Assembly: GCF_002831685.1 (NCBI RefSeq)
Contig: NZ_CP025119.1
Span: forward strand, 1,585,001 to 1,649,000
Length of the DNA: 64,000 bases
Source: Polaribacter sp. ALD11
GTDB taxonomy: Bacteria; Bacteroidota; Bacteroidia; Flavobacteriales; Flavobacteriaceae
Direction of reading: 5' to 3'
Position numbers and translations under genes: made by a program. Under the pieces are notes generated by a model, which had not been told where the DNA came from, searched no databases, and saw only the letters and a list, made by a program, of their open reading frames with translations. Of the stretch, positions 1-64,000 are shown piece after piece. How positions within the stretch are numbered: position 1 is the stretch's first letter; every line of letters starts with the position of its first letter.

Positions 1-1
1 A

Positions 2-2560
2 GATTATAAAGCAATACAATTGCTTTCGAAACTTCCAAACACTGAAGTTAAAATATCTTACAATACTTCAAACGAGAGACTACATGCAAAAGCATATTTG
101 TTTTATAGAAACACGGGATTTCACACTGCTTATATAGGTTCTTCTAATTTCTCTAGGTCTGCATTAACAGATGGTTTGGAATGGAATTTAAAAGTAACAA
201 CAAAAGAAGTTAGCCACATAATTGATAAATTTCAGAAAACATTTGATGCTTATTGGCAAAGTGATGATTTCGAGTTATTTGATGATTCTATCCATAAAGA
301 AAAGCTTCAAAATGCTTTAAAACAAAGTAAGTTTAGTAAACCATATGAAAACAACACTGTTATTTTCGATATCAAACCATTTCCGTATCAAAATGAAGTA
401 TTAGAAAAATTAGAAGTAGAAAGGACAGTACATAATAGATTTAGAAACCTTATCGTTGCAGCAACAGGAACTGGAAAAACTGTGATTTCTGCATTTGATT
501 ACAAACAGTTTAAGCAAAATAATAAGTCTTCAAAACTACTATTTCTTGCTCATAGAGAAGAAATAATTAAAAAATCGCTTTATACTTTTCAAGGCATCTT
601 AAAAAACAATAATATTGGAGAACTATGGGTTGGAGGAAAAGTTCCTGATAATTTTGAAGTTGTTTTCGCTTCAATTCAAACTGTAAAAAATCAATTTAAG
701 AACTTCAATTTAGCACCTGATTTTTACGATTATATTATAGTTGACGAATGCCATCACCAAACAGCAAACAGTTATAGAGAAATAATCAATTATTTTAAGC
801 CAAAAGTACTTCTTGGACTTACCGCAACACCAGAACGAATGGATGGTGGCGATATTTTGGAAGACTTTGACAACAAAATTGCGGCAGAAATAAGATTACC
901 TGAAGCGATGAATAGAAAATTACTTTGTCCTTTTCAATACTTTGGAATTACTGATAGTGTAGATTTAACTAATGTTAATTGGGTAAGAGGTAAATATGTT
1001 GCTAGTGAGTTAACCAACTTGTATACGGGAAATGATAGAAGGGTTCGAGAAATAATTGACGCTTTAGAGAAATATACCAAAGATATAAATGACGTTAGTA
1101 CTTTAGGTTATTGTGTTTCAATGGAACATGCCAAGTTTATGGCAGAAAAATTCACCTTATTTGGATTAAAGGCAGATTATCTTACAAGTAAAAATAGCAC
1201 CGATAGAGTATCAATTCGTCAAAAATTAGAAAAAAAAGAAATCAATTACCTTTTTGTTGTTGATATGTTTAATGAAGGTATAGATATTCCTGAAATTGAC
1301 ACAGTTCTTTTTTTAAGACCTACAGAAAGTCTAACTGTCTTTTTACAACAATTAGGAAGGGGCTTAAGACTACATGAATCTAAAGATTGTTTAACCGTTT
1401 TAGATTTTGTGGGTAATTCTAAACCTGAATACAATTTTGAAAGCAAATTTAGAGCCTTAATAGGAAAAACAAATACAACAGTTGTAAAAGAAATTGAAGA
1501 CGATTTCCCTCACCTTCCTTTAGGATGTTCTATAATCTTAGAAAAAAAGACAAAAGAAACTATTCTTAAAAACATTGCAGCAGCAACATCTTTAAATAAA
1601 AGCAAGTTGATTAATAAAATTAAAGGTTTTCAGTACGACACTAATTTACCTTTAACTATTGGTAATTTTAGTACTTTTTACAATATTCCTTTGCAATCTA
1701 TTTATAGAAGAGGAAGTTGGAAGCGTTTATGCCAATTAGCAGGAAAAATAGAAGATTTTAATTCTGAAAATGAAAAACAAATAGTTTCGGCAATTTCTAA
1801 TAAATGGTTTTCAACAAATTCATTAAGCTATTTTTCTTTCATACTAAAGATTGCAAATCTAAATTTTAAAATAAATATCTCTGAATTAAATGAAAATGAA
1901 AAAACAATGCTTTTAATGTTACATTATGATGTTTGGAAAAAAGAAGGTGGTTTTGATTCATTAGAAAAAAGCATTGAACAAATAGGAGCAAACATTATTT
2001 TAGTTGAAGAAATAAAAGAAGTATTAGAAATATTAATAGAGAATATAGATTTTAAAGAAACCCCCATCAAACTGCCTTATGAACAGCCTCTAAATCTGCA
2101 CAGTCGTTATACCCGAGACCAAATTTTATCAGCATTTAGATTTAGTAGTTTTGAAAAAAAATCATCTAACAGAGAAGGAACGGCAGAACAAAAAGAATTA
2201 AAGACAGAAATATTATTTATAAATCTGATAAAGTCTGAGGAAAACTTTTCACCTACAACTATGTATGATGATTATGCTGTAAACGAGCTACTGTTTCATT
2301 GGCAGACTCAAAATTCTGCTAGACCAGATTTGGGTAAAGGATTATCATATATAAAACATAAAGAACAAGAAAAACGAATTTTACTTTTTGTGCGAGAAAA
2401 AGCAAAAAATGAATACGGTAATAGTTTAGGCTATGTATTTATTGGAGAAGGAAGTTTAAAAGATTATCAAGGTTCAAAACCAATGAGTATCAATTGGGAA
2501 TTAAACGAGCCAATGCCACATTATTTATGGAAAGATGCTGCAAAATTATCAATAGGATAA
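2..2560 (+). CDS. PLD-nuclease / superfamily 2 helicase / DUF3427 protein, 5' truncated by window edge
   Basis: The reading frame is open to base 2, so the true start lies outside the window; the TTG at base 20 is not a start. Numbering from base 20, a phospholipase-D-like half-motif (HAK at 22-24, then GSSN at 40-43) is followed by a DEAD/ResIII-type helicase: Walker A ATGTGKT near 149-155, DECHH near 243, TAT near 269, and a QQLGRGLR motif VI. The C-terminal ~270 residues resemble DUF3427. Proteins with this architecture are usually ~1000 residues and are often found in defence islands. The expected role is ATP-driven DNA translocation coupled to cleavage. The defence role is an inference, because no other defence gene is visible here. 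Family assignment is firm; biological role is uncertain. Confidence 0.85.
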   Translation, partial: DYKAIQLLSKLPNTEVKISYNTSNERLHAKAYLFYRNTGFHTAYIGSSNFSRSALTDGLEWNLKVTTKEVSHIIDKFQKTFDAYWQSDDFELFDDSIHKEKLQNALKQSKFSKPYENNTVIFDIKPFPYQNEVLEKLEVERTVHNRFRNLIVAATGTGKTVISAFDYKQFKQNNKSSKLLFLAHREEIIKKSLYTFQGILKNNNIGELWVGGKVPDNFEVVFASIQTVKNQFKNFNLAPDFYDYIIVDECHHQTANSYREIINYFKPKVLLGLTATPERMDGGDILEDFDNKIAAEIRLPEAMNRKLLCPFQYFGITDSVDLTNVNWVRGKYVASELTNLYTGNDRRVREIIDALEKYTKDINDVSTLGYCVSMEHAKFMAEKFTLFGLKADYLTSKNSTDRVSIRQKLEKKEINYLFVVDMFNEGIDIPEIDTVLFLRPTESLTVFLQQLGRGLRLHESKDCLTVLDFVGNSKPEYNFESKFRALIGKTNTTVVKEIEDDFPHLPLGCSIILEKKTKETILKNIAAATSLNKSKLINKIKGFQYDTNLPLTIGNFSTFYNIPLQSIYRRGSWKRLCQLAGKIEDFNSENEKQIVSAISNKWFSTNSLSYFSFILKIANLNFKINISELNENEKTMLLMLHYDVWKKEGGFDSLEKSIEQIGANIILVEEIKEVLEILIENIDFKETPIKLPYEQPLNLHSRYTRDQILSAFRFSSFEKKSSNREGTAEQKELKTEILFINLIKSEENFSPTTMYDDYAVNELLFHWQTQNSARPDLGKGLSYIKHKEQEKRILLFVREKAKNEYGNSLGYVFIGEGSLKDYQGSKPMSINWELNEPMPHYLWKDAAKLSIG

Positions 2561-2565
2561 TTAAA

Positions 2566-2760
2566 ATGAAAAAAGAAACACTTAGAATATTTGCAATTTA
2601 CAAGAAGAATATTCATTTAGGAAATGAAACTGCAACAAATAAAAACGATGCAATTAGAAAATATCTAGTTGCATCGTTGTACGGTAATATATTGAAAGAT
2701 TTAGAACTTCTTTCTTTATACTCTGCAAAAACAGCTATTAAAGGCACTCACTTCTTATGA
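2566..2760 (+). CDS. Small uncharacterised protein (64 aa)
   Basis: An ATG lies 5 bases after the helicase stop and opens a 64-codon frame beginning MKKETLRIF. The frame also extends upstream into the helicase gene, but this ATG is the only sensible start. The product is lysine-rich with no signal peptide, membrane segment or recognisable domain. Tight spacing suggests co-transcription with the helicase. I do not recognise the family; it could be a chance frame, although its composition resembles real local proteins. Confidence 0.45.
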   Translation: MKKETLRIFAIYKKNIHLGNETATNKNDAIRKYLVASLYGNILKDLELLSLYSAKTAIKGTHFL

Positions 2761-2776
2761 AAAAAATATTTATCCC

Positions 2777-4669
2777 CTAAAACTTATACTCCCCTAATGG
2801 CTTGGGAAACTTTTCTGGATTTGCTGCTAAGTGGTAGCGAGGATCATCGATTCCTTCTTCTATAATGCCTGTAAAAATAGGAGACGCTTTGTACAAGAGT
2901 ACTTTACAATCTTCACTTAAATGTTTTAGCGTTACCTTTTTACCAGCAGCTTGGTATTTTTCTACCAAAGCAAAAATAGCTTCAATAGCAGAGTGATCTG
3001 TTACACGTGCTTCTACAAAATCGATTTCAATATTTTCTGGGTCTGTTTTAATTTCAAACTTATCATTAAAATCGGTAATACTTCCGAAGAACAATGGTCC
3101 CCAGATTTCGTAAACCTTTGTTCCGTCTGCTTTAAAACGCTTTCTCGCTCTAATTTTCTTAGCGCTTGTCCATGCAAAAGACAATGCAGAAATAATAACT
3201 CCTACAAATACAGCAATTGCCAAATCGAAGAAAACGGTTACTGCAGAAACAATGATTAATACAAATGCATCTGACATTGGTATTTTCTTTAAAATTCTAA
3301 AACTAGACCAAGCAAATGTTTCGATAACCATCATAAACATTACACCAACCAAGGCTGCAATAGGCACTTGCTCTATGTATTTGTCTGCAAATAATATAAA
3401 GGTAAGCAGTGTTAACGCCATCATTACACCAGACAAACGACCACGCCCGCCAGCATTAATATTTATAACTGTTTGGCCAATCATACCACAACCACCAGTT
3501 CCACCAAATGCGCCACTAAGAATATTTCCTGCTCCTTGTGCAACACATTCTTTGTTTCCGTTACCTCTAGACTCTGTTAATTCGTCTACCAAATTCATGG
3601 TCATTAACGTTTCTATCAACCCAACCGATGCTGCTAAAAATGCATACGGCGCAATAAATTGTAAAGTATCTAAATTAAAAGGAAGGTTGCTCCATAATTC
3701 TAAGACGTTTAAATTTTTAGAAAGTTCTGCTATTCCGTTTAAACCTGCTCCACCACCATCTCTAATAAAATCGCCTACATTAATAGAGCTCAAACCACTA
3801 AAAATTGAAATTAAAGTAACAATTAAAATAGCAGTTAGTGCAGCTGGTATTTTTGTTGTTATTTTGGGTAAGCCCCAAACGATTAACATGGTTAATAACA
3901 CCAAACCAATCATTGTGTATAAAGCTTCTCCTTGCAGTGAAGATTTTACAACGCCACTATCTTTTACTGAATAAAAGCCTTCTTCCGAAGCATTATAAAC
4001 AACTTTTTTAGTCTTTATATCAAAAACTTGACCATCTGACACTAAAAACACTTCTTCGTCTGTACTACTATTTATTACTGAATTTCCATCAATAGAAAAT
4101 AATACAGTATTTGATGCTAAATCTTTTACCTGGTTATCAGATACTTTGTAAACCAAGTCTTTCGATTCGGTTTTACGCATATTTTGTCCGAAGAAATCTT
4201 TTTTATTTTCTTTAAACATGCCTAATTGCGCCATAAAAATAACAATGGCTAATCCGTTTACAAATCCCATCATTACAGGATGCGGAATTAAACGTACAAA
4301 TTTCCCTAGCTTAAATACACCAGCAAATACCTGTATAATTCCCATTAAAACAACGGCTGCTAAGAGATAAAAGTACCCCATATTTTCTACAGGCGTATCA
4401 AATAATAAGCCTTTTGCATGTCCTTCTTGTATCATATGTACAAAAATAACAGCTACTGCTCCTGCTGCTCCAGAAATTAAACCTGGTCTTCCACCAAAAA
4501 CGGCAGAGATAATTCCAACTACAAAAGCACCAAATAAAGCGACTATTGGGCTAATTTGTGCCACAAAAGCAAAAGCAACAACTTCGGGTATCATTGCTAG
4601 CGAAACGGTTATTCCTGCAAGAACGTCATCTTTTGCATTGGGTAATATCTTTTTAATAAATTCAGTCAT
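2777..4669 (-). CDS. SulP-family inorganic anion transporter with STAS domain and unusual soluble insertion
   Basis: A 630-residue inner-membrane transporter of the SulP/SLC26 family (sulfate, bicarbonate or related anions; substrate not predictable). The N-terminus carries the SulP hallmark stretch (residues ~10-75), hydrophobic helices continue to ~500, and a cytoplasmic STAS domain occupies roughly 510-600. SulP proteins are usually 550-600 residues. The extra length is a hydrophilic insertion at residues ~152-248, between the helix ending near 150 and the one starting near 250. It contains four imperfect ~17-residue repeats starting at about 171, 189, 207 and 223. A perfect -7 box lies 26 bases upstream. 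The gene is convergent with the small ORF on its left. Confidence 0.93.
   Translation of the reverse strand: MTEFIKKILPNAKDDVLAGITVSLAMIPEVVAFAFVAQISPIVALFGAFVVGIISAVFGGRPGLISGAAGAVAVIFVHMIQEGHAKGLLFDTPVENMGYFYLLAAVVLMGIIQVFAGVFKLGKFVRLIPHPVMMGFVNGLAIVIFMAQLGMFKENKKDFFGQNMRKTESKDLVYKVSDNQVKDLASNTVLFSIDGNSVINSSTDEEVFLVSDGQVFDIKTKKVVYNASEEGFYSVKDSGVVKSSLQGEALYTMIGLVLLTMLIVWGLPKITTKIPAALTAILIVTLISIFSGLSSINVGDFIRDGGGAGLNGIAELSKNLNVLELWSNLPFNLDTLQFIAPYAFLAASVGLIETLMTMNLVDELTESRGNGNKECVAQGAGNILSGAFGGTGGCGMIGQTVININAGGRGRLSGVMMALTLLTFILFADKYIEQVPIAALVGVMFMMVIETFAWSSFRILKKIPMSDAFVLIIVSAVTVFFDLAIAVFVGVIISALSFAWTSAKKIRARKRFKADGTKVYEIWGPLFFGSITDFNDKFEIKTDPENIEIDFVEARVTDHSAIEAIFALVEKYQAAGKKVTLKHLSEDCKVLLYKASPIFTGIIEEGIDDPRYHLAANPEKFPKPLGEYKF
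3947..4159 (-). repeat. Four imperfect ~17-aa repeats inside the SulP protein
   Basis: Residues 171-241 align as four units with the pattern hydrophobic-x-x-x-S-D-x-x-V-x-D: LVYKVSDNQVKD, VLFSIDGNSVIN, VFLVSDGQVFD and VVYNASEEGFYSVKD. The unit length of 16-18 residues and alternating hydrophobic pattern suggest short beta-hairpins. They sit in a loop between two membrane helices. Confidence 0.6.
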
Positions 4670-4695
4670 CTTTTTTGTGCCTTTTTAGAAGTCGG

Positions 4696-4703
4696 CAAAG
4701 ATA
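4696..4703 (-). promoter_or_regulatory. -7 box of the SulP gene
   Basis: On the minus strand the sequence reads TATCTTTG, a perfect match to the Bacteroidota -7 consensus TAnnTTTG. It ends 26 bases before the ATG, giving a predicted leader of about 20 bases. Confidence 0.5.
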
Positions 4704-4722
4704 GAATGTTTTTTGGGGAATA

Positions 4723-5319
4723 TCACATTTTAAGATAGCTATCATACACCAACTCAATATTTTTGTATGAATTTTTAAGCGCTTTTACAACTTCCTCTTT
4801 ATTCTTAAATAGCACTTTTGTAATTCCCTCTTCTAATTGCGGTACCAGTTCTTCATCATAATCCGAAGTCATTAAAAACCAATAGGTTTCTTTTAATTTC
4901 ATTCCTTCTTGAAAATAGACATGATAGGTTGTTAACAAAGGTTTAATCAATTTTAAATCATAAATACCACACTCCTCTTCTACTTCTCTAATAGCGGTTT
5001 CTTCTATAGACTCTCCTATTTCAATTCGACCTTTGGGCAAGTCCCATTTTTTAGATCTATAAATAAATAGTATATCTTTTTTAGTGTTTAAAACCAAGCC
5101 ACCAGCTGCAGAAACAATATGAAAAGTCTTTAAAAAGTCTTGCCAACCCTTCTCTAAATCAGGGGTATATAAGTTCACTCCTTTAATCTTCTTGTTTTTA
5201 AGTTTGTGAACAATTTCTTCTGTAATACTATTCTTAAGAATGTAAACAGGATAGTTATTCTCTTTTATTTGTGAAGATGTTAAAATAATTGGGGTATCAT
5301 TTACAAAAACTTTATACAT
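4723..5319 (-). CDS. NUDIX hydrolase
   Basis: Likely 198 residues starting at the ATG at 5319 (MYKVFVNDTP). The frame extends to a TTG at 5340, but that codon lies inside the gene's own predicted -7 box, so it is not used. A complete Nudix box (G-x5-E-x7-REVEEECGI) sits at residues ~97-119, the metal-binding site for hydrolysing nucleoside diphosphate-X compounds. The preceding ~70 residues are not a standard Nudix part and are typical of a flavobacterial subfamily. The substrate cannot be predicted. The gene is divergent from pyrE with overlapping promoter elements. Confidence 0.88.
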   Translation of the reverse strand: MYKVFVNDTPIILTSSQIKENNYPVYILKNSITEEIVHKLKNKKIKGVNLYTPDLEKGWQDFLKTFHIVSAAGGLVLNTKKDILFIYRSKKWDLPKGRIEIGESIEETAIREVEEECGIYDLKLIKPLLTTYHVYFQEGMKLKETYWFLMTSDYDEELVPQLEEGITKVLFKNKEEVVKALKNSYKNIELVYDSYLKM

Positions 5320-5322
5320 TTG
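5315..5322 (+). promoter_or_regulatory. -7 box of pyrE
   Basis: TACATTTG matches TAnnTTTG and is followed by only four bases before the pyrE ATG at 5327. The start codon would therefore fall at or next to the transcription start. The box also overlaps the start codon of the oppositely oriented NUDIX gene (5317-5319). Confidence 0.5.
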
Positions 5323-5326
5323 CGGT

Positions 5327-5968
5327 ATGATTTTAAACAAAGATACGGCAAAAAAAACAGCTGAACTTTTACTACAAGTAAAGGCTATAAAGCTAAACCC
5401 AAATGACCCATTTAATTGGGCTTCAGGTTGGAAATCGCCAATTTACTGCGATAATAGAGTGACACTTTCTTATCCACCAGTTCGTATTTTCTTAAAAGAA
5501 GAAATTGCTAAAATTGTAGAGAAAGAATACGGTAAACCAGACGTTATTGCTGGGGTTGCTACAGGTGCCATTGCTATTGGTATTTTGGTTGCTCAAGAAT
5601 TAGGTGTTCCATTTGTATATGTGAGACCAGAGCCTAAAAAACATGGTAGAAAAAACCAAATTGAAGGGCATCTAGAAAGCGGACAAAATGTTGTGGTTAT
5701 TGAAGATTTAATAAGTACTGGTAACAGTAGTTTAAATGCGGTTGATGCTCTTAAAGAGGCTGGCGCAGTTGTTAAAGGAATGGTTGCTATTTTTTCTTAT
5801 GGTTTTGAGGTTGCTACTGAAAACTTTAAGAATAAAAATATAAAGCTAGTTACCTTAAGTAATTATGAAAGCTTATTAGAACAAGCATTAGATAGTAATT
5901 ATATTTCTGAAAAAGAATTGACTACATTGCATGAATGGAGAAGTGAACCAAGTACTTGGAAACAATAA
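5327..5968 (+). CDS. pyrE: Orotate phosphoribosyltransferase
   Basis: A 213-residue cytoplasmic enzyme of pyrimidine synthesis that joins orotate and PRPP to make orotidine 5'-phosphate. The PRPP-binding motif VVVIEDLISTGNS lies at residues 122-134. The conserved early segment WASGWKSPIYCDNR and the PEPKKHGRKNQIEG catalytic loop (101-114) are intact. Length is normal for the family. The start is the ATG at 5327, four bases after a -7 box, so translation is probably leaderless. An SRPBCC protein follows 12 bases downstream in what looks like the same transcript, an arrangement I believe is common in Flavobacteriaceae. Confidence 0.97.
   Translation: MILNKDTAKKTAELLLQVKAIKLNPNDPFNWASGWKSPIYCDNRVTLSYPPVRIFLKEEIAKIVEKEYGKPDVIAGVATGAIAIGILVAQELGVPFVYVRPEPKKHGRKNQIEGHLESGQNVVVIEDLISTGNSSLNAVDALKEAGAVVKGMVAIFSYGFEVATENFKNKNIKLVTLSNYESLLEQALDSNYISEKELTTLHEWRSEPSTWKQ
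5338..5345 (-). promoter_or_regulatory. -7 box of the NUDIX gene, inside pyrE
   Basis: On the minus strand the sequence reads TATCTTTG, a perfect -7 box located within the first codons of pyrE and pointing towards the pyrE promoter. Its predicted start near 5332 gives a leader of ~13 bases to the NUDIX ATG at 5319. Confidence 0.45.
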
Positions 5969-5980
5969 AATAGATATAAA

Positions 5981-6370
5981 ATGAATATTGAAGGAAATAC
6001 AGTTATCTTAGAAAAGTCTCAAGAAGAATTGTTCAACTTTTTTAGTGATTTGAATAATTTTAAACAAATTATGCCAGAAAACACCAATAAATTTGAAGTT
6101 GATGGTGATTCTTTCTTATTCGGTTTACCTGGTATGCCAGAAATTAGATTGGTTTTAAAAGAAAAAACACCTTTTTCGAACATTACGTTAGGTGCTGCAA
6201 GTAGTAAATTATCTTTTACATTGTCTGCAGATATTACGAAGCTTGAAGAAAACAAAAGTGAAGTTGCTTTAAGTTTTAATGGTGATTTTAACCCAATGAT
6301 GGCAATGATGGTTAAAAAACCTTTAACAAAATTTGTAGATACTTTATCTGAAAATATAGGTAAACTTTAG
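5981..6370 (+). CDS. SRPBCC-family (START-like fold) protein
   Basis: A 129-residue cytoplasmic protein with the SRPBCC pattern: an N-terminal strand (VILEKSQEELFNFFSDL), a central strand-rich part and a C-terminal helix ending FVDTLSENIGKL. The family forms a hydrophobic ligand cavity, but this subfamily has no assigned ligand. It is 12 bases downstream of pyrE and probably co-transcribed. The stop overlaps the end of convergent birA by four bases, so there is no room for a separate terminator between them. Confidence 0.8.
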   Translation: MNIEGNTVILEKSQEELFNFFSDLNNFKQIMPENTNKFEVDGDSFLFGLPGMPEIRLVLKEKTPFSNITLGAASSKLSFTLSADITKLEENKSEVALSFNGDFNPMMAMMVKKPLTKFVDTLSENIGKL

Positions 6371-7098
6371 AGAAAAGAAACTTCTTTAATACCAAATTCT
6401 AAAATGACTTCTTCTTCTGTTTCTATTTGAAGTTTTCCATGATTAGAAATGCCACGAATAATTCCCATAAATAAAACGTCTTCACTATCTTTAAACATAG
6501 TGGGGATGTTTTTTTTATACAAAACATTAAGATAATCCACTTCTAAAGTTTTAAAGTTCTTAGCATTTAACAATGCTATTCTAGCTTTAAATTTTAAAAT
6601 AATCTGTTTTAAGAGTTTATCTAAATTATAACTTTTATCGGTAATCAATTTTAAAGAGCTCGCTTTTTTTAGGTAATCTGGGAATATCGTTTGATTCACA
6701 TTTAGCCCAATACCTATTACAGAAGATGAAATTTCTGTACCTTTTAAACTATTTTCTATTAAAATACCACATATTTTTTTGTTTCCTGACAGAATGTCGT
6801 TGGGCCATTTGATACAAACAGACGGAATACTTACATCTTCTAAAGCATCAAAAAGAGCTAAAGAAACGGCAAAATTTAAGTACTTTTTCTCTAAAACACC
6901 CAAGCCTTCAAACCTAACAAAAACACTAAACATCAGGTTTTTACAAGGCTCAGACACCCAACTATTGCCTTGTTGCCCTCTTCCTTTTAACTGACTATCT
7001 GTAACAACAATTGTAAAATTATCTACAGTAGAATTTACCGCCAATTCTTTTAAAAAAGAATTGGTAGAATCGATGGCATTAAGTTTGATTGTTTTCAA
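6367..7098 (-). CDS. birA: Biotin--[acetyl-CoA-carboxylase] ligase
   Basis: A 243-residue ligase that activates biotin with ATP and attaches it to the carboxyl carrier protein of acetyl-CoA carboxylase. The biotin-binding STNSFLKE segment is near residue 11, SQLKGRGQQGNSWVS near 35-50 holds the GRGRx-type adenylate loop (here GRGQQG), and KWPNDI near 99 is the conserved catalytic segment. There is no N-terminal helix-turn-helix, so this is a ligase without repressor function. It overlaps the convergent SRPBCC gene by four bases and is divergent from rsfS with an 88-base gap. Confidence 0.93.
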   Translation of the reverse strand: MKTIKLNAIDSTNSFLKELAVNSTVDNFTIVVTDSQLKGRGQQGNSWVSEPCKNLMFSVFVRFEGLGVLEKKYLNFAVSLALFDALEDVSIPSVCIKWPNDILSGNKKICGILIENSLKGTEISSSVIGIGLNVNQTIFPDYLKKASSLKLITDKSYNLDKLLKQIILKFKARIALLNAKNFKTLEVDYLNVLYKKNIPTMFKDSEDVLFMGIIRGISNHGKLQIETEEEVILEFGIKEVSFL

Positions 7099-7155
7099 GT
7101 GTTAAATAAAGTGTAAAGTAGTTCAATAATACACAAAATAGTCGCAAAAATATAA

Positions 7156-7163
7156 TAACTTTG
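7156..7163 (+). promoter_or_regulatory. -7 box of the rsfS-ftsH operon
   Basis: TAACTTTG matches TAnnTTTG and lies 23 bases before the rsfS ATG. It is the only good -7 box ahead of the tightly spaced rsfS-ftsH-LUD-cdsA-psd-acyl-CoA-binding-protein run. Confidence 0.5.
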
Positions 7164-7186
7164 CGTTTAAATTTAGAAAAAAATTA

Positions 7187-7555
7187 ATGACTAAAAAGCA
7201 AGTAAGTACAGACGATTTAATCTCTGTAATAATTCAGGGTATTGAAGAAGTTAAAGGAGAAGACATTCAATTACTAGACTTACGAGGAATAGAGAATACC
7301 GTTTGCGATTATTTTATAATCTGCTCTGGTAATTCGAACACACAAGTAAAAGCAATTTCTGGTTCTATTCAAAAAATAGTTAGCAAACAAATTAAAGACA
7401 AGCCTTGGCATATTGAAGGGGAAAACAACGCTGAGTGGGTTTTAATGGACTATGTAAATGTTGTAGTACACGTTTTTCAAAAGCAAATTAGAGATTTCTA
7501 TGATATCGAAAGCCTTTGGGGAGATGCAAAAATCACAGAAATAAAACCAGCATAA
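7187..7555 (+). CDS. rsfS: Ribosome silencing factor
   Basis: A 122-residue RsfS/Iojap protein that binds ribosomal protein uL14 and blocks joining of the 50S and 30S subunits in starved cells. The hallmarks DYFIICSGNSNTQVKAI (residues ~44-60), GENNAEWVLMDY and VVVHVFQKQIRDFYDIE are present. Length is typical. It is the first gene of a long same-strand run and lies 20 bases ahead of ftsH. Confidence 0.95.
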   Translation: MTKKQVSTDDLISVIIQGIEEVKGEDIQLLDLRGIENTVCDYFIICSGNSNTQVKAISGSIQKIVSKQIKDKPWHIEGENNAEWVLMDYVNVVVHVFQKQIRDFYDIESLWGDAKITEIKPA

Positions 7556-7575
7556 ATTTTTAGATTTTATAAAAA

Positions 7576-9561
7576 ATGAACGAAAATAAAAAAGATAAGA
7601 ATACAAATACGCCCAAATTTAAATTCAACGCTTATTGGATTTACGGTGCAGTAATAGTACTATTAATTGGTTTTCAGTTTTTTAGTAGTGGAGATTTAGC
7701 TACTAAAAGTATCTCAAAAAATGAATTTAATGAAGTTTTAAGAGAGAACGATATATCTAAAATTATAGTAGTAAATAATAATGTCGCTCAGATTTTTATA
7801 AAAGAAGAAGCAATAAAAAAATCTAAATATCAGAAATTAATAAACTCTGCTTTTTACAGAAAGGGTACTTCTCTTTACGAATACAATTTTGGAGATTTAC
7901 AAAATTTTGAGAATGACTTAGAAAAAGCTAAAAAAGATAATGAACTTACTTTCGACTTAAAAAATGAAAGTAGAACTAGTATGGTAGATACTTTAATTGG
8001 TTTCTTGCCTTTTATTATATTAATTGCTGTTTGGTTATTCTTTATGAAAAGAATGTCTGGTGGTGGTGCTGGTTCTGGTGGTGGAGGTCAAATTTTTAGC
8101 ATCGGAAAATCGAAAGCGAAATTATTTGACAAAGACACAAAAGTAAAAACAACTTTTGCTAATGTTGCTGGTTTAGAAGGCGCAAAAGAAGAAGTTCAAG
8201 AAATTGTAGATTTCTTAAAAAACCCAGAAAAATATACTTCTTTGGGTGGTAAAATACCAAAAGGAGCGTTATTAGTAGGACCTCCTGGAACAGGGAAAAC
8301 ATTACTAGCAAAAGCCGTTGCTGGTGAAGCAGATGTTCCTTTTTTCTCATTATCTGGTTCAGATTTTGTAGAAATGTTTGTAGGTGTTGGTGCTTCTAGA
8401 GTAAGAGATTTATTTAAACAAGCTGCACAGAAATCACCTTCAATTATTTTTATTGATGAGATTGATGCTGTTGGTAGAGCGCGTGGAAAAAACAGTATGA
8501 CTGGTGGTAACGATGAACGTGAAAACACATTGAACCAGTTATTAACAGAAATGGATGGTTTTGGTACAGATACCAATGTAATTGTAATTGCTGCTACCAA
8601 CCGAGCAGATGTTTTAGATAGTGCATTGTTACGTGCTGGTCGTTTTGACAGACAGATCTATGTAGATTTACCAAACATTAATGAAAGAAAAGAAATTTTT
8701 GAAGTTCATATTAAGCCTTTAAAACTTGCAGATGATGTTAAAGTTGACTTTTTAGCGCAACAAACTCCTGGTTTTTCTGGTGCAGATATTGCTAATATGT
8801 GTAATGAATCTGCTTTAATTGCTGCTAGAAAAGGGCAAAAAGCAATTCATCATCAAGATTTCTTAGATGCTGTAGACAGAATTGTTGGTGGTTTAGAAAA
8901 GAAAAACAAAGTAATTACACCGAAAGAAAAGAAAGTTATTGCTTTTCATGAAGCGGGTCATGCAACTATAAGCTGGATGCTAGAACACGCAGCACCTTTG
9001 GTAAAGGTTACCATTGTACCTAGAGGACAATCTTTAGGAGCTGCTTGGTATTTACCTGCAGAGAGATTAATTGTGCAGACAGAACAAATGCTAGATGAAA
9101 TGTGTGCTACTTTAGGTGGTAGAGCTGCAGAGAAAATTATTTTTAATAAAATTTCTACAGGAGCATTAAGCGATTTAGAAAAAGTAACCAAACAAGCTAG
9201 AGCTATGGTTACAGTGTACGGTTTAAACGAAGAAGTAGGAAATATTACTTATTATGATTCTTCTGGGAACGATTCTTTTGTAAAACCTTATAGTGACGAT
9301 ACTGCTAGGACAATTGATAAAGAAATTTCTAAAATGATTGAAGCTCAATACCAAAGAGCCATTGAATTATTAGAAAACAATAAAGAAAAACTAACTACAT
9401 TAGCAGAATTACTGTTAGAAAAGGAAGTTATCTTTAAAGATGATTTATTAAAAATATTTGGAAAAAGACCTTTTGAAGAACTAGATGCAGTAATAAAAGT
9501 TGAAAAAAAAATTGAAGAAGAAGTAAATGTTCCCTCAGTAGCAAAAAGCACTGAAGAATAA
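7576..9561 (+). CDS. ftsH: ATP-dependent zinc metalloprotease FtsH
   Basis: A 661-residue membrane-anchored AAA+ protease that degrades misfolded membrane proteins and short-lived regulators. Helices lie near residues 18-37 and 140-157 and flank a periplasmic domain. Then come Walker A GPPGTGKT at 235-242, Walker B FIDEID near 295, the second region of homology ([19 protein letters not shown]), and the zinc site H458-E-A-G-H462. A Gly/Ser-rich linker follows the second helix. All catalytic features are intact. It is co-directional with rsfS upstream and a LUD-domain gene 22 bases downstream. Confidence 0.98.
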
Positions 9562-9583
9562 TTTAATATTCGACAATTAAAGA

Positions 9584-10168
9584 ATGAAATTTTTTAAAAA
9601 ACTATTTAACATACCTATTAAAGAAGATAAAGATATCCAAAGACAAGAAGTAAATTTGTCTTTGGATGACTTATTCGTGCATAATTTTATTAAAAAAGGG
9701 GGTAAATTTCTATACTGTCTTAAAGAAGAAGAAGTCAAAGAGAACATAAAAAGTATCTTATTTGAAAATAACTGGAGTAAAATTTCAGTTACAAATGCAG
9801 AATTACTTCCTTATCTTAATAAAAAAGAGGTTGCTGTTGACTCAATATTCAAAAAATCGCTTCCTTTTTTCACTACTTGCGAACATTTAATTGCTGACAA
9901 TGGAGATATTCTTTTTTCATCAAATCAATTAAAAAGTAATAAGTTATCTGAACATTCTGAAAACTTTATCGTATACGCTACAACTAGTCAACTTGTTAGA
10001 AATACAAATGAAGGTTTAACGGGCATAAAAACAAATTCTAAAGGTATATTACCCACTAACATTTCATCCGTTAAAGATTACGAGATTAATAAAATAGATG
10101 ATAATTTTTTAAACTACGGTAACAGTAACTCAAAAAACTTATATTTGCTGCTGTTAGAAGATTTATAA
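9584..10168 (+). CDS. LUD-domain (LutC/YkgG-like) protein
   Basis: A 194-residue cytoplasmic protein of the LUD family, recognised from the pattern SLPFFTTCEHLIADNGDILFSS followed by a segment around TSQLVRNTNEGL. LutC/YkgG relatives act in lactate utilisation, but this short form is not next to lutA or lutB. Its fixed position between ftsH and cdsA is, from memory, a common flavobacterial arrangement. The stop precedes the cdsA ATG by a single base, indicating translational coupling. The function is unknown, and calling it a lactate enzyme would be unsupported. Confidence 0.72.
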   Translation: MKFFKKLFNIPIKEDKDIQRQEVNLSLDDLFVHNFIKKGGKFLYCLKEEEVKENIKSILFENNWSKISVTNAELLPYLNKKEVAVDSIFKKSLPFFTTCEHLIADNGDILFSSNQLKSNKLSEHSENFIVYATTSQLVRNTNEGLTGIKTNSKGILPTNISSVKDYEINKIDDNFLNYGNSNSKNLYLLLLEDL

Positions 10169-10169
10169 T

Positions 10170-10964
10170 ATGCGCAACCTTTTAAGAAGGAGTTTTTCTG
10201 GAATCATTTATGTTTTAATTTTTATATCTGCTATTCTTTTTTCTAAAGAATCTTATATTACATTGGTCTCCCTTTTTGGTCTCGTTGCTATTTGGGAACT
10301 TGCTAAAATGATAAACTTTAAAAGTATAATTTCTTATATACTATTTGGTATCACCTTATTTTTAATGCTAAAAAGACCCGATAGCTATGCTATTGCTATT
10401 ATTTTAGGAATAAACATATTATCTTCAATATACCTTATTTATCAACTTTTTAGAAAAAAAGAAATTATATTTTCTACTGAAAGAGAAAAACTAGGTCTAA
10501 CTATTAGATATTTAATATTCTCATTTTGTTTCTTAATTTTATTACCTTTTTACAATCAAAACTACACCCCATATTTAATGATCTCTATTTTAGTGCTTAT
10601 TTGGGTAAACGATAGTTTTGCTTTTATAGTGGGAAAAAACTTTGGTAAGACAAAATTATTTGTTTCTGTTTCACCAAAAAAAACAATAGAAGGCTTTATA
10701 GGTGGTTTTATTTTTGCCCTCATAGCTGGATATATAATTAGCATATTTAATTCAGATTTATCTCTAATTAATTGGTTAATTATTGCTGCAATTGTAGCTA
10801 TTATTGGAACTATTGGAGATTTAGTAGAATCGAAACTAAAAAGACAAGCAAAAATAAAAGATAGTGGTACTATTATGCCAGGTCATGGAGGAATTTTAGA
10901 CAGGTTAGATAGCTTGTTGTTTGCTGCTCCGTTTGTATATTTGTATATTAACTTTATTATTTAA
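10170..10964 (+). CDS. cdsA: Phosphatidate cytidylyltransferase
   Basis: A 264-residue integral membrane enzyme that makes CDP-diacylglycerol from phosphatidate and CTP, the entry step to phospholipid synthesis. The C-terminal CDS signature is complete: S-K-L-K-R-Q-A-K-I-K-D-S-G followed by MPGHGGILDRLDS. Multiple hydrophobic helices cover the rest. It is followed two bases later by psd, so two steps of phosphatidylethanolamine synthesis are co-transcribed. No phosphatidylserine synthase gene lies in the window. Confidence 0.96.
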   Translation: MRNLLRRSFSGIIYVLIFISAILFSKESYITLVSLFGLVAIWELAKMINFKSIISYILFGITLFLMLKRPDSYAIAIILGINILSSIYLIYQLFRKKEIIFSTEREKLGLTIRYLIFSFCFLILLPFYNQNYTPYLMISILVLIWVNDSFAFIVGKNFGKTKLFVSVSPKKTIEGFIGGFIFALIAGYIISIFNSDLSLINWLIIAAIVAIIGTIGDLVESKLKRQAKIKDSGTIMPGHGGILDRLDSLLFAAPFVYLYINFII

Positions 10965-10966
10965 GT

Positions 10967-11623
10967 ATGATTCGTTTTCACAAAGAAGGTTATAAGATTA
11001 TTGTAATTGCTTTTATACTATCTATTGTAGGTATTTTATTAGCAGAGAAATTTATTGAAATTATTTGGCTGGTAAAAGCCATTCAAATAGTAATTTTAGT
11101 TTTATTATTTACTGTATTGCAATTTTTCAGAAACCCGAAAAGAGCAACTAGTTTAGATGAACGTACAATTATTGCGCCAGTAGATGGTAAGGTTGTTGTT
11201 ATAGAAGAAGTTGAAGAACCAGAATATTTTAAAGATAAAAGATTACAGGTTTCTATATTTATGTCTCCAATTAACGTGCATGTTACAAGATATGCTATGA
11301 GTGGTGTTGTTAAATACAGCAAATATCATCCAGGAAAATATTTAGTTGCGTGGCATCCTAAAGCATCTACAGAGAACGAAAGAACAACTGTAGTAATAGA
11401 AAACGATGCTATGGGTGAAATTCTTTACAGACAAATTGCAGGTGCATTAGCAAAAAGAATTGTAAACTACGCAAAAGTAGGTGATGAAGTAATACAAGGT
11501 ACAGACGCCGGTTTTATAAAATTTGGGTCTAGAGTAGATTTGTATTTACCTCTTGGTACAGAGTTGACTGTAAAATTAGGTGATAAAGTAAAAGGAGGAA
11601 CTCAAGTAGTTGCAAAAAAATAA
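10967..11623 (+). CDS. psd: Phosphatidylserine decarboxylase proenzyme, short form
   Basis: A 218-residue proenzyme of the short PSD type. N-terminal hydrophobic helices (residues ~10-50) anchor it to the inner membrane. VHVTRYAMSG near 105-115 is a conserved catalytic region. The GFIKFGSRVDLYLP segment near the C-terminus contains the Gly-Ser where self-cleavage creates the pyruvoyl cofactor. It converts phosphatidylserine to phosphatidylethanolamine. Spacing to cdsA (2 bases) and to the acyl-CoA-binding protein gene (2 bases) indicates one transcript. Confidence 0.95.
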   Translation: MIRFHKEGYKIIVIAFILSIVGILLAEKFIEIIWLVKAIQIVILVLLFTVLQFFRNPKRATSLDERTIIAPVDGKVVVIEEVEEPEYFKDKRLQVSIFMSPINVHVTRYAMSGVVKYSKYHPGKYLVAWHPKASTENERTTVVIENDAMGEILYRQIAGALAKRIVNYAKVGDEVIQGTDAGFIKFGSRVDLYLPLGTELTVKLGDKVKGGTQVVAKK

Positions 11624-11625
11624 AT

Positions 11626-11892
11626 ATGAATTCTGATTTAGACATAGCGTTTAAAGAAGCCTTTAGTCAAATTTCTAAATTAGAGGAAGCTGTAGCACCA
11701 GATATTATGCTAAAATTTTATGCATATTATAAACAAGCAAATTTTGGCAGCAATCTTCCTTTTGATGGTGAAACAGATGTTAGAAATGCTTTTAAAATAA
11801 ATGCATGGATGCAAATAAAAGACATGTCTTCTAACGAAGCAAAAAAAGAATATATCAAATTAGCAAACTCAGTATTAAATAACAATAAATAA
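11626..11892 (+). CDS. Acyl-CoA-binding protein
   Basis: An 88-residue protein of the ACBP family, a four-helix bundle that carries long-chain acyl-CoA in the cytoplasm. Recognisable segments are LKFYAYYKQANFG (residues ~25-37, the YxxYKQA-type motif) and INAWMQIKDMSSNEAKKEYI. ACBPs are mainly eukaryotic but occur in Bacteroidota. Position directly after psd supports a role in lipid metabolism. Confidence 0.9.
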   Translation: MNSDLDIAFKEAFSQISKLEEAVAPDIMLKFYAYYKQANFGSNLPFDGETDVRNAFKINAWMQIKDMSSNEAKKEYIKLANSVLNNNK

Positions 11893-11899
11893 AGAAAAC

Positions 11900-12514
11900 A
11901 TGAGAAAAGTATTTATTCTATTACTAACAATTTCATTAAGTGTAAGTTTTACTTCTTGTAAATCTGATAAAAAAACTGACAAAACCACTGACGCTGAAAA
12001 AAACGCTGCTTTTTCATTAAAAAAAGCAACCAATGAAATTAATTTTACAGCCTATAAATTTACAGAAAAAACACCCGTTGGTGGTCAATTTAGGCAAATA
12101 GAAATTACTTCTGGCGGTGCTGGAAATACGATTAAAGAGGCACTACATAATACTGAATTTTCAATTCCTGTAAGTAGTATTTTTACAAAAGATTCTAGTA
12201 GAGATTATAAAATTCAGAAATTTTTCTTTGATGTAATGAGTAACACAAAATTACTTTCTGGTAAATTAATGATAGAAAACGACTCTATTGGTTCTGCAAT
12301 GATTAAAATGAACGGAGTTTCAGAAAAAGTTCCTTTTAAATATACTATTGTAAACAATACTTTTGCAATGAGCGCAACGATGGATGTAAGTAAATGGAAT
12401 GCATTAGACGCTTTAGCTTCTTTAAATAAAGTTTGCGAAGCTTTGCATACAGGTGCCGACGGAGTTTCTAAAACATGGAGTGATGTTGCTTTAAACATTA
12501 TTTCAGAATTTTAA
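11900..12514 (+). CDS. YceI-family lipoprotein
   Basis: A 204-residue exported protein. The first ~20 residues form a lipoprotein signal with lipobox TSCK, so lipid attachment at Cys20 is expected. The mature part shows YceI features (NEINFTAYKFTEKTPVGGQF, then a beta-rich lipocalin-like barrel). YceI proteins bind isoprenoid-type lipids. It is seven bases after the acyl-CoA-binding protein gene and is the last gene before a strong terminator. Confidence 0.85.
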   Translation: MRKVFILLLTISLSVSFTSCKSDKKTDKTTDAEKNAAFSLKKATNEINFTAYKFTEKTPVGGQFRQIEITSGGAGNTIKEALHNTEFSIPVSSIFTKDSSRDYKIQKFFFDVMSNTKLLSGKLMIENDSIGSAMIKMNGVSEKVPFKYTIVNNTFAMSATMDVSKWNALDALASLNKVCEALHTGADGVSKTWSDVALNIISEF

Positions 12515-12544
12515 GACACTCTTAAACAATATCTATACATATAG

Positions 12545-12577
12545 AAAAGGATACACTTTAAAAATGTATCCTTTTTT
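12545..12577. terminator. Bidirectional intrinsic terminator
   Basis: A perfect 11-bp stem AAAAGGATACA / TGTATCCTTTT with an 11-base loop, flanked by A and T runs. It lies between the convergent YceI and epimerase genes and can serve both. Confidence 0.85.
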
Positions 12578-12581
12578 GCAT

Positions 12582-13457
12582 TTATAAATTTTCTAAAGCT
12601 ACTTTTAATTCTCTGTATTTAAAAACAAAGCCTTTTTGTGCTATTTTTTCTGATGACAATCTACTTCCTTCTAACAAAATAATTGCCAATTCTCCAAAAA
12701 TCAATTTTAATAAAAACCCAGGAACAGCAATTGGTACATAAGGTCTTTTGATAACTTTTGCCAATGTTTTAGAAAAGGTTTTACTGGTATGATATTCTGG
12801 TGACGCGGCATTGTATATGCCTGTAAAATCGTCTTCAACAGCTTTTATATATAAGTTACATAAATCATCTACATGAATCCAAGGCATATACTGTTTTCCT
12901 GACCCTAAAGGTGTAATTACTGGTGTTTTCATTTTGTCTAAAGCACCTCCTTTTTTAGATAGAACAACTCCTGTTCTTAGAATTGTTACCGGAATATTTA
13001 ATACTTTAAATTGATTGGCTGCTGCTTCCCATTTTTGGCAAACTTCACCTAAAAAATCATTGCCAACCGCAGCTGTTTCTTTATAAATTTTATCCGTAGT
13101 TTTTGCTCCGTAATAATTACTTCCAGAAGCAGATATAAATCCTTTTAAAGAGATCTTTTGTTCTTTTATTTTATTGAATAATAAATTAGCTGTTTCTACT
13201 CTACTGTCAATAATCACTTTTTTTCTTTCTACTGTCCAACGTTTGTCTGCAATTCCTGCACCTGCTAAATGAATTATATAATCTATATTTTCAAGAGCTT
13301 TAGCATCAATAAAATTTTTAGAAATATTCCATTCAAATTCATTTTCTGCTAACGGATTTCTACTTAAAACTCTTACTTCATGGTTTTTATCGATTAACAA
13401 TTCTGTTAATCGAGTTCCTACTAAGCCTGTACCTCCTGTAATTAATATTTTTGCCAT
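12582..13457 (-). CDS. TIGR01777-type NAD-dependent epimerase/dehydratase (SDR)
   Basis: Likely 291 residues starting at ATG 13457 (MAKILITGGTGLVG). The frame extends 18 codons further, but those residues are unlike the family. The Rossmann GGTGLVG motif is at residues 7-13, followed by HLAGAGIADKRW and YYGAKTTDKIYKE, matching the YfcH/TIGR01777 group of extended SDRs. The substrate is unknown. A -7-like box four bases before the ATG suggests a leaderless message. Confidence 0.9.
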   Translation of the reverse strand: MAKILITGGTGLVGTRLTELLIDKNHEVRVLSRNPLAENEFEWNISKNFIDAKALENIDYIIHLAGAGIADKRWTVERKKVIIDSRVETANLLFNKIKEQKISLKGFISASGSNYYGAKTTDKIYKETAAVGNDFLGEVCQKWEAAANQFKVLNIPVTILRTGVVLSKKGGALDKMKTPVITPLGSGKQYMPWIHVDDLCNLYIKAVEDDFTGIYNAASPEYHTSKTFSKTLAKVIKRPYVPIAVPGFLLKLIFGELAIILLEGSRLSSEKIAQKGFVFKYRELKVALENL

Positions 13458-13461
13458 GCTG

Positions 13462-13469
13462 TAAAGATA
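13462..13469 (-). promoter_or_regulatory. -7-like box of the epimerase gene
   Basis: On the minus strand TATCTTTA, one mismatch from TAnnTTTG, separated from the ATG by four bases, the same geometry as pyrE and the UbiA-like gene. Confidence 0.4.
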
Positions 13470-13570
13470 ATTATTTTTTTTGTTTACTTTTTTTAGTGTT
13501 TCATAAAACAAATCTATACAAATATCTAATAAACTAATCTAAATACTTTTTTAAACGTTTCTTAAAGTCG

Positions 13571-13578
13571 TATTTTTA
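13571..13578 (+). promoter_or_regulatory. -7-like box of the VWA-protein gene
   Basis: TATTTTTA, one mismatch from TAnnTTTG, ends five bases before the ATG at 13584, again placing the start codon at the predicted transcription start. Confidence 0.35.
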
Positions 13579-13583
13579 TAGTG

Positions 13584-14708
13584 ATGAAAAACAATAAAAA
13601 AAGAAAAGGTTTTGTCTTTAAAACCTATGAATTAGAAAATCAATCTCCGTTTGAGATGCTTTTTGAAATATTTAAAGAGCTAATTACACATACTTCTGGC
13701 GATTTTGATGAAGCCATCGATTGGTTGCGTTCTCTAGATGTTGAATATAAGTTGACCGATGAAAACTATACCATTGATGATTTTATTGAAGACTTAAAAA
13801 AGAAAGGCTACATCAAAGAAGAGTTAAAAGGTGATGGAATTGGTCAAACAAAGATTACTCCGAAAACAGAACGTGCGATTAGGCAACAAGCCTTAAATCA
13901 TATCTTCGGAAAAATTAAAAGAAGTGGCGCTGGAAATCATAAAAATAAATCTCCAGGAATTGGAGATGAACATACAGGAGATTTAAGAGCCTATCAATTT
14001 GGAGATGCTTTAGACAAGGTTTCTGTTACTGAAAGTATTAAGAATGCTCAAATAAATAACGGGATGGATAATTTTAGTCTAACCGAAAACGATTTGGTGG
14101 TAGAAGAAACCCTGCACAAAAGTCAAATGAGTACTGTTTTAATGATAGATATTAGCCATTCGATGATTCTCTATGGCGAAGATAGAATTACACCTGCCAA
14201 AAAAGTTGCGATGGCTTTGGCGGAATTAATAACCACGCGTTACCCGAAAGACACCTTAGACATTATTGTGTTTGGGAACGATGCTTGGTCTATTAAAATT
14301 AAAGATTTACCTTATTTACAAGTGGGGCCTTATCATACAAATACCGTTGCTGGTTTAAATTTAGCGATGGATTTACTTCGTAGAAAAAGAAACACCAACA
14401 AACAAATTTTTATGATTACCGATGGTAAACCAAGCTGCTTGCGTCTGCCCGATGGTCAATATTACAAGAACAGTAATGGTTTAGACAAATACATTGTAAA
14501 TAAATGTTATGCAATGGCGCAACAAGCCAGAAAATTGCACATTCCAATTACCACTTTTATGATTGCACAAGATCCGTATTTAATGCAATTTGTAAGAGCT
14601 TTTACACAAGCCAATCAAGGAAAAGCATTTTACACAGGTTTAAAAGGTTTGGGAGAAATGATTTTTGAAGATTACGAAACCAATAGAAAGAAAAGGATTA
14701 AAGGTTAA
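13584..14708 (+). CDS. VWA-domain protein paired with a MoxR-like ATPase
   Basis: A 374-residue soluble protein; the in-frame GTG three bases earlier is less likely than this ATG. The N-terminal ~130 residues are charged and helical. The C-terminal half is a von Willebrand factor A domain with the metal site D-I-S-H-S (DxSxS) near residue 188, and FMITDGKPSC further on supplies the later MIDAS Asp. Such proteins work with a MoxR-type AAA+ ATPase as a metal-insertion or remodelling chaperone. The partner ATPase is the next gene, 61 bases downstream. The client protein is not apparent. Confidence 0.88.
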   Translation: MKNNKKRKGFVFKTYELENQSPFEMLFEIFKELITHTSGDFDEAIDWLRSLDVEYKLTDENYTIDDFIEDLKKKGYIKEELKGDGIGQTKITPKTERAIRQQALNHIFGKIKRSGAGNHKNKSPGIGDEHTGDLRAYQFGDALDKVSVTESIKNAQINNGMDNFSLTENDLVVEETLHKSQMSTVLMIDISHSMILYGEDRITPAKKVAMALAELITTRYPKDTLDIIVFGNDAWSIKIKDLPYLQVGPYHTNTVAGLNLAMDLLRRKRNTNKQIFMITDGKPSCLRLPDGQYYKNSNGLDKYIVNKCYAMAQQARKLHIPITTFMIAQDPYLMQFVRAFTQANQGKAFYTGLKGLGEMIFEDYETNRKKRIKG

Positions 14709-14769
14709 AAACAAGTTACAAAATTGCAATATATAAAGTTGCAAAGTTTGTTTCATCTAAAATAAAGAA

Positions 14770-16236
14770 ATGAATTTAGAAAGCATAAAGACATTAGGCG
14801 AGTTAATAAAATCTGGATATACTTCTAGAGGTATAAAAGATGAATTAAGAGAAAATCTTATTGAAAAAATAAAGCGCAAAGAAACTGTTTTTGAAGGCGT
14901 ACATGGATATGAAAATACCGTGATTCCAGAATTAGAAAGAGCTATTTTAAGTAAACACAATATTAATTTACTAGGATTAAGAGGACAAGCAAAAACACGT
15001 TTGGCAAGATTGATGGTCAATTTATTAGACGAATACATTCCTGTGGTAGAAGGTTCGGAAATTAATGATGATCCATTAAATCCCATTTCAAGATTTGCAA
15101 TTGAATTGATCAAGGAAAAAGGAGATGAAACACCAATTTATTGGATGCACAGAAAGGAGCGTTTTGCAGAGAAACTTGCAACCCCAGACGTTACTGTTGC
15201 AGATATTATTGGAGATATAGATCCTATTAAAGCTGCCAATTTAAAGTTAAGTTATGCAGATGATCGAGTGATTCATTACGGAATGATTCCTAGAGCAAAC
15301 CGTTGTATTTTTGTAATTAATGAGTTACCCGATTTGCAAGCTAGAATTCAGGTGGCTTTATTTAATATTTTACAAGAAGGCGATATTCAAATTAGAGGGT
15401 TTAAAATGCGTTTGAATTTAGATATGCAATTTATTTTTACTGCAAACCCAGAAGACTACACCAATAGAGGAAGTATTGTTACGCCTTTAAAAGATAGAAT
15501 TGGTTCGCAGATTTTAACCCATTATCCCGAGGATTTAGAAACGGCAAAAACCATTACACAACAAGAAGCAAACAAAGCAAGTGCTCAGAAAGATTTTATA
15601 GAAGTGCCAGAATTAGCGAAAGATTTGTTAGAGCAAATTGTTTTTGAAGCGAGAGAAAGTGAATATATCGACGCTAAAAGTGGTGTAAGTGCACGTTTAA
15701 GTATTTCTGCTTTTGAGAATTTATTAAGTACTGCAGAAAGAAGGGCATTACTTTCTGGTGATGATAAAACAATGATTCGTCTGAATGATTTCGACGGAAT
15801 TATACCTGCAATTACTGGTAAAGTAGAATTGGTATATGAAGGCGAACAAGAAGGCGCGCACGTAGTTGCAGAGAGTTTGATAAAAAAAGCAGTGATCACT
15901 TTATTTCCTACTTACTTTCCTGAAATTAAAAAATTAGAGAAACAAGATGAAGAAACGCCTTATGATGCTATTATTTCTTGGTTTTTTAATGCCGAAGAAG
16001 ATTTTGAATTGTTAGATGAACATTCTGAAGAAGAATATAAAACAGCGTTAGATAAAATAAAACCTTTAGATAATTTCATCAAAAAATACCAGCCAAATAG
16101 GAATGAAGCTGATACTTATTTTATGAAAGAGTTTGTCTTGTGGGGTTTGGTCGAGTTTAAAAAATTAAGCAAATATCGTTTTGCAGAAGGAACGCAATTT
16201 AAAGATCCTTATGGTAGTTTTATTAGCGGATTGTAA
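14770..16236 (+). CDS. MoxR / magnesium-chelatase-like AAA+ ATPase
   Basis: A 488-residue AAA+ protein. Walker A is GLRGQAKT near residues 69-76 and Walker B CIFVINEL near 179-186, where the usual Asp before Glu is Asn. Sensor-1 region FIFTANPEDYTNRG follows. The family resembles the BchI/ChlI ATPase subunit of magnesium chelatase and MoxR. With the VWA protein upstream it forms the classical ATPase-VWA pair. No porphyrin or cobalamin genes are nearby, so metal chelation is not implied. Confidence 0.9.
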   Translation: MNLESIKTLGELIKSGYTSRGIKDELRENLIEKIKRKETVFEGVHGYENTVIPELERAILSKHNINLLGLRGQAKTRLARLMVNLLDEYIPVVEGSEINDDPLNPISRFAIELIKEKGDETPIYWMHRKERFAEKLATPDVTVADIIGDIDPIKAANLKLSYADDRVIHYGMIPRANRCIFVINELPDLQARIQVALFNILQEGDIQIRGFKMRLNLDMQFIFTANPEDYTNRGSIVTPLKDRIGSQILTHYPEDLETAKTITQQEANKASAQKDFIEVPELAKDLLEQIVFEARESEYIDAKSGVSARLSISAFENLLSTAERRALLSGDDKTMIRLNDFDGIIPAITGKVELVYEGEQEGAHVVAESLIKKAVITLFPTYFPEIKKLEKQDEETPYDAIISWFFNAEEDFELLDEHSEEEYKTALDKIKPLDNFIKKYQPNRNEADTYFMKEFVLWGLVEFKKLSKYRFAEGTQFKDPYGSFISGL

Positions 16237-16276
16237 TAAAAAATCTTCGACAAGCTCAGGCTAAAAAAAAACTGAA

Positions 16277-16310
16277 ACCTCACAGGTTTTAAAAACCTGT
16301 GAGGTCTTTT
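16277..16310. terminator. Terminator hairpin made of a dispersed repeat
   Basis: A perfect 14-bp stem ACCTCACAGGTTTT / AAAACCTGTGAGGT with a one-base loop, followed by CTTTT. It separates the convergent MoxR and YdeI genes. Related hairpins occur at 54125-54157 and 59373-59405. The preceding TTCGACAAGCTCAGG at ~16248 resembles another common flavobacterial intergenic repeat. Confidence 0.75.
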
Positions 16311-16317
16311 ATTAAGA

Positions 16318-16893
16318 CTACCAAGTATCTCTAGATTTTATATTTTGCTCACAAAAAGAGATAATTGCTGTAATTCTTTTCTGTCTTGTTGCTTCTCTTT
16401 TGGCTTGATACAACCAATACAAATAATTTTTCCTATAACTTGGTGCAAAATTTTTATAATTAGCAAAAGCTACTTTATTGGTATTGAATTCAAGTTGTAA
16501 ATCTTCAGGAATTATTCCTTTTTCAACTTCATCTAGAGCAGACCAAGAGCCATTTTGTTTGCCTATTTCAATAATTTCTAAACCTTTTTTATGCATTAAG
16601 TTTTCAGAAATTAATACTTCAATATATTTTTTATTTAAAGCGCTCCAAATACTTTTCGTATTTCTTTTACAAAAATATTGTCTGCGTTTTCCATTCCCTA
16701 AACTCTTTACAGTAGCATCTATCCAACCAAAACACAAGGCAACTTTTACTGCTTCTTCCCAGCGCATTGATGCTTCTTCGTTTTCTACTTTATAAAAAAT
16801 AAGATAAACCCCTTCAGATAAAGTATGATTTTCAGACAACCAACTTCGCCATTCAACATCATTTTTAAAATATAATTCTGGTTTCTTTAACAT
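16318..16893 (-). CDS. YdeI/OmpD-associated family protein
   Basis: A 191-residue cytoplasmic protein. Family features are the opening PELYFKNDVEWRSWLSENH, then CFGWIDATVKSLGNGKRRQYFCKRN, and the C-terminal SYRKNYLYWLYQAKREATRQKR. The group is annotated YdeI/OmpD-associated, and its mechanism is not established. The gene starts just past the truncated peptidase remnant, in the same orientation. Confidence 0.85.
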   Translation of the reverse strand: MLKKPELYFKNDVEWRSWLSENHTLSEGVYLIFYKVENEEASMRWEEAVKVALCFGWIDATVKSLGNGKRRQYFCKRNTKSIWSALNKKYIEVLISENLMHKKGLEIIEIGKQNGSWSALDEVEKGIIPEDLQLEFNTNKVAFANYKNFAPSYRKNYLYWLYQAKREATRQKRITAIISFCEQNIKSRDTW

Positions 16894-16896
16894 GTA

Positions 16897-17272
16897 TTAT
16901 CTTAAAATTTTATTCGGATACTTTGTTCCTTTTTGAATTGCCACGACATTTACAACCCAAGCATCATGAGGCACTCTCCTGTTTGCTTTTTTTTGTAACA
17001 AAATCCTTTTGATAAGAAACATCGATACAATTATTACAGGCTTTAGAAATGGTTTCGAATTCCGACTTTATCCAACGTCTTGCCGCACCAATTCCTCTTG
17101 TCTTCGAGATAGTGTCTGAAAATGTATTTCTTGTTCCGAATTCTGTTAATGTTTTTACATCTGCTTTAATTCTTTCCGCAGAAACAGCATTTATAATATC
17201 ATATATTTTAGCATCTGTTTGTGCTGAAATTGATAGTGTAACAAATAGCACTAAAAGGATTATTATTTTCAC
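16897..17272 (-). pseudogene. Remnant of an M28-family metallopeptidase: N-terminus only, frameshifted
   Basis: The frame has a signal peptide (from a GTG at 17272, VKIIILLVLFVTLSISAQ) and continues AVSAERIKADVKTL, GTRNTFSD and RGIGAARRWIKSEF, which I recognise as the N-terminus of a ~450-residue exported M28 aminopeptidase. After residue ~100 an eight-base A run (minus strand; 16987-16994) shifts the frame to an early stop. Reading one base over restores NRRVPHDAWVVNVVAIQKG and then TKYPN, where homology ends and a stop follows. No zinc-site region remains. The gene is therefore both frameshifted and deleted downstream. Confidence 0.75.
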
Positions 17273-17312
17273 TTTAAAAAGTTTTCTATAAAGGTACAGG
17301 CTTTCTCTAACA

Positions 17313-17343
17313 CAAAAAACCACTTCATATAAATGAAATGGTT
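17313..17343 (-). terminator. Intrinsic terminator of the DUF6249 gene
   Basis: AACCACTTCAT pairs with ATGAAATGGTT (one mismatch) with a four-base loop. On the minus strand it is followed by a T run (A run at 17314-17319), as expected after the gene at 17368-17718. Confidence 0.65.
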
Positions 17344-17367
17344 GTATCTTAATTATAATTTGAAAAG

Positions 17368-17718
17368 TTATTCTTTATCCAATTTCTTTGTCTGCTGAAA
17401 CCCAATTAATAAAGCCCCTCCAGCACATAAAAACATAGAGCCTATGTAGGCAACTTCATTTTCAAATCCTAGGTGTTTATATAAAATTGAACCGACAAAC
17501 ATTCCTGTACCAATTCCCATTGCTAATAAACCTAAATTAAGAATTAAAATTTTCCAAAAAGGCGCTGCCTTTCTGTTTTGCTGTCCTTTCATAAAAATTG
17601 TGGCATCTACCCCTTTGTCTATTAATGCTAAGCGTTCTTTATTTCTTGTTGAAAAGAATAAATAAAATATTCCAAAAATTATTGCGAATAAAAACATAAA
17701 TACAATTGCTACTTCCAT
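17368..17718 (-). CDS. DUF6249-like small membrane protein
   Basis: A 116-residue protein with an N-terminal helix (residues 1-22), a short soluble stretch containing RLALIDKGVDATIF, and two further helices (~52-75 and ~87-105). This layout matches DUF6249 proteins often found beside ECF sigma factor genes in Flavobacteriia. It is divergent from the sigma factor gene, with a 151-base shared upstream region. The function is unknown. Confidence 0.7.
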   Translation of the reverse strand: MEVAIVFMFLFAIIFGIFYLFFSTRNKERLALIDKGVDATIFMKGQQNRKAAPFWKILILNLGLLAMGIGTGMFVGSILYKHLGFENEVAYIGSMFLCAGGALLIGFQQTKKLDKE

Positions 17719-17756
17719 ACTATTATAAATTTAAATGATTAATTTTATTGTGTTTG

Positions 17757-17764
17757 TAGCTTTG
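17757..17764 (+). promoter_or_regulatory. -7 box of the ECF sigma factor gene
   Basis: TAGCTTTG matches TAnnTTTG. If used, the leader is about 100 bases, unusually long for this window, and contains the stem-loop at 17781-17846. Confidence 0.4.
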
Positions 17765-17780
17765 ACGAAGGATTTCTATT

Positions 17781-17846
17781 AAAGGTTACAGAAAGTTTAA
17801 ACTTTTTAATTTTATTTATTTTTTATATAAATGTGTAACCTTTTTT
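17781..17846 (+). promoter_or_regulatory. Terminator-like stem-loop in the sigma factor leader
   Basis: AAAGGTTACA (17781-17790) is the exact complement of TGTAACCTTT (17834-17843), followed at once by more T residues. The 43-base loop contains a perfect 14-base palindrome AAAGTTTAAACTTT (17792-17805). A stem ending in a T run upstream of the coding region looks like an attenuator, but no alternative pairing was identified. Confidence 0.4.
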
Positions 17847-17869
17847 CATTCTTTACAGTCATACACTAG

Positions 17870-18451
17870 ATGACCAACCAAGACCAATTAATAATACAAA
17901 AAGTTCTACAGGGAAACACCAATGCTTTTGCAGAATTGGTAGATGCTTATAAAAATTTAGTATTTACGGTTGCTTTAAAGATGGTTAAAAATAGAGAGGA
18001 AGCAGAAGAAGTGAGTCAAGATACTTTTATAAAGGCGTATAAAAATTTATCTAAATTTAAAGGAGATTCTAAGTTTTCTACGTGGTTGTATACAATTACG
18101 TATCATAATTGTTTAGACCGGTTTAAGAAAAATGAAAAGGATTATAAAACCGATTCTATAGAAAACATGCTCTCTTTTAATGTCTGTTCTACAGATGATG
18201 TTTTAAAAACGATAGAAAGGCAAGATAGAGCAACAATTTTAAAAGACTGTTTAGATGAATTGCCAGAAGAAGAACGAACTATTTTATGGTTTTTTTATTA
18301 TAAAGAATTAAGTTTGAAAGAGATTGTAAACATAACTCAGTTTTCTGAAGCCAATGTAAAAGTAAAATTACACAGAGGACGAAAACATTTATTATCGATT
18401 GTTAAAGAAAAATTTGAACCAGAAATGATAGCGCATTATGGAAAAAAATAA
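17870..18451 (+). CDS. ECF-type RNA polymerase sigma factor
   Basis: A 193-residue sigma-70 family factor with two domains. Region 2 (residues ~10-80) includes DAYKNLVFTVALKMVKNREEAEEVSQDTFIKAY split by the usual helix turns. Region 4 (~125-185) has LPEEERTILWFFYYKELSLKEI and the helix-turn-helix VKVKLHRGRKHL. The absence of region 1.1 and 3 makes it ECF class. Its stop overlaps the next gene by 14 bases, a translational coupling typical of sigma/anti-sigma pairs. Confidence 0.93.
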   Translation: MTNQDQLIIQKVLQGNTNAFAELVDAYKNLVFTVALKMVKNREEAEEVSQDTFIKAYKNLSKFKGDSKFSTWLYTITYHNCLDRFKKNEKDYKTDSIENMLSFNVCSTDDVLKTIERQDRATILKDCLDELPEEERTILWFFYYKELSLKEIVNITQFSEANVKVKLHRGRKHLLSIVKEKFEPEMIAHYGKK

Positions 18452-18851
18452 ACAACACCTGGAAGAAGATACTTTTTTAAAAAAGTATGTACAAGAAATT
18501 GAATTAGACAAAACAAAGGCTGATTTTACCTCTTCAATTATGGATGCAATTCTTACTGAAGAAAAACAATCCGTTTTAAAAACAGTACCATTAATTTCTA
18601 AGAAAATATGGTTTATTTCTTTTGGCTTTGTAGCTACTTGTTTATGGTTTTTATTGAAAGGTAAAAGCACCGATACAGTTAATTTTCCTGTACTAGATTA
18701 TCGTTTTATGCCAAAAGTAGAAATTCCAAACTTGTTTGGTAATATCTCTATATCATCAACAATTATGTTTGCTGTTGTTACCTTTTCTATTTTAGTCTTT
18801 GTACAAATTGCATATTTAAAAAATCATTTTAATAAGCAATTCGATTCCTAA
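18438..18851 (+). CDS. Small membrane protein, probable anti-sigma partner
   Basis: A 137-residue protein with a soluble N-terminal ~55 residues and two transmembrane helices (~55-73 and ~103-125). The ATG lies within the end of the sigma factor gene. No zinc anti-sigma motif is visible, so the anti-sigma role rests on overlap and membrane topology: a cytoplasmic N-terminus could bind the sigma factor. It has no clear family. Confidence 0.65.
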   Translation: MEKNKQHLEEDTFLKKYVQEIELDKTKADFTSSIMDAILTEEKQSVLKTVPLISKKIWFISFGFVATCLWFLLKGKSTDTVNFPVLDYRFMPKVEIPNLFGNISISSTIMFAVVTFSILVFVQIAYLKNHFNKQFDS

Positions 18852-18854
18852 TTT

Positions 18855-19970
18855 CTAAAACTTTCTTTGTACTATTTTATGCATGTTTATCGTATTAGAG
18901 GTGTTAATATTAAAACCAACCACACCTAAAACCAAACCTTCTTCTGTAATTACTTCCACCTTCCATTCTCCATCAATTATATTATTTTTAAAACTATAGC
19001 CTCGATAACCATTATCTCTACCACCCGTAATTTCAAAACCAATTTTATCTAAATTTTGCCACTCATCAGTATTCGTATTATACCATTTCCATTGATGATA
19101 AATTTTCTTTTTTAAATCTGTAGGCGCAAATATGGATGTAAATATATATACAGGCTTGTTCAGGTTTCTATTAAAATCAATTTTATGGTCTCGCCAAAAA
19201 ACATACCATTCATCAACTTCATAAGAAACGGTATAATTGCCATTTTCTATTTTAATATTATGTGCTACCAACCCTTTATCTAATGCCAAAGGAACAGGAG
19301 GAATCAACCTAAAATAATAAAATGTATTAATTAACAGATAGATACTAAATATTAAACCAATCATTTTCCATTTTACCATTTCGGTTCTGGTTGAATAACT
19401 ATTTCGATACACTAGAATAATTAGTAAAAAAGTAGAAATTAAACTTATAAAGCCTGAAATAATAAAAATTTCAGTGCTCATTTTTTTTAAAATAACTGGA
19501 ACAAAAAAGCTTAAAAAAGTAAAGTTCACAAAATAATAGGCGCCAAACTGAAGGTATTTATTAGAAATTCTTTTTTTAAAAAATTCATTTGCAAACAGTA
19601 AAAAAAGAAGAATTAAAAAGAAGGAAGCTGTTTTAGATAAAGAAACACTTCTAGAAAAGTAAATTACATAAGCACTTGTAAGGCCTCCTAAAAAAAACTG
19701 AATTCCAAGCGGAAGATAAGCTTCATATTTTCTAAATAAGGTGTTTTTCCATTTGTCTCCATCTACCAAGTTATAAATATAAATACTAATAGTTAATAGT
19801 GTCATGTAAGTACACAGAATTACAATATCATAGAATCTGTCTATTCTACCTAACGTAAGAGAATCCCAAACAAAACCACCTATAAAAAATAAAAGTGGTG
19901 CATATTTTTGATGTTTTTTTACCTGTTTATAAAAGTAAGATTCTTTATATTTTATTCTTTTCTTAATCAT
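18855..19970 (-). CDS. DUF2914-domain membrane protein
   Basis: A 371-residue protein. The first ~220 residues form about seven transmembrane helices. The last ~140 residues are an extracytoplasmic beta domain with the DUF2914 features IYHQWKWYNTNTDEW and GGRDNGYRGYSFK followed by GEWKVEVITEEG. The domain occurs alone or after membrane segments in many bacteria and has no assigned activity. It is convergent with the sigma factor operon, with only three bases between the stops. Confidence 0.82.
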   Translation of the reverse strand: MIKKRIKYKESYFYKQVKKHQKYAPLLFFIGGFVWDSLTLGRIDRFYDIVILCTYMTLLTISIYIYNLVDGDKWKNTLFRKYEAYLPLGIQFFLGGLTSAYVIYFSRSVSLSKTASFFLILLFLLFANEFFKKRISNKYLQFGAYYFVNFTFLSFFVPVILKKMSTEIFIISGFISLISTFLLIILVYRNSYSTRTEMVKWKMIGLIFSIYLLINTFYYFRLIPPVPLALDKGLVAHNIKIENGNYTVSYEVDEWYVFWRDHKIDFNRNLNKPVYIFTSIFAPTDLKKKIYHQWKWYNTNTDEWQNLDKIGFEITGGRDNGYRGYSFKNNIIDGEWKVEVITEEGLVLGVVGFNINTSNTINMHKIVQRKF

Positions 19971-20116
19971 TAAAAACTATTAATTTTATGTATGAAGATA
20001 AATAAATTTTATTGATAGAAATATCAGTATTTACTTCTCATATTCCTGTAAAATTACTGTAATACTTTGTATTTTTATCAGACAAAATTAATAATTTTAT
20101 TTTTCAAATTTAACAA

Positions 20117-20875
20117 ATGAAAATCATAATATCTCCAGCAAAATCTTTAGAATTCGAAAGTGAAGTGCCAACAGATTTACATACACAACCTCGCTTTCTA
20201 GAACAATCTAAAAAACTAAACAAGAAATTAAAAACAATTTCTAAAAAGAAGTTATCTGAATTAATGAAAATTTCTGATGATTTAGCTGCACTAAATTATG
20301 ATAGAAACCAGAGTTGGGAAACTCCTTTTACCAAAGAAAATGCAAAACAAGCTATTTATTCTTTTACGGGTGCCGTTTTTAAAGGAATTGATGTAAACTC
20401 TTTATCCGCAGATAAAATACCCGTATTACAAGAACGTTTAAGAATTTTGTCTGGCTTGTATGGTTTACTTAAACCGCTAGATTTAATTCAGCCGTATCGA
20501 TTAGAAATGGGTACAAAATTAAAAGTAGGCAGCACAGAAAACCTCTATAAATTTTGGAATGATGAACTTGCCAATTCTCTAAATGAAGAATTAAAAGATG
20601 ATGAATTGTTAGTAAATCTAGCGAGTACAGAGTATTTTAAAGCATTGCCTAAAAAGATTTTAAAAGTACCAATGATTACACCTGTTTTTAAGGATTTAAA
20701 AAATGGTGAATATAAAATTGTGATGACCTACGCTAAAATGGCTCGCGGATTAATGGTGCGCTATATTATTGACAACGATGTGAATACTATTGAAGATTTA
20801 AAAGGTTTTAACGTTGATAAATATCGTTTTTCTGAAGAAATGTCTACAGAAACTGAATTGGTTTTTACACGTTAA
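20117..20875 (+). CDS. yaaA: Peroxide stress protein YaaA
   Basis: A 252-residue cytoplasmic protein of the YaaA/DUF328 family, beginning MKIIISPAKSLEFE with the conserved SPAKS. Further family segments are FTGAVFKGID, RILSGLYGLLKPLDLIQPYR and NLASTEYFKAL. In E. coli YaaA limits DNA damage by reducing free iron under peroxide stress. Length and start are standard. Confidence 0.96.
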   Translation: MKIIISPAKSLEFESEVPTDLHTQPRFLEQSKKLNKKLKTISKKKLSELMKISDDLAALNYDRNQSWETPFTKENAKQAIYSFTGAVFKGIDVNSLSADKIPVLQERLRILSGLYGLLKPLDLIQPYRLEMGTKLKVGSTENLYKFWNDELANSLNEELKDDELLVNLASTEYFKALPKKILKVPMITPVFKDLKNGEYKIVMTYAKMARGLMVRYIIDNDVNTIEDLKGFNVDKYRFSEEMSTETELVFTR

Positions 20876-20876
20876 A

Positions 20877-21524
20877 ATGAAAAAGAAAACCCTTCTAAAA
20901 TTATTAAAAATATCTTTTTGTTTTATTTTGCTTTGTGTTTTTTGCATCTTCTTATCTCATAAATTAGTTCAAAAAAATGCAAAAGAAAAAATATTTTCAG
21001 AAACTAAAAATATTCCAAAAAATAAAGTTGGTTTAATTTTAGGAACTTCTAAAACATTAAGAAACGGACAAATAAACCTATATTATAAATATAGATTAAA
21101 TGCTGCCATTGAATTATTTAAGTCTGAAAAAATCGAGTACATTGTAATTAGCGGAGACAACAGTTCTAAAAATTATGATGAACCTACAGATTTTAAAAAT
21201 GACCTGATAAAAGCAGGAATTCCAGAAAACAAAATATTTTTAGACTATGCAGGTTTTCGAACTCTAGATTCTGTTGTTAGAATAAAAGAAATTTTTGGTC
21301 AGAATTCCGTGACAATTATATCTCAAAAATTTCATAATGAAAGAGCCATTTATTTGGCAGAATACTTTAACATTAAAGCAGTTGGTTTTAATGCAAAAGG
21401 TATTTATGGTAAATATGGATTAAAGGTTCAATTAAGAGAGTATCTCGCAAGGGTTAAAGTTTTTGTGGATATACTATGTAATGTAAAACCTAAATTTTTA
21501 GGAAAAAAAATAAAGGTAGAATAA
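20877..21524 (+). CDS. SanA/YdcF-like (DUF218) membrane-anchored protein
   Basis: A 215-residue protein starting at ATG 20877, one base after the yaaA stop; the frame extends upstream inside yaaA but those codons are a shadow. Residues ~7-28 form an anchor helix. The ElyC/SanA/YdcF signature follows: GLILGTSKTLRNGQINLYY, IVISGDNSS, EPTDFKNDLIKAGI and the FHNERAIYLA region. Relatives affect cell-envelope barrier function. Tight spacing indicates co-transcription with yaaA. Confidence 0.85.
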   Translation: MKKKTLLKLLKISFCFILLCVFCIFLSHKLVQKNAKEKIFSETKNIPKNKVGLILGTSKTLRNGQINLYYKYRLNAAIELFKSEKIEYIVISGDNSSKNYDEPTDFKNDLIKAGIPENKIFLDYAGFRTLDSVVRIKEIFGQNSVTIISQKFHNERAIYLAEYFNIKAVGFNAKGIYGKYGLKVQLREYLARVKVFVDILCNVKPKFLGKKIKVE

Positions 21525-21542
21525 ATTAACCACGAATAAGCT

Positions 21543-21569
21543 GTTAACAGGTAGTCTCTACCTGTTAAC
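21543..21569. terminator. Perfect inverted repeat between convergent genes
   Basis: A 12-bp perfect stem GTTAACAGGTAG / CTACCTGTTAAC with loop TCT, placed between the SanA-like and L-serine ammonia-lyase stops. There is no strong T run, so termination may be weak or rely on other factors. Confidence 0.55.
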
Positions 21570-21583
21570 GGCTTACTAAAACA

Positions 21584-23008
21584 CTAACAATCTGCCAAAC
21601 CTACATTAACAGCTAAACCTCCTTCAGAAGTTTCTTTGTAATTTTTATGCATATCTTTTGCAGTTTCCCACATGGTATCAATAACCTTATCTAAATGTAC
21701 CAGAGAGTCCTTCGGGTCGGTTTCTAAAGCAATTTCTGCGGCATGAATTGCCTTTATTGCGCCCATAGAATTTCTTTCTATACAAGGTACTTGCACTAAA
21801 CCTCCAATAGGATCACACGTTAGACCCAAATGATGTTCCATTGCAATTTCTGCTGCAGACAAACATTGTGCTGGTGTACCACCTAATAATTCTGTTAATG
21901 CCCCTGCCGCCATTGCAGAAGAAACACCTATTTCTGCCTGACAGCCTCCCATTGCTGCAGAAATTGTAGCATTTTTCTTAAAAATACTACCAATTTCACC
22001 AGCAGTTAATAAGAATTTTTTAATTTGTTTAAAATCTGCTTCGTGATTTTCTATTACCAAATAATACATTAAAACTGCAGGAATTACACCTGCACTTCCG
22101 TTTGTTGGTGCAGTTACAACTCTACCTAAAGCTGCGTTTACTTCATTAACAGAAAGGGCGAAACAACTTACCCATTTTAAAATTTCTCTAAACTTTACTT
22201 CTGTACTTCTTATGGCAGTAATCCATTCTTTCGGGTTTGTATAGATGGTGTCTTTAATTAATTTTTTATGTGTATCAAAAGCACGTCTTTTTACATTTAG
22301 CCCTCCAGGAAGCCTTCCTTCTGTATGGCAACCAATATGCATGCACTCTAACATGGTGTCCCAAATTCTATTCAACTCGAAATCAATTTCATCTGAAGTA
22401 CGTAATTCCAATTCATTTTTTAAAACTATATCTGAAATTAATAAATTATCTCTCTCACAATATTCTTCTAATTGAATTGCTCTATTAATAGGATATGGAA
22501 AATTCTTTTCTGTAATTTCTATTTCTTCTTCTAGATGATCATTTTCTTGCACAATAAAACCTCCACCAATAGAATAATAAGTCTGAGTGGAAATTTCTTC
22601 ACCTTTTAAAAAACCTCTAAATTTAATTCCGTTTGCATGAAAAGGAAGAAATTCTTTGTTAAATATGATTGAATCCTTAAAAAAAGGAACATTTCTTTCA
22701 TCATTTAGAGAAAGTAATTCTTTCTCTTTAATGTCGTTAATTATAACACCAATATTTTCAATTGGCACATATTCTGGATCTGCTCCACTTAAACCTAATT
22801 GAATTGCCAAATCTGTGGCATGTCCTTTTCCTGTTAAAGAAAGAGAACCATATAAATCGACTTGAATTGCATCAACTAAATGAAATTTTTTATTCTCTTT
22901 TAATTTCAGAACCCACTGTTCTGCGGCTCTCCAAGGACCTAATGTATGTGAACTTGATGGACCAACACCAATCTTCAACATATCGAAAACACTAATAAAT
23001 TGCGACAT
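21584..23008 (-). CDS. sdaA: L-serine ammonia-lyase, iron-sulfur type
   Basis: A 474-residue single-chain enzyme that deaminates L-serine to pyruvate using a [4Fe-4S] cluster. The N-terminal beta domain starts with FDMLKIGVGPSSSHTLGPW. The catalytic alpha domain shows GRVVTAPTNGSAGVIPAVL, MGGCQAEIGVSSAMAAGAL and CDPIGGLVQVPCIERN, with cysteines in the expected cluster-binding segments. It is the only serine-degrading gene here; a serine biosynthesis fusion lies far away at 59.4 kb. Confidence 0.96.
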   Translation of the reverse strand: MSQFISVFDMLKIGVGPSSSHTLGPWRAAEQWVLKLKENKKFHLVDAIQVDLYGSLSLTGKGHATDLAIQLGLSGADPEYVPIENIGVIINDIKEKELLSLNDERNVPFFKDSIIFNKEFLPFHANGIKFRGFLKGEEISTQTYYSIGGGFIVQENDHLEEEIEITEKNFPYPINRAIQLEEYCERDNLLISDIVLKNELELRTSDEIDFELNRIWDTMLECMHIGCHTEGRLPGGLNVKRRAFDTHKKLIKDTIYTNPKEWITAIRSTEVKFREILKWVSCFALSVNEVNAALGRVVTAPTNGSAGVIPAVLMYYLVIENHEADFKQIKKFLLTAGEIGSIFKKNATISAAMGGCQAEIGVSSAMAAGALTELLGGTPAQCLSAAEIAMEHHLGLTCDPIGGLVQVPCIERNSMGAIKAIHAAEIALETDPKDSLVHLDKVIDTMWETAKDMHKNYKETSEGGLAVNVGLADC

Positions 23009-23043
23009 TCGTAAAAATGATTAAATTATATGCTGTAAATGTA

Positions 23044-23073
23044 AAAAATCCAACGCAATGAGTTGGATTTTTT
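23044..23073. terminator. Intrinsic terminator between DUF2853 and sdaA
   Basis: AAAAATCCAAC and GTTGGATTTTT form an 11-bp stem with an eight-base or shorter loop, flanked by A and T runs. It ends the DUF2853 transcript before sdaA on the minus strand. Confidence 0.75.
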
Positions 23074-23095
23074 TGTATAATTAAAAAAGATATTC

Positions 23096-23437
23096 TTACA
23101 TTCCGTAAACTGACTCTTTATCAAACTTTTTAACTAGCATATAGTAGACTACTGCTCTGTACTTTTTTCTTTCAGACTTACCAATTCTTTCCATTACCTC
23201 CTCTATACCAGCGTCTAATTCTTTGCTATCTGCCATTCCTAATTTTTTAATTAAGAAATTGTTTTTAACTGTTGCCAATTCTTTAGCATCTGAACCAGAA
23301 ACGGTTTCTGCATCTACTTTGTAGATAGATGGACCTAAACCTTTTGTTACAGCAGCTAATAAATCGGAATTAGAACGCAAATCTCTATCGTCCATAAATT
23401 TCTTGTATAAAGCTACTTTTTCGTCAAATTTACTCAT
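23096..23437 (-). CDS. DUF2853-family protein
   Basis: A 113-residue soluble helical protein matching DUF2853: MSKFDEKVALYKKFMDD at the start, then AAVTKGLGPSIYKVDAETVS and a C-terminal ERKKYRAVVYYMLVKKF. The family is small and of unknown function. It has its own promoter and terminator and is divergent from dnaK with a 245-base gap. Confidence 0.85.
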   Translation of the reverse strand: MSKFDEKVALYKKFMDDRDLRSNSDLLAAVTKGLGPSIYKVDAETVSGSDAKELATVKNNFLIKKLGMADSKELDAGIEEVMERIGKSERKKYRAVVYYMLVKKFDKESVYGM

Positions 23438-23488
23438 TTTTTTTCAGTTTAATTATTTTTATAAATTTTTGATTCTAAAAGAACTACC

Positions 23489-23496
23489 CAAATATA
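23489..23496 (-). promoter_or_regulatory. -7 box of the DUF2853 gene
   Basis: On the minus strand TATATTTG, a perfect -7 consensus, about 52 bases before the start codon. Confidence 0.5.
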
Positions 23497-23552
23497 GTAA
23501 AATAATTTAGGATTTCAAATATTCTTCTACTCATTCGTTTAGACTCTAAAAA

Positions 23553-23599
23553 TGTCAAAATGTCACATATATGTTTCAACAAAAATAATAAAACTGACA
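23553..23599. promoter_or_regulatory. TGTCA/TGACA inverted and direct repeats upstream of dnaK
   Basis: TGTCA at 23553-23557 and 23561-23565 is followed by the opposite orientation TGACA at 23595-23599. The cluster lies 20-70 bases upstream of the sigma-54-type promoter, where an enhancer-binding activator would sit. Confidence 0.45.
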
Positions 23600-23618
23600 T
23601 TTTCTATAAAAAAAGCAG

Positions 23619-23634
23619 TTGGCACGTAGTTTGA
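23619..23634 (+). promoter_or_regulatory. Sigma-54-type (-24/-12) promoter of dnaK
   Basis: TTGGCACG-N4-TTGA matches the sigma-54 consensus YTGGCACG-N4-TTGC at all but the last base, with correct spacing between the GG and the -12 element. The predicted start is near 23646, giving a leader of ~37 bases to the dnaK ATG. Confidence 0.6.
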
Positions 23635-23682
23635 CTAATAGAAACTGTAAAGTTGAATTTTTAAAAAATTAAAATAAATATT

Positions 23683-25578
23683 ATGAGTAAAATAATTGGA
23701 ATCGATTTAGGAACAACAAATTCATGTGTTTCTGTAATGGAAGGAAATGAGCCAGTTGTAATTCCTAATGCTGAAGGAAAAAGAACTACACCATCTATTG
23801 TTGCCTTTGTTGAAGGAGGAGAACGTAAAGTTGGTGACCCAGCTAAAAGACAAGCTGTAACAAACCCTACTAAAACGGTTTATTCTATTAAACGTTTTAT
23901 GGGAAACAAATTTTCTGAGTCTTCTAAAGAAGCAGGAAGAGTTCCTTATAAAGTAGTAAGAGGAGATAATGATACGCCAAGAGTAGATATTGATGGTCGT
24001 TTATATACGCCACAAGAAATTTCTGCAATGGTGTTACAGAAAATGAAAAAAACTGCTGAAGACTATTTAGGAACTGAGGTTACTGAAGCAGTTATTACTG
24101 TACCAGCATACTTTAACGATGCACAAAGACAAGCTACAAAAGAAGCTGGTGAAATTGCAGGTTTAACAGTAAAAAGAATGATAAACGAGCCAACAGCTGC
24201 TGCTTTAGCTTATGGTTTAGACAAATCTAACGATGATAAAAAAATTGCTGTTTTTGATTTTGGTGGTGGAACTCATGATGTTTCTATCTTAGAATTAGGA
24301 GATGGTGTTTTTGAAGTATTAGCTACAGCTGGAGATACACATTTAGGTGGTGATGATGTTGATGAAAAAATAATTAACTGGTTAGCAGAAGAGTTTAAAG
24401 CTGATGAAGATTTAGATTTACGTAAAGACCCAATGTCTTTACAACGTTTAAAAGAAGCTGCAGAAAAAGCGAAGATTGAATTATCTTCTTCTGCTTCTAC
24501 AGAAATTAACTTACCTTATGTTACTGCTACTGCTAGCGGACCAAAACACTTGGTAAGAACATTGTCTAGAGCTAAATTTGAACAATTAATAGATGATTTA
24601 GTAAAAAGAACAATAGAGCCTTGTCAGACTGCTTTAAGAAATGCAGATTTAACTATTGATGAAATAGATGAGGTTATTTTAGTTGGTGGTTCTACAAGAA
24701 TACCTGCTGTACAAGAAGCTGTTGAAAAATTCTTTAAAAAAGCACCAAGTAAAGGTGTAAACCCTGATGAAGTTGTTGCTTTAGGAGCTGCAATACAAGG
24801 TGGAGTTTTATCTGGAGATGTTAAAGATGTATTGTTATTAGACGTTACACCTTTATCTTTAGGTATTGAAACTATGGGGAATGTTTTCACAAAATTAATT
24901 GATGCAAACACAACTATTCCTACAAAAAAATCTCAAGTATTCTCTACAGCAGTAGACAATCAACCATCAGTAGAAATTCACGTATTACAAGGTGAAAGAG
25001 CTATGGCTGCAGATAACAATACTATTGGTCGTTTCCATTTAGATGGTTTACCTCCTGCACAAAGAGGTGTACCTCAAGTTGAAGTAACTTTTGACATTGA
25101 TGCAAATGGTATTATTAAAGTTTCTGCTTTAGACAAAGGAACAAACAAATCTCACGAGATTAGAATCGAAGCTTCTTCTGGTTTATCTGAAGAAGAAATC
25201 GAAAAAATGAAGCAAGATGCAGAAGAAAATGCTGATGCTGATAAAAAAGCAAAAGAAACTGCAGAAAAAATTAATGAAGCAGATTCTATGATTTTTCAAA
25301 CAGAAAAGCAATTAACTGAATTTGGTGATAAATTATCTGCAGATAAAAAAGCACCAATTGAAGCTGCCTTAGTAGAATTAAAAGCTGCTCATTTATCTCA
25401 AGACTTAACTTTAATTGATACTGCTTTAGCAACTATTAATGAAGCTTGGAAAGTTGCATCTGAAGAAATGTATGCTGCTGAGAATGGAGCTAAAGGAGCT
25501 GATGCTCAACAAGGTCAACCAGAAGCTGATGCTCAAGGAGATAATGTTGAAGATGTAGATTTCGAAGAAGTAAAGTAA
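23683..25578 (+). CDS. dnaK: Chaperone protein DnaK (Hsp70)
   Basis: A 631-residue Hsp70. The N-terminal ATPase domain has [23 protein letters not shown] and [15 protein letters not shown]. The substrate domain starts after the linker [15 protein letters not shown]. The C-terminal lid ends with an acidic tail [12 protein letters not shown]. The adenylate-binding loop reads GGGTH rather than GGGTF, which I believe is usual for flavobacterial DnaK. It stands alone without grpE or dnaJ, behind a sigma-54-type promoter and ahead of a strong terminator. Confidence 0.98.
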
Positions 25579-25711
25579 GCAAAATATTGAATTTGTTTCC
25601 ACAAATTCTTACATATCGCTTATCCCGATTTTCTGCGGGATCTCATAAAGGTTTTCTAAACTTGATTTGAGGTTTATTTAAAAGAAAAGCATATTTTCTT
25701 AAATATATAAG

Positions 25712-25744
25712 AACGCAATCATTAATTTGATTGCGTTTTTTTTT
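25712..25744. terminator. Terminator T1 (shared sequence, first copy)
   Basis: Stem AACGCAATCA / TGATTGCGTT, loop TTAATT, then a T run. The same 26-base hairpin recurs at 32211 and 41424. This copy ends dnaK and marks the left border of the first signalling module. Confidence 0.85.
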
Positions 25745-25769
25745 GTTTAAAGAACTAAAAAAGTAAAAA

Positions 25770-25800
25770 CCATTCATTACTGTAAATGCTCCTTTCACTA
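25770..25800 (+). promoter_or_regulatory. Operator A1: 21-bp-spaced direct repeat upstream of sensor kinase 1
   Basis: Half-sites CCATTCATTA (25770) and CCTTTCACTA (25791) are repeated at exactly 21 bp, two turns of B-DNA, the arrangement bound by LytTR regulators. The downstream half-site ends 23 bases before the -7 box. It resembles operator A2 upstream of this module's secreted protein gene. Confidence 0.6.
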
Positions 25801-25823
25801 AAAAAACAAAGATGAAAACCATA

Positions 25824-25831
25824 TAAATTTG
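25824..25831 (+). promoter_or_regulatory. -7 box of sensor kinase 1
   Basis: TAAATTTG, a perfect TAnnTTTG, 24 bases before the TTG start and 23 bases after operator A1. A canonical -33 element is not obvious, consistent with an activator-dependent promoter. Confidence 0.5.
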
Positions 25832-25855
25832 TAGATTTATGTCCAAAAAAAGTTT

Positions 25856-28744
25856 TTGAAATTTATACAACTCTTTTATCTCATATTTCTTGTCCACTTT
25901 ACTATTAAAGCACAAGAACCAGTATCTATTCATCTTACAGAAAAAGATGGGCTTCCAGATATTGAGTTTTACTCTATGAAAGAAGATTCTAAAGGGTTTA
26001 TTTGGTTTGCTTCAGATAATGGCCTTCATAGATATGATGGTAAAATTTTCAAACAGTTTTCTCATCCTGATAAAAAGGGAAAATCTTTATTCAATTTAAA
26101 ACTAGGCCCAAAAGGAAATATTTGGTGTAATAATATTGCTGGTCAGTTTTTCTTTGTTGATGGTGATAAACTAAAGCTTTTTAAAGATTATCAAAAAGAA
26201 TTAAAGGGACAACTTGCGGATTATAGTTTTTTTAAAAATAATCTTTTAATAAGAAAAATGAATACTATTTTTTGTGTAGATATCGACACAAAAAAAATAG
26301 TAAAAACACTTTTTAATATAGGTACCACCAATATTGGAATTCCATTAGCTAACAAATTTTTATTTATAAATGAAAACAACCATGTAGTTCTCTTAGATTC
26401 TTTATTTAAAACCTCAAACTTCCCTTTAAAAAGTAAAGAAAAACTAAAATTCTTTACACATTTCACTAAATTTAAAGATCAAACCTTAATTGTTTTTAGA
26501 GATAATGTTTTAAACAATTCTCAGTTAATTTTAGTTAATTCAACAAAAAGAAATACTACTGAAATTAAGCTTCCAAAAGAAATTATAAACTCTAAAATAG
26601 ATAGAGTTACAGTAATAAACAACAATCTATATTTAGCGACAAACAAAGGGGTTTTTATTACTACTTATAAAAATAAAGAATTAAATATTAAAACGCATTA
26701 TCTAAAAAATGAAATTGTTACAGATATAATAGAAGATAAAAATAATAATGTTTGGGTTTCTACATTAAAAAACGGACTCTACCTTATACCAAATCAACAT
26801 TTAAAACAATTTAATACTTTTAACGATGTACAGATAATTGAAAAAAAGAACGATTCTGTCTGTTTTTTAGCTAAAAGAGATGGAAATCTGTTAGAACTAA
26901 ATATATATACCAATACACTAACACCAATTCATCTAAATGATAAAACACCTATAAGAGCTTTAGAGTATAATTCAAAAAACAAAAAACTTTTATACGCATC
27001 AGATTATCAAAATTTAATTTATACTGAAAAAAATAATAAAAGAGATTATTTAAATAAGTTAGGAGCAGTAAAATCAGTTGCATTTATAAACGATTCTACA
27101 TATCTAATAAGTAACCATTCTGGTACAACTATTACTCGTTTAAAAAAAGAAAAAAGAATAACAAATGTTAGATCTCATGAATCTATTTACTCTTCTTTTA
27201 ATAATAAAATATACTTAGCAGACATAGAAGGTTTAAAAGTTTTCGATAGTAAATACCAGCAACTACCTAGTATAACTTTTAAAAACAAACCTATTTATGG
27301 TTTTAATATTATAGAAACTTCTAATGGTATTATTTGGGTGGCCACTTACGATAATGGTATTTTAGGAATTAAAAATGATACCGTTATTTTTAATTTAAAT
27401 AAAACTAATGGTTTAGCATCTAATGTTATAAACTGCATAGCAGCAGATAATGAAACCTTGTGGATTTCTACAAATAATGGTTTACAATACTATAACAGCA
27501 TAGTAAATGAAATAAAAAGTCTTACAAAACAAGATGGTATAAATTCTTATAAAATTAAAGATATAGAAGTATTAAAAAACCAAGTACTTTATACGAACAA
27601 CATGGGTGTTTATGGTTTTAATAAAAACAAAATTTTTAAAGAAAGAGCAACACCAGATATCTATATAACTAATATTTTCATACAAGGAAAACCAGTAGAA
27701 GTTAAAAAGAAGTATGTATTAGCACATAACAAAAGTAGTGTAGATATTAGTTTTAATACAAAAGAGTTTCAATCTATAAAACATATATTATATGAATACA
27801 AACTTAGCAAAGATAAAACTTGGTCTGCATTAAGAGAAGACGTAGATTTTGTTAAGTTTATTAGCTTAGCACCTGGTAAGTTCCAGTTTCAACTTAGAGC
27901 TAAAAATAGGTTTGGTAAAAAATATTCTGAAATAGTAGAAATAAATTTTGAAGTACTTGCTCCTTTTTACCAAAGGTGGTGGTTTTTAATATTAATTACA
28001 ATTATATTAATTGCACTTGCAGTATTTTACACGCAAACAAAAACAAAACGATTAAAAAAAATACAAGCAAAAGAATTAGAAAAAGAAAGAATAAGTAAAG
28101 CTTTAGTTTTTTCTCAATTAGAGAACTTAAGATCTCAGATGAATCCTCATTTTATCTTTAATGCACTAAACTCTATTCAGGATTATATTATTTTAAATGA
28201 AAAAAAATTAGCAAGACAGTTTTTAGTAAAATTCTCTAGATTAATTCGCATTTATTTAGAACATAGCCAAGAAACTAATATTACTTTAGAAGAAGAAATT
28301 AGAGCTTTAAAACTATATTTAGAATTAGAAAAAGACAGATTTAATGATAATCTTATTTTTTCTATTTCTATTGATGATAATATTCGAACACAATCTACTT
28401 ATGTGCCTTCTTTATTTATTCAACCTTATGTAGAAAATGCTTTAAAACATGGGTTATTACATAAAGAAAATAACAAGGTTTTAAATTTAAGCTTCTCTTT
28501 AAGTTCATCAACAAAAAAAATAATATGCATTATTGATGATAATGGCATTGGAAGAACTGCTTCAGAAAAAATAAAAAGTAGAATTAAATTACCAAAATCT
28601 TTTGCTACACAAGCAAATCGAAAGAGAATAGATTTAATTAACTCTACTAATTCAGAAAAAATAGAGATAGAAATAATAGATAAAAAAGATAGTAATAATA
28701 CACCAGAAGGTACTAAAATAATTATTAAAATACCAATACAATAA
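25856..28744 (+). CDS. Propeller-sensor histidine kinase 1 (LytS-type)
   Basis: A 962-residue membrane kinase using a TTG start, after which KFIQLFYLIFLVHFTIKAQ is a signal peptide. Residues ~20-620 form a two-component regulator propeller of periplasmic seven-bladed type with repeated IWFASDNGLHRYDG / IWVATYDNGILG blades. A Y_Y_Y domain (~625-700) and one membrane helix (~708-728) follow. The cytoplasmic part is LytS-like, with phosphorylatable His765 in MNPHFIFNALNSIQ and the ATPase segments IQPYVENALKHG and DDNGIGR. There is no fused regulator. The LytTR regulator gene follows four bases later. It is a clear paralog of the kinase at 32431. Confidence 0.92.
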   Translation: MKFIQLFYLIFLVHFTIKAQEPVSIHLTEKDGLPDIEFYSMKEDSKGFIWFASDNGLHRYDGKIFKQFSHPDKKGKSLFNLKLGPKGNIWCNNIAGQFFFVDGDKLKLFKDYQKELKGQLADYSFFKNNLLIRKMNTIFCVDIDTKKIVKTLFNIGTTNIGIPLANKFLFINENNHVVLLDSLFKTSNFPLKSKEKLKFFTHFTKFKDQTLIVFRDNVLNNSQLILVNSTKRNTTEIKLPKEIINSKIDRVTVINNNLYLATNKGVFITTYKNKELNIKTHYLKNEIVTDIIEDKNNNVWVSTLKNGLYLIPNQHLKQFNTFNDVQIIEKKNDSVCFLAKRDGNLLELNIYTNTLTPIHLNDKTPIRALEYNSKNKKLLYASDYQNLIYTEKNNKRDYLNKLGAVKSVAFINDSTYLISNHSGTTITRLKKEKRITNVRSHESIYSSFNNKIYLADIEGLKVFDSKYQQLPSITFKNKPIYGFNIIETSNGIIWVATYDNGILGIKNDTVIFNLNKTNGLASNVINCIAADNETLWISTNNGLQYYNSIVNEIKSLTKQDGINSYKIKDIEVLKNQVLYTNNMGVYGFNKNKIFKERATPDIYITNIFIQGKPVEVKKKYVLAHNKSSVDISFNTKEFQSIKHILYEYKLSKDKTWSALREDVDFVKFISLAPGKFQFQLRAKNRFGKKYSEIVEINFEVLAPFYQRWWFLILITIILIALAVFYTQTKTKRLKKIQAKELEKERISKALVFSQLENLRSQMNPHFIFNALNSIQDYIILNEKKLARQFLVKFSRLIRIYLEHSQETNITLEEEIRALKLYLELEKDRFNDNLIFSISIDDNIRTQSTYVPSLFIQPYVENALKHGLLHKENNKVLNLSFSLSSSTKKIICIIDDNGIGRTASEKIKSRIKLPKSFATQANRKRIDLINSTNSEKIEIEIIDKKDSNNTPEGTKIIIKIPIQ

Positions 28745-28748
28745 GTTT

Positions 28749-29501
28749 ATGAAAGTTTTAATTATAGACGACGAAAGCCATGCAAGAAATGTTTTAGCAA
28801 CTTTGTTAGTTGAAGAATGCACTGGTGTTAAATATATTTACCAAGCATCTAACCTTAGTGAAGGTGTATCTATTATTAAATCTAAAAAACCCCAATTGGT
28901 ACTATTAGATATAGAAATGCCACAACAATCTGGCTTAGAAATTTTAGATTATTTTAAAGCAGAACCCATAGATTTTAAAATTGTTTTTACAACTGCTTAC
29001 AATCAATATGCAATAGAAGCTTTTAAAACCTCTGCTATAGATTATTTATTAAAACCTATAGATTCAGACGAACTTATATCTGCTGTAAATAAAGTAGAAG
29101 TAATTTCTGAAAAATCTTTTGTAAAACAGAAAATAATAACTTTAGAAAAATCTTTTCAGCAATTGGCAATTAATAAAATTGCTTTAGAATTACCAAAAGG
29201 AATAAAATTTATATCATACGATAAAATACTTTTTTTTGAAGCAGACGGTGTTTATACTAAAGTACATTTAATTAGTGGTACAACAGAAATAATTTGTAAA
29301 ACATTAAAGCATTTTACAGATCAATTAATTGATAAATCGATGTTTTACAAACCTCATCGTTCATTCTTAATAAATCTAAAATTTATGGATGAACTAGTAA
29401 AAAAAGATGGTTTACATGTTGTAATGCAAAACAAAAGAACAATTCCAATAGCTAGGGATAGAAAAGAAGCTTTTTTAGAAATGATAAACCGCATATTTTA
29501 A
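28749..29501 (+). CDS. LytTR-family response regulator 1
   Basis: A 250-residue regulator. The receiver domain (1-~115) has phospho-acceptor Asp54 in LLDIEMPQ, Thr82 and Lys102 (YLLKPID). The C-terminal LytTR DNA-binding domain (~150-250) has ILFFEADGVYTKVHL, KPHRSFLINL and IPIARDRKEAFL. LytTR domains bind direct repeats about two helical turns apart, which are present upstream of both the kinase gene (A1) and the secreted protein gene (A2). It is co-transcribed with kinase 1. Confidence 0.93.
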   Translation: MKVLIIDDESHARNVLATLLVEECTGVKYIYQASNLSEGVSIIKSKKPQLVLLDIEMPQQSGLEILDYFKAEPIDFKIVFTTAYNQYAIEAFKTSAIDYLLKPIDSDELISAVNKVEVISEKSFVKQKIITLEKSFQQLAINKIALELPKGIKFISYDKILFFEADGVYTKVHLISGTTEIICKTLKHFTDQLIDKSMFYKPHRSFLINLKFMDELVKKDGLHVVMQNKRTIPIARDRKEAFLEMINRIF

Positions 29502-29520
29502 TTTCTTTCTTAAAAAAACA

Positions 29521-29551
29521 CCATTCACTAAAAAAATAGTACGGTTCACTA
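29521..29551 (+). promoter_or_regulatory. Operator A2: 21-bp-spaced direct repeat upstream of secreted protein 1
   Basis: Half-sites CCATTCACTA (29521) and CGGTTCACTA (29542) share TTCACTA at exactly 21 bp spacing. Possible -7 elements downstream are TACTTTTT at 29574 or CATTTTTG at 29583, both imperfect. Confidence 0.6.
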
Positions 29552-29615
29552 AATAGTTTATAAAACCTTCTAGTACTTTTTTCATTTTTGTTCTAATAAA
29601 CTAAAAAAAGAAAAA

Positions 29616-32177
29616 ATGAAAACAAAATTATTTTTATTACTACTTTTAATAAGTAGTGTAACATTTGCACAAAACTGGTCTCAAGTTGGTGCTGCACAAT
29701 TTACCAATTTTGCCTCTGATGGAGCTATTGCAACACACCCAACAACAGGTGAGGCTTATGTTGCAATTATAGAACCTTTAAGTTCTAGTAAAATTTCTGT
29801 TCAAAAATTTGATGGTAGTAATTGGGTAGCTCAAGGAGCATTAGTTGGTTTAAATGCAGCAAATATTGCCTTGCAAATAAACCACAACAACAACCAACCA
29901 ATTGTAGCTTATAGAGACACAACAGATTCTACTTTGTATGTGTATACTTTTGATGGCACAACTTGGACTTTAGAGTTTAACCATAATGTGGTTTTAGCAG
30001 ACCTTAAAGTACAAATTCAATTTAATACTTCTGGAGATATAAGAGTTTCTGGTTATGAAATAACAAGCAAAAAATTTGTTGTTATTGAAAAAAAATCTGC
30101 AGGAACTTTAAATAAATTAAATGGTCCAAAATACAACAGTGAAAATAATGGAAGTCTATTTGATTATAATTCCTTTGATAAATTTTATATCGCCCATAAA
30201 GTAGCTCAAACTCGAAATTTGTGGAATATTGCTAAATTATCAATCGATAGTTATGCTGCTACAGATTTTAGAATATCACCAGACACTTATCGTGGAGAAA
30301 GTCTTACTTTAACAAATGTTTCTGGAATTTCTGATAATAATTATGTTGCTGCATATGATATTACAAACAAATATGACAGCAACCAGAATCTATACCCTGC
30401 AAATGAAATAGTAGTTTATAATGGCAGTACATTTATTAAAAGAATAGATGCAGCTAATGATATTGTACAATTTAGAAAAAACTTTGTAGATAATAAGTTA
30501 TATATAATGTATGCAGACAAAAACACAGAAAATATTGTTTTTGAAAGCTTTAATTCTTACATAGGTATTTGGTCTACTTTACCAGATACTGGAATAACTA
30601 GTAATAGTAGTAACTTTTTTATTAATATGGCAATAGATAAAGTGAATGGTAATTTGTATGCTTTATATTTAGATGGCGTAAAAGCTTCAGTTAGAAAATT
30701 CACTATTATTCCTCCTGTAAATCAGCCAATAATTTATGTTGATAAAAATGCGACAGGAAACAACAATGGTAGTTCTTGGGCAAACGCAAGCTCTAGTATT
30801 CAATATGCATTAGAAAACATAGGAAGTTTAACAACCGAAATTTGGATTGCAAAAGGAACCTATACTCCAGATGCTTCTGATAGAGCAAAATCTTTCAATA
30901 TAATCTCTAACAATAGTTTAAAAATATACGGTGGTTTTGCAGGTACAGAAACTTCAATAACACAAAGAGATATTGCAAATAACCCAACCATTTTCTCAGG
31001 AGATTTAAATGGAGATGATGCAGGTGCAGTTTCTTTTAGCAATACCACAAAAGCAGATAACAGCTATAATATTGTAAAAGTTGGTGGAGAAGATGTTGTA
31101 TTAGACGGTATTACTATTGCCAATGCAAACGGAAATGGATCTACAAGTGCATTACAAGAAGGGAGTGCTGTTACGGTATTGCCAAGCGTAAAAAAAATAA
31201 CATTAAATAATTGTACACTAACAGGAAATGTAGTTACTCGTGCAGGTGTTGTTAGTGCTATAGATGGTACTGGTAATGTAGCTATTACGTTTTCTAACTC
31301 AACCTTTAAAAATAATTTAGCAAAATTTTCTACAGTACTTTATAGTAGGCCTAATTCAGCCAGAACACTTACTTTTAATAGTGTAAACTCATTATATGCC
31401 AATAATACTGTAGATAACGTTAATGGATCGGGGATGTTTTGGTTTAGAAATGATGCAGGTACTTGTACAATAAATACTTCATTTACCAATGATACTTTTG
31501 TTAATAACACCATAAATCGTACTCCTTCCGCAGGAAATGATGTTTCGGTTATAGATATAGGGCAAACCAAAGGAACTATTAAAATAAATGTAGATAACAC
31601 TATATTTTGGAACAACACAGACGGAAACAGCGCTATAGTTCCTGCAATCGGTAGAAATGGTAATAATGGGTATCCTCCAGTAACAAACATATTAGTTAAT
31701 AATAGTTTAGATGCAGATGGTTTTTCTAAAGTAACATATAAACAAAATATAGTACTTACCGACCCATTGTTTACAAGTGCTACAGATTTTAGTTTACAAG
31801 CAAATTCACCTGCAATTAACACAGGAGATAATGCTAAATTGCCTACAGATATTAATGCAGATATACTTGGTAATTCAAGAATATTTGATACAACTGTAGA
31901 TCTAGGAGCATATGAATTTGGATCATCTGCAGTTGCAGGAATAGCAACTTTAAGTAAAATAGATTTCTCTGTATATCCTAACCCAACAAACGGAATTGTA
32001 AATATTAAAACTGATGAAAATATAAAACTAATAGAAGTATTTAATTTACAAGGTCAAAAAGCAGCTTCTAGTAAATTTAAAAAACTAAATATCAACTCTT
32101 TAAATTCAGGAATTTATTTTATTAAAATAACTACAGACAAAAATTTAGTCGGTATCAAAAAAATTGTGAAGAAATAG
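29616..32177 (+). CDS. Type IX-secreted surface protein 1 with parallel beta-helix region
   Basis: An 853-residue exported protein. The signal peptide MKTKLFLLLLLISSVTFAQ is cleaved near residue 19. Residues ~20-365 are beta-rich with a repeated WxxVG/FDGSxW pattern, perhaps a propeller. Residues ~372-770 start with YVDKNATGNNNGSSWANA and IYGGFAGTET, typical of right-handed beta-helix (choice-of-anchor) surface proteins. The last ~75 residues are a type A type IX sorting domain (FSVYPNPTNGIVNI, GIYFIKITT). The product should be exported and anchored outside. It lies directly after regulator 1, behind operator A2. Adhesion or polymer binding is an inference; no catalytic residues are apparent. 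Confidence 0.85.
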   Translation: MKTKLFLLLLLISSVTFAQNWSQVGAAQFTNFASDGAIATHPTTGEAYVAIIEPLSSSKISVQKFDGSNWVAQGALVGLNAANIALQINHNNNQPIVAYRDTTDSTLYVYTFDGTTWTLEFNHNVVLADLKVQIQFNTSGDIRVSGYEITSKKFVVIEKKSAGTLNKLNGPKYNSENNGSLFDYNSFDKFYIAHKVAQTRNLWNIAKLSIDSYAATDFRISPDTYRGESLTLTNVSGISDNNYVAAYDITNKYDSNQNLYPANEIVVYNGSTFIKRIDAANDIVQFRKNFVDNKLYIMYADKNTENIVFESFNSYIGIWSTLPDTGITSNSSNFFINMAIDKVNGNLYALYLDGVKASVRKFTIIPPVNQPIIYVDKNATGNNNGSSWANASSSIQYALENIGSLTTEIWIAKGTYTPDASDRAKSFNIISNNSLKIYGGFAGTETSITQRDIANNPTIFSGDLNGDDAGAVSFSNTTKADNSYNIVKVGGEDVVLDGITIANANGNGSTSALQEGSAVTVLPSVKKITLNNCTLTGNVVTRAGVVSAIDGTGNVAITFSNSTFKNNLAKFSTVLYSRPNSARTLTFNSVNSLYANNTVDNVNGSGMFWFRNDAGTCTINTSFTNDTFVNNTINRTPSAGNDVSVIDIGQTKGTIKINVDNTIFWNNTDGNSAIVPAIGRNGNNGYPPVTNILVNNSLDADGFSKVTYKQNIVLTDPLFTSATDFSLQANSPAINTGDNAKLPTDINADILGNSRIFDTTVDLGAYEFGSSAVAGIATLSKIDFSVYPNPTNGIVNIKTDENIKLIEVFNLQGQKAASSKFKKLNINSLNSGIYFIKITTDKNLVGIKKIVKK

Positions 32178-32210
32178 TATTTCCTCACAGAAAAAGAAAA
32201 AGTTATTTAA

Positions 32211-32242
32211 AACGCAATCATTAATTTGATTGCGTTTTTTTT
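32211..32242. terminator. Terminator T2 (shared sequence, second copy)
   Basis: The same stem AACGCAATCA / TGATTGCGTT and loop TTAATT as T1 and T3, followed by eight T. It separates module 1 from module 2. The preceding TTATTTAA is also shared with T3 (ATTATTTAA). Confidence 0.85.
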
Positions 32243-32266
32243 GTAAAAAAAAAATATTTGAAACCT

Positions 32267-32303
32267 TTAGGAAGTAATTTAGTAGTATTCGGAAATTATT
32301 TAG
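32267..32303 (+). promoter_or_regulatory. Operator B1: 21-bp-spaced direct repeat upstream of sensor kinase 2
   Basis: Half-sites TTAGGAAGTAATTTAG (32267) and TTCGGAAATTATTTAG (32288) agree at 13 of 16 bases with 21-bp spacing. This is the clearest of the five operators. Its sequence differs from the module 1 half-site but matches B2 and B3. Confidence 0.65.
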
Positions 32304-32415
32304 ACTACTTTATTTTTAATAAACTAATTTTTGCAATGCATTAATTTTTTCAATAAAAATGAACAAAAGATTCGTTTATTATTTATTTGAAACTTATTTA
32401 CTCAAATTAAAAATG

Positions 32416-32423
32416 TAGTTTTG
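32416..32423 (+). promoter_or_regulatory. Possible -7 box of sensor kinase 2
   Basis: TAGTTTTG, a perfect TAnnTTTG, lies seven bases before the GTG start. A weaker element near 32326 is better spaced from operator B1, so two starts are possible. Confidence 0.35.
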
Positions 32424-32430
32424 ATTTATT

Positions 32431-35328
32431 GTGAAGTATATACATCTATTAATTCTTTTAATACTCTTATTTGCAAATAAAAATGCAAAAGCTCAACACC
32501 CTATATTTACTCACCTAACAGAGAAAGATGGGTTACCAGATATTGAGTTTTATGATATTGTAGAAGACTCACAAGGTTTTATTTGGTTAGCAGCAAACAA
32601 AGGGCTTTTTCGTTATGATGGAAAGGAGTTTAAAAACTACACGCACCCAGATAAACAAGGACTTTCAGTATTTGGTTTAAAAATAGATTCGACAGGTAAG
32701 TTATGGTGTAATAATATTTCAGACCAATTCTTCTACATTAAAAATGATGAGCTAATTCTTTTTACAAGTCTAGAGGAAGGAGATAGCAGTAATTTTTTAA
32801 CTACTTTTTCATTCTATCAAAATAAAATAGTAGTCAGTACAAAATCTGGTTTTATAGAAATTGATATAAATACTTTAAAAAAAACGCGTTTATTTGACAG
32901 TAAGACATCTTTTCTTGACTTTCAGGTAAGAAATGATACTGTTATTTTTTTAGAAGGTGACGATTTAAAAATTGTTTCAAAAAATAAAAAAAAAATTATA
33001 AAAGAGTCTTTCTATAAATATAATAAGTCTAGTTATAATAAATGGACGTTAAGTTCTTTTAATAAAAAAAACTTAATATACGCTTATAATAGTAATGGCT
33101 TAAAACCGAAACCAAAACCGAAGCTATTTTACGAAGAATTTAATCGCTTAAAAGAATTTAGTTTACCAAAGAATCTAGAAAACAATATTGTTATTAAATT
33201 TGTTGAAATAGACGATAAGTTGTGGGTATGTACATACGGAGGAGTATTTGTATATCGTTTTAAAAAAGGAAAATTTCAATTAGAAAACACTTATTTTAAA
33301 GAGAAAGCAATAACAGGTATTTTAAAAGATAGAAATAATAACTATTGGATTACTAGTCTAAGGGATGGTGTCTATATAATTCCTAATATTAATATTGAAA
33401 AATACGATTTAGAACCAAATAAAACCAATATAAGTGCAATGAGTCGTCTTGGAAACAACGCTCTTATTTTTGGTTCTACAAAAGGAGATATTGCTATTTT
33501 AAATGTAAAAACAAATAAGCTAAAATTTAAAAAAAATAACTTAAAAGAAAAAGTTTTTTCAATCGCTGAAGGAAGTGAAAAAGTTTTTTTAAGTTTAAAT
33601 GGATCTTTTTTAATTTATGATAAAAAGAAAGATAAATTTTATAAAGATAAATTGGGGCATAATGCAAAAGACTTATCTTACTTAGGCGACAACCTTTTAT
33701 TACGACCTTCTCATCAATCTACAACTATTATAAATACAAAAGATAAAAATGTAACTTATTTAAATAGAAATAGGGCATACACCAGTTATTACAATCGTAA
33801 AGAAAAAGAAATTTATGTTGGTACTATAACTGGCCTTAAAAAGTACGATGAAGATTATATTTCCTCTAAAATCACGTTTAATAATAAACCGATTTTTGCA
33901 ATTGATATAGATAAAACCGATGATAGTACTATTTGGATATCTACATTTAAAGATGGATTAATAGGAGTAAAAAAAAATAAAGAAACAATTAATTATACAA
34001 ATAAAAATGGATTGTTATCAAATAGACTAGGTAAAATAAAAGGAGATGGTAATTTACTTTGGATTTCAAACGATAAAGGTTTACAGGTATTAAATACAAT
34101 AACAGGTACCTTTAAAAATTTAACTCAAAAAGATGGTTTAAATTCTTTAAATATTTCTGAAATAATTCCTTTTAAAAATGAATTATTTCTTAGTTCCAAC
34201 AAGGGCCTTTTTAAATTAAATAAAGAAAAAGCATTTAAAAAAAGAACTATTTACGATTTCTATTTTAAAAATATTTTAGTTGACAACGTTGAAGTACCAG
34301 AGAAAGAAAAATACGAATTAAATTCAAGTGTAAAAAAAATAGAATTTAACTTTCATAATAATGGTTTTTTATCTGAAGATAATTTAATCTATCAATACAA
34401 ATTAATAGACGCCTCAAACAACTCTAAATGGAACAATCTTGAAGTAAAAGCAAGTCAATTAATATTTAACAACTTGGCAGCTGATAATTATACATTAAAA
34501 CTTAGAGCAACTGATATAAACGAGAATAAAACAACTACCATTAAATCTATTAAAATAATAGTTAAACCACCTTTTTATAAGGAATGGTGGTTTAGATTAA
34601 GTCTTATTTTGTTGGTAACTGCTATTGTTAGGCACCTTTCTAATTTAAGAGTAAAAAAGATACGATTAAGGCAAAAAGAACTTTTAGAAAAAGAGCAAAT
34701 CCAAAAACAACTCGTTTATTCAAAGCTAAAAAATTTACAATCACAAATGAACCCTCATTTTACTTTTAACGCTTTAAATTCAATTCAGAATTTAGTTTTA
34801 AAAGGAAATAAACATGATGCTTATGATTACTTAACTAAGTTTTCTTTACTGATAAGAGAAAATTTAAATATGAGTGAAAAAAGTTTTGTTACGGTAGAAG
34901 AAGAAATAAAAATGCTAACAAAATATCTAGAATTAGAACAGTTAAGGTTTCGTGATAATTTCGAATATGATATAAATTTAATAAATGATATTTCAGAAAT
35001 AAAAATACCAACAATGATTATTCAGCCTTATGTTGAAAATGCAATAAAACATGGCCTGTTGAATAAGCAAGAAGGTAGACGAAAACTATTGTTAAGTTTT
35101 AAAAAATCAGTTACGTCTTTAATATGCATCGTTGAAGATAATGGTGTTGGTATTGAGAAAGCAAAGGAAATTAATAAAAACAAGCAACACTATAAAAAGT
35201 CTTTTTCTACAGGTGCAATAGAAGAAAAAATGATTTTTTTAAAAGAATATTATAAAACCGATATAGGTATTACTTACCAAAAAGTACAAGAAGGCACCAG
35301 AGTAGTTATAAAAATACCCTATAACTAA
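32431..35328 (+). CDS. Propeller-sensor histidine kinase 2 (LytS-type)
   Basis: A 965-residue paralog of kinase 1 with a GTG start and signal peptide (KYIHLLILLILLFANKNAKAQ). The opening HLTEKDGLPDIEFY is identical to kinase 1. A periplasmic propeller (~25-630), Y_Y_Y domain, one membrane helix (~715-735) and a LytS-type kinase follow. The His box is MNPHFTFNALNSIQ with His776; the residue after HF is Thr where Leu, Ile or Val is usual. IQPYVENAIKHG and EDNGVG form the ATP site. It has no adjacent regulator of its own: the next gene is a second kinase, so the LytTR regulator at 36695 probably serves both. Confidence 0.9.
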   Translation: MKYIHLLILLILLFANKNAKAQHPIFTHLTEKDGLPDIEFYDIVEDSQGFIWLAANKGLFRYDGKEFKNYTHPDKQGLSVFGLKIDSTGKLWCNNISDQFFYIKNDELILFTSLEEGDSSNFLTTFSFYQNKIVVSTKSGFIEIDINTLKKTRLFDSKTSFLDFQVRNDTVIFLEGDDLKIVSKNKKKIIKESFYKYNKSSYNKWTLSSFNKKNLIYAYNSNGLKPKPKPKLFYEEFNRLKEFSLPKNLENNIVIKFVEIDDKLWVCTYGGVFVYRFKKGKFQLENTYFKEKAITGILKDRNNNYWITSLRDGVYIIPNINIEKYDLEPNKTNISAMSRLGNNALIFGSTKGDIAILNVKTNKLKFKKNNLKEKVFSIAEGSEKVFLSLNGSFLIYDKKKDKFYKDKLGHNAKDLSYLGDNLLLRPSHQSTTIINTKDKNVTYLNRNRAYTSYYNRKEKEIYVGTITGLKKYDEDYISSKITFNNKPIFAIDIDKTDDSTIWISTFKDGLIGVKKNKETINYTNKNGLLSNRLGKIKGDGNLLWISNDKGLQVLNTITGTFKNLTQKDGLNSLNISEIIPFKNELFLSSNKGLFKLNKEKAFKKRTIYDFYFKNILVDNVEVPEKEKYELNSSVKKIEFNFHNNGFLSEDNLIYQYKLIDASNNSKWNNLEVKASQLIFNNLAADNYTLKLRATDINENKTTTIKSIKIIVKPPFYKEWWFRLSLILLVTAIVRHLSNLRVKKIRLRQKELLEKEQIQKQLVYSKLKNLQSQMNPHFTFNALNSIQNLVLKGNKHDAYDYLTKFSLLIRENLNMSEKSFVTVEEEIKMLTKYLELEQLRFRDNFEYDINLINDISEIKIPTMIIQPYVENAIKHGLLNKQEGRRKLLLSFKKSVTSLICIVEDNGVGIEKAKEINKNKQHYKKSFSTGAIEEKMIFLKEYYKTDIGITYQKVQEGTRVVIKIPYN

Positions 35329-35337
35329 AATATTTTT

Positions 35338-35374
35338 CTGGGAAACTATTTAAAATAGTTCGGAAATTCTATTC
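35338..35374 (+). promoter_or_regulatory. Operator B2: 21-bp-spaced direct repeat upstream of short kinase 3
   Basis: Half-sites CTGGGAAACTATTTAA (35338) and TTCGGAAATTCTATTC (35359) are spaced at 21 bp and fit the B-type pattern (GGAAA-Y-T). A -7-like TAACTTTA begins 23 bases after the second half-site at 35397. Confidence 0.55.
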
Positions 35375-35457
35375 TTAAAATTTAAGACTAAAAAAGTAAC
35401 TTTAACTAAAGTCGCTTTTTCAGTATATTATACACAAGGGTGTTTACACTTATATAA

Positions 35458-36693
35458 ATGAAAATAAATTTCGATAGTATATTTAATATTGGTCTAAATA
35501 AAATCAATTCAGTAAAAGAAAATAAAAGAATAAAACTCTTAAACTTTTTTTGTTTTACATGGTGTCTTATGATACCGACAATTACTCTCTTCGACCTATT
35601 TTTTAAAAGAGAATTAAAAAGCAGTTTAGTATTACATGGAATTTCTTATGTTATAATATTTTTTATTTTTTATTTTCAAAAGAAAAGATATTACATTATT
35701 GCAAGAGTACTGTTTCTATCTGCTATAATAGTAATAACCTATGTTTTTTCTAATTATACAACACCATTAAACCTTATTGAAAATTTTTATTTTATTTATC
35801 CCTTAGTGGCACTTATTTTAATTGAAGAGAAATGGATAAATATAAGTATTCTAATACTTTGTTTTATCTTGTATTTTGTTCCTAACTTGTATTTTAAACA
35901 CTATCCTGAAGGAATGATTTTACCTATATTAGTATTTTGTGCTTTTTCAGGTGCTTTTATTATTCTAAATTACTCTGATAGTATAAATAGAAAAAATGAA
36001 AAAGAATTATTAAAAAACAAAAAAGAATTGCAACAGGCTTATTTAGAATTAGAAGAAGCTAAAAAAATTGAATTATCGAATTTCCAATTAAAAGCATTAA
36101 AAGCTCAAATGAATCCTCATTTTTTATTTAATGCTATTAACTCAATTCAAAATTTGATTTTAAAAGACAATAAACAAGAGGCTTATAACTACCTTACTAA
36201 ATTTTCTTCTCTAATGAGAGATAACCTTAACACTAGCGAGAAAAGCTTTGTCTCTTTTAAAAAAGAACTATCTATGTTAAAAAAATATTTAGAATTAGAG
36301 AAATTACGTTTCGGAGCATTGTTTACCTACCAAATAATTGGAACAGAAAAAATAGAGAACATAGAAATTCCCTCTATGGTTATACAGCCTTTTATAGAAA
36401 ATTCTTTAAGATATAGTCTACTTCATAAAAAAGAAGGAAGTAAAAAAATTAGCATCGATTTTTTTCAAGAAGATTTTTTAAAATGTATTATTGAAGACAA
36501 TGGTATTGGTTTTGAAGCTTTGAAAAATATTAAAAACATTCATCAAAGTAAAGTAGTTACAAATTCCTTAAATGACAACATTAACAAAAGATTAGTTCTA
36601 TTAAAAGAGCTCTACAATATTGAGATAGATTATACATATGAAGATGTCATAGAAGGCACTAGAGTTATTTTAAAAATTCCTTTTACAAAATAA
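35458..36693 (+). CDS. Membrane histidine kinase 3 (LytS-type, no propeller)
   Basis: A 411-residue kinase. The first ~175 residues form about five transmembrane helices with almost no periplasmic domain. A coiled segment (~180-210, rich in K/E/L) leads to the His box MNPHFLFNAINSIQ with His221, then IQPFIENSLRY and EDNGIGFE. Where kinase 2 has ENAIKHG, this one has ENSLRYS. Its catalytic part is close to kinase 2 (LTKFS, MSEKSFV / TSEKSFV). It is one base ahead of regulator 2 and behind operator B2. Confidence 0.88.
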   Translation: MKINFDSIFNIGLNKINSVKENKRIKLLNFFCFTWCLMIPTITLFDLFFKRELKSSLVLHGISYVIIFFIFYFQKKRYYIIARVLFLSAIIVITYVFSNYTTPLNLIENFYFIYPLVALILIEEKWINISILILCFILYFVPNLYFKHYPEGMILPILVFCAFSGAFIILNYSDSINRKNEKELLKNKKELQQAYLELEEAKKIELSNFQLKALKAQMNPHFLFNAINSIQNLILKDNKQEAYNYLTKFSSLMRDNLNTSEKSFVSFKKELSMLKKYLELEKLRFGALFTYQIIGTEKIENIEIPSMVIQPFIENSLRYSLLHKKEGSKKISIDFFQEDFLKCIIEDNGIGFEALKNIKNIHQSKVVTNSLNDNINKRLVLLKELYNIEIDYTYEDVIEGTRVILKIPFTK

Positions 36694-36694
36694 T

Positions 36695-37435
36695 ATGAAT
36701 GTAATAAATGCAATTATTATTGATGATGAAGTAAATGCGTGCGAAAATTTACGCTATTTATTAACCGAATTTTGTAAAAATATTACAATAGTTTCTGAAG
36801 CAAAAAATGTAGACGATGCTATCATTCAAATAAATAAACACAAACCTCAACTTATTTTTCTAGATATAGAAATGCCACAAAAAAATGGCTTTCAACTGTT
36901 AGATGCTTTTACCAATATTAATTTTCAAATAATATTTGTAACAGCTTATGATAAATATGCTATTAAGGCTTTTGAAGTTTCTGCTATAGATTACCTTTTA
37001 AAACCTATAGATATAAATAGGCTTCAAAAAGCGGTAGAAAAAGTATCTAAATTATTAATTAGTGGAAAAAAAAATAACAAGTTAGACCTCTTAAATGATA
37101 ACAGAGAAAAAATACAAAAAATCGCAATTCCTTATAAAAGCGATTATGTAATTGTAAACCTTAGAGATATTCTATGTATAGAAGCAGACAGGATGTACAC
37201 TATAATTCATACAATTAATGGTAAAAAATATGTTGCTGCAAAAAAACTAAGTTATTACGAAGACCTACTTTGTAAAGAACAAGATTTTTTAAGAACACAT
37301 AGATCATGGATTGTAAATACCTCTGCTATAGAAATGTATTCTAAAAAAGATAAAAAAATTCAATTAAAAAATGAATTTGAAATACCTATTAGTAAAAGTT
37401 ACAAAGAAAAATTTGAAGCTATTTTCTTCACTTAA
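36695..37435 (+). CDS. LytTR-family response regulator 2
   Basis: A 246-residue paralog of regulator 1. The receiver has Asp57 in FLDIEMPQKNG, Thr83 and Lys103 (YLLKPIDI). The LytTR domain has ILCIEADRMYTIIHT, RTHRSWIVNT and IPISKSYKEKFE. Recognition-region residues differ from regulator 1 (RSWIVNT against RSFLINL), in line with the different operator sequence. It starts one base after kinase 3. Confidence 0.92.
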   Translation: MNVINAIIIDDEVNACENLRYLLTEFCKNITIVSEAKNVDDAIIQINKHKPQLIFLDIEMPQKNGFQLLDAFTNINFQIIFVTAYDKYAIKAFEVSAIDYLLKPIDINRLQKAVEKVSKLLISGKKNNKLDLLNDNREKIQKIAIPYKSDYVIVNLRDILCIEADRMYTIIHTINGKKYVAAKKLSYYEDLLCKEQDFLRTHRSWIVNTSAIEMYSKKDKKIQLKNEFEIPISKSYKEKFEAIFFT

Positions 37436-37442
37436 AAATACA

Positions 37443-37479
37443 TTCGGAAACTAAAACAAATCACTCGGAACTTATTTAA
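37443..37479 (+). promoter_or_regulatory. Operator B3: 21-bp-spaced direct repeat upstream of secreted protein 2
   Basis: Half-sites TTCGGAAACTAAAACA (37443) and CTCGGAACTTATTTAA (37464) share CGGAA at 21-bp spacing, immediately after the regulator 2 stop. A -7-like TAGCTTTT at 37497 follows. Confidence 0.55.
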
Positions 37480-37535
37480 TATTCTTTACAAGCAAATAGC
37501 TTTTTTTTACTTCACATTAATCAAAAATAAATGTT

Positions 37536-40500
37536 ATGAAGAAAAAAATACTTATGCTATCGCTATTAATTAGTAGCTTTATGAATGCTCAGTTTCCTAC
37601 CTCCGATATTCTAGTTCAATATGGGTTTGATAATGGAAGTTTAGTTACAGACGGGGTAAACGGAAATAATTTAACGCATACAGGCACTCCTTTTACAGAA
37701 GTTAATGATCGTTTTGGAAATGCTCCAACAAGTGCATTACAGCTTAACGGAAGCTCCTTAAGTAGTAACTTCTCGTTTCCGAATACTACAACAGATACTA
37801 GCCTTAGTTTTTGGGTAAAAACAACTACAAACTCTAACGATACAAAGATTATTTTAGAGAAAAGTGCAAGAGCAAGTACTACTGCAGTTGGTTGGGGAGG
37901 ACTTTCGATAAGACTAGAAGAAGGCAAAATTAGAGTAGAAGCTGGTTATCAATTTACGTATTATAATGGTGCAACATCAGTAGTAAAACATAGTATTCTT
38001 TCTAATGCAATTATAAGCGATGGTAACTGGCATCACTTAGTTGTCTCTATTTATAATAGATCAGATAATGTTGGCACTAGTAAAGGTATAAACAATGTTA
38101 TAAAAATTTACGTAGACGGAACTATAGATAGTAACAACACAAAAAATAACCGCCCAAGAACATTCCAAAATAGACAACTTAAAGTAACCAACGGGCATGC
38201 AAATGGAAATCTTTTTGTACTTGGAAATTTAAGAAACGGTGCAGCTCCAAATAATGGCAGATATGAAGATGTTATTGATGACGTACTTGTTTATAAAAGA
38301 TTACTTACAGATGCAGAAATTAATAGTATTGGAGACTACAATAATTTTTGTAAAGAAATAAGTAACACTTACTTGTCTGCGACTAACATTACAGGTACAA
38401 ATATGGATGTAAAAATTTCTGGTACACAAACTGTAGATATTGCATACCATAAAGCCTCCGAGCCTTTTTCAAATGCAACTATTACTACAGGTGTTTCTGG
38501 TGGATCTACGATTTCTATTTCTAGTACAGTAGCAGAAACTTACAATGTATATATTAGAAAAAATTGTGGAACAGGTAGCTTTTCTACATGGTCTTACCCA
38601 GTTGTATTTAAAAACTTAGGATTACCTACTTTTGTAAAATCTGATGCTACAGGCAATAACAATGGTAGTAACTGGGCAAATGCATATACAAATTTAGACA
38701 ATGCAATTACAAATACACTTGCAGGTGAAGAGATTTGGATGGCAGCTGGTACTTACAAACCTCATACTTCTAATAGAACTGTTTACTACACAATAAATAA
38801 AAAAGATTTAAGAATTTATGGTGGTTTTATAGGTACAGAAACAACACGTAATCAAAGAGATTTTATAGCAAACAAAACTATTTTATCTGGTGATTTACAA
38901 GCAAATGATGTTAATGTTACCGATTATGCTAATAATTACGCAAATACTACTAGAAATGCAGATAATAGCCATCATATTATTAACGTAACTGCAACAGGAA
39001 ATAATTTATTATTAGATGGTTTAATTATTAGTGATGCTCATAATAATTTAAGTGGTACAGAAAGAGGTGGTGCAATAGTTAAAGAAAAAACGGTAACGAA
39101 ATTAAGTATAAAAAACTGTATCATTAAAAACAATGTTTCTAGAAATGACAATGCAGGTTTAATAGCAGAATTCGAATTAAATAACACCTCAGGAGATAGA
39201 GGAACTTTAATTATTGAAAACTCTCAATTTATTAACAATATGTCACGTTGGGCAAGTGGTATTTATAGTTTTGTAAGAGCCAATACAAATGTTGATATCA
39301 CTGTGGCAAACTCTTTGTTTGATGGTAATTTAGCAGGAGATTTAAGTTCAACAGTAAAAGGACTAGGAGGAAGCGCATCTTGGATTAGAGTTATTGACAA
39401 TACGTCTAACGTTTCACTAAAATTAACAAATAATACGTATGTAAACAATTTAGATTTAGGTACAGACCAATCATTAAACAATTTTAGTAGAGCTACAGTA
39501 GCTATTAGTAAACAACCAGGAATTAGTAGTACATTTAATGCAACTGTTAATAACTGTATTTTTTGGGATAATACTACAGTTGGTGGCGCAAAAACAAGAT
39601 CTATTACAGATTTATACAAAAATCCTTTAAATTCGTTAGTTGTTAATAATTCTATTGATTCCTATAATTTTAATGATGATAGTATAAGTAGTAAAGTTGC
39701 AACAGCTACAGCAGATCCATTATTTGTAAGTCCAACAGATTTTTCATTACAAGCAACATCACCTGCAATAAATGCAGGAAATAACATTTATTTTTTCGGA
39801 AATACAGACATTTTAAGAAACGATAGAATATTTAACACAACAATAGATATAGGTGCTTATGAATATGGTTCTCCTGTTTCTACGTCAAAAATATTAAAAA
39901 TAAATTCTATAAATGGATCCGTAACTAGTAATTCAAATCCAAACCCTATAAACGGAGCTTATAATGATGGAAGTGTTGTAGCCTTAACAGCAATACCAAA
40001 CACTGGATATCAATTTGATGGTTGGTCTGGAAATGCTACAGGAACTACAAACCCAATTAATGTTACTTTAGATGAAGATAAAATAGTTACAGCAAATTTT
40101 AGTCAACTAAAACATATATTAACTGTTACATCTACAAACGGAGTAGTAACAAGTAACCCATTTCCAATAAATGGTACTTATATTCATAACACTGTGGTCA
40201 CCTTAACAGCAACTCCAAATGCTGGATATCAATTTGATGGTTGGTCTGGAGATGTAAGTGGTTACACAAATTCTATTAATGTAACTATGGATGCCGTTAA
40301 AAATATAGCAGCTAACTTTAGTATAATCTGTATTTTAAATACACCTGATACTAATTTTAAAAATGCACTATTAAATAATGCCACAAATATTGATTTAAAT
40401 AATGATGGCCAAATACAATGTACAGAAGCAAATGCTTTTAGTGGAGCTTTAACTATAACTTACAGGAATATTACAGATTTAACAGGAATAGAGGCATTTA

Positions 40501-41393
40501 CAAAAATGACCAAATTTACAGTAGACAGAAACAAATTAACTTCTATAGATTTATCTAATAACACCGCTTTAGTAGAAATCGATTGCTCGCAACAAGCAGC
40601 AAGTTTAACAACATTAATATTACCACAAACCGCAACGTTAACTAAGTTAGTTTGTTTTAATAATAAATTAACTGCGCTAGATTTATCTAACACCCCTAAT
40701 TTAACTGAAGTAAACTGTAGAATAAATCAAATAGTATCTTTAAATACTACTGGTTTAACAAAACTAATAAAGTTAGATGCTCAAATAAATAAGATAACAA
40801 GTTTAGATCTTTCTACAAATACAAGCTTAAAAGAATTAGTTTGTAATGATAATGAGCTTACTGCTCTTGATGTTACTTATAATTCATCATTAATAACTCT
40901 TCGACTTTATAAAACATTAATTACTAGTTTAGATGTATCTCAAAACCCTGTTTTAACTTATTTATTTATTAGAAATAGTAAATTAATCAATTTAAATGTA
41001 GCCAATGGTAATAATTCAAATTTCACTTATATGGGTACAGATGGAAACCCAGATTTAACTTGTATTCAAATAGACGCTGGTTTTACTCCGGCTTCACCAA
41101 TATGGAACAAAGATATTACCGCTAATTATAGTACAAACTGTAATGCAACAGCAAGTATTTCTGATGAGAATAGAGTTGATTTTTTAATACAACCAAATCC
41201 TACAAACGGGATTGTAAATATTAAAATTGATGAAAACATTAGGTCGATTGAAGTTTACAATTTAAGAGGACAAAAAGTAAAGAGTTCTTTAAGTAAAGAG
41301 TTAAATATTAGCAACTTAAATTCTGGAATTTACTTTGTTAAAATAACTACAGAAACAAACCAAATAGGAATGAGAAAAATTATAAAAAAATAG
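37536..41393 (+). CDS. Type IX-secreted surface protein 2 (LamG-like, beta-helix, InlB-type repeats, leucine-rich repeats)
   Basis: A 1285-residue exported protein with signal peptide MKKKILMLSLLISSFMNAQ. Domains in order: a LamG/ConA-like lectin domain (~20-250); a linker of fibronectin-like strands (~265-360); a beta-helix region (~365-785, TGNNNGSNWANA, IYGGFIGTET) homologous to secreted protein 1; two InlB B-type repeats (~788-930, near-identical TGYQFDGWSG / AGYQFDGWSG); leucine-rich repeats (~935-1200, LTSIDLSNNTAL); and a type IX sorting domain (~1208-1285, FLIQPNPTNGIVNI). This is an adhesin-like layout with glycan- and protein-binding parts. It is the presumed output of kinases 2/3 and regulator 2. 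Confidence 0.87.
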   Translation: MKKKILMLSLLISSFMNAQFPTSDILVQYGFDNGSLVTDGVNGNNLTHTGTPFTEVNDRFGNAPTSALQLNGSSLSSNFSFPNTTTDTSLSFWVKTTTNSNDTKIILEKSARASTTAVGWGGLSIRLEEGKIRVEAGYQFTYYNGATSVVKHSILSNAIISDGNWHHLVVSIYNRSDNVGTSKGINNVIKIYVDGTIDSNNTKNNRPRTFQNRQLKVTNGHANGNLFVLGNLRNGAAPNNGRYEDVIDDVLVYKRLLTDAEINSIGDYNNFCKEISNTYLSATNITGTNMDVKISGTQTVDIAYHKASEPFSNATITTGVSGGSTISISSTVAETYNVYIRKNCGTGSFSTWSYPVVFKNLGLPTFVKSDATGNNNGSNWANAYTNLDNAITNTLAGEEIWMAAGTYKPHTSNRTVYYTINKKDLRIYGGFIGTETTRNQRDFIANKTILSGDLQANDVNVTDYANNYANTTRNADNSHHIINVTATGNNLLLDGLIISDAHNNLSGTERGGAIVKEKTVTKLSIKNCIIKNNVSRNDNAGLIAEFELNNTSGDRGTLIIENSQFINNMSRWASGIYSFVRANTNVDITVANSLFDGNLAGDLSSTVKGLGGSASWIRVIDNTSNVSLKLTNNTYVNNLDLGTDQSLNNFSRATVAISKQPGISSTFNATVNNCIFWDNTTVGGAKTRSITDLYKNPLNSLVVNNSIDSYNFNDDSISSKVATATADPLFVSPTDFSLQATSPAINAGNNIYFFGNTDILRNDRIFNTTIDIGAYEYGSPVSTSKILKINSINGSVTSNSNPNPINGAYNDGSVVALTAIPNTGYQFDGWSGNATGTTNPINVTLDEDKIVTANFSQLKHILTVTSTNGVVTSNPFPINGTYIHNTVVTLTATPNAGYQFDGWSGDVSGYTNSINVTMDAVKNIAANFSIICILNTPDTNFKNALLNNATNIDLNNDGQIQCTEANAFSGALTITYRNITDLTGIEAFTKMTKFTVDRNKLTSIDLSNNTALVEIDCSQQAASLTTLILPQTATLTKLVCFNNKLTALDLSNTPNLTEVNCRINQIVSLNTTGLTKLIKLDAQINKITSLDLSTNTSLKELVCNDNELTALDVTYNSSLITLRLYKTLITSLDVSQNPVLTYLFIRNSKLINLNVANGNNSNFTYMGTDGNPDLTCIQIDAGFTPASPIWNKDITANYSTNCNATASISDENRVDFLIQPNPTNGIVNIKIDENIRSIEVYNLRGQKVKSSLSKELNISNLNSGIYFVKITTETNQIGMRKIIKK

Positions 41394-41423
41394 GTTCAAA
41401 AAAAGAGAGAAAGTATTATTTAA

Positions 41424-41454
41424 AACGCAATCATTAATTTGATTGCGTTTTTTT
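41424..41454. terminator. Terminator T3 (shared sequence, third copy)
   Basis: The same stem and loop as T1 and T2, with seven T. It marks the right border of module 2. Confidence 0.85.
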
Positions 41455-41458
41455 AGTT

Positions 41459-41531
41459 CGTCACTGCAAGAAATGAAATATTCTGTATTATATTTAAACA
41501 GATTGCTTCTCTAGTTCCTCTTTCGCAAAAA
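41459..41531. repeat. Degraded copy of the ATTGCGA...GAAGCAATCTG dispersed repeat
   Basis: The segment reads GTCACTGCAAG at the left and CAGATTGCTTC...TTCCTC at the right; its complement resembles the element at 47932-48004. It fills most of the gap after T3. Confidence 0.45.
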
Positions 41532-41540
41532 CGTTTTAAT

Positions 41541-41548
41541 TATCTTTG
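41541..41548 (+). promoter_or_regulatory. -7 box of the gene at 41567
   Basis: TATCTTTG, a perfect -7 box. It overlaps an earlier in-frame TTG, so the following TTG at 41567 is the better start. Confidence 0.5.
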
Positions 41549-41566
41549 CAAAAAGTAATAACAATT

Positions 41567-42091
41567 TTGAAAACCTACAACAAAACCAATTTCTTTAAAC
41601 ATACATTTTGTGAATTCAAACAAATAGAAAATTTTGATTTTCCTGAAGACACAAACTATAAAAGTAAATCTGAAAGTATGTATTTTTATACTGATGAAGG
41701 TGTGTATAGAAAATCGAATCATTGGGGACGCGTTGCTAATTGCAGATGGAAAATCATTGCAAACGAAGATTATAAAAATCAACAAATAGTTATTGGTTTT
41801 GCAAAATGGGCAAACTTCTACCCTATCAATTCAAATGAAAAAATATTTTTTATAACTGTAAATTTTGAAGAAAAAACAGCAGATATTCATCCTAAAAAAA
41901 CAGGAACAAATAACTTACTTTTTACTTTAAATGAAGCACAACAGAAAGTAAAACAAATAACACATTTATTTAAAGATGATAAATGGACAAAGCATTTCGA
42001 CCTAGAAGCAAAAGAAATCCGTTTTAAAGTTATTTCTGAATTTATTAGTTCATCTAAAACACTTCAAGAAATAAAGATAAGTTTCAAATAA
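41567..42091 (+). CDS. Conserved hypothetical soluble protein
   Basis: A 174-residue cytoplasmic protein with a probable TTG start at 41567. The frame opens at 41546, but that codon lies in the promoter. Features are NHWGRVANCRWKI and IGFAKWANFYPI, with a lysine-rich C-terminus. I do not recognise a named domain; the tryptophan-rich centre looks like a small conserved flavobacterial family. It lies 66 bases ahead of the NADH dehydrogenase gene, which has its own -7 box. Confidence 0.6.
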   Translation: MKTYNKTNFFKHTFCEFKQIENFDFPEDTNYKSKSESMYFYTDEGVYRKSNHWGRVANCRWKIIANEDYKNQQIVIGFAKWANFYPINSNEKIFFITVNFEEKTADIHPKKTGTNNLLFTLNEAQQKVKQITHLFKDDKWTKHFDLEAKEIRFKVISEFISSSKTLQEIKISFK

Positions 42092-42109
42092 GAAATCATC
42101 ACTTTTCCG

Positions 42110-42117
42110 TAAATTTG
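42110..42117 (+). promoter_or_regulatory. -7 box of the type 2 NADH dehydrogenase gene
   Basis: TAAATTTG, a perfect TAnnTTTG, 40 bases before the ATG. Confidence 0.5.
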
Positions 42118-42157
42118 TACCTCATAAATTCTAAGAATCCTAAAGTCAATAATCTAC

Positions 42158-43453
42158 ATGAACATTCCTCAAACTAGTTTTCCAAGAGTTGTTATAATTG
42201 GTGGTGGTTTTGCAGGTTTAGCTGCTGCAAAAGGATTAGAAAAACAAGAATTACAAGTTGTTTTAATAGACAAACATAATTACCACACATTTCAGCCTTT
42301 ATTATATCAAGTAGCAACTGGTGGTTTAGAACCAGACTCTATTGCTTTTCCTTTAAGAAAACGTTTTAATGATGTAGATAATTTCTATTTTAGATTAGCT
42401 GAAGTCGAGAAAATAAACCCAGAAAACAATACTATAGAAACTACTATTGGTAACTTAGATTATGATGAATTAATTATAGCTACTGGTTCTACAACCAACT
42501 TTTTTGGTAACACCAACATCAAAAAATATACGATGGAAATGAAGTCTATTCCGCAATCTTTAAACATTAGAAGTTTAATTTTAGAGAACTTTGAAGAAGC
42601 TTTATTAACATCAAATATTGAAGAAAGAAATGCGTTAATGAATTTTGTAATTGTTGGTGGTGGACCAACAGGCGTAGAATTAGCTGGTGCTTTGGCTGAA
42701 ATGAAAAAAGGAATTTTACCTAAAGATTATCCAGATTTAGATATTCGTCAAATGCAGATTAACCTCATACAAAATTCTGAATGCATTTTAAAAGGAATGA
42801 GTGCAAAAGCTTCTGAAAAAGCAGAAGATTTTCTAATAAAATTAGGTGTTAATGTTTGGAAGAATTTGCGTGTTTTAGATTATGATGGAAAAACAGTAAC
42901 CACAAACGGCGCAGATAATTTTAAGGCTGAAACTGTTATTTGGGCAGCTGGTGTAAAAGGTGAAATGATTGATGGTCTAAATACAGAATGCGTCATTGAA
43001 AGAGCTGCAAGAATAAAAGTAAATGAATTCAGTCAGGTATTAAAGCATCCAAATATCTATGCAGTGGGTGATATTGCTTGTATGGCATCAGAAAAAACAC
43101 CCTTTGGTCATCCAATGATGGCACAACCTGCAATTCAACAGGGGAGATTAGTAGCTAAAAACATTTTAGCAAAATTATTCAACAAAAAATTGAAACCATT
43201 TGTTTATAATGACAAAGGTGCTATGGCAACTATTGGTAGAAATAAAGCAGTAGTAGATTTACCAAAATGGAAATTTCAAGGAGTTTTTGCTTGGTTTGTA
43301 TGGATGTTTGTACATCTTTTTTCTTTAATTGGTTTTAGAAACAAAGCAATTGTATTTCTAAACTGGGTGTATAATTACATTCGTTTCGATAGAGAAACTA
43401 GATTAATTATTCGACCTTATAAAAAGAAAAATAGGTATTCTTTTAAAGACTAA
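42158..43453 (+). CDS. Type 2 NADH:quinone oxidoreductase (NDH-2-like)
   Basis: A 431-residue FAD-dependent oxidoreductase. The FAD-binding motif is GGGFAGLAAAKGL near residues 15-27, and a second Rossmann motif GGGPTGVELAGAL near 167-179 binds NADH. YAVGDIA near 306 is the conserved FAD-contacting segment. The C-terminal ~60 residues are hydrophobic (FAWFVWMFVHLFSLIGFR), matching the membrane-association region of NDH-2. It should pass electrons from NADH to menaquinone without proton pumping. Two small genes follow in close order. Confidence 0.92.
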   Translation: MNIPQTSFPRVVIIGGGFAGLAAAKGLEKQELQVVLIDKHNYHTFQPLLYQVATGGLEPDSIAFPLRKRFNDVDNFYFRLAEVEKINPENNTIETTIGNLDYDELIIATGSTTNFFGNTNIKKYTMEMKSIPQSLNIRSLILENFEEALLTSNIEERNALMNFVIVGGGPTGVELAGALAEMKKGILPKDYPDLDIRQMQINLIQNSECILKGMSAKASEKAEDFLIKLGVNVWKNLRVLDYDGKTVTTNGADNFKAETVIWAAGVKGEMIDGLNTECVIERAARIKVNEFSQVLKHPNIYAVGDIACMASEKTPFGHPMMAQPAIQQGRLVAKNILAKLFNKKLKPFVYNDKGAMATIGRNKAVVDLPKWKFQGVFAWFVWMFVHLFSLIGFRNKAIVFLNWVYNYIRFDRETRLIIRPYKKKNRYSFKD

Positions 43454-43455
43454 TT

Positions 43456-43764
43456 ATGGCGAACAAGAGAATTATAAAATGCCCTAATTGTGGGGTTTTT
43501 AATACAAACAAAGACTATTGCGAGAATTGCAACACACTTATTTCTCATCAGAAAAAAAGAGAATTAAAAGTGGCTGCTGTCAAGAAAAAAGAAGTTGATG
43601 AAGCTATCTTTGAGAAAGAAAATCCGAATTTAGCTGAAAGATTAAAAAATCATTCTAATATTTTATACAAAATATTTGGCTGGATTTTATATTCTGCCAT
43701 TACAATTGTAAGTGCAATTGGTGTTGGTTTAGCTTGGTTTATTGCCATGGTAGCTGCTGGTTAG
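43456..43764 (+). CDS. Zinc-ribbon small membrane protein
   Basis: A 102-residue protein with an N-terminal zinc ribbon CPNCGVFNTNKDYCENC (four cysteines in CxxC-x9-CxxC form), a charged middle and a C-terminal transmembrane helix (~74-100). It begins two bases after the NDH-2 stop, so it is probably co-expressed. The function is unknown. From memory it is a recurring neighbour of NDH-2 in Flavobacteriia. Confidence 0.75.
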   Translation: MANKRIIKCPNCGVFNTNKDYCENCNTLISHQKKRELKVAAVKKKEVDEAIFEKENPNLAERLKNHSNILYKIFGWILYSAITIVSAIGVGLAWFIAMVAAG

Positions 43765-43765
43765 T

Positions 43766-44119
43766 ATGAAAAACATAGGCTTCAAATATTTTATTTTCTC
43801 ACTTTTAATAGGAAGCTTCGTTTATTTAGCTTCTTATTTTAACGTTATATTGCCCCAATTTATTCGGTTTTATGTGAACGATTTTTTAATCATTCCTATT
43901 GTGCTTTTCAGCTGTTTACAGGTTTTAAAATGGTCTAAAAATGATAAAGGTTACAAAATTAGCCTTCCAATTATTCTTTATTTATGTGTTTTATACAGCA
44001 TCCTTTTTGAGTTTATATTTCCTAATTATTTAGCAAGATATACAAAGGACTATATAGATATTCTTTTATACTTTGCAGGTGGAATGGTATTTTACCAACT
44101 TCAAAAAATAGACAAATGA
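43766..44119 (+). CDS. Small integral membrane protein
   Basis: A 117-residue protein with about four hydrophobic helices and little soluble sequence. It starts one base after the previous stop and overlaps the AraC-type gene by four bases (ATGA), so all are translationally coupled. I do not recognise a firm family. Similar proteins have been labelled magnesium/citrate transporters, which I consider unsupported. Confidence 0.65.
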   Translation: MKNIGFKYFIFSLLIGSFVYLASYFNVILPQFIRFYVNDFLIIPIVLFSCLQVLKWSKNDKGYKISLPIILYLCVLYSILFEFIFPNYLARYTKDYIDILLYFAGGMVFYQLQKIDK

Positions 44120-45032
44120 AACCTTCTAAAATTGCCAAAGAAAATATTGCTCGTTTAAATAGGGCAATTACATTTATTGAAGGTAATTTATCTGAAAAAC
44201 TATCTTTAGAAATCATTGCCGAAAAAGCTCATTTTTCTCCTTTTCATTTTCATCGATTGTTTAAAATTGTTGTTGGAGAAACGGTACACAACTTCATTAA
44301 CAGAAAGAGAATTGAAAAAGCTGCCTCTTATTTATTACATCAAAAAGAAAAAAATAGCACAGAAATTGCAGAAAAGTAGGTTTTAGTAGTTTGTCTTCTT
44401 TCTCTAAATCTTTTAAGAAGTTCTACGGAATATCACCAAACAAATTTAAAACTGAAAGTTTCGAAAAATATAGCAAGATTAGCAAAACCGAAAGCAAGAA
44501 TGGAAAAGTCACCATTACTTTTGAGCAGTATATTTGCAGCATAAACAATGCTTTAAACTGGTTAAAAATGAAAACAAATACGGAAGTAAAACAAATTGAA
44601 AAATTAGAATCAGCCTACATTTCTCATAAAGGAAAAATGGAAGTTATCGGAAGTATCTATAACAAATTGGTTAAATGGGCAGCTCCAAAAGGCTTGATGA
44701 ATTCAAAAACAAAAATGCTTACTATTTATCATGACAGCCCTAAAATTACAGATCCAAATAATATAAGAATGAGTGCTTGTATTGTTCTTAACAATCCTAT
44801 AAAAATTGATGGAGAAGTAAATTTACGAACCATAGCATCTACAAAAAGCATTGTCTCTAGGTTAGAAATTACTCCCAACGAATTTCAGCAAGCTTGGGAA
44901 GCTAATTTTGTTTGGATGGTTGAAAATGGTTATAAAAAATCGAAAATTGATCCTTTTGAAATCTATTATAACAATGCAGCAGAACACCCAGAAAACAAGT
45001 TTATTGTAGACCTATGTATTCCTATTTTGTAA
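44116..45032 (+). pseudogene. AraC-family regulator with GyrI-like ligand domain, split by a one-base deletion
   Basis: Two adjacent frames join into one ~304-residue protein. The first encodes the start of an AraC helix-turn-helix domain (RLNRAITFIEGNL, HFSPFHFHRLFKIVVGETV) and stops at TAG 44377. Shifting one base at the A run 44372-44375 restores the family sequence KVGFSSLSSFSKSFKKFYG, which continues to a GyrI-like domain ending at 45032. The intact form would read AAAAA. It may be a true inactivation or an assembly error. The following GyrI-like gene suggests small-molecule sensing. Confidence 0.8.
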
Positions 45033-45042
45033 AATATTAATC

Positions 45043-45672
45043 ATGAAACACGAATGGAGAAAAAAGGAAAAACAAGTTTATATTCCTAAAGGAAAACCTG
45101 AACAAATAAAAATTTCTGAATATAATTTTTTTACTATTTCCGGAAAGGGGAACCCAAATAGTAAACATTTTTCAGAATATATTAGCGTACTATATTCTTT
45201 GTCTTATGGCGTTAAAATGGGATTAAAGAAAAACCCTATTTTAGAAGAATATTATGACTATACTGTATACCCTTTAGAAGGTATTTGGGATATTTCTGAT
45301 GAAGCAAAAAAAACTTACAAAGAAGCTTCAAAACTAAATAAAGACGATTTGGTTTTTACATTAATGATAAGACAACCTAGTTTTGTTACCAAAAAACATG
45401 CTTTAGATACAATTAAACAGGTGAAATTAAAGAAACCAAACCCTTTATTATCGCTAGTAAAATTCGAGAAAATCACAGAAGGTAATTGCATACAAATGCT
45501 ACACGTTGGTTCTTATGACGATGAAGCAAGAACATTTAAAATAATGGAAGAGTTTGCAGAAAATTCAAATTTAAAAAGACAATCGAAAGTTCATCGAGAA
45601 ATATACTTGTCCGATTTTAGAAAAGTCTCTACAGAAAAACTAAAAACGGTATTGCGATTTAAATTAAAATAA
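45043..45672 (+). CDS. GyrI-like small-molecule-binding protein
   Basis: A 209-residue soluble protein of the GyrI-like fold, recognised from MKHEWRKKEKQVYIPKGKPE, YNFFTISGKGNPNS, YTVYPLEGIW and the C-terminal IYLSDFRKVSTEKLKTVLRF. Such proteins bind or hydrolyse small amphipathic molecules. It is 10 bases after the split AraC gene, which carries a related domain, so the two probably belong to one stress- or drug-sensing unit. Confidence 0.88.
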   Translation: MKHEWRKKEKQVYIPKGKPEQIKISEYNFFTISGKGNPNSKHFSEYISVLYSLSYGVKMGLKKNPILEEYYDYTVYPLEGIWDISDEAKKTYKEASKLNKDDLVFTLMIRQPSFVTKKHALDTIKQVKLKKPNPLLSLVKFEKITEGNCIQMLHVGSYDDEARTFKIMEEFAENSNLKRQSKVHREIYLSDFRKVSTEKLKTVLRFKLK

Positions 45673-45774
45673 TTCATTTTTACAATTCATCATTTAAAAA
45701 TTACAACTCGGTATTTGTTTTTATTTTATAATAAAACAACGCTACATCTTTGTATCATCAAAAACCAACTACTG

Positions 45775-47931
45775 ATGAAACGCGTATTATTTATTCTACT
45801 AACAATTTGTCAATTTTCATTAATTGCACAAACAACAATCTCTGGTAAAGTTACAGACTCAAAAAACACTCCTATTTTTGGAGCAAATGTTTATTTAGAC
45901 GGAACTTATGATGGAACCTCAACAAACCAAAAAGGAGAATTTTCTTTTTCTACATCAGAAAAAGGAACACAAACTTTAGTAATCTCTTTTATCTCCTTTG
46001 AAACCTATATTAAAACTACGGATGTTTCATTCTTCAAAAATTTAAAAATAAAACTAAGAGACGATGTTAATTCTCTGGATGCCGTGGTTATAAATGCTGG
46101 AACTTTTGAAGCTGGTGAAAAAGCAAAAGTTACCGTTTTAAAACCTTTAGACATTGTTACCACCGCAAGTGCTTTAGGCGATGTTATGGGTGCTTTGCAG
46201 ACACTTCCCGGAACCTCTACAGTAGATGAAGATGGACGCCTTTTTGTTCGTGGTGGCGAAGCAGAAGAAACTCAAATTTTTATAGACGGAATTCGTGTTT
46301 TTACGCCTTATGCTGCCTCAGCAAAAAACATTCCTACTCGCGGACGCTTTTCCCCTTTCTTATTTAAAGGAATCTCTTTTTCTACGGGTGGGTATTCCGC
46401 AGAATACGGACAAGCATTATCGAGCGTTCTACAATTAAATACTATTGATGAACCTTTGGAAGAAAAAACAGATTTGTCTTTTATGACATTAGGTTTAGGT
46501 GTTGGAAACACACAAATATGGGGTAATAATTCACTTAGTGTAAATACTTCTTATATTAATTTAGCGCCTTATCAAGAAGCTTTTCCTGATAGAAATACCT
46601 GGAAAAAACCTGTACAATCTTTAAGCGGAGAAATGGTTTACAGACATAAATTTAAGAATGAATCTTTATTAAAATTATATGGTGCTTTTAGCTATACAGA
46701 TTTCGAATTAATACAAGACGATATTAATTTTGTGGATGGATTTCGTTTCGGACTAAAAAACAGAAACCTTTATTTTAACACTTCCTACAAGAACAAATTT
46801 GGTGATAATTGGAGACTCGAAACTGGTATGAGTTTTACAAACGACCATTCTAATATTAAAATTATTGATGATTTAATTACAGATAATGAAAACTCAATGC
46901 ATTTTAAAGTGAAACTTAAAAAACAGTTTTCCAGTCGATTCAAAATTAGTTTTGGTTCAGAATATTTTATGACCAATTTTAATGAAGATTATACTGCAAA
47001 TAATAGTAATAAATTCGAATACGGATTTAACAATAACATTTTTGCTTCCTTTGCAGAAACGGATATTTTTTTCTCTAAGAATTTGGCAACTAAAATCGGA
47101 ATTCGTGCAGAACATTCAGAATTATTAAATGAATTCACCATTTCACCAAGAGTTTCTTTAGCATACAAAGCAGGTAAAAACTCGCAGTTTTCTTTAGCTT
47201 ATGGTCAGTTTTACCAGAACCCTAAAAATGAATATTTAAAATTCAGTCAAAATTTTAAAGCAGAGAACACATCGCATTTAATTGCCAATTATCAAGCTAC
47301 AAAACAAGGTCAAATTTTTAGAATTGAAGCCTATTTAAAAGAGTACAAAGATTTGGTAACGTATGATGACAATCGACCAATAATAACAAGTAACTTTAAC
47401 AATAACGGAAACGGGTATGCAAAAGGCTTCGATGTTTTCTGGAGACAAAACGGCAAAATAAAAAATACAGATTATTGGGTTTCCTATTCTTATCTAGACA
47501 CAAAAAGAGAGTACAAAAATTACCCAATTGCGGTAAGACCTAGTTTTGCATCTAAACATAACTTGTCTGTGGTTGCAAAACATTGGGTAGCAGATTGGAA
47601 AAGTCAAATTGGTTTTAGCTACAATTTTGCTTCCGGCAGAAACTACACAAATCCTAACGAAGCAGGATTCTTAAACAACAAAACAAAAAATTACAACTCG
47701 TTAAGTATAAATTGGGCGTATTTAATTGATCAGCAAAAAATCTTATATTTCTCTGTAAACAATGTTTTAGCAACACAAAATGTATTTGGTTACAATTATA
47801 AGAACACTGCAGAACCTAATGGCAATTTCAATAGACAAGCAATTACACCAAATGCAGACAGGTTCTTCTTTGTAGGTTTTTTCTGGACAATTAGTGATAA
47901 TAAAAAAACCAATCAGTTAGATAATCTATAA
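45775..47931 (+). CDS. TonB-dependent outer-membrane receptor
   Basis: A 718-residue outer-membrane protein starting at ATG 45775 (MKRVLFILLTICQFSLIAQ is the signal peptide). The frame opens 60 bases earlier, but that part is not signal-like. Domains: carboxypeptidase-like regulatory domain (~20-105), plug domain (~120-230, with DGRLFVRGGEAEETQIFIDGI) and a beta-barrel to the end. The 3' DUF2141 and TPR-like genes recur next to such receptors. There is no SusD partner, so it is more likely a metal or small-molecule receptor than a polysaccharide system. Confidence 0.88.
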   Translation: MKRVLFILLTICQFSLIAQTTISGKVTDSKNTPIFGANVYLDGTYDGTSTNQKGEFSFSTSEKGTQTLVISFISFETYIKTTDVSFFKNLKIKLRDDVNSLDAVVINAGTFEAGEKAKVTVLKPLDIVTTASALGDVMGALQTLPGTSTVDEDGRLFVRGGEAEETQIFIDGIRVFTPYAASAKNIPTRGRFSPFLFKGISFSTGGYSAEYGQALSSVLQLNTIDEPLEEKTDLSFMTLGLGVGNTQIWGNNSLSVNTSYINLAPYQEAFPDRNTWKKPVQSLSGEMVYRHKFKNESLLKLYGAFSYTDFELIQDDINFVDGFRFGLKNRNLYFNTSYKNKFGDNWRLETGMSFTNDHSNIKIIDDLITDNENSMHFKVKLKKQFSSRFKISFGSEYFMTNFNEDYTANNSNKFEYGFNNNIFASFAETDIFFSKNLATKIGIRAEHSELLNEFTISPRVSLAYKAGKNSQFSLAYGQFYQNPKNEYLKFSQNFKAENTSHLIANYQATKQGQIFRIEAYLKEYKDLVTYDDNRPIITSNFNNNGNGYAKGFDVFWRQNGKIKNTDYWVSYSYLDTKREYKNYPIAVRPSFASKHNLSVVAKHWVADWKSQIGFSYNFASGRNYTNPNEAGFLNNKTKNYNSLSINWAYLIDQQKILYFSVNNVLATQNVFGYNYKNTAEPNGNFNRQAITPNADRFFFVGFFWTISDNKKTNQLDNL

Positions 47932-48004
47932 AATGTCATTGCGAAGAACGAAGCAATCTGTTCATATATCAAAAAAAAACCTTTCTCTTCCTCGCAATGG
48001 CATT
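47932..48004. repeat. Dispersed repeat with 13-bp terminal inverted repeats
   Basis: AATGTCATTGCGA at the left pairs with TCGCAATGGCATT at the right (one mismatch), and GAACGAAGCAATCTG lies inside. It directly follows the TonB receptor stop. I recognise this as a common flavobacterial intergenic repeat; it may also act as a terminator. Confidence 0.65.
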
Positions 48005-48103
48005 AAAACAACAATTCAGAAACAAAAAACAACAATTCGGTATGTTTCTTGTTTTAGATAAGCAGAAACATCAGATATTTGAATTATTAATAAAATAACA
48101 ATC

Positions 48104-48523
48104 ATGAAAAAATTACTTTTAATATTCGCTTTCATTTTTAGTGGAATTCTAACTACAAACGCACAAGAAAAAACATTCGATTTAACGGTAAACATTTCTG
48201 GTTTAAAGTCAGATAAAGGAACTTTAATGATTGGTATTTACAATAAAAAAGAACGCTTTTTAAAAAATCAATTTAAAGGTGATATTGTAAAAATTGAAAA
48301 TAAAAAATCTTTAGTTATTTTTAAAAACTTACCAAAAGGCGAATATGCAGTTTCATTTATTCATGATGAAAATAATAACAAAAAAATGGATACTAATTTC
48401 TTTGGAATCCCGAAAGAAGATTACGGTTGCTCTAACAATGCAAGAGGTTTTATGGGACCTCCAAAATACGATGATGCCAAATTTCAATTATCAGAAAACA
48501 AAACAATTGAAATTAAAATATAA
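48104..48523 (+). CDS. DUF2141-family exported protein
   Basis: A 139-residue exported protein with signal peptide ending NAQ (residue ~21). The DUF2141 pattern is clear: VNISGLKSDKGTLMIGIYN, FKNLPKGEYAVSFIHDENNNKKMDTNFFGIPKEDYGCSNN. The family forms a beta-sandwich and often sits near TonB receptors; no function is established. The gene lies 22 bases ahead of a TPR-like protein gene. Confidence 0.88.
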   Translation: MKKLLLIFAFIFSGILTTNAQEKTFDLTVNISGLKSDKGTLMIGIYNKKERFLKNQFKGDIVKIENKKSLVIFKNLPKGEYAVSFIHDENNNKKMDTNFFGIPKEDYGCSNNARGFMGPPKYDDAKFQLSENKTIEIKI

Positions 48524-48545
48524 CAACTAACCTAAACTTTTTAAC

Positions 48546-49169
48546 ATGAAAAAATTAATTTTAATTATCGCAATTTTCATTGCGACAGGAATTTCTGCGC
48601 AAACAAAATATCAAACAGGAATGAAAAAAGCTTTTTCTCTTTGGGAAGAAGGTAAAATGACAGCGGCTTCACAGTTATTTGAAAGAATATCAAAAGCAGC
48701 ACCAACAAAATGGAAACCTGCCTATTATGCTGCAACGGTAGAAATTTTAGGTAGTTTTGGCTTAAAAGAGGAAGCTGTTCTAAAAGCTAAATTAACAAAA
48801 GCACAAACGTTTTTAGATACTGCAAAGTCGAATTCAGAAAATAATCCGGAAATTATAATTACACAAGCACTTTTAAATTTGGGGTATATTGCTTTTGACG
48901 GTCAAAAATATGGAATGACTTTATCCGGAAAAAACAATCAACTCTATGCACAAGCATTGCAAATTGCGCCAAAAAACCCAAGAGTAATTTTAGGAAATGC
49001 AGAATGGAATATGGGAACTGCAAAATTCTTTGGCAAGTCTACAAAACCATATTGTAACGAAATTAAAAGAGCAATTAAATTAGGGAAAGAAGAAAAAATT
49101 GAAGAAGAATTTTATCCAAAATTCATCATAGAAAGAGCTGAACAAGTTTTAAAACGATGTGAAAAATAG
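48546..49169 (+). CDS. Exported TPR-like protein
   Basis: A 207-residue exported protein with signal peptide MKKLILIIAIFIATGISAQ. The mature part is helical with TPR character (AFSLWEEGKMTAASQLFERISKAAP split at the helix turn, then YAQALQIAPKNPRVILGNA). A conserved NMGTAKFFGKSTKPYC follows. The cysteine near the end (RCEK) pairs with C in KPYC as a possible disulfide. It is likely a periplasmic scaffold in the same transcript as the DUF2141 gene. Confidence 0.75.
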   Translation: MKKLILIIAIFIATGISAQTKYQTGMKKAFSLWEEGKMTAASQLFERISKAAPTKWKPAYYAATVEILGSFGLKEEAVLKAKLTKAQTFLDTAKSNSENNPEIIITQALLNLGYIAFDGQKYGMTLSGKNNQLYAQALQIAPKNPRVILGNAEWNMGTAKFFGKSTKPYCNEIKRAIKLGKEEKIEEEFYPKFIIERAEQVLKRCEK

Positions 49170-49174
49170 TTTTC

Positions 49175-49217
49175 AATTTACAGTAACAGTTTTCATTTTT
49201 AACTGCTACTGTAAATT
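49175..49217. terminator. Terminator hairpin between convergent genes
   Basis: AATTTACAGTAACAGTT (49175-49191) pairs with AACTGCTACTGTAAATT (49201-49217), a 17-bp stem with one mismatch and a nine-base loop. It separates the TPR-like gene from the minus-strand kynurenine cluster. Confidence 0.75.
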
Positions 49218-49220
49218 ATC

Positions 49221-49643
49221 TTATACTTTTTTTATTAAATTAGAAGTAGGGTCTACATATAGCTTTTTCTTTCCATAAGGCAAAACTACCCTTGCATCAT
49301 GTAGTGTTCCGTAAATAATTTCTTCTTCAAAAACAACCGTCTTACTTGGCTCTAAATATTCAAAAATACAGTTTCTATATGCGTCTAAGTATTTTGGCTG
49401 AATCCTTGTTAAAAACTCAGAATACACAGCATCAAAATTTTGATTGACCTTTGTTTGCAACCATCTATATACCAAACTAGTATCTAAATATGTTCTTTTC
49501 GTATTTTTCCCCTGAATAGACTCTCGCATTGGCAAATCGTCAAAACCTTCGTTAAAATCAGCATTTCTTCTAGTAGAAAAGTCACCAGTTTCTTTATGTT
49601 TAGATCGAGAGCCAGAAGCTTTTCTTAACAACCATTTAGTCAT
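49221..49643 (-). CDS. Uncharacterised protein at the end of the kynurenine cluster
   Basis: A 140-residue soluble, basic protein with no signal peptide or recognised domain. Visible features are a K/R-rich N-terminus, LDTSLVYRWLQTKVNQNFDAVY, and a C-terminal LPYGKKKLYVDPTSNLIKKV. Its start overlaps the upstream decarboxylase stop by eight bases, so it is translated with the pathway. I do not know the family. Confidence 0.6.
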   Translation of the reverse strand: MTKWLLRKASGSRSKHKETGDFSTRRNADFNEGFDDLPMRESIQGKNTKRTYLDTSLVYRWLQTKVNQNFDAVYSEFLTRIQPKYLDAYRNCIFEYLEPSKTVVFEEEIIYGTLHDARVVLPYGKKKLYVDPTSNLIKKV

Positions 49644-50727
49644 TTTTTATTATTTTAGCAATCAAATCTTGTTTTGCTTTTTCATCGTCTCCAAAAAGCC
49701 AACGTAATGTGTTATCTTCCCATATCTGATGGTATTGTTGCTCGTTTATAATGTTTCTATCCTTTGCTAAATCTAAAATTTTTCCAGGATATGATGATTG
49801 TGCATCACTTTCCATTTCTCCTAAAGGATACGGATCGTCTAAGCCCATAATAACCTGATTAGAACCTTGTTTATCAATCATTAATTTAAGCGAATCTGTA
49901 TCATGTACCAAGGTATCAAAAAAGATATTCTTATGACCAACTGCTTTTCTTGGATGCGTTTTCCCTTCAAATAGATCTGGTCTGCCATCAAAACCTTGAA
50001 TTCTTCTTCCTAAATTCATTTGTGCTAGTTGTCCTCCGTGCGCAAAACAAGTTCTAATGTTCGGAAAACGTTCTTGCATACCGTTTAAGGTATAAAAATG
50101 ATACGCATCTCCACATTGTGCCAGCATCCAAATTAAATGAAAACGCCAATTGGTATTTTCTAATTTAATCATTTTATCGCCGTCATACGGGTGAATTTCT
50201 ATCGCCAATTTATACTTGTCCGCTAATTCGAAAATCCGATCATTTTCTTCATCAAAAACACAACGCCATTGCCCAATAGAATCCATAAAATGAGTTGGTA
50301 GACACAAAACTTTTAAGCCTAATTCTTCTACACAACGTTTCATCTCATCTAAAGCGCCATAAATAAAACCAGGATGTACTACAAAACCACAGGTAAATTT
50401 ATCTGGATGATTGTGTTCTACTTTCGCATTAAAATCATTCTGAAAACGCAGTGCTTTTTTCATTTCTTCCAAACGCAAACCATTACCATACAATTGAGAA
50501 AGGTTTAAAACCACAGCATGGTCTATTTTATTTTTCTCCATCCACAATAATTTCTCATCTAAGAAAAAACTAGAGTCTGTAACAGGACGTTTCCATCCTT
50601 TTTGCAACATGTGTTTGCGTTCATCATCTACCCAGAAAATTTCTTTGTCCTTCATAAATTGAGGAATTTCTTCTGGATAAGGTAATAAATGTGAATGTCC
50701 GTTTATGCGTAGTTTTCGTTTTGTCAT
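49636..50727 (-). CDS. 2-amino-3-carboxymuconate-6-semialdehyde decarboxylase
   Basis: A 363-residue zinc-dependent amidohydrolase-superfamily decarboxylase. The HxH zinc pair is His11/His13 (NGHSH), with His179 (IEIHP), His230 (FAHGG) and Asp297/298 (GLDDPYP) as further site residues. It removes CO2 from 2-amino-3-carboxymuconate semialdehyde, diverting it from quinolinate. It is adjacent to 3-hydroxyanthranilate dioxygenase, which makes the substrate. A ~200-base gap with a degraded repeat separates the two. Confidence 0.92.
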   Translation of the reverse strand: MTKRKLRINGHSHLLPYPEEIPQFMKDKEIFWVDDERKHMLQKGWKRPVTDSSFFLDEKLLWMEKNKIDHAVVLNLSQLYGNGLRLEEMKKALRFQNDFNAKVEHNHPDKFTCGFVVHPGFIYGALDEMKRCVEELGLKVLCLPTHFMDSIGQWRCVFDEENDRIFELADKYKLAIEIHPYDGDKMIKLENTNWRFHLIWMLAQCGDAYHFYTLNGMQERFPNIRTCFAHGGQLAQMNLGRRIQGFDGRPDLFEGKTHPRKAVGHKNIFFDTLVHDTDSLKLMIDKQGSNQVIMGLDDPYPLGEMESDAQSSYPGKILDLAKDRNIINEQQYHQIWEDNTLRWLFGDDEKAKQDLIAKIIKND

Positions 50728-50733
50728 TATTTT

Positions 50734-50925
50734 GTCATTGCGAGTTTACGAAGCAACCTCTAATTAGTTAAAAGACTACTTCTTCCGAATTTTCGGATTG
50801 TTCCTCATCCTAAATGATGAACTTTTTATTTTTTTAATACTTTCTTACGACTATTTTTTCACCTTTCTATGGCAACCTTGATTATCAACAAAGAGATTCC
50901 TTGGTCATTCTTCCTCTTAATGACA
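50734..50925. repeat. Degraded MITE-like dispersed repeat
   Basis: Starts GTCATTGCGAG...CGAAGCAACCTC and ends GATTCCTTGGTCATT...AATGACA, so the ends are inverted repeats of the family also seen at 47932 and 59309. It fills the gap between the decarboxylase and dioxygenase genes. Confidence 0.5.
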
Positions 50926-50927
50926 AG

Positions 50928-51458
50928 TTATTTAACTTTATCTGGTTTCCCCATCACGGTTCCACAAGCATCGCAGGTACATTTTTCTTTATCTGAATAA
51001 AAGGTGTCAAATATTTTCTGCATGTCTGTTTCAATATTTTTGACTAAAAATTCTTCGCTGTACAATTTATTTCCGCAGTTTTCGCAATACCATTCTAGCG
51101 CATCTAACATTCCCTCAGAACGCGGATATTCGATAACCAACCCAACCGTATTTTCTTTTCTTTGTGGCGAATGTGGCACTTTCCCAGGCAATAAATAAAT
51201 ATCTCCTTCATTAATTGCTACATCAATCATTTCTCCTTTTCCATCAATAATCTTCAAAATCATATCACCCTCAACTTGATAGAAAAATTCTGGAGTTTCA
51301 TTATAATGATAATCTTTCCTATTATTTGGACCACCAACAACCATCACAATAAATTCGCCATTATCCCAAACTTGTTTGTTTCCAACTGGCGGTTTTAATA
51401 AATGACGATGTTCATCAATCCACTTTTTAAAATTTAAAGGTTGTACTAAATTGCTCAT
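50928..51458 (-). CDS. nbaC: 3-hydroxyanthranilate 3,4-dioxygenase
   Basis: A 176-residue cupin dioxygenase that opens the ring of 3-hydroxyanthranilate. Iron ligands His51, Glu57 and His96 are in YHYNETPEFFYQ and PGKVPHSPQR. The C-terminus has the bacterial rubredoxin-like metal site, with cysteines 125, 128, 162 and 165 (CENC, CDAC). Length and motifs fit the bacterial enzyme. It is in the same orientation as the rest of the pathway. Confidence 0.95.
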   Translation of the reverse strand: MSNLVQPLNFKKWIDEHRHLLKPPVGNKQVWDNGEFIVMVVGGPNNRKDYHYNETPEFFYQVEGDMILKIIDGKGEMIDVAINEGDIYLLPGKVPHSPQRKENTVGLVIEYPRSEGMLDALEWYCENCGNKLYSEEFLVKNIETDMQKIFDTFYSDKEKCTCDACGTVMGKPDKVK

Positions 51459-51479
51459 ATTATTATATTTTGTGCGTTC

Positions 51480-51589
51480 CCTAAAGGTCGGGCTTTTCGC
51501 TATATCTTTTTAGTTGTTCTCGATACATTTTTCAAAAAAGAAAAAAGTACTCAAACCTCTAAAAAGGATGCCGCTTCAATCCCTAACGC
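51480..51589. repeat. Degraded dispersed repeats upstream of the dioxygenase
   Basis: The segment includes TCGGGCTTTTCGCTATATC, TTCTCGATACATTTTTC and GCCGCTTCAATCCCTAACGC, which I recognise as pieces of common flavobacterial intergenic repeats. They fill the gap between the dioxygenase and SDR genes. No promoter is evident. Confidence 0.4.
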
Positions 51590-51603
51590 AAAATTCGTTA
51601 AAC

Positions 51604-52380
51604 TTACAAACTTTTCGTTCTTCCACCATCAACCGGAACGTTAATTCCGTTTATAAAACTTGCTTTTTCACTTGTTAAAAACACAATTGCCGCTGCAATT
51701 TCTTCTGGTTTTGCAAATCGTTTTGCTGGTGAAGCATTTTTCATATTCTTTGAAACCTCTTCAATAGACAAACCTGTTTTAGCCGATTTATTTTTGATGA
51801 TTTCTTTCAATCTTTCGGTTCCTGTTGCTCCGGGCAATACATTGTTTACTGTAATTCCAAAGCCACCCAACTCATTTGCTAAGGTTTTAGACCAACTTGC
51901 AACAGCACCACGAATGGTATTTGAAACTCCCAAACCGTCCAACGGTTGTTTTACTGAAGTAGAAATTACATTTACAATTCTACCAAAACCTTGGTCTTTC
52001 ATAAAAGGAACCAACGTTTGCACCAAAATATGATTGCATTTTAAATGTTGTGTAAAAGCACTTTCAAATTCTTCAATTTTGGCGTTAAATATTGGGCCAC
52101 CTGCTGGACCTCCCGTATTATTCACCAAAATATGAAACTGTAAATCTGACTTTTCTAAAACATTTTTTAGCTCATTTGGTTTCGAAAAATCTGCCACTAA
52201 ATAATCATGAAATTGATTATTATTTGGTAATTCTGCCAAAACTGCTTTTAACTTTTCTTCATTTCTAGCAATTAAAGTTACGTTTGCTCCTTCTTGTGCT
52301 AATAAAATCGCAGTCGCTTTTCCTATTCCTTGTGTGCTTCCGCAAACAAGTGCATTTTTATTTTTTAAGTTTAATTCCAT
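51604..52380 (-). CDS. SDR-family oxidoreductase in the kynurenine cluster
   Basis: A 258-residue classical short-chain dehydrogenase. The cofactor motif is GSTQGIGKATA (TGxxxGxG type, with S for T). NNTGG replaces the usual NNAGG. The catalytic Tyr position is unusual: the expected YxxxK is not visible, and VSNTIRGAVASWSKTLA fills the segment after ISTSVKQP. This matches a subgroup annotated SDR that lacks the standard Tyr. Its position in the pathway suggests a related role, but no step is known to need it. Confidence 0.82.
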   Translation of the reverse strand: MELNLKNKNALVCGSTQGIGKATAILLAQEGANVTLIARNEEKLKAVLAELPNNNQFHDYLVADFSKPNELKNVLEKSDLQFHILVNNTGGPAGGPIFNAKIEEFESAFTQHLKCNHILVQTLVPFMKDQGFGRIVNVISTSVKQPLDGLGVSNTIRGAVASWSKTLANELGGFGITVNNVLPGATGTERLKEIIKNKSAKTGLSIEEVSKNMKNASPAKRFAKPEEIAAAIVFLTSEKASFINGINVPVDGGRTKSL

Positions 52381-52457
52381 ATTTTTATATGATGTAAGAA
52401 ATAATGTGCAAGAATTAAGAACTGTATCTCTATATTCTTGACTCTTTTCTCTTGGTC

Positions 52458-52676
52458 TTATTTATTATCTAAAATCATTTGTTTAATCTTTACTGCTTTT
52501 TCAAAATGATCTAATTTGTGTGTTTCAATCCACCATTTTGCAATTTCCATTAGTAAAATCGGAGTCTCATTTTTATTCTTGAAAAACGCATAAAAAGACA
52601 AACCCACGTTCGTTCCTTTTTTTGCTATTTTTTCATCACAAACTTCAATAATTTTGTCTTTGATATCTTTATTCAT
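52458..52676 (-). CDS. DUF6500-like small protein
   Basis: A 72-residue soluble protein, MNKDIKDKIIEVC...GLSFYAFFKNKNETPILL...KWWIETHKLDHFEKAVKIKQMI. The frame extends upstream inside the dehydrogenase gene, but this ATG overlaps that gene's stop by eight bases, typical of coupling. It appears to match DUF6500 and seems to recur in flavobacterial kynurenine clusters. The function is unknown. Confidence 0.68.
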   Translation of the reverse strand: MNKDIKDKIIEVCDEKIAKKGTNVGLSFYAFFKNKNETPILLMEIAKWWIETHKLDHFEKAVKIKQMILDNK

Positions 52677-54111
52677 ATTGTATACATATATTTTTAGGTT
52701 CTGTAAAAAAACGTAAAGCTTCAAAACCTCCTTCTCTGCCAACACCAGAGTCTTTTTGTCCACCAAAAGGTGTTCTTAAATCACGTAACATCCATGTATT
52801 TACCCAAACAATTCCTGTCTGTAATTGCTTCGAAAATTGCATCGTTCTATTTAAATTGTTCGTCCATAATGTTGCTGCCAATCCATATCTTACATCATTT
52901 GCTAAAGTTAAGACTTCTTCATCTGTTTTAAAAGACATAATAGTTACAACAGGTCCAAAAATTTCTTCCTGATTTAATCTGCATTTATTATTAAAAACTT
53001 CAATAATAGTAGGTTGTAAATAATAGCCGTTTTCACTTCCTGCTACCTCAACTTTATTACCTCCAAAAAGAACCTTTCCTCCTTCTTCTTCGGCAATATC
53101 AATATAACTTTTCACTTTTTCTAAATGTTCTTTTGAAACCAATGCCCCGATATTTGTAGTTGCTTCAGACGGATTTCCGACTTTTAATTGAGATACTTTT
53201 TCTACAAAATCTTTCTTAAATTTCTCATAGATTTTTTCTTCCACAAAAATTCTGCTTCCGCACAAACAAATCTGACCTTGATTCGCAAACGAAGAACGGA
53301 CAGTTGTTGTTAACATTTTCTCATAATTGCAATCTGCAAAAATAATATTCGGATTCTTACCGCCTAATTCCAAAGACAGTTTCTTAAACATTGGCGCCGC
53401 AATTCTTGCAATGTGAGCGCCCGTTGTTGTACCACCAGTAAATGATATTGCCTTAATATTTTTATGCGCTACAATTGCTTGTCCTGTTGAAGTTCCTAAG
53501 CCATGAACAATATTTAAGACTCCTTTTGGTAGGCCAGCTTTATTACATATTTCTCCTAATAAAAAAGCGGTCATTGGTGTAATTTCACTTGGTTTAGCAA
53601 CAACACAATTTCCTGCAGCAATTGCTGGTGCAATTTTCCAGGTGAATAAATACAAAGGCAAATTCCAAGGAGAAATACAACCGACAACTCCAATTGGTTG
53701 GCGTAAGGTAAAATTCATCGCATTAAACCCAACGCTTTCATGTGCTTCTGATGAAAACTGCGCAATTGCATTTGCAAAAAACTGAAAATTTGCTGCTGCT
53801 CTAGGAATGTCAACTTGTTTTGCTAAACTTACTGGTTTTCCATTATCTTTTGATTCTGCTTTAGCCAAGAAATCTAACTTCTCTAAAATTAAATCGGCTA
53901 TTTTAGATAAAATTTCACTCCGTTCTTCTAATGTAGTTTCGGACCATTTTGGAAATGCAATTGCTGCAGCTTCGTATGCTTTTTCTACATCTTCTTTTGT
54001 TGAACTTGGTATTTGACTATACACTTCTCCATTCGCAGGATTGTAATTGTCTAAATACTTTCCTGCCTCTGGTGCAACCAGTTCTCCGTTGATGTAGTTT
54101 TTTATTTTCAT
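52669..54111 (-). CDS. 2-aminomuconic semialdehyde dehydrogenase
   Basis: A 480-residue NAD-dependent aldehyde dehydrogenase. Catalytic Cys282 is in NQGQIC and Glu248 in LELGGKNPN; ISPWNLP and SFTGGTTTG form the cofactor site. Aldehyde dehydrogenases are broad, and the specific call rests on neighbours: the decarboxylase that makes 2-aminomuconate semialdehyde and the RidA-type deaminase that uses its product. Length is typical. Confidence 0.9.
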   Translation of the reverse strand: MKIKNYINGELVAPEAGKYLDNYNPANGEVYSQIPSSTKEDVEKAYEAAAIAFPKWSETTLEERSEILSKIADLILEKLDFLAKAESKDNGKPVSLAKQVDIPRAAANFQFFANAIAQFSSEAHESVGFNAMNFTLRQPIGVVGCISPWNLPLYLFTWKIAPAIAAGNCVVAKPSEITPMTAFLLGEICNKAGLPKGVLNIVHGLGTSTGQAIVAHKNIKAISFTGGTTTGAHIARIAAPMFKKLSLELGGKNPNIIFADCNYEKMLTTTVRSSFANQGQICLCGSRIFVEEKIYEKFKKDFVEKVSQLKVGNPSEATTNIGALVSKEHLEKVKSYIDIAEEEGGKVLFGGNKVEVAGSENGYYLQPTIIEVFNNKCRLNQEEIFGPVVTIMSFKTDEEVLTLANDVRYGLAATLWTNNLNRTMQFSKQLQTGIVWVNTWMLRDLRTPFGGQKDSGVGREGGFEALRFFTEPKNICIQYE

Positions 54112-54124
54112 TTTATATCTTAAC

Positions 54125-54157
54125 AGACCTCATCGATTTTTAAAACCTGTGAGGTCT
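54125..54157. repeat. ACCTCACAGG-type hairpin repeat
   Basis: AGACCTCA pairs with TGAGGTCT around a degenerate centre. It is related to the hairpins at 16277 and 59373, and sits between the dehydrogenase and deaminase genes. Confidence 0.5.
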
Positions 54158-54160
54158 AAA

Positions 54161-54565
54161 TTATTTCTTCTTATACGCAATAACCTTAATCTCTACTACC
54201 AAATCTGGGTGTGGTAATTGATGCACAGCAACTGTGGTTCTTGTAGGCCCCGTTTCTTTCTCAAAAAACTCTGCGTAGGCTTTATTATAACCTGCAAAGT
54301 CATTCATGTTTACTAAGAATGTAGAAACATCTACTACGTCTTTAATGTTTGCCCCAACAGTTTGTAAATTTTTATCGATATTTTTTAGAACTTCTCTTGT
54401 TTGCGTTTCTGCATTCAAGTATTTCGTTCCCATTTCATCAATAATATCTACTCCAGCAATGGTATTATCTGCTCTTCTAGAACTTGTTCCTGATACGAAT
54501 ATAAAATCGCCCACAACTTTTACATGCGGATATGCGCCTCTTGGTGTTACTTTTTTTTCTGACAT
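54161..54565 (-). CDS. RidA-family protein, probable 2-aminomuconate deaminase
   Basis: A 134-residue RidA/YjgF-type trimer subunit. Family features are [37 protein letters not shown] and the Arg-containing [23 protein letters not shown] region split at PTRTT. The length and motifs agree with 2-aminomuconate deaminase of the 3-hydroxyanthranilate route rather than generic RidA (~126 residues). It follows the DUF1697 gene by one base. Confidence 0.85.
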
Positions 54566-54566
54566 A

Positions 54567-55085
54567 CTATTTTGCTAATTCTAGCAGTTTTAATGTTGTT
54601 CTTAAATTTCTTGTGGTTGCAATTACATTCAGTTTTTTCTCAATAGTACTATTTGTTAATTTTGTTTTACCAAAACCCGATGCACAATTTAAATACACAA
54701 CATCATCTACTATTTTATATTTATCTTCTCCTATATTTTTAACTTCAAGTATTGTTTCGTTTGATACTTTATTAAGAAATGAAAAAGCAACTATTTTTTC
54801 ATTTTCTTTTGAAAAAGGATAATTTTTTATTACTTTTTCCCATTCAGGAATTGTTCTTACTAAAACAGGTACATCGTATTCGAATTTAGTCTTAATTCCT
54901 TCCTTTATTTGATTACAAATAGCATCTTTACTTTTATCTGAATCTAAAATAATGTTTCCACTTTGTATATAAGTTTGTACATTTTGAAACTTTAAATCTT
55001 TTAATAATTCGCGTAAATCTGCCATTGGAAGTTTGTTTTTTCCTGATACATTTATTCCGCGTAATAAGATAATGTATTTCTTCAT
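54567..55085 (-). CDS. DUF1697-family protein
   Basis: A 172-residue cytoplasmic protein with the DUF1697 opening [24 protein letters not shown] and IQSGNIIL. The C-terminal [24 protein letters not shown] is also typical. The family has no known activity. It sits one base upstream of the deaminase, so it is in the same transcript, but there is no evidence that it acts in the pathway. Confidence 0.88.
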
Positions 55086-55143
55086 TTAGCTTGTAAACTT
55101 TCTATTTCTTACTTCTAAATTAATAGTTTTTATTAATTGGTTT

Positions 55144-55220
55144 AGCCCTGATTGAAGCATTTGTTTGAGCTCTTTTTGTTTTTCACAAAAAAGCGAGTGC
55201 GTAAAGCAGGAATTAGCTTC
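55144..55220. repeat. Dispersed repeat with internal hairpin
   Basis: Starts AGCCCTGATTGAAGC, contains CTTTTTGT...ACAAAAAAG able to pair, and ends GCAGGAATTAGCTTC. I recognise it as a widespread flavobacterial intergenic repeat. It lies in the 143-base gap between kmo and the DUF1697 gene. Confidence 0.55.
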
Positions 55221-55228
55221 TAAAAAAA

Positions 55229-56638
55229 TTACATTCCTGCAATTTTATCTTCTTGTAATATAGTATTTGTTTCTACAATTACTTTCTCTAAAATAACTTT
55301 CAATTCTTTTTTGGTCATATCTAAATGCGTGTGAATTGTATCGTCTGCAATTAAATTTAATAAGGCTTTATCTTGCGCTCTTCCTCTCTTCATAGCTTCA
55401 TTGTAACCAATATTTTCATTGAATGTTACTAAAGAATATTTAGAAGAATATTCAGATGGAAACGCTTTTTCTAAGTCCATTTCTATCTTTCTTTTCTCTT
55501 TAAAAAGCGGATTTGCAACATGATTTTTCATTTCATGAAAATTATCAATTGCTAAATCTGCAATGGCATCTGTATCGTGTTTTCTAGCCTTTTGGTACGT
55601 TTTAAAAACGGATTCCCAATCTCCTAAGTTTTGATTCAATATTTCATCTAACACAAAAACATCTTCAAACGAAGCATTCATTCCTTGTCCGTAAAACGGT
55701 ACAATTGCATGTGAAGAATCGCCAATTAACAAGGTTTTATCTTGATAGCTCCAAGGCGAACATTTTACAGTTCCTAAAGGTCCTGTTGGGTTGTTTATAA
55801 ACTCGGCTGTTATATTTGGAATTAACGCCAAGGCATCTGGAAATTCTTTTTGGAAAAAGGCTGTGATTTTTTCTTCGGAAGTTAAGTTTTCAAAATTAAA
55901 TTCACCTTCGTCATAACTTAGAAATAAGGTTACGGTGAAGCTTCCATCCATGTTTGGCAAAGCAATAAGCATAAAATCGCCACGAGGCCAAATATGTAAA
56001 TGCGCGTTACTTATTTGATGTTTCCCTGTTGTATCTGCAGGAATTTCTAGTTCTTTATATCCGTGATTTAAATAATTTTGAGCGTAACTAAACAAGAATT
56101 TACGTTCAGAAATATAGCTTTTTCTCAAAGAAGAACCTGCGCCATCTGCTCCAAAAATTACGGTTGCATCCACAGAAAATTCTTCTTTGGTTTTGTAATC
56201 TTTAAAATGAGCAATTTTGTTTTCGATATCTACATTTTTACACTTTTTATTAAAATGAATATTTACATTCTCATGTTTTTCTGCTTCATCTAATAAAATC
56301 GCATTCAAATCTCCTCTAGAAATGGAATTGATATATTCATTTTCTCTACCTGAGTAATTGGAAGAAAAGGTATTTCCTGCAACATCGTGCATTAATCTAC
56401 CATACATTGGAATACAGATTTCTCTCGCTTTTTCTTCCATTCCGCATAGACGCAACGCTTTTAAACCTCTGTCTGACAAGGCTAAATTAATACTTCTTCC
56501 TGCAGAAATATCTGTAGTTCTTAAATCTGGTCTGCTTTCGTAAACTTCTACTTTGTAACCTCTTTGCGCAAGTCTTAATGCTAACAATGAACCACAAAGT
56601 CCTGCTCCTATTATTAATATTTTATCTTTTTTTTTCAT
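55229..56638 (-). CDS. kmo: Kynurenine 3-monooxygenase
   Basis: A 469-residue FAD- and NADPH-dependent hydroxylase that makes 3-hydroxykynurenine. The FAD motif is GAGLCGSLLALRLAQRG near residues 11-27. RSINLALSDRGLKAL and VTLFLSYDEG are family segments, LLIGDSSHAIVPFYGQGMN carries the second FAD motif, and the C-terminal helices (~380-460) provide the membrane-association part. It starts 21 bases after the kynU stop, so the two form an operon head. Confidence 0.96.
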   Translation of the reverse strand: MKKKDKILIIGAGLCGSLLALRLAQRGYKVEVYESRPDLRTTDISAGRSINLALSDRGLKALRLCGMEEKAREICIPMYGRLMHDVAGNTFSSNYSGRENEYINSISRGDLNAILLDEAEKHENVNIHFNKKCKNVDIENKIAHFKDYKTKEEFSVDATVIFGADGAGSSLRKSYISERKFLFSYAQNYLNHGYKELEIPADTTGKHQISNAHLHIWPRGDFMLIALPNMDGSFTVTLFLSYDEGEFNFENLTSEEKITAFFQKEFPDALALIPNITAEFINNPTGPLGTVKCSPWSYQDKTLLIGDSSHAIVPFYGQGMNASFEDVFVLDEILNQNLGDWESVFKTYQKARKHDTDAIADLAIDNFHEMKNHVANPLFKEKRKIEMDLEKAFPSEYSSKYSLVTFNENIGYNEAMKRGRAQDKALLNLIADDTIHTHLDMTKKELKVILEKVIVETNTILQEDKIAGM

Positions 56639-56659
56639 TTAATTTTCTAAAACTTAAAC

Positions 56660-57919
56660 TTATAACAATCCTTTTAAAATTGAGACCATTTGATACACAT
56701 CTTCAAAAGAAGTGTACATTGGTATTGGTGCACAACGGATAACATCTGGTTCTCGCCAATCTGTAATAACATGCTTTTCTGTCAGTCTTTTGTGCAAACT
56801 TTTATCCGCATTTTTTACTTGAATTGATAATTGACAACCTCTTTCTTTTGGATTGCTTGGTGTGATAATTTTAATATCATCAGAATCAATTTCATTTATT
56901 AAATACTCGAAATAACCTGTTAGTTTTTCTGATTTTTCTCTCAAAGCATCCATTCCAACTTCATCAAATAAATCTAAAGAAGCTTTAATTGCTGCCATAG
57001 ATAATATTGGCGGATTCGATAACTGCCATCCTTCTGCCCCTTCCATTACATCAAAAGGCATTCGCATATTAAAACGGGTTTCTTTGTTATGATTCCACCA
57101 ACCTGCAAAACGCGGTAATTCTTTATTTTTAGCATGTTTCTCGTGCACGAACAATCCGCCTAGACTTCCTGGTCCAGAGTTTAAGTATTTATAGGTACAC
57201 CAAGCTGCAAAATCCACGTCCGAATCATGTAGATTAGGTTGAATATTTCCTGCTCCGTGTGCTAAATCTATTCCGACTATACAGTTTTTTGAATGTCCGA
57301 TTGCTGCAATTTTCTTAAAATCTAAAAACTGACCCGTATAATAATTTACGCCGCCAATTAATAAAAGTGCTATTTCATCTCCTTGCTCAGAAACAATTGT
57401 TTCTAAATCTTCTATATTTAATAAATCTTCTCCTTTTCTTGGTCTCCATTCGATAATATCTTCTTCAGAGAAACCGTGAAATTTCAATTGAGATTGCACA
57501 GCATATCGATCTGATGGAAACGCGTCTGATTCTATAACAATTTTATATTTTAGTTTTGTTGGTCTGTAAAACGAGACCATTAACAAATGCAAATTTGTAG
57601 TAAGTGTATTCATTACCACAACCTCAACGGGTTTTGCACCAACAATTTTCGCCATTTTATCGGTTAATAATTCATGGTAATTCAACCACGGATTCTTTGC
57701 TTCAAAATGACCTTCGACACCTAAATTTGCCCAATCTTCTAATTCTTGATTAATGTATTCTTTTGTCGATTTTGGTTGTAACCCCAATGAATTACCTGTA
57801 AAATATAACCAATTATTTCCGTTTTTATCCTTCGGAATATGAAATCGATTTCGTAAATAAAAAAGTGTATCTTCTTTATCTTGCTGCTTCGCAAATGCTA
57901 AATTATTTTGATATTTCAT
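56660..57919 (-). CDS. kynU: Kynureninase
   Basis: A 419-residue PLP enzyme that cleaves 3-hydroxykynurenine (or kynurenine) to 3-hydroxyanthranilate (or anthranilate) and alanine. The start is ATG 57919 (MKYQNNLAF) rather than the preceding TTG. The PLP lysine is in WCTYKYLNSGPG near residue 244, with FTGNSLGLQP near 40 and the Asp in IDLAHGAGN. It heads the minus-strand cluster with a perfect -7 box 22 bases upstream. Tryptophan 2,3-dioxygenase and formamidase are not in this window. Confidence 0.97.
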   Translation of the reverse strand: MKYQNNLAFAKQQDKEDTLFYLRNRFHIPKDKNGNNWLYFTGNSLGLQPKSTKEYINQELEDWANLGVEGHFEAKNPWLNYHELLTDKMAKIVGAKPVEVVVMNTLTTNLHLLMVSFYRPTKLKYKIVIESDAFPSDRYAVQSQLKFHGFSEEDIIEWRPRKGEDLLNIEDLETIVSEQGDEIALLLIGGVNYYTGQFLDFKKIAAIGHSKNCIVGIDLAHGAGNIQPNLHDSDVDFAAWCTYKYLNSGPGSLGGLFVHEKHAKNKELPRFAGWWNHNKETRFNMRMPFDVMEGAEGWQLSNPPILSMAAIKASLDLFDEVGMDALREKSEKLTGYFEYLINEIDSDDIKIITPSNPKERGCQLSIQVKNADKSLHKRLTEKHVITDWREPDVIRCAPIPMYTSFEDVYQMVSILKGLL

Positions 57920-57941
57920 CAATTAAAAAAATGAGTGTCTT

Positions 57942-57949
57942 CAAATATA
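57942..57949 (-). promoter_or_regulatory. -7 box of the kynU-kmo operon
   Basis: On the minus strand TATATTTG, a perfect TAnnTTTG, about 22 bases before the kynU ATG. It is the only good promoter seen for the cluster. Confidence 0.5.
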
Positions 57950-58027
57950 AAACAATCTAAATTTAGAATTAAATTTTATTGAATAAATTACTACCTTTAT
58001 TTTTTATCAATATTGAAAACCAAAACA

Positions 58028-59215
58028 ATGAAATTTCAAAAACTAATACCACTACTAACTATTTTTTTATATGTTTCTTGTAGTAATAATTCTCTTCGAG
58101 TAACAGGTCTAGAAGGTGTAAATAAAAGCATAAAAGCACAATATGCACCAGATAAAAGAGTGGCTATTTTTGATATAAAATTTGATAGTTTGGATGATAA
58201 AATTATTGCATCTGGTATGACAGATTCTAAAGAAGGGTATCAAAAATTATTAGATAGTTTAAAATCTTTAGATGTGCAGTTTATAAATAACATTCGTGTT
58301 TTACCAGACACAGTTGTTGGCAATAAGATGTTTGCCGTTGCTAGAAACTCTGTAATTAATATTCGTTCTGCACCAAAACATTCTGCAGAATTAGGAACAC
58401 AAGGTTTGCTTGGAATGTCTTTAAAAATTTTAGATAAAGAAGGCGATTTCTATAGAATTCAAACTCCGGACAGCTATATTTCTTGGGTAGATAGAGGCGG
58501 AATTTATAGAATGAACAAAGGTGAATTTGATACTTGGAATGCTTCTAAAAAAGTGATTTTCACGAAAAATTTCGGGTATGTGTATGCTAAAAGAAACAGC
58601 AACTCAACGATTGTTTCTGATATTACTTTAGGCGGACTTTTAAAGTATTTATCTGAAGACGCTTCTTTTTATGAAGTTAAATACCCTGATAACAGAACTG
58701 GTTTTATTAAAAAAAGTGAAGGAATTGTGTATAAAAATTGGCTGCAAAAACTGCAACCTTCTAAAGAGAATATAGAAATTGCAGCTAAAAAACTAGAAGG
58801 TTTCCCTTATTTATGGGGCGGAACTTCTTCCAAAGGAATAGATTGTAGTGGTTTCACAAAAATGGTGTATCTAATGAATGGTTTTATAATTCCTAGAGAT
58901 GCTTCTCAGCAAATAAATGCGGGTAAAACGGTAGATGCGAATTTAACTTTTGATGGTTTAGAAAAAGGAGACTTATTGTTCTTCGGAACAAAAGCAACGA
59001 CAACAAAAAACCAACGTGTTACCCATGTTGGTATTTGGTTAGGAAATAATAAAATGGAATTTATTCATTCTGCAGGAAATGTACATCTTAGTTCTATGGA
59101 TTCTTTGCAAGCTAATTATGACGAGTTTAATAAGAATCGTTATTTAGGGAGTAAGCGTTATCTAGGTATTAAAGATAAAGATATTATTGATTTGAAGGAG
59201 AAAATGAAGTTATAA
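58028..59215 (+). CDS. SH3 / NlpC-P60 lipoprotein (peptidoglycan endopeptidase)
   Basis: A 395-residue lipoprotein starting at ATG 58028 (the TTG 15 bases earlier is less likely). The signal ends in the lipobox VSCS, so Cys18 or nearby is lipidated. Two SH3-like domains (~95-235, with NVIRSAP-like VINIRSAPKHSAE) bind cell wall. A C-terminal NlpC/P60 domain follows: catalytic Cys in GIDCSGFTKMVY, His in VTHVGIWLG and a second His in FIHSAGNVHL. It likely cuts peptidoglycan stem peptides at the outer face of the periplasm. A -7-like TACCTTTA lies at 57992. Confidence 0.9.
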   Translation: MKFQKLIPLLTIFLYVSCSNNSLRVTGLEGVNKSIKAQYAPDKRVAIFDIKFDSLDDKIIASGMTDSKEGYQKLLDSLKSLDVQFINNIRVLPDTVVGNKMFAVARNSVINIRSAPKHSAELGTQGLLGMSLKILDKEGDFYRIQTPDSYISWVDRGGIYRMNKGEFDTWNASKKVIFTKNFGYVYAKRNSNSTIVSDITLGGLLKYLSEDASFYEVKYPDNRTGFIKKSEGIVYKNWLQKLQPSKENIEIAAKKLEGFPYLWGGTSSKGIDCSGFTKMVYLMNGFIIPRDASQQINAGKTVDANLTFDGLEKGDLLFFGTKATTTKNQRVTHVGIWLGNNKMEFIHSAGNVHLSSMDSLQANYDEFNKNRYLGSKRYLGIKDKDIIDLKEKMKL

Positions 59216-59308
59216 TTAGTGTTGTTATTTCGCTGAGACACACAAATAGTTTTCGCAGAGTTTCGCTGAGCAAATATTTTTACACTTAATGTATCACTTC
59301 CTACGGAC

Positions 59309-59336
59309 TGTCATTGCAAGGTACGAAGCAATCTCA
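59309..59336. repeat. Dispersed repeat TGTCATTGCAAG...GAAGCAATCTC
   Basis: A partial copy of the family at 47932 and 50734. It is preceded at ~59230-59275 by TTCGCTGAGACACAC and TTCGCAGAGTTTCGC pieces, another common flavobacterial repeat. Confidence 0.5.
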
Positions 59337-59372
59337 ACCCTAATAATCTCTTATTAATAACAGCATATTAAA

Positions 59373-59405
59373 AGACCTCACAGGTTTTATAAATCTGTGA
59401 GGTCT
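59373..59405. terminator. ACCTCACAGG-type hairpin between convergent genes
   Basis: AGACCTCACAG pairs with CTGTGAGGTCT (11 bp). It is the third copy of the hairpin family at 16277 and 54125, here between the NlpC lipoprotein and serA genes, where it may terminate both. Confidence 0.65.
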
Positions 59406-59431
59406 AGTATTATAAAAGATTAAAAACGCTA

Positions 59432-61324
59432 CTAATACAACACTCTAAACTTAATAGTGCCTTCTATTTTTCTTAATTCTTCTATTACTTCTATATTATA
59501 TTCTTTGTCTAAATCTGTAATTACATAACCTACTTTTGGATCGGTAGATAAATATTGCCCTGTAATATTTAAGTTGTACTCTGCTAAAACCTTATTAATT
59601 TTCGCCATAACACCTGGTACATTTTTATGAATATGTAAAAAACGGTGTGCTTTTGTTTGTCTTGGTAAACGAATATTAGGAAAATTTACAGCGTCTACTG
59701 TATTCCCTGAATTAATATATGCCATAATTTTACTTGGCACAAAATCTGCAATATCTCTTTGTGCTTCTTCTGTACTTCCACCAACATGTGGTGTTAAAAT
59801 TACGTTTGGTAATCCTTTTAATTCTGTAAGAAATTCTCCATTCTTCCTTGGTTCTTCAGGATATACGTCTACCGCGGCACCTGCTAATTTCCCGCTTTTT
59901 AAAGCCGCAGCTAAAGCTCCAATATTTACTACAAACCCACGAGAAAGATTCACTAAATGTGCATCATCTTTCATTTGTGAGATTTCTTTTTCACCGAAGA
60001 AATTCTTATTCGCAGCATTGTCATCTACATGCAATGTAACTACATCAGAAATTTCTAATAACGCTTCTAAAGTATTCATTTTCGTTGCATTTCCTAATGA
60101 TAGCTTATCTTCTACGTCATAATAATACACATCCATTCCTAAAGCTTCTGCTAAAACAGACAATTGCTTACCAATATTACCATAACCTACAATTCCTAGT
60201 TTTTTACCACGAACCTCTCTAGAACCTTCTGCTGTTTTATTCCATTGTCCGTTGTGAATTTCTGTACTTCTTTGAAAAACACTACGCATTAACATAATAA
60301 TTTCTCCAATAGCCAGTTCAACCACAGAACGTGTGTTACTATAAGGAGCATTAAAAACAACAACTCCATTTTCTTTACAAGCTTCTAAGTCTATTTGTTT
60401 TGTACCAATACAAAATGCACTTACCACCATTAATTTTTCGGCTGCTTCTACTACTTTTCTGGTTACGTTTGTTTTAGAACGAATTCCTAAAACGTGTACC
60501 TCTTTTATTTTCTCTATTAATTCGTCTTCAGACAAACTCTTAGAAACTGTTTCTACTGTAAAACCATCTGTAGATAACTTTGTAAAAGCATCTGGATGTA
60601 CGTTTTCTAGCAATAAAATTTTAATTCTGTTCTTTGGGTATGAAATATTTCTTGGCAAATCGTTTATGTATAAAAATTCATCTAAATTCGGAGCAATATG
60701 GTCTGCGTTTTCTGTTGTCTTTATTCTAGAAACATTCTCTGTGTATGCAAAAAAGGTATCTGCTACACCTGCTTCTCGAGTTACATAATCACTATAACCA
60801 TCTCCAATTACTTGTATTTCTCCTTCTAAATTCATGTCTTTTAAACATTGAATTTTCCCGTTGTGTTTCGACAATGGGTTATTCGCATCGAAGCCAATAA
60901 TTTTACCGTCTTCTGCAAACTCAAACGTATTTGCGAACACTCTTTCAGAAGGTATATTGTATTCTTCTACAATAGGATCTATAAATTCTTTGAATCCGCA
61001 GGAAATAACATAAATATCATTAGCAAAATCTGCAAAAAATTCTTTATTTCTTTCTATGGATTTAGAAACTTGCTTTTTTAAAGCGACTACTAAGTTAGTT
61101 AAATCTGCCTTATTCGCTTTTAATAATTGGATTCTTCTTTCTAGAGACTCTGTAAATGAGATTTCACCATCGATTCCTAAATTGGTAATATCTATAATTT
61201 CTTGAATTATAGCGTCTTTTTTAGGATTGTCTTTCAAAGTTATTTCCGCCAAAACATCCAGAGCTTCTACCCTTGTTAATGTACTGTCAAAATCGAAAAT
61301 ATAATTTCTTTTAGTGGTAATCAT
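59432..61324 (-). CDS. serA: SerB-like phosphatase fused to D-3-phosphoglycerate dehydrogenase (SerA)
   Basis: A 630-residue two-enzyme protein starting at ATG 61324 (a further in-frame ATG at 61351 would leave almost no leader). Residues 1-~220 are a HAD phosphatase (FDFDSTLTRVEALDVL, GDGYSDYVTREAG) like phosphoserine phosphatase. Residues ~235-555 are the dehydrogenase: GKKLGIVGYGNIGKQL, VNLSRGFVVN and the catalytic HVGGSTEEAQ. A C-terminal ACT domain (~560-630) binds serine in homologs. It could catalyse steps 1 and 3 of serine synthesis; no serC is in the window. Confidence 0.93.
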   Translation of the reverse strand: MITTKRNYIFDFDSTLTRVEALDVLAEITLKDNPKKDAIIQEIIDITNLGIDGEISFTESLERRIQLLKANKADLTNLVVALKKQVSKSIERNKEFFADFANDIYVISCGFKEFIDPIVEEYNIPSERVFANTFEFAEDGKIIGFDANNPLSKHNGKIQCLKDMNLEGEIQVIGDGYSDYVTREAGVADTFFAYTENVSRIKTTENADHIAPNLDEFLYINDLPRNISYPKNRIKILLLENVHPDAFTKLSTDGFTVETVSKSLSEDELIEKIKEVHVLGIRSKTNVTRKVVEAAEKLMVVSAFCIGTKQIDLEACKENGVVVFNAPYSNTRSVVELAIGEIIMLMRSVFQRSTEIHNGQWNKTAEGSREVRGKKLGIVGYGNIGKQLSVLAEALGMDVYYYDVEDKLSLGNATKMNTLEALLEISDVVTLHVDDNAANKNFFGEKEISQMKDDAHLVNLSRGFVVNIGALAAALKSGKLAGAAVDVYPEEPRKNGEFLTELKGLPNVILTPHVGGSTEEAQRDIADFVPSKIMAYINSGNTVDAVNFPNIRLPRQTKAHRFLHIHKNVPGVMAKINKVLAEYNLNITGQYLSTDPKVGYVITDLDKEYNIEVIEELRKIEGTIKFRVLY

Positions 61325-61361
61325 TTTTAAAATCTTAGTTGATTTATTCACTGTAAATCTA

Positions 61362-61369
61362 CAAATATA
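61362..61369 (-). promoter_or_regulatory. -7 box of the serA fusion gene
   Basis: On the minus strand TATATTTG, a perfect TAnnTTTG. The predicted start near 61357 supports ATG 61324 as the translation start (leader ~32 bases). Confidence 0.5.
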
Positions 61370-61459
61370 GTAGGATAACAGAAAGCAAATCTAAAGTTTT
61401 ATGATATCTTCTAAAATACCTGCCAATAACTTTCAAGTTGACAAAAAACATCTTTAAAA

Positions 61460-62284
61460 TTATCCTAAATTACGGAATCCTAAAAGGAGTAGCCACCAAA
61501 TTATAGGCAAAGATTCTACCCAAAAAGAGCTATAGTATTTAGATTGATTGATCTTAGACCTCATTAAGAAAACTAAAACCAAAAAAAAGAAAATCATAAA
61601 CACGTTTTTAGAAAAAGCATTTGTGTTGATTCCGTATTCTATTAACAAGGCAAAAACCATCAACCCTAAACCCAGTCTTTTTGTTTTTTCAATACCAATT
61701 TTCTTTGGAATGGTTTGTAAAGAAATAACATCATATTTTACATCTCTAATATCAAAAGGCAAAATTAAAACCACCACAATTAGAAGACGTTGCAATAGCA
61801 ATAAAATACTATTTAATGAAACTTCTTTACCAGCATCTACACAAGGTATTAAAACCGTAAAACCTGCCCAAACAATTGCTACTACTATTATTTTTAAATA
61901 ACTCACCTCACGCAAACTCTTATGAAATCCGCTTAAAAAAGGAACTGCATATAAAAGCGTAAGTAGTGTAAAAGGAACCACATAAAGCAACGTTCTACTA
62001 GGAATTTGATATGCATAATAACACATTGCTAAAAAGCAAAAAAAAGAAAATACTTGAATTATTTTTAAATTATAGGTTAAACTTCTATGATGCAGTTTTG
62101 CAACACCTGCATATTTCACAAAATTATAGCCTGTAATTGTTCCGAAAAAAATAAATAAATCTAAATCTTCATTATAAGGAAGTTCAAAGTATTGTTCCGT
62201 TATCCTAACAAACGCATAAACCGCTAAACCTACATGAATACTCGAATTTATGTAAAAATTAAAAAATAACTTTAAAAACCTCAT
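61460..62284 (-). CDS. UbiA-like prenyltransferase-family membrane protein
   Basis: A 274-residue integral membrane protein with about eight helices. The second aspartate motif DIRDVKYDVISLQTIPKKIG (residues ~179-198) is like UbiA prenyltransferases. The first motif (NDxxDxxxD or DRxxD) is not clear: the matching region reads NFVKYAGV. It may therefore be a non-canonical or inactive member. It is leaderless by geometry, with a -7 box four bases before the ATG. Quinone or carotenoid tailoring is possible but unproven. Confidence 0.7.
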   Translation of the reverse strand: MRFLKLFFNFYINSSIHVGLAVYAFVRITEQYFELPYNEDLDLFIFFGTITGYNFVKYAGVAKLHHRSLTYNLKIIQVFSFFCFLAMCYYAYQIPSRTLLYVVPFTLLTLLYAVPFLSGFHKSLREVSYLKIIVVAIVWAGFTVLIPCVDAGKEVSLNSILLLLQRLLIVVVLILPFDIRDVKYDVISLQTIPKKIGIEKTKRLGLGLMVFALLIEYGINTNAFSKNVFMIFFFLVLVFLMRSKINQSKYYSSFWVESLPIIWWLLLLGFRNLG

Positions 62285-62288
62285 AAAA

Positions 62289-62296
62289 CAAAAATA
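62289..62296 (-). promoter_or_regulatory. -7 box of the UbiA-like gene
   Basis: On the minus strand TATTTTTG, a perfect TAnnTTTG, with four bases to the ATG at 62284. Confidence 0.45.
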
Positions 62297-62382
62297 ACAT
62301 TTCTGTTCATAACATTCATTTTTTGGTTAATAATTAACTTCTTTTTATTCATTTTCAGACAGCAATTAATTTATTTAATTCT

Positions 62383-62390
62383 TATTTTTG
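62383..62390 (+). promoter_or_regulatory. -7 box of gcvP
   Basis: TATTTTTG, a perfect TAnnTTTG, about 84 bases before the gcvP ATG. No glycine riboswitch-like structure was recognised in the leader. Confidence 0.4.
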
Positions 62391-62474
62391 AAAAGTCAAA
62401 AATTCTTATTTTTTTTGAAAATATAATAAACAACACTAAATCGATTGAAATAAATCGGTAACAAAACTAAATAA

Positions 62475-64000
62475 ATGAATACAAATTCGTTTCAACGTAG
62501 ACATATTGGTCCTAATAAAAAGGAACAAGAAAAAATGTTAGCAACTATTAAAGCTAATAACTTAGAGCAATTAATTGATGAAACTGTACCTAACAACATT
62601 CTGCTAAAAAAGCCTTTAGATTTAGAACCCGCTATGAGCGAGTACCAGTATTTAGCGCATATAAAAGCACTTTCAGAAAAAAATAAGGTTTTTAAAAGCT
62701 ATATAGGTTTAGGATACAATGAAGCAATTGTACCAAGTGTAATTCAGCGTAATATTTTAGAAAACCCAGGTTGGTACACAGCATACACACCTTACCAAGC
62801 AGAAATTGCACAAGGTAGATTAGAAGCGTTGTTAAATTACCAAACGATGATTTGCGATTTAACAGGAATGGAGCTAGCAAATGCCTCTTTATTAGATGAA
62901 TCTACCGCTGCTGCAGAAGCAATGGCTTTATTATATGATGTTAGAGAACGTGCAAAGAAAAAAGCAGGTGCTAATAAATTTTTTGTTTCTGATGAAATTT
63001 TACCACAAACCTTATCTTTATTACAGACAAGATCAACTCCAATTGGTATTGAGTTAGTCGTTGGAAATCATGAAGATTTTAATTTTGGTGATGAATTTTT
63101 CGGAGCAATCTTACAATACCCTGGGAAATTTGGGCAAATTTTTGATTACGAGAAATTTGTTGCAAAAGCAAATGATAACAACATAAAAATAGCGGTTGCA
63201 GCCGATATTTTATCCTTAGTACAATTAAAAGCACCAGGAGAATTTGGCGCATCTGTTGTTGTAGGAACTACACAGCGTTTCGGAATCCCTTTAGGTTACG
63301 GAGGCCCTCATGCAGCCTATTTTGCAACTAAAGAAGCCTATAAAAGAAGTATTCCAGGAAGAATTATTGGTGTTACCAAAGATACAGATGGAAAGCGTGC
63401 TTTAAGAATGGCTTTACAAACCAGAGAACAACACATTAAACGTGAAAGAGCTACTTCTAATATTTGTACTGCGCAGGTTTTATTAGCAGTTATGGCAGGA
63501 ATGTACGCTGTTTACCACGGTAAAGATGGTCTAGAATTTATTGCAAACAATGTGCATAATCACACAAAATCACTTGCAAATACTCTAGAAAACTTAGGTT
63601 TCAAACAATTGAATGCTGCTTATTTTGATACTATTTTGATTGAGGTTGAAGCAGAAAAATTAAGAACAGTTGCAGAAGCAAAAAGCATTAACTTTAATTA
63701 TGTCGATGCAAACCATGTCTCGATTTCTATTAATGAAACTATTGACTCTACATCTTTAAGAGCAATAATCTCTTGTTTTGAAGAAGCTTTTAATATAGAA
63801 AATAAAAAAATAGCTGAAACTACAGAAATTCTTCCGAAAAACGTACAGAGAAATACGTCGTTTTTAGAGAACGAAGTTTTTAACACGTATCAATCTGAAA
63901 CAGATATGATGCGATATATTAAGAAATTAGAACGCAAAGATTTAGCGTTGAATCATTCTATGATTTCTTTAGGTTCTTGTACAATGAAGCTAAATGCAGC
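62475..64000 (+). CDS. gcvP: Glycine dehydrogenase (decarboxylating), P-protein; 3' end beyond window
   Basis: Runs off the right edge after 508 codons; the complete protein is ~950 residues. The start MNTNSFQRRHIGPN is typical. LGYNEAIVPSVIQRNIL, YQTMICDLTGMELANASLLDESTAAAEAM and GPHAAYFAT belong to the N-terminal half. The PLP lysine in the C-terminal half is outside the window. This PLP enzyme decarboxylates glycine and passes the aminomethyl group to the H-protein of the glycine cleavage system. Confidence 0.96.
   Translation, partial: MNTNSFQRRHIGPNKKEQEKMLATIKANNLEQLIDETVPNNILLKKPLDLEPAMSEYQYLAHIKALSEKNKVFKSYIGLGYNEAIVPSVIQRNILENPGWYTAYTPYQAEIAQGRLEALLNYQTMICDLTGMELANASLLDESTAAAEAMALLYDVRERAKKKAGANKFFVSDEILPQTLSLLQTRSTPIGIELVVGNHEDFNFGDEFFGAILQYPGKFGQIFDYEKFVAKANDNNIKIAVAADILSLVQLKAPGEFGASVVVGTTQRFGIPLGYGGPHAAYFATKEAYKRSIPGRIIGVTKDTDGKRALRMALQTREQHIKRERATSNICTAQVLLAVMAGMYAVYHGKDGLEFIANNVHNHTKSLANTLENLGFKQLNAAYFDTILIEVEAEKLRTVAEAKSINFNYVDANHVSISINETIDSTSLRAIISCFEEAFNIENKKIAETTEILPKNVQRNTSFLENEVFNTYQSETDMMRYIKKLERKDLALNHSMISLGSCTMKLNA

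Follow-up and report, generated by a model that had tools for sequence, protein, structure and literature searches.

In the genome of Polaribacter sp. ALD11, two tandem gene units located between dnaK and ndh probably constitute two insulated circuits, each coupling the sensing of a cue to the display of a surface protein, at a single variable chromosomal site. The window analyzed here is a stretch of 64,000 nt from assembly GCF_002831685.1 (NZ_CP025119.1, forward strand, 1,585,001-1,649,000) in a complete genome of 3.57 Mb, and all coordinates below are positions in this window, not contig positions. The circuit reading, a presumed cis-acting circuit of kinase, LytTR regulator and type IX protein with unit-specific operators, is well supported by comparison. 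If it is true, the Flavobacteriaceae would possess a recurrent and self-contained link between a sensed cue and one surface protein, and each copy of the circuit would be insulated by its own operator.

Both units lie entirely on the + strand. Profile searches identify in each a LytS kinase with a propeller sensor, a regulator of the REC-LytTR type and a predicted substrate of type IX secretion, arranged as K1, R1, S1 in unit 1 and as K2, K3, R2, S2 in unit 2. The propeller kinase K1 (25856-28744; TTG start in the ORF listing) matches His_kinase (9.7e-22), Reg_prop and Y_Y_Y, and its solved relatives include the kinase domain 6swj and two ectodomains of hybrid sensors, 4a2l and 3v9f. Its counterpart K2 (32431-35328; GTG start in the ORF listing) matches His_kinase (2.7e-23) and Reg_prop, and the profile search gave no match to Y_Y_Y in this protein. 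Between K2 and R2 lies K3 (35458-36693; His_kinase 1.4e-24), a LytS-type kinase of 411 aa whose sensor half is helical and membrane-like and devoid of a propeller in the structure model (pLDDT 86.5); the best 50 matches listed in a fold search of K3 against the PDB are kinases and related proteins. The REC-LytTR response regulators R1 (28749-29501, from Pfam) and R2 (36695-37435, from the profile search) complete the signaling part, such that a PF06580 kinase adjoins a REC and LytTR regulator in both K1-R1 and K2-K3-R2. The gene order and domain content given in a preliminary description of this DNA are confirmed by the ORF listing and the profile matches. The three-part unit that it proposed holds for the kinase, the regulator and the type IX protein of both units; K3 in unit 2 had been overlooked.

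The presumed output of unit 1, S1 (29616-32177), is a predicted type IX-secreted surface protein with matches to Por_Secre_tail (1.3e-12) and choice_anch_Q. The structure model (pLDDT 79.4) and fold matches resolve it into a propeller, a beta-helix with choice-of-anchor Q and a type A sorting tail. S2 (37536-41393), likewise predicted from profile matches, combines Laminin_G_3 (LamG), a choice_anch_Q beta-helix, two InlB-type repeats, LRR and a type A Por_Secre_tail. Por_Secre_tail and TIGR04183 both exceed their cut-offs in S1 and S2, and the C-terminal sorting domains score 48.2 and 50.5 bits, respectively, against a curated cut-off of 27, as expected of type A substrates. The genome contains 31 type IX tail matches, 30 of them over the cut-off, and encodes the type IX machinery protein SprA (2419 bits). 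The two surface proteins are alike in part only, with 37% identity over 455 columns in the beta-helix and 59% across the final 88 residues, and their N-terminal domains differ. The components had all been described as paralogous between units, and this stands for the kinases (K1/K2 identity 34% over 971 columns) and the regulators (R1/R2, 38.5% over 244 columns) and applies to S1 and S2 only in these shared parts.

A terminator hairpin punctuates the locus. Exact 26-nt copies of AACGCAATCATTAATTTGATTGCGTT are found on the + strand downstream of dnaK (25712-25737), of S1 (32211-32236) and of S2 (41424-41449), and a search of the 3.57 Mb at up to two mismatches returned these three copies, all in this stretch. 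The hairpin was thus rejected as a genome-wide repeat. At up to one mismatch it occurs in 51 of 97 genus genomes, five of which have more than one copy. The stretch singled out in the preliminary description ends on either side at hairpin copies 1 and 3. In relatives, each unit type is found singly at the dnaK site, and some sites are empty; together with the 34% identity of K1 and K2, the solitary occurrence of each type rules out a recent tandem duplication. A mobile cassette with its own recombinase is not what the profile scan describes either, since it found no integrase or transposase among the eight proteins of the unit.

Genome-wide, 18 LytTR matches were recorded, and R1 and R2 are the only ones with a type IX tail match no farther than 5 kb away, a distance that a random place in the genome attains with a probability of 0.08. 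This proximity, together with the ranking of operators in the window, is more than chance.

Each unit has its own LytTR-type candidate operator, composed of two half-sites 21 bp apart, and five promoters of the window carry one. Published LytTR sites consist of two repeats of 9-11 nt separated by a spacer of 11-13 nt, as given in the available text of PMC4847170, and the 21-bp phased repeats at the five promoters agree with the direct-repeat arrangement described there. Operator models for R1 and R2 were built from other genomes, with the window left out. Under the R1 model, the top site of the window lies upstream of S1 (29522-29555, +, score 33.3) and the second upstream of K1 (25771-25804, +, 17.0 versus 13.7 for the next site). 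The S1 operator is the only exact match of its pattern in the genome, and the K1 site is weak by pattern alone, with three mismatches to the R1 pattern. Under the R2 model, the first three ranks fall upstream of S2 (37441-37474, +, 31.2), K2 (32265-32298, +, 27.8) and K3 (35336-35369, +, 18.3 versus 12.8 for the next site). These operators top the window under models made without it. As a genome-wide marker the R2 operator was discarded, because 591 matches at three mismatches against 549 for the reversed pattern represent no clear excess; at one mismatch, R2-type pairs number eight against eight for the reversed control, the window's own sites being among them.

No cross-hits appear among these top sites, each model matching only its own unit. 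This observation bears on the earlier proposal that the locus controls which adhesin-like protein is displayed. The presence of two tandem units with related surface proteins might suggest a switch choosing between two alternative adhesins, but the operator types lack cross-hits, nothing seen couples the units, neither an invertible nor a shared element was seen, and relatives carry a single unit at the dnaK site. The choice of adhesin is therefore not supported, and a switch of this kind appears very improbable.

The 21-bp phasing extends beyond the window. When repeat spacings were scanned without bias, 32 of the 89 promoters of units contained a 9-mer repeated almost perfectly at 21 bp, against 0-4 at any of the other spacings between 10 and 44, and an independent family-level set gave 29 of 68 promoters at 21 bp and 0-6 at other spacings. 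Control promoters also peak slightly, with 8/107 at 20 bp and 7/107 at 21 bp. Kinase and output promoters resemble each other within a cluster beyond permuted pairs (none of 20000 permutations was as high), and clusters L082 and L095 run counter to this likeness. A 21-bp phased repeat common to kinase and output promoters offers a route to the targets of other LytTR regulators in the phylum. Since operator classes track kinship in an alignment of the LytTR residues of 30 regulators, we make no claim that these residues change with operator class.

The insulated circuits would operate as follows. A periplasmic propeller, and in unit 2 the membrane sensor K3 as well, would control a LytS-type kinase that phosphorylates the neighboring REC-LytTR regulator. 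The latter would bind the half-site pair proper to its unit, spaced at 21 bp, and, probably by activation rather than repression, switch on one gene for a type IX-secreted protein, presumably displayed at the surface in answer to a putative ligand. In this genome the regulator would activate the kinase genes as well, and we propose that a positive loop ensues. Among relatives, an operator precedes K3 in 13/13 cases, follows R2 in 10/12 and precedes K2 in 2/10 at the threshold used; a positive loop on K2 is therefore not conserved.

Regulators could conversely repress the surface-protein and kinase genes until a signal relieves repression. A published LytTR repressor, CoxC, has repeats overlapping the -35 box (PMC11347149, in the part available), and among 41 promoters, whose elements could not be placed, only eight have a flavobacterial -7-like motif downstream of the operator. 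However, the same text states that most LytTR regulators bind upstream of the -35 box and activate, and in 32/41 promoters 56-70 nt separate the end of the operator from the listed start codon, leaving room for a downstream promoter. We consider repression unlikely.

Whether the surface proteins belong to the circuit was addressed with 80 full-length related propeller kinases, representing 40 genus-level and 40 family-level clusters. A LytTR partner stands beside all 80, and a type IX-type gene lies at most three genes downstream in 49 clusters, compared with a background of 12/373 ORFs. Such linkage in other genomes had been put forward as a check on the preliminary description; it recurs in both genus and family, and the circuit survives. 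The regulators might instead act mainly on themselves or on distant genes, the surface proteins being passengers of a cargo-collecting site. The dnaK site of relatives indeed carries unrelated cargo (L143, L144-L148 and others), and in 31 of the 80 clusters none of the first three downstream genes is of the type IX type, although two of these clusters have such a gene just upstream; a type IX-type gene is absent from the places examined in 17/40 genus-level and 12/40 family-level clusters. Against passengers, the linkage of kinase, regulator and type IX protein recurs at many other sites, and the output promoter bears the cluster's own repeat, both in the top sites of the window and in 41/64 promoters directly following a regulator, which makes this explanation distinctly improbable.

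Several known systems resemble the two circuits in part. LytS/LytTR systems such as E. coli YpdA/YpdB share the LytS-type kinase, the REC-LytTR regulator and the two direct repeats, as far as the available text of PMC4847170 describes them. Unlike these, the present units possess a propeller sensor, several kinases per regulator, a type IX-secreted output and unit-specific repeats at both kinase and output promoters. Bacteroides hybrid sensors (4a2l, 3v9f, 3va6) are similar in propeller and Y_Y_Y (K1 to 4a2l, E 2.6e-31), but here the kinase and the regulator are two distinct proteins, and DNA binding falls to a LytTR domain. The hybrid system of polysaccharide loci combines propeller sensor, kinase, receiver and AraC in one polypeptide, with SusC/SusD adjacent. 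K1 and K2 showed propeller and kinase matches only, and the 18 proteins scanned (eight of the unit and 10 neighbors) included no SusD, complete SusC or SusC/SusD pair. A TonB-plug protein is encoded at 45715-47931, 4 kb downstream of the units. GanS of Geobacillus (6swj, 6swk) is the best solved match of the K3 kinase half (E 9.6e-9) and also matches K1, but the sensor half of K3 is different and identity amounts to 23%; a literature search found no mention of 6SWJ in papers. The PorX/PorY regulators of type IX secretion associate REC with PglZ, for which the profile search gave no match in R1 and R2, both carrying REC and LytTR instead. S1 and S2 resemble other type IX type A surface proteins by their sorting tail and are here tied to a dedicated, adjoining regulator. 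No title or abstract describes the unit in the literature covered, from which subscription journals are mostly absent, and the available passages on the group mention LytTR only as counts or single genes.

Relatives differ in their kinases, with 0 to 5 K3-like genes per unit, and the output may nonetheless be conserved at 91% identity. The window has a single K3 and no kinase array. Where relatives carry arrays, the kinases of one genome show concerted evolution of their transmitter halves, which reach 99% identity; the sensor halves show none and remain near 35%. It is possible, though we advance it tentatively, that the unit is an evolvable multi-input circuit in which a single LytTR regulator and a single surface output persist and the inputs are swapped, lost or multiplied, ranging from one propeller kinase to a propeller kinase plus five membrane kinases. 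Gene conversion would keep the transmitters of one array alike and so matched to the shared regulator, and the sensors would remain distinct, with orthologues in other species. The terminator site at dnaK would serve as a docking place for such units, where tandem units with different operators coexist without cross-talk. Tandem paralogues with differing sensor halves are also known from lineage-specific expansions in which histidine kinases acquire new sensor domains. The arrays of relatives differ from such expansions in the concerted evolution of their transmitter halves next to a single shared regulator. These arrays offer a natural experiment bearing on the number of sensors that one regulator can accept, and the disparity between transmitter and sensor identities makes it directly testable how paralogous kinases retain or share their specificity.

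The units studied here, all on the forward strand, combine a propeller LytS kinase (K1, 25856-28744; K2, 32431-35328), a REC-LytTR regulator (R1, 28749-29501; R2, 36695-37435) and a type IX-secreted surface protein (S1, 29616-32177; S2, 37536-41393), unit 2 including a further LytS kinase with a membrane-like sensor half and no propeller (K3, 35458-36693). With K2 as query (1e-40), 50 of 97 genomes of the genus matched and 40 regions around matches (regions from relatives carry L-numbers) were examined. Together with the window and L002, they contain 40 full-length propeller kinases (over 800 aa), every one adjacent to a LytTR regulator. A gene with a type IX tail or related to S1 or S2 stands directly downstream of the cluster in 16 of these 40, within three co-directional genes in 21, and in 23 when the gene just upstream is added. 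At the family level (K1 query, 1e-60; 45 of 299 genomes matching, 40 regions examined), the regulator is again adjacent in 40/40 and the type IX-type gene is found directly downstream in 17, within three genes in 28 and, with the upstream gene, in 28; these counts are not independent because the family set includes clear orthologues (among L113-L133). Among background ORFs of these regions that reach 150 aa, such a tail occurs in 4/211 (genus) and 8/162 (family). In the genome under study, R1 and R2 are the only ones of 18 LytTR matches located within 5 kb of any of 31 type IX tail matches.

Clusters devoid of a type IX-type gene are often adjoined by another secreted-looking gene (about 340 aa, 'SGCG' end) or by a 105-aa gene. 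The former, adjoining the kinase-regulator pair in L081, L083, L085, L087-L089 and L121, is a candidate second output type. In other Flavobacteriaceae (L113, L114, L116, L117, L119, L130 and others), regulator and surface protein are separated by a conserved gene encoding about 405 aa, with the repeat described below in its promoter. L082 holds two R1-type kinase-regulator pairs in tandem, about 5 kb apart and separated by masked bases.

The predicted operators consist of two half-sites spaced by 21 bp, [AG]TTCACTAA-like upstream of K1 and S1 and TTCGGAA-like upstream of K2, K3 and S2. A motif-free scan counted, for every spacing between 10 and 44, the promoters in which a 9-mer recurs with 8 or more of its positions matching. 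Of 89 unit promoters, drawn from the window, from L002 and from the 40 regions L063-L102, 32 contain a 21-bp repeat, against 0-4 at every other spacing. Among 107 control promoters from those regions, 7 have a 21-bp repeat and 8 a 20-bp one, the remaining spacings giving 0-6; of 68 family-level promoters from 40 regions, 29 have a 21-bp repeat, with 0-6 for any other spacing. Such a repeat occurs in 41 of 64 regulator-adjacent downstream promoters, ending 56-70 nt upstream of the listed start codon in 32 of the 41. According to an excerpt of PMC4847170, a LytTR site comprises two 9-11 nt repeats separated by 11-13 nt, and an excerpt of PMC11347149 describes these regulators as mostly activators acting from upstream of -35. 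In L073, a second R2-like regulator (18686-19429), without a kinase, precedes a 107-aa gene (19531-19854) whose promoter bears the same 21-bp repeat.

Operator models built from other genomes were used to score the 64-kb window on both strands. For the R2 model, 35 promoters were taken from 13 relatives that carry an R2-type unit, and the 25 passing the seed threshold were used (13/13 before K3-like genes, 10/12 after R2, 2/10 before K2). The three best scores of this model fall in the S2 (31.2), K2 (27.8) and K3 (18.3) promoters, followed by 12.8; the S2 match is not wholly independent because S2 in L078 and L079 is >90% identical to that of the window. The R1 model, from ten sites in five relatives, ranks the S1 (33.3) and K1 (17.0) promoters first, the next score being 13.7. 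Genome-wide, the S1 promoter is the single exact match to the R1 pattern, from which the K1 site departs by three mismatches. R2-type pairs at one mismatch show no excess over a reversed control (8 vs 8 in the genome), two of the eight standing before K2 and S2. These predicted sites are marked by position, not by pattern alone.

In 32 of 44 clusters, both the first-kinase promoter and the output promoter were usable; the two promoters of one such cluster are more alike than promoters paired by permutation (likeness 12.84 vs 11.28, sd 0.27; reached in 0 of 20000 permutations). Clusters running against this likeness are L082 (last of 32), L095 (23rd), L066 (16th) and L067 (15th). Each unit is most likely a loop that its own operator insulates and through which an extracellular cue would govern one surface protein; we infer its sensing, phosphotransfer, operator binding, direction of control and surface display. 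The parts are of already known kinds and the finding is a variant of LytS/LytTR regulation. A literature search by title or abstract found no description of this recurrent arrangement with phased unit-specific operators, or of the concerted kinase arrays of such units presented below.

K3-like genes before R2 vary in number, from none (L066, L067, L069, L072) through one (window, L064, L065, L075) and two (L063) to four (L071, L073) or five (L068); L070 and L074 have split copies, and L077-L079 carry one or two without a propeller kinase. In the tandem arrays of four or five membrane kinases before one LytTR regulator (L068, 5985-12120; L071, 6002-10902; L073, 5999-11052), the transmitter halves are homogenised within each genome. 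Over the arrays of five loci (24 pairs), mean identity within an array is 35% for N-terminal and 73% for C-terminal halves, against 41% and 63% between loci (252 pairs). Genes 3 and 4 of L068 are 35% identical in the sensor half and 99% in the transmitter half, with a step near residue 205. Third-position identity at their conserved codons is 0.94; the corresponding value of 0.58 in L073 implies an older exchange there. The best sensor-half partner lies inside the same array for 0 of 17 members and the best transmitter-half partner for 10, the other seven, including the first genes of the arrays, having theirs elsewhere. Several forks of the trees lack support; sensor halves of L068 and L071 pair across genomes (one pair 100/100, another 89/77) and transmitter halves group by genome (L068 97/96, L071 87/77, L073 100/98). 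Such a pattern is the mark of transmitter halves evolving in concert, and the single-copy K3 of the window shows none of it.

Between the window and L078, identity is 96.2% for dnaK, 91.1% for S2, 72.8% for R2 and 44.7% for the sole remaining, K3-like kinase, with similar values for L079. These identities show that input can change while output is kept. Propeller kinase genes (25856, 32431 and relatives) start with TTG or GTG in 49/79 cases in mechanical ORF lists, in which such starts are rarer for regulators (8/86) and surface proteins (5/53); a weak start might hold the propeller kinase at a scarce level.

An R2-type unit lies downstream of dnaK in 13 of 20 regions of one set (L064-L068, L071-L075, L077-L079), preceded in L068 by two small genes, and L001 and L002 have an R1-type unit at this site. 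Among 20 further regions, selected for presence of the 26-nt hairpin terminator, L146 holds a kinase-R2-S2-like unit; L149 and L150 have a K3-like gene but no regulator, five (L151, L153-L156) contain gene X alone between dnaK and ndh, and some of the rest have unrelated genes. Both unit types occur together in the window only, among the regions examined. The terminator is present once in sites holding only gene X and three times in the window (25712, 32211, 41424). Its copies lie on either side of the unit in L001, L002, L078 and L079, the last two sharing a loop variant in both copies, and around unrelated cargo in L143; dnaK-site cargo therefore tends to be flanked by terminator copies. The site is possibly a docking site, without a visible recombinase. 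More than one copy, allowing one mismatch, is found in 5 of 97 genus genomes.
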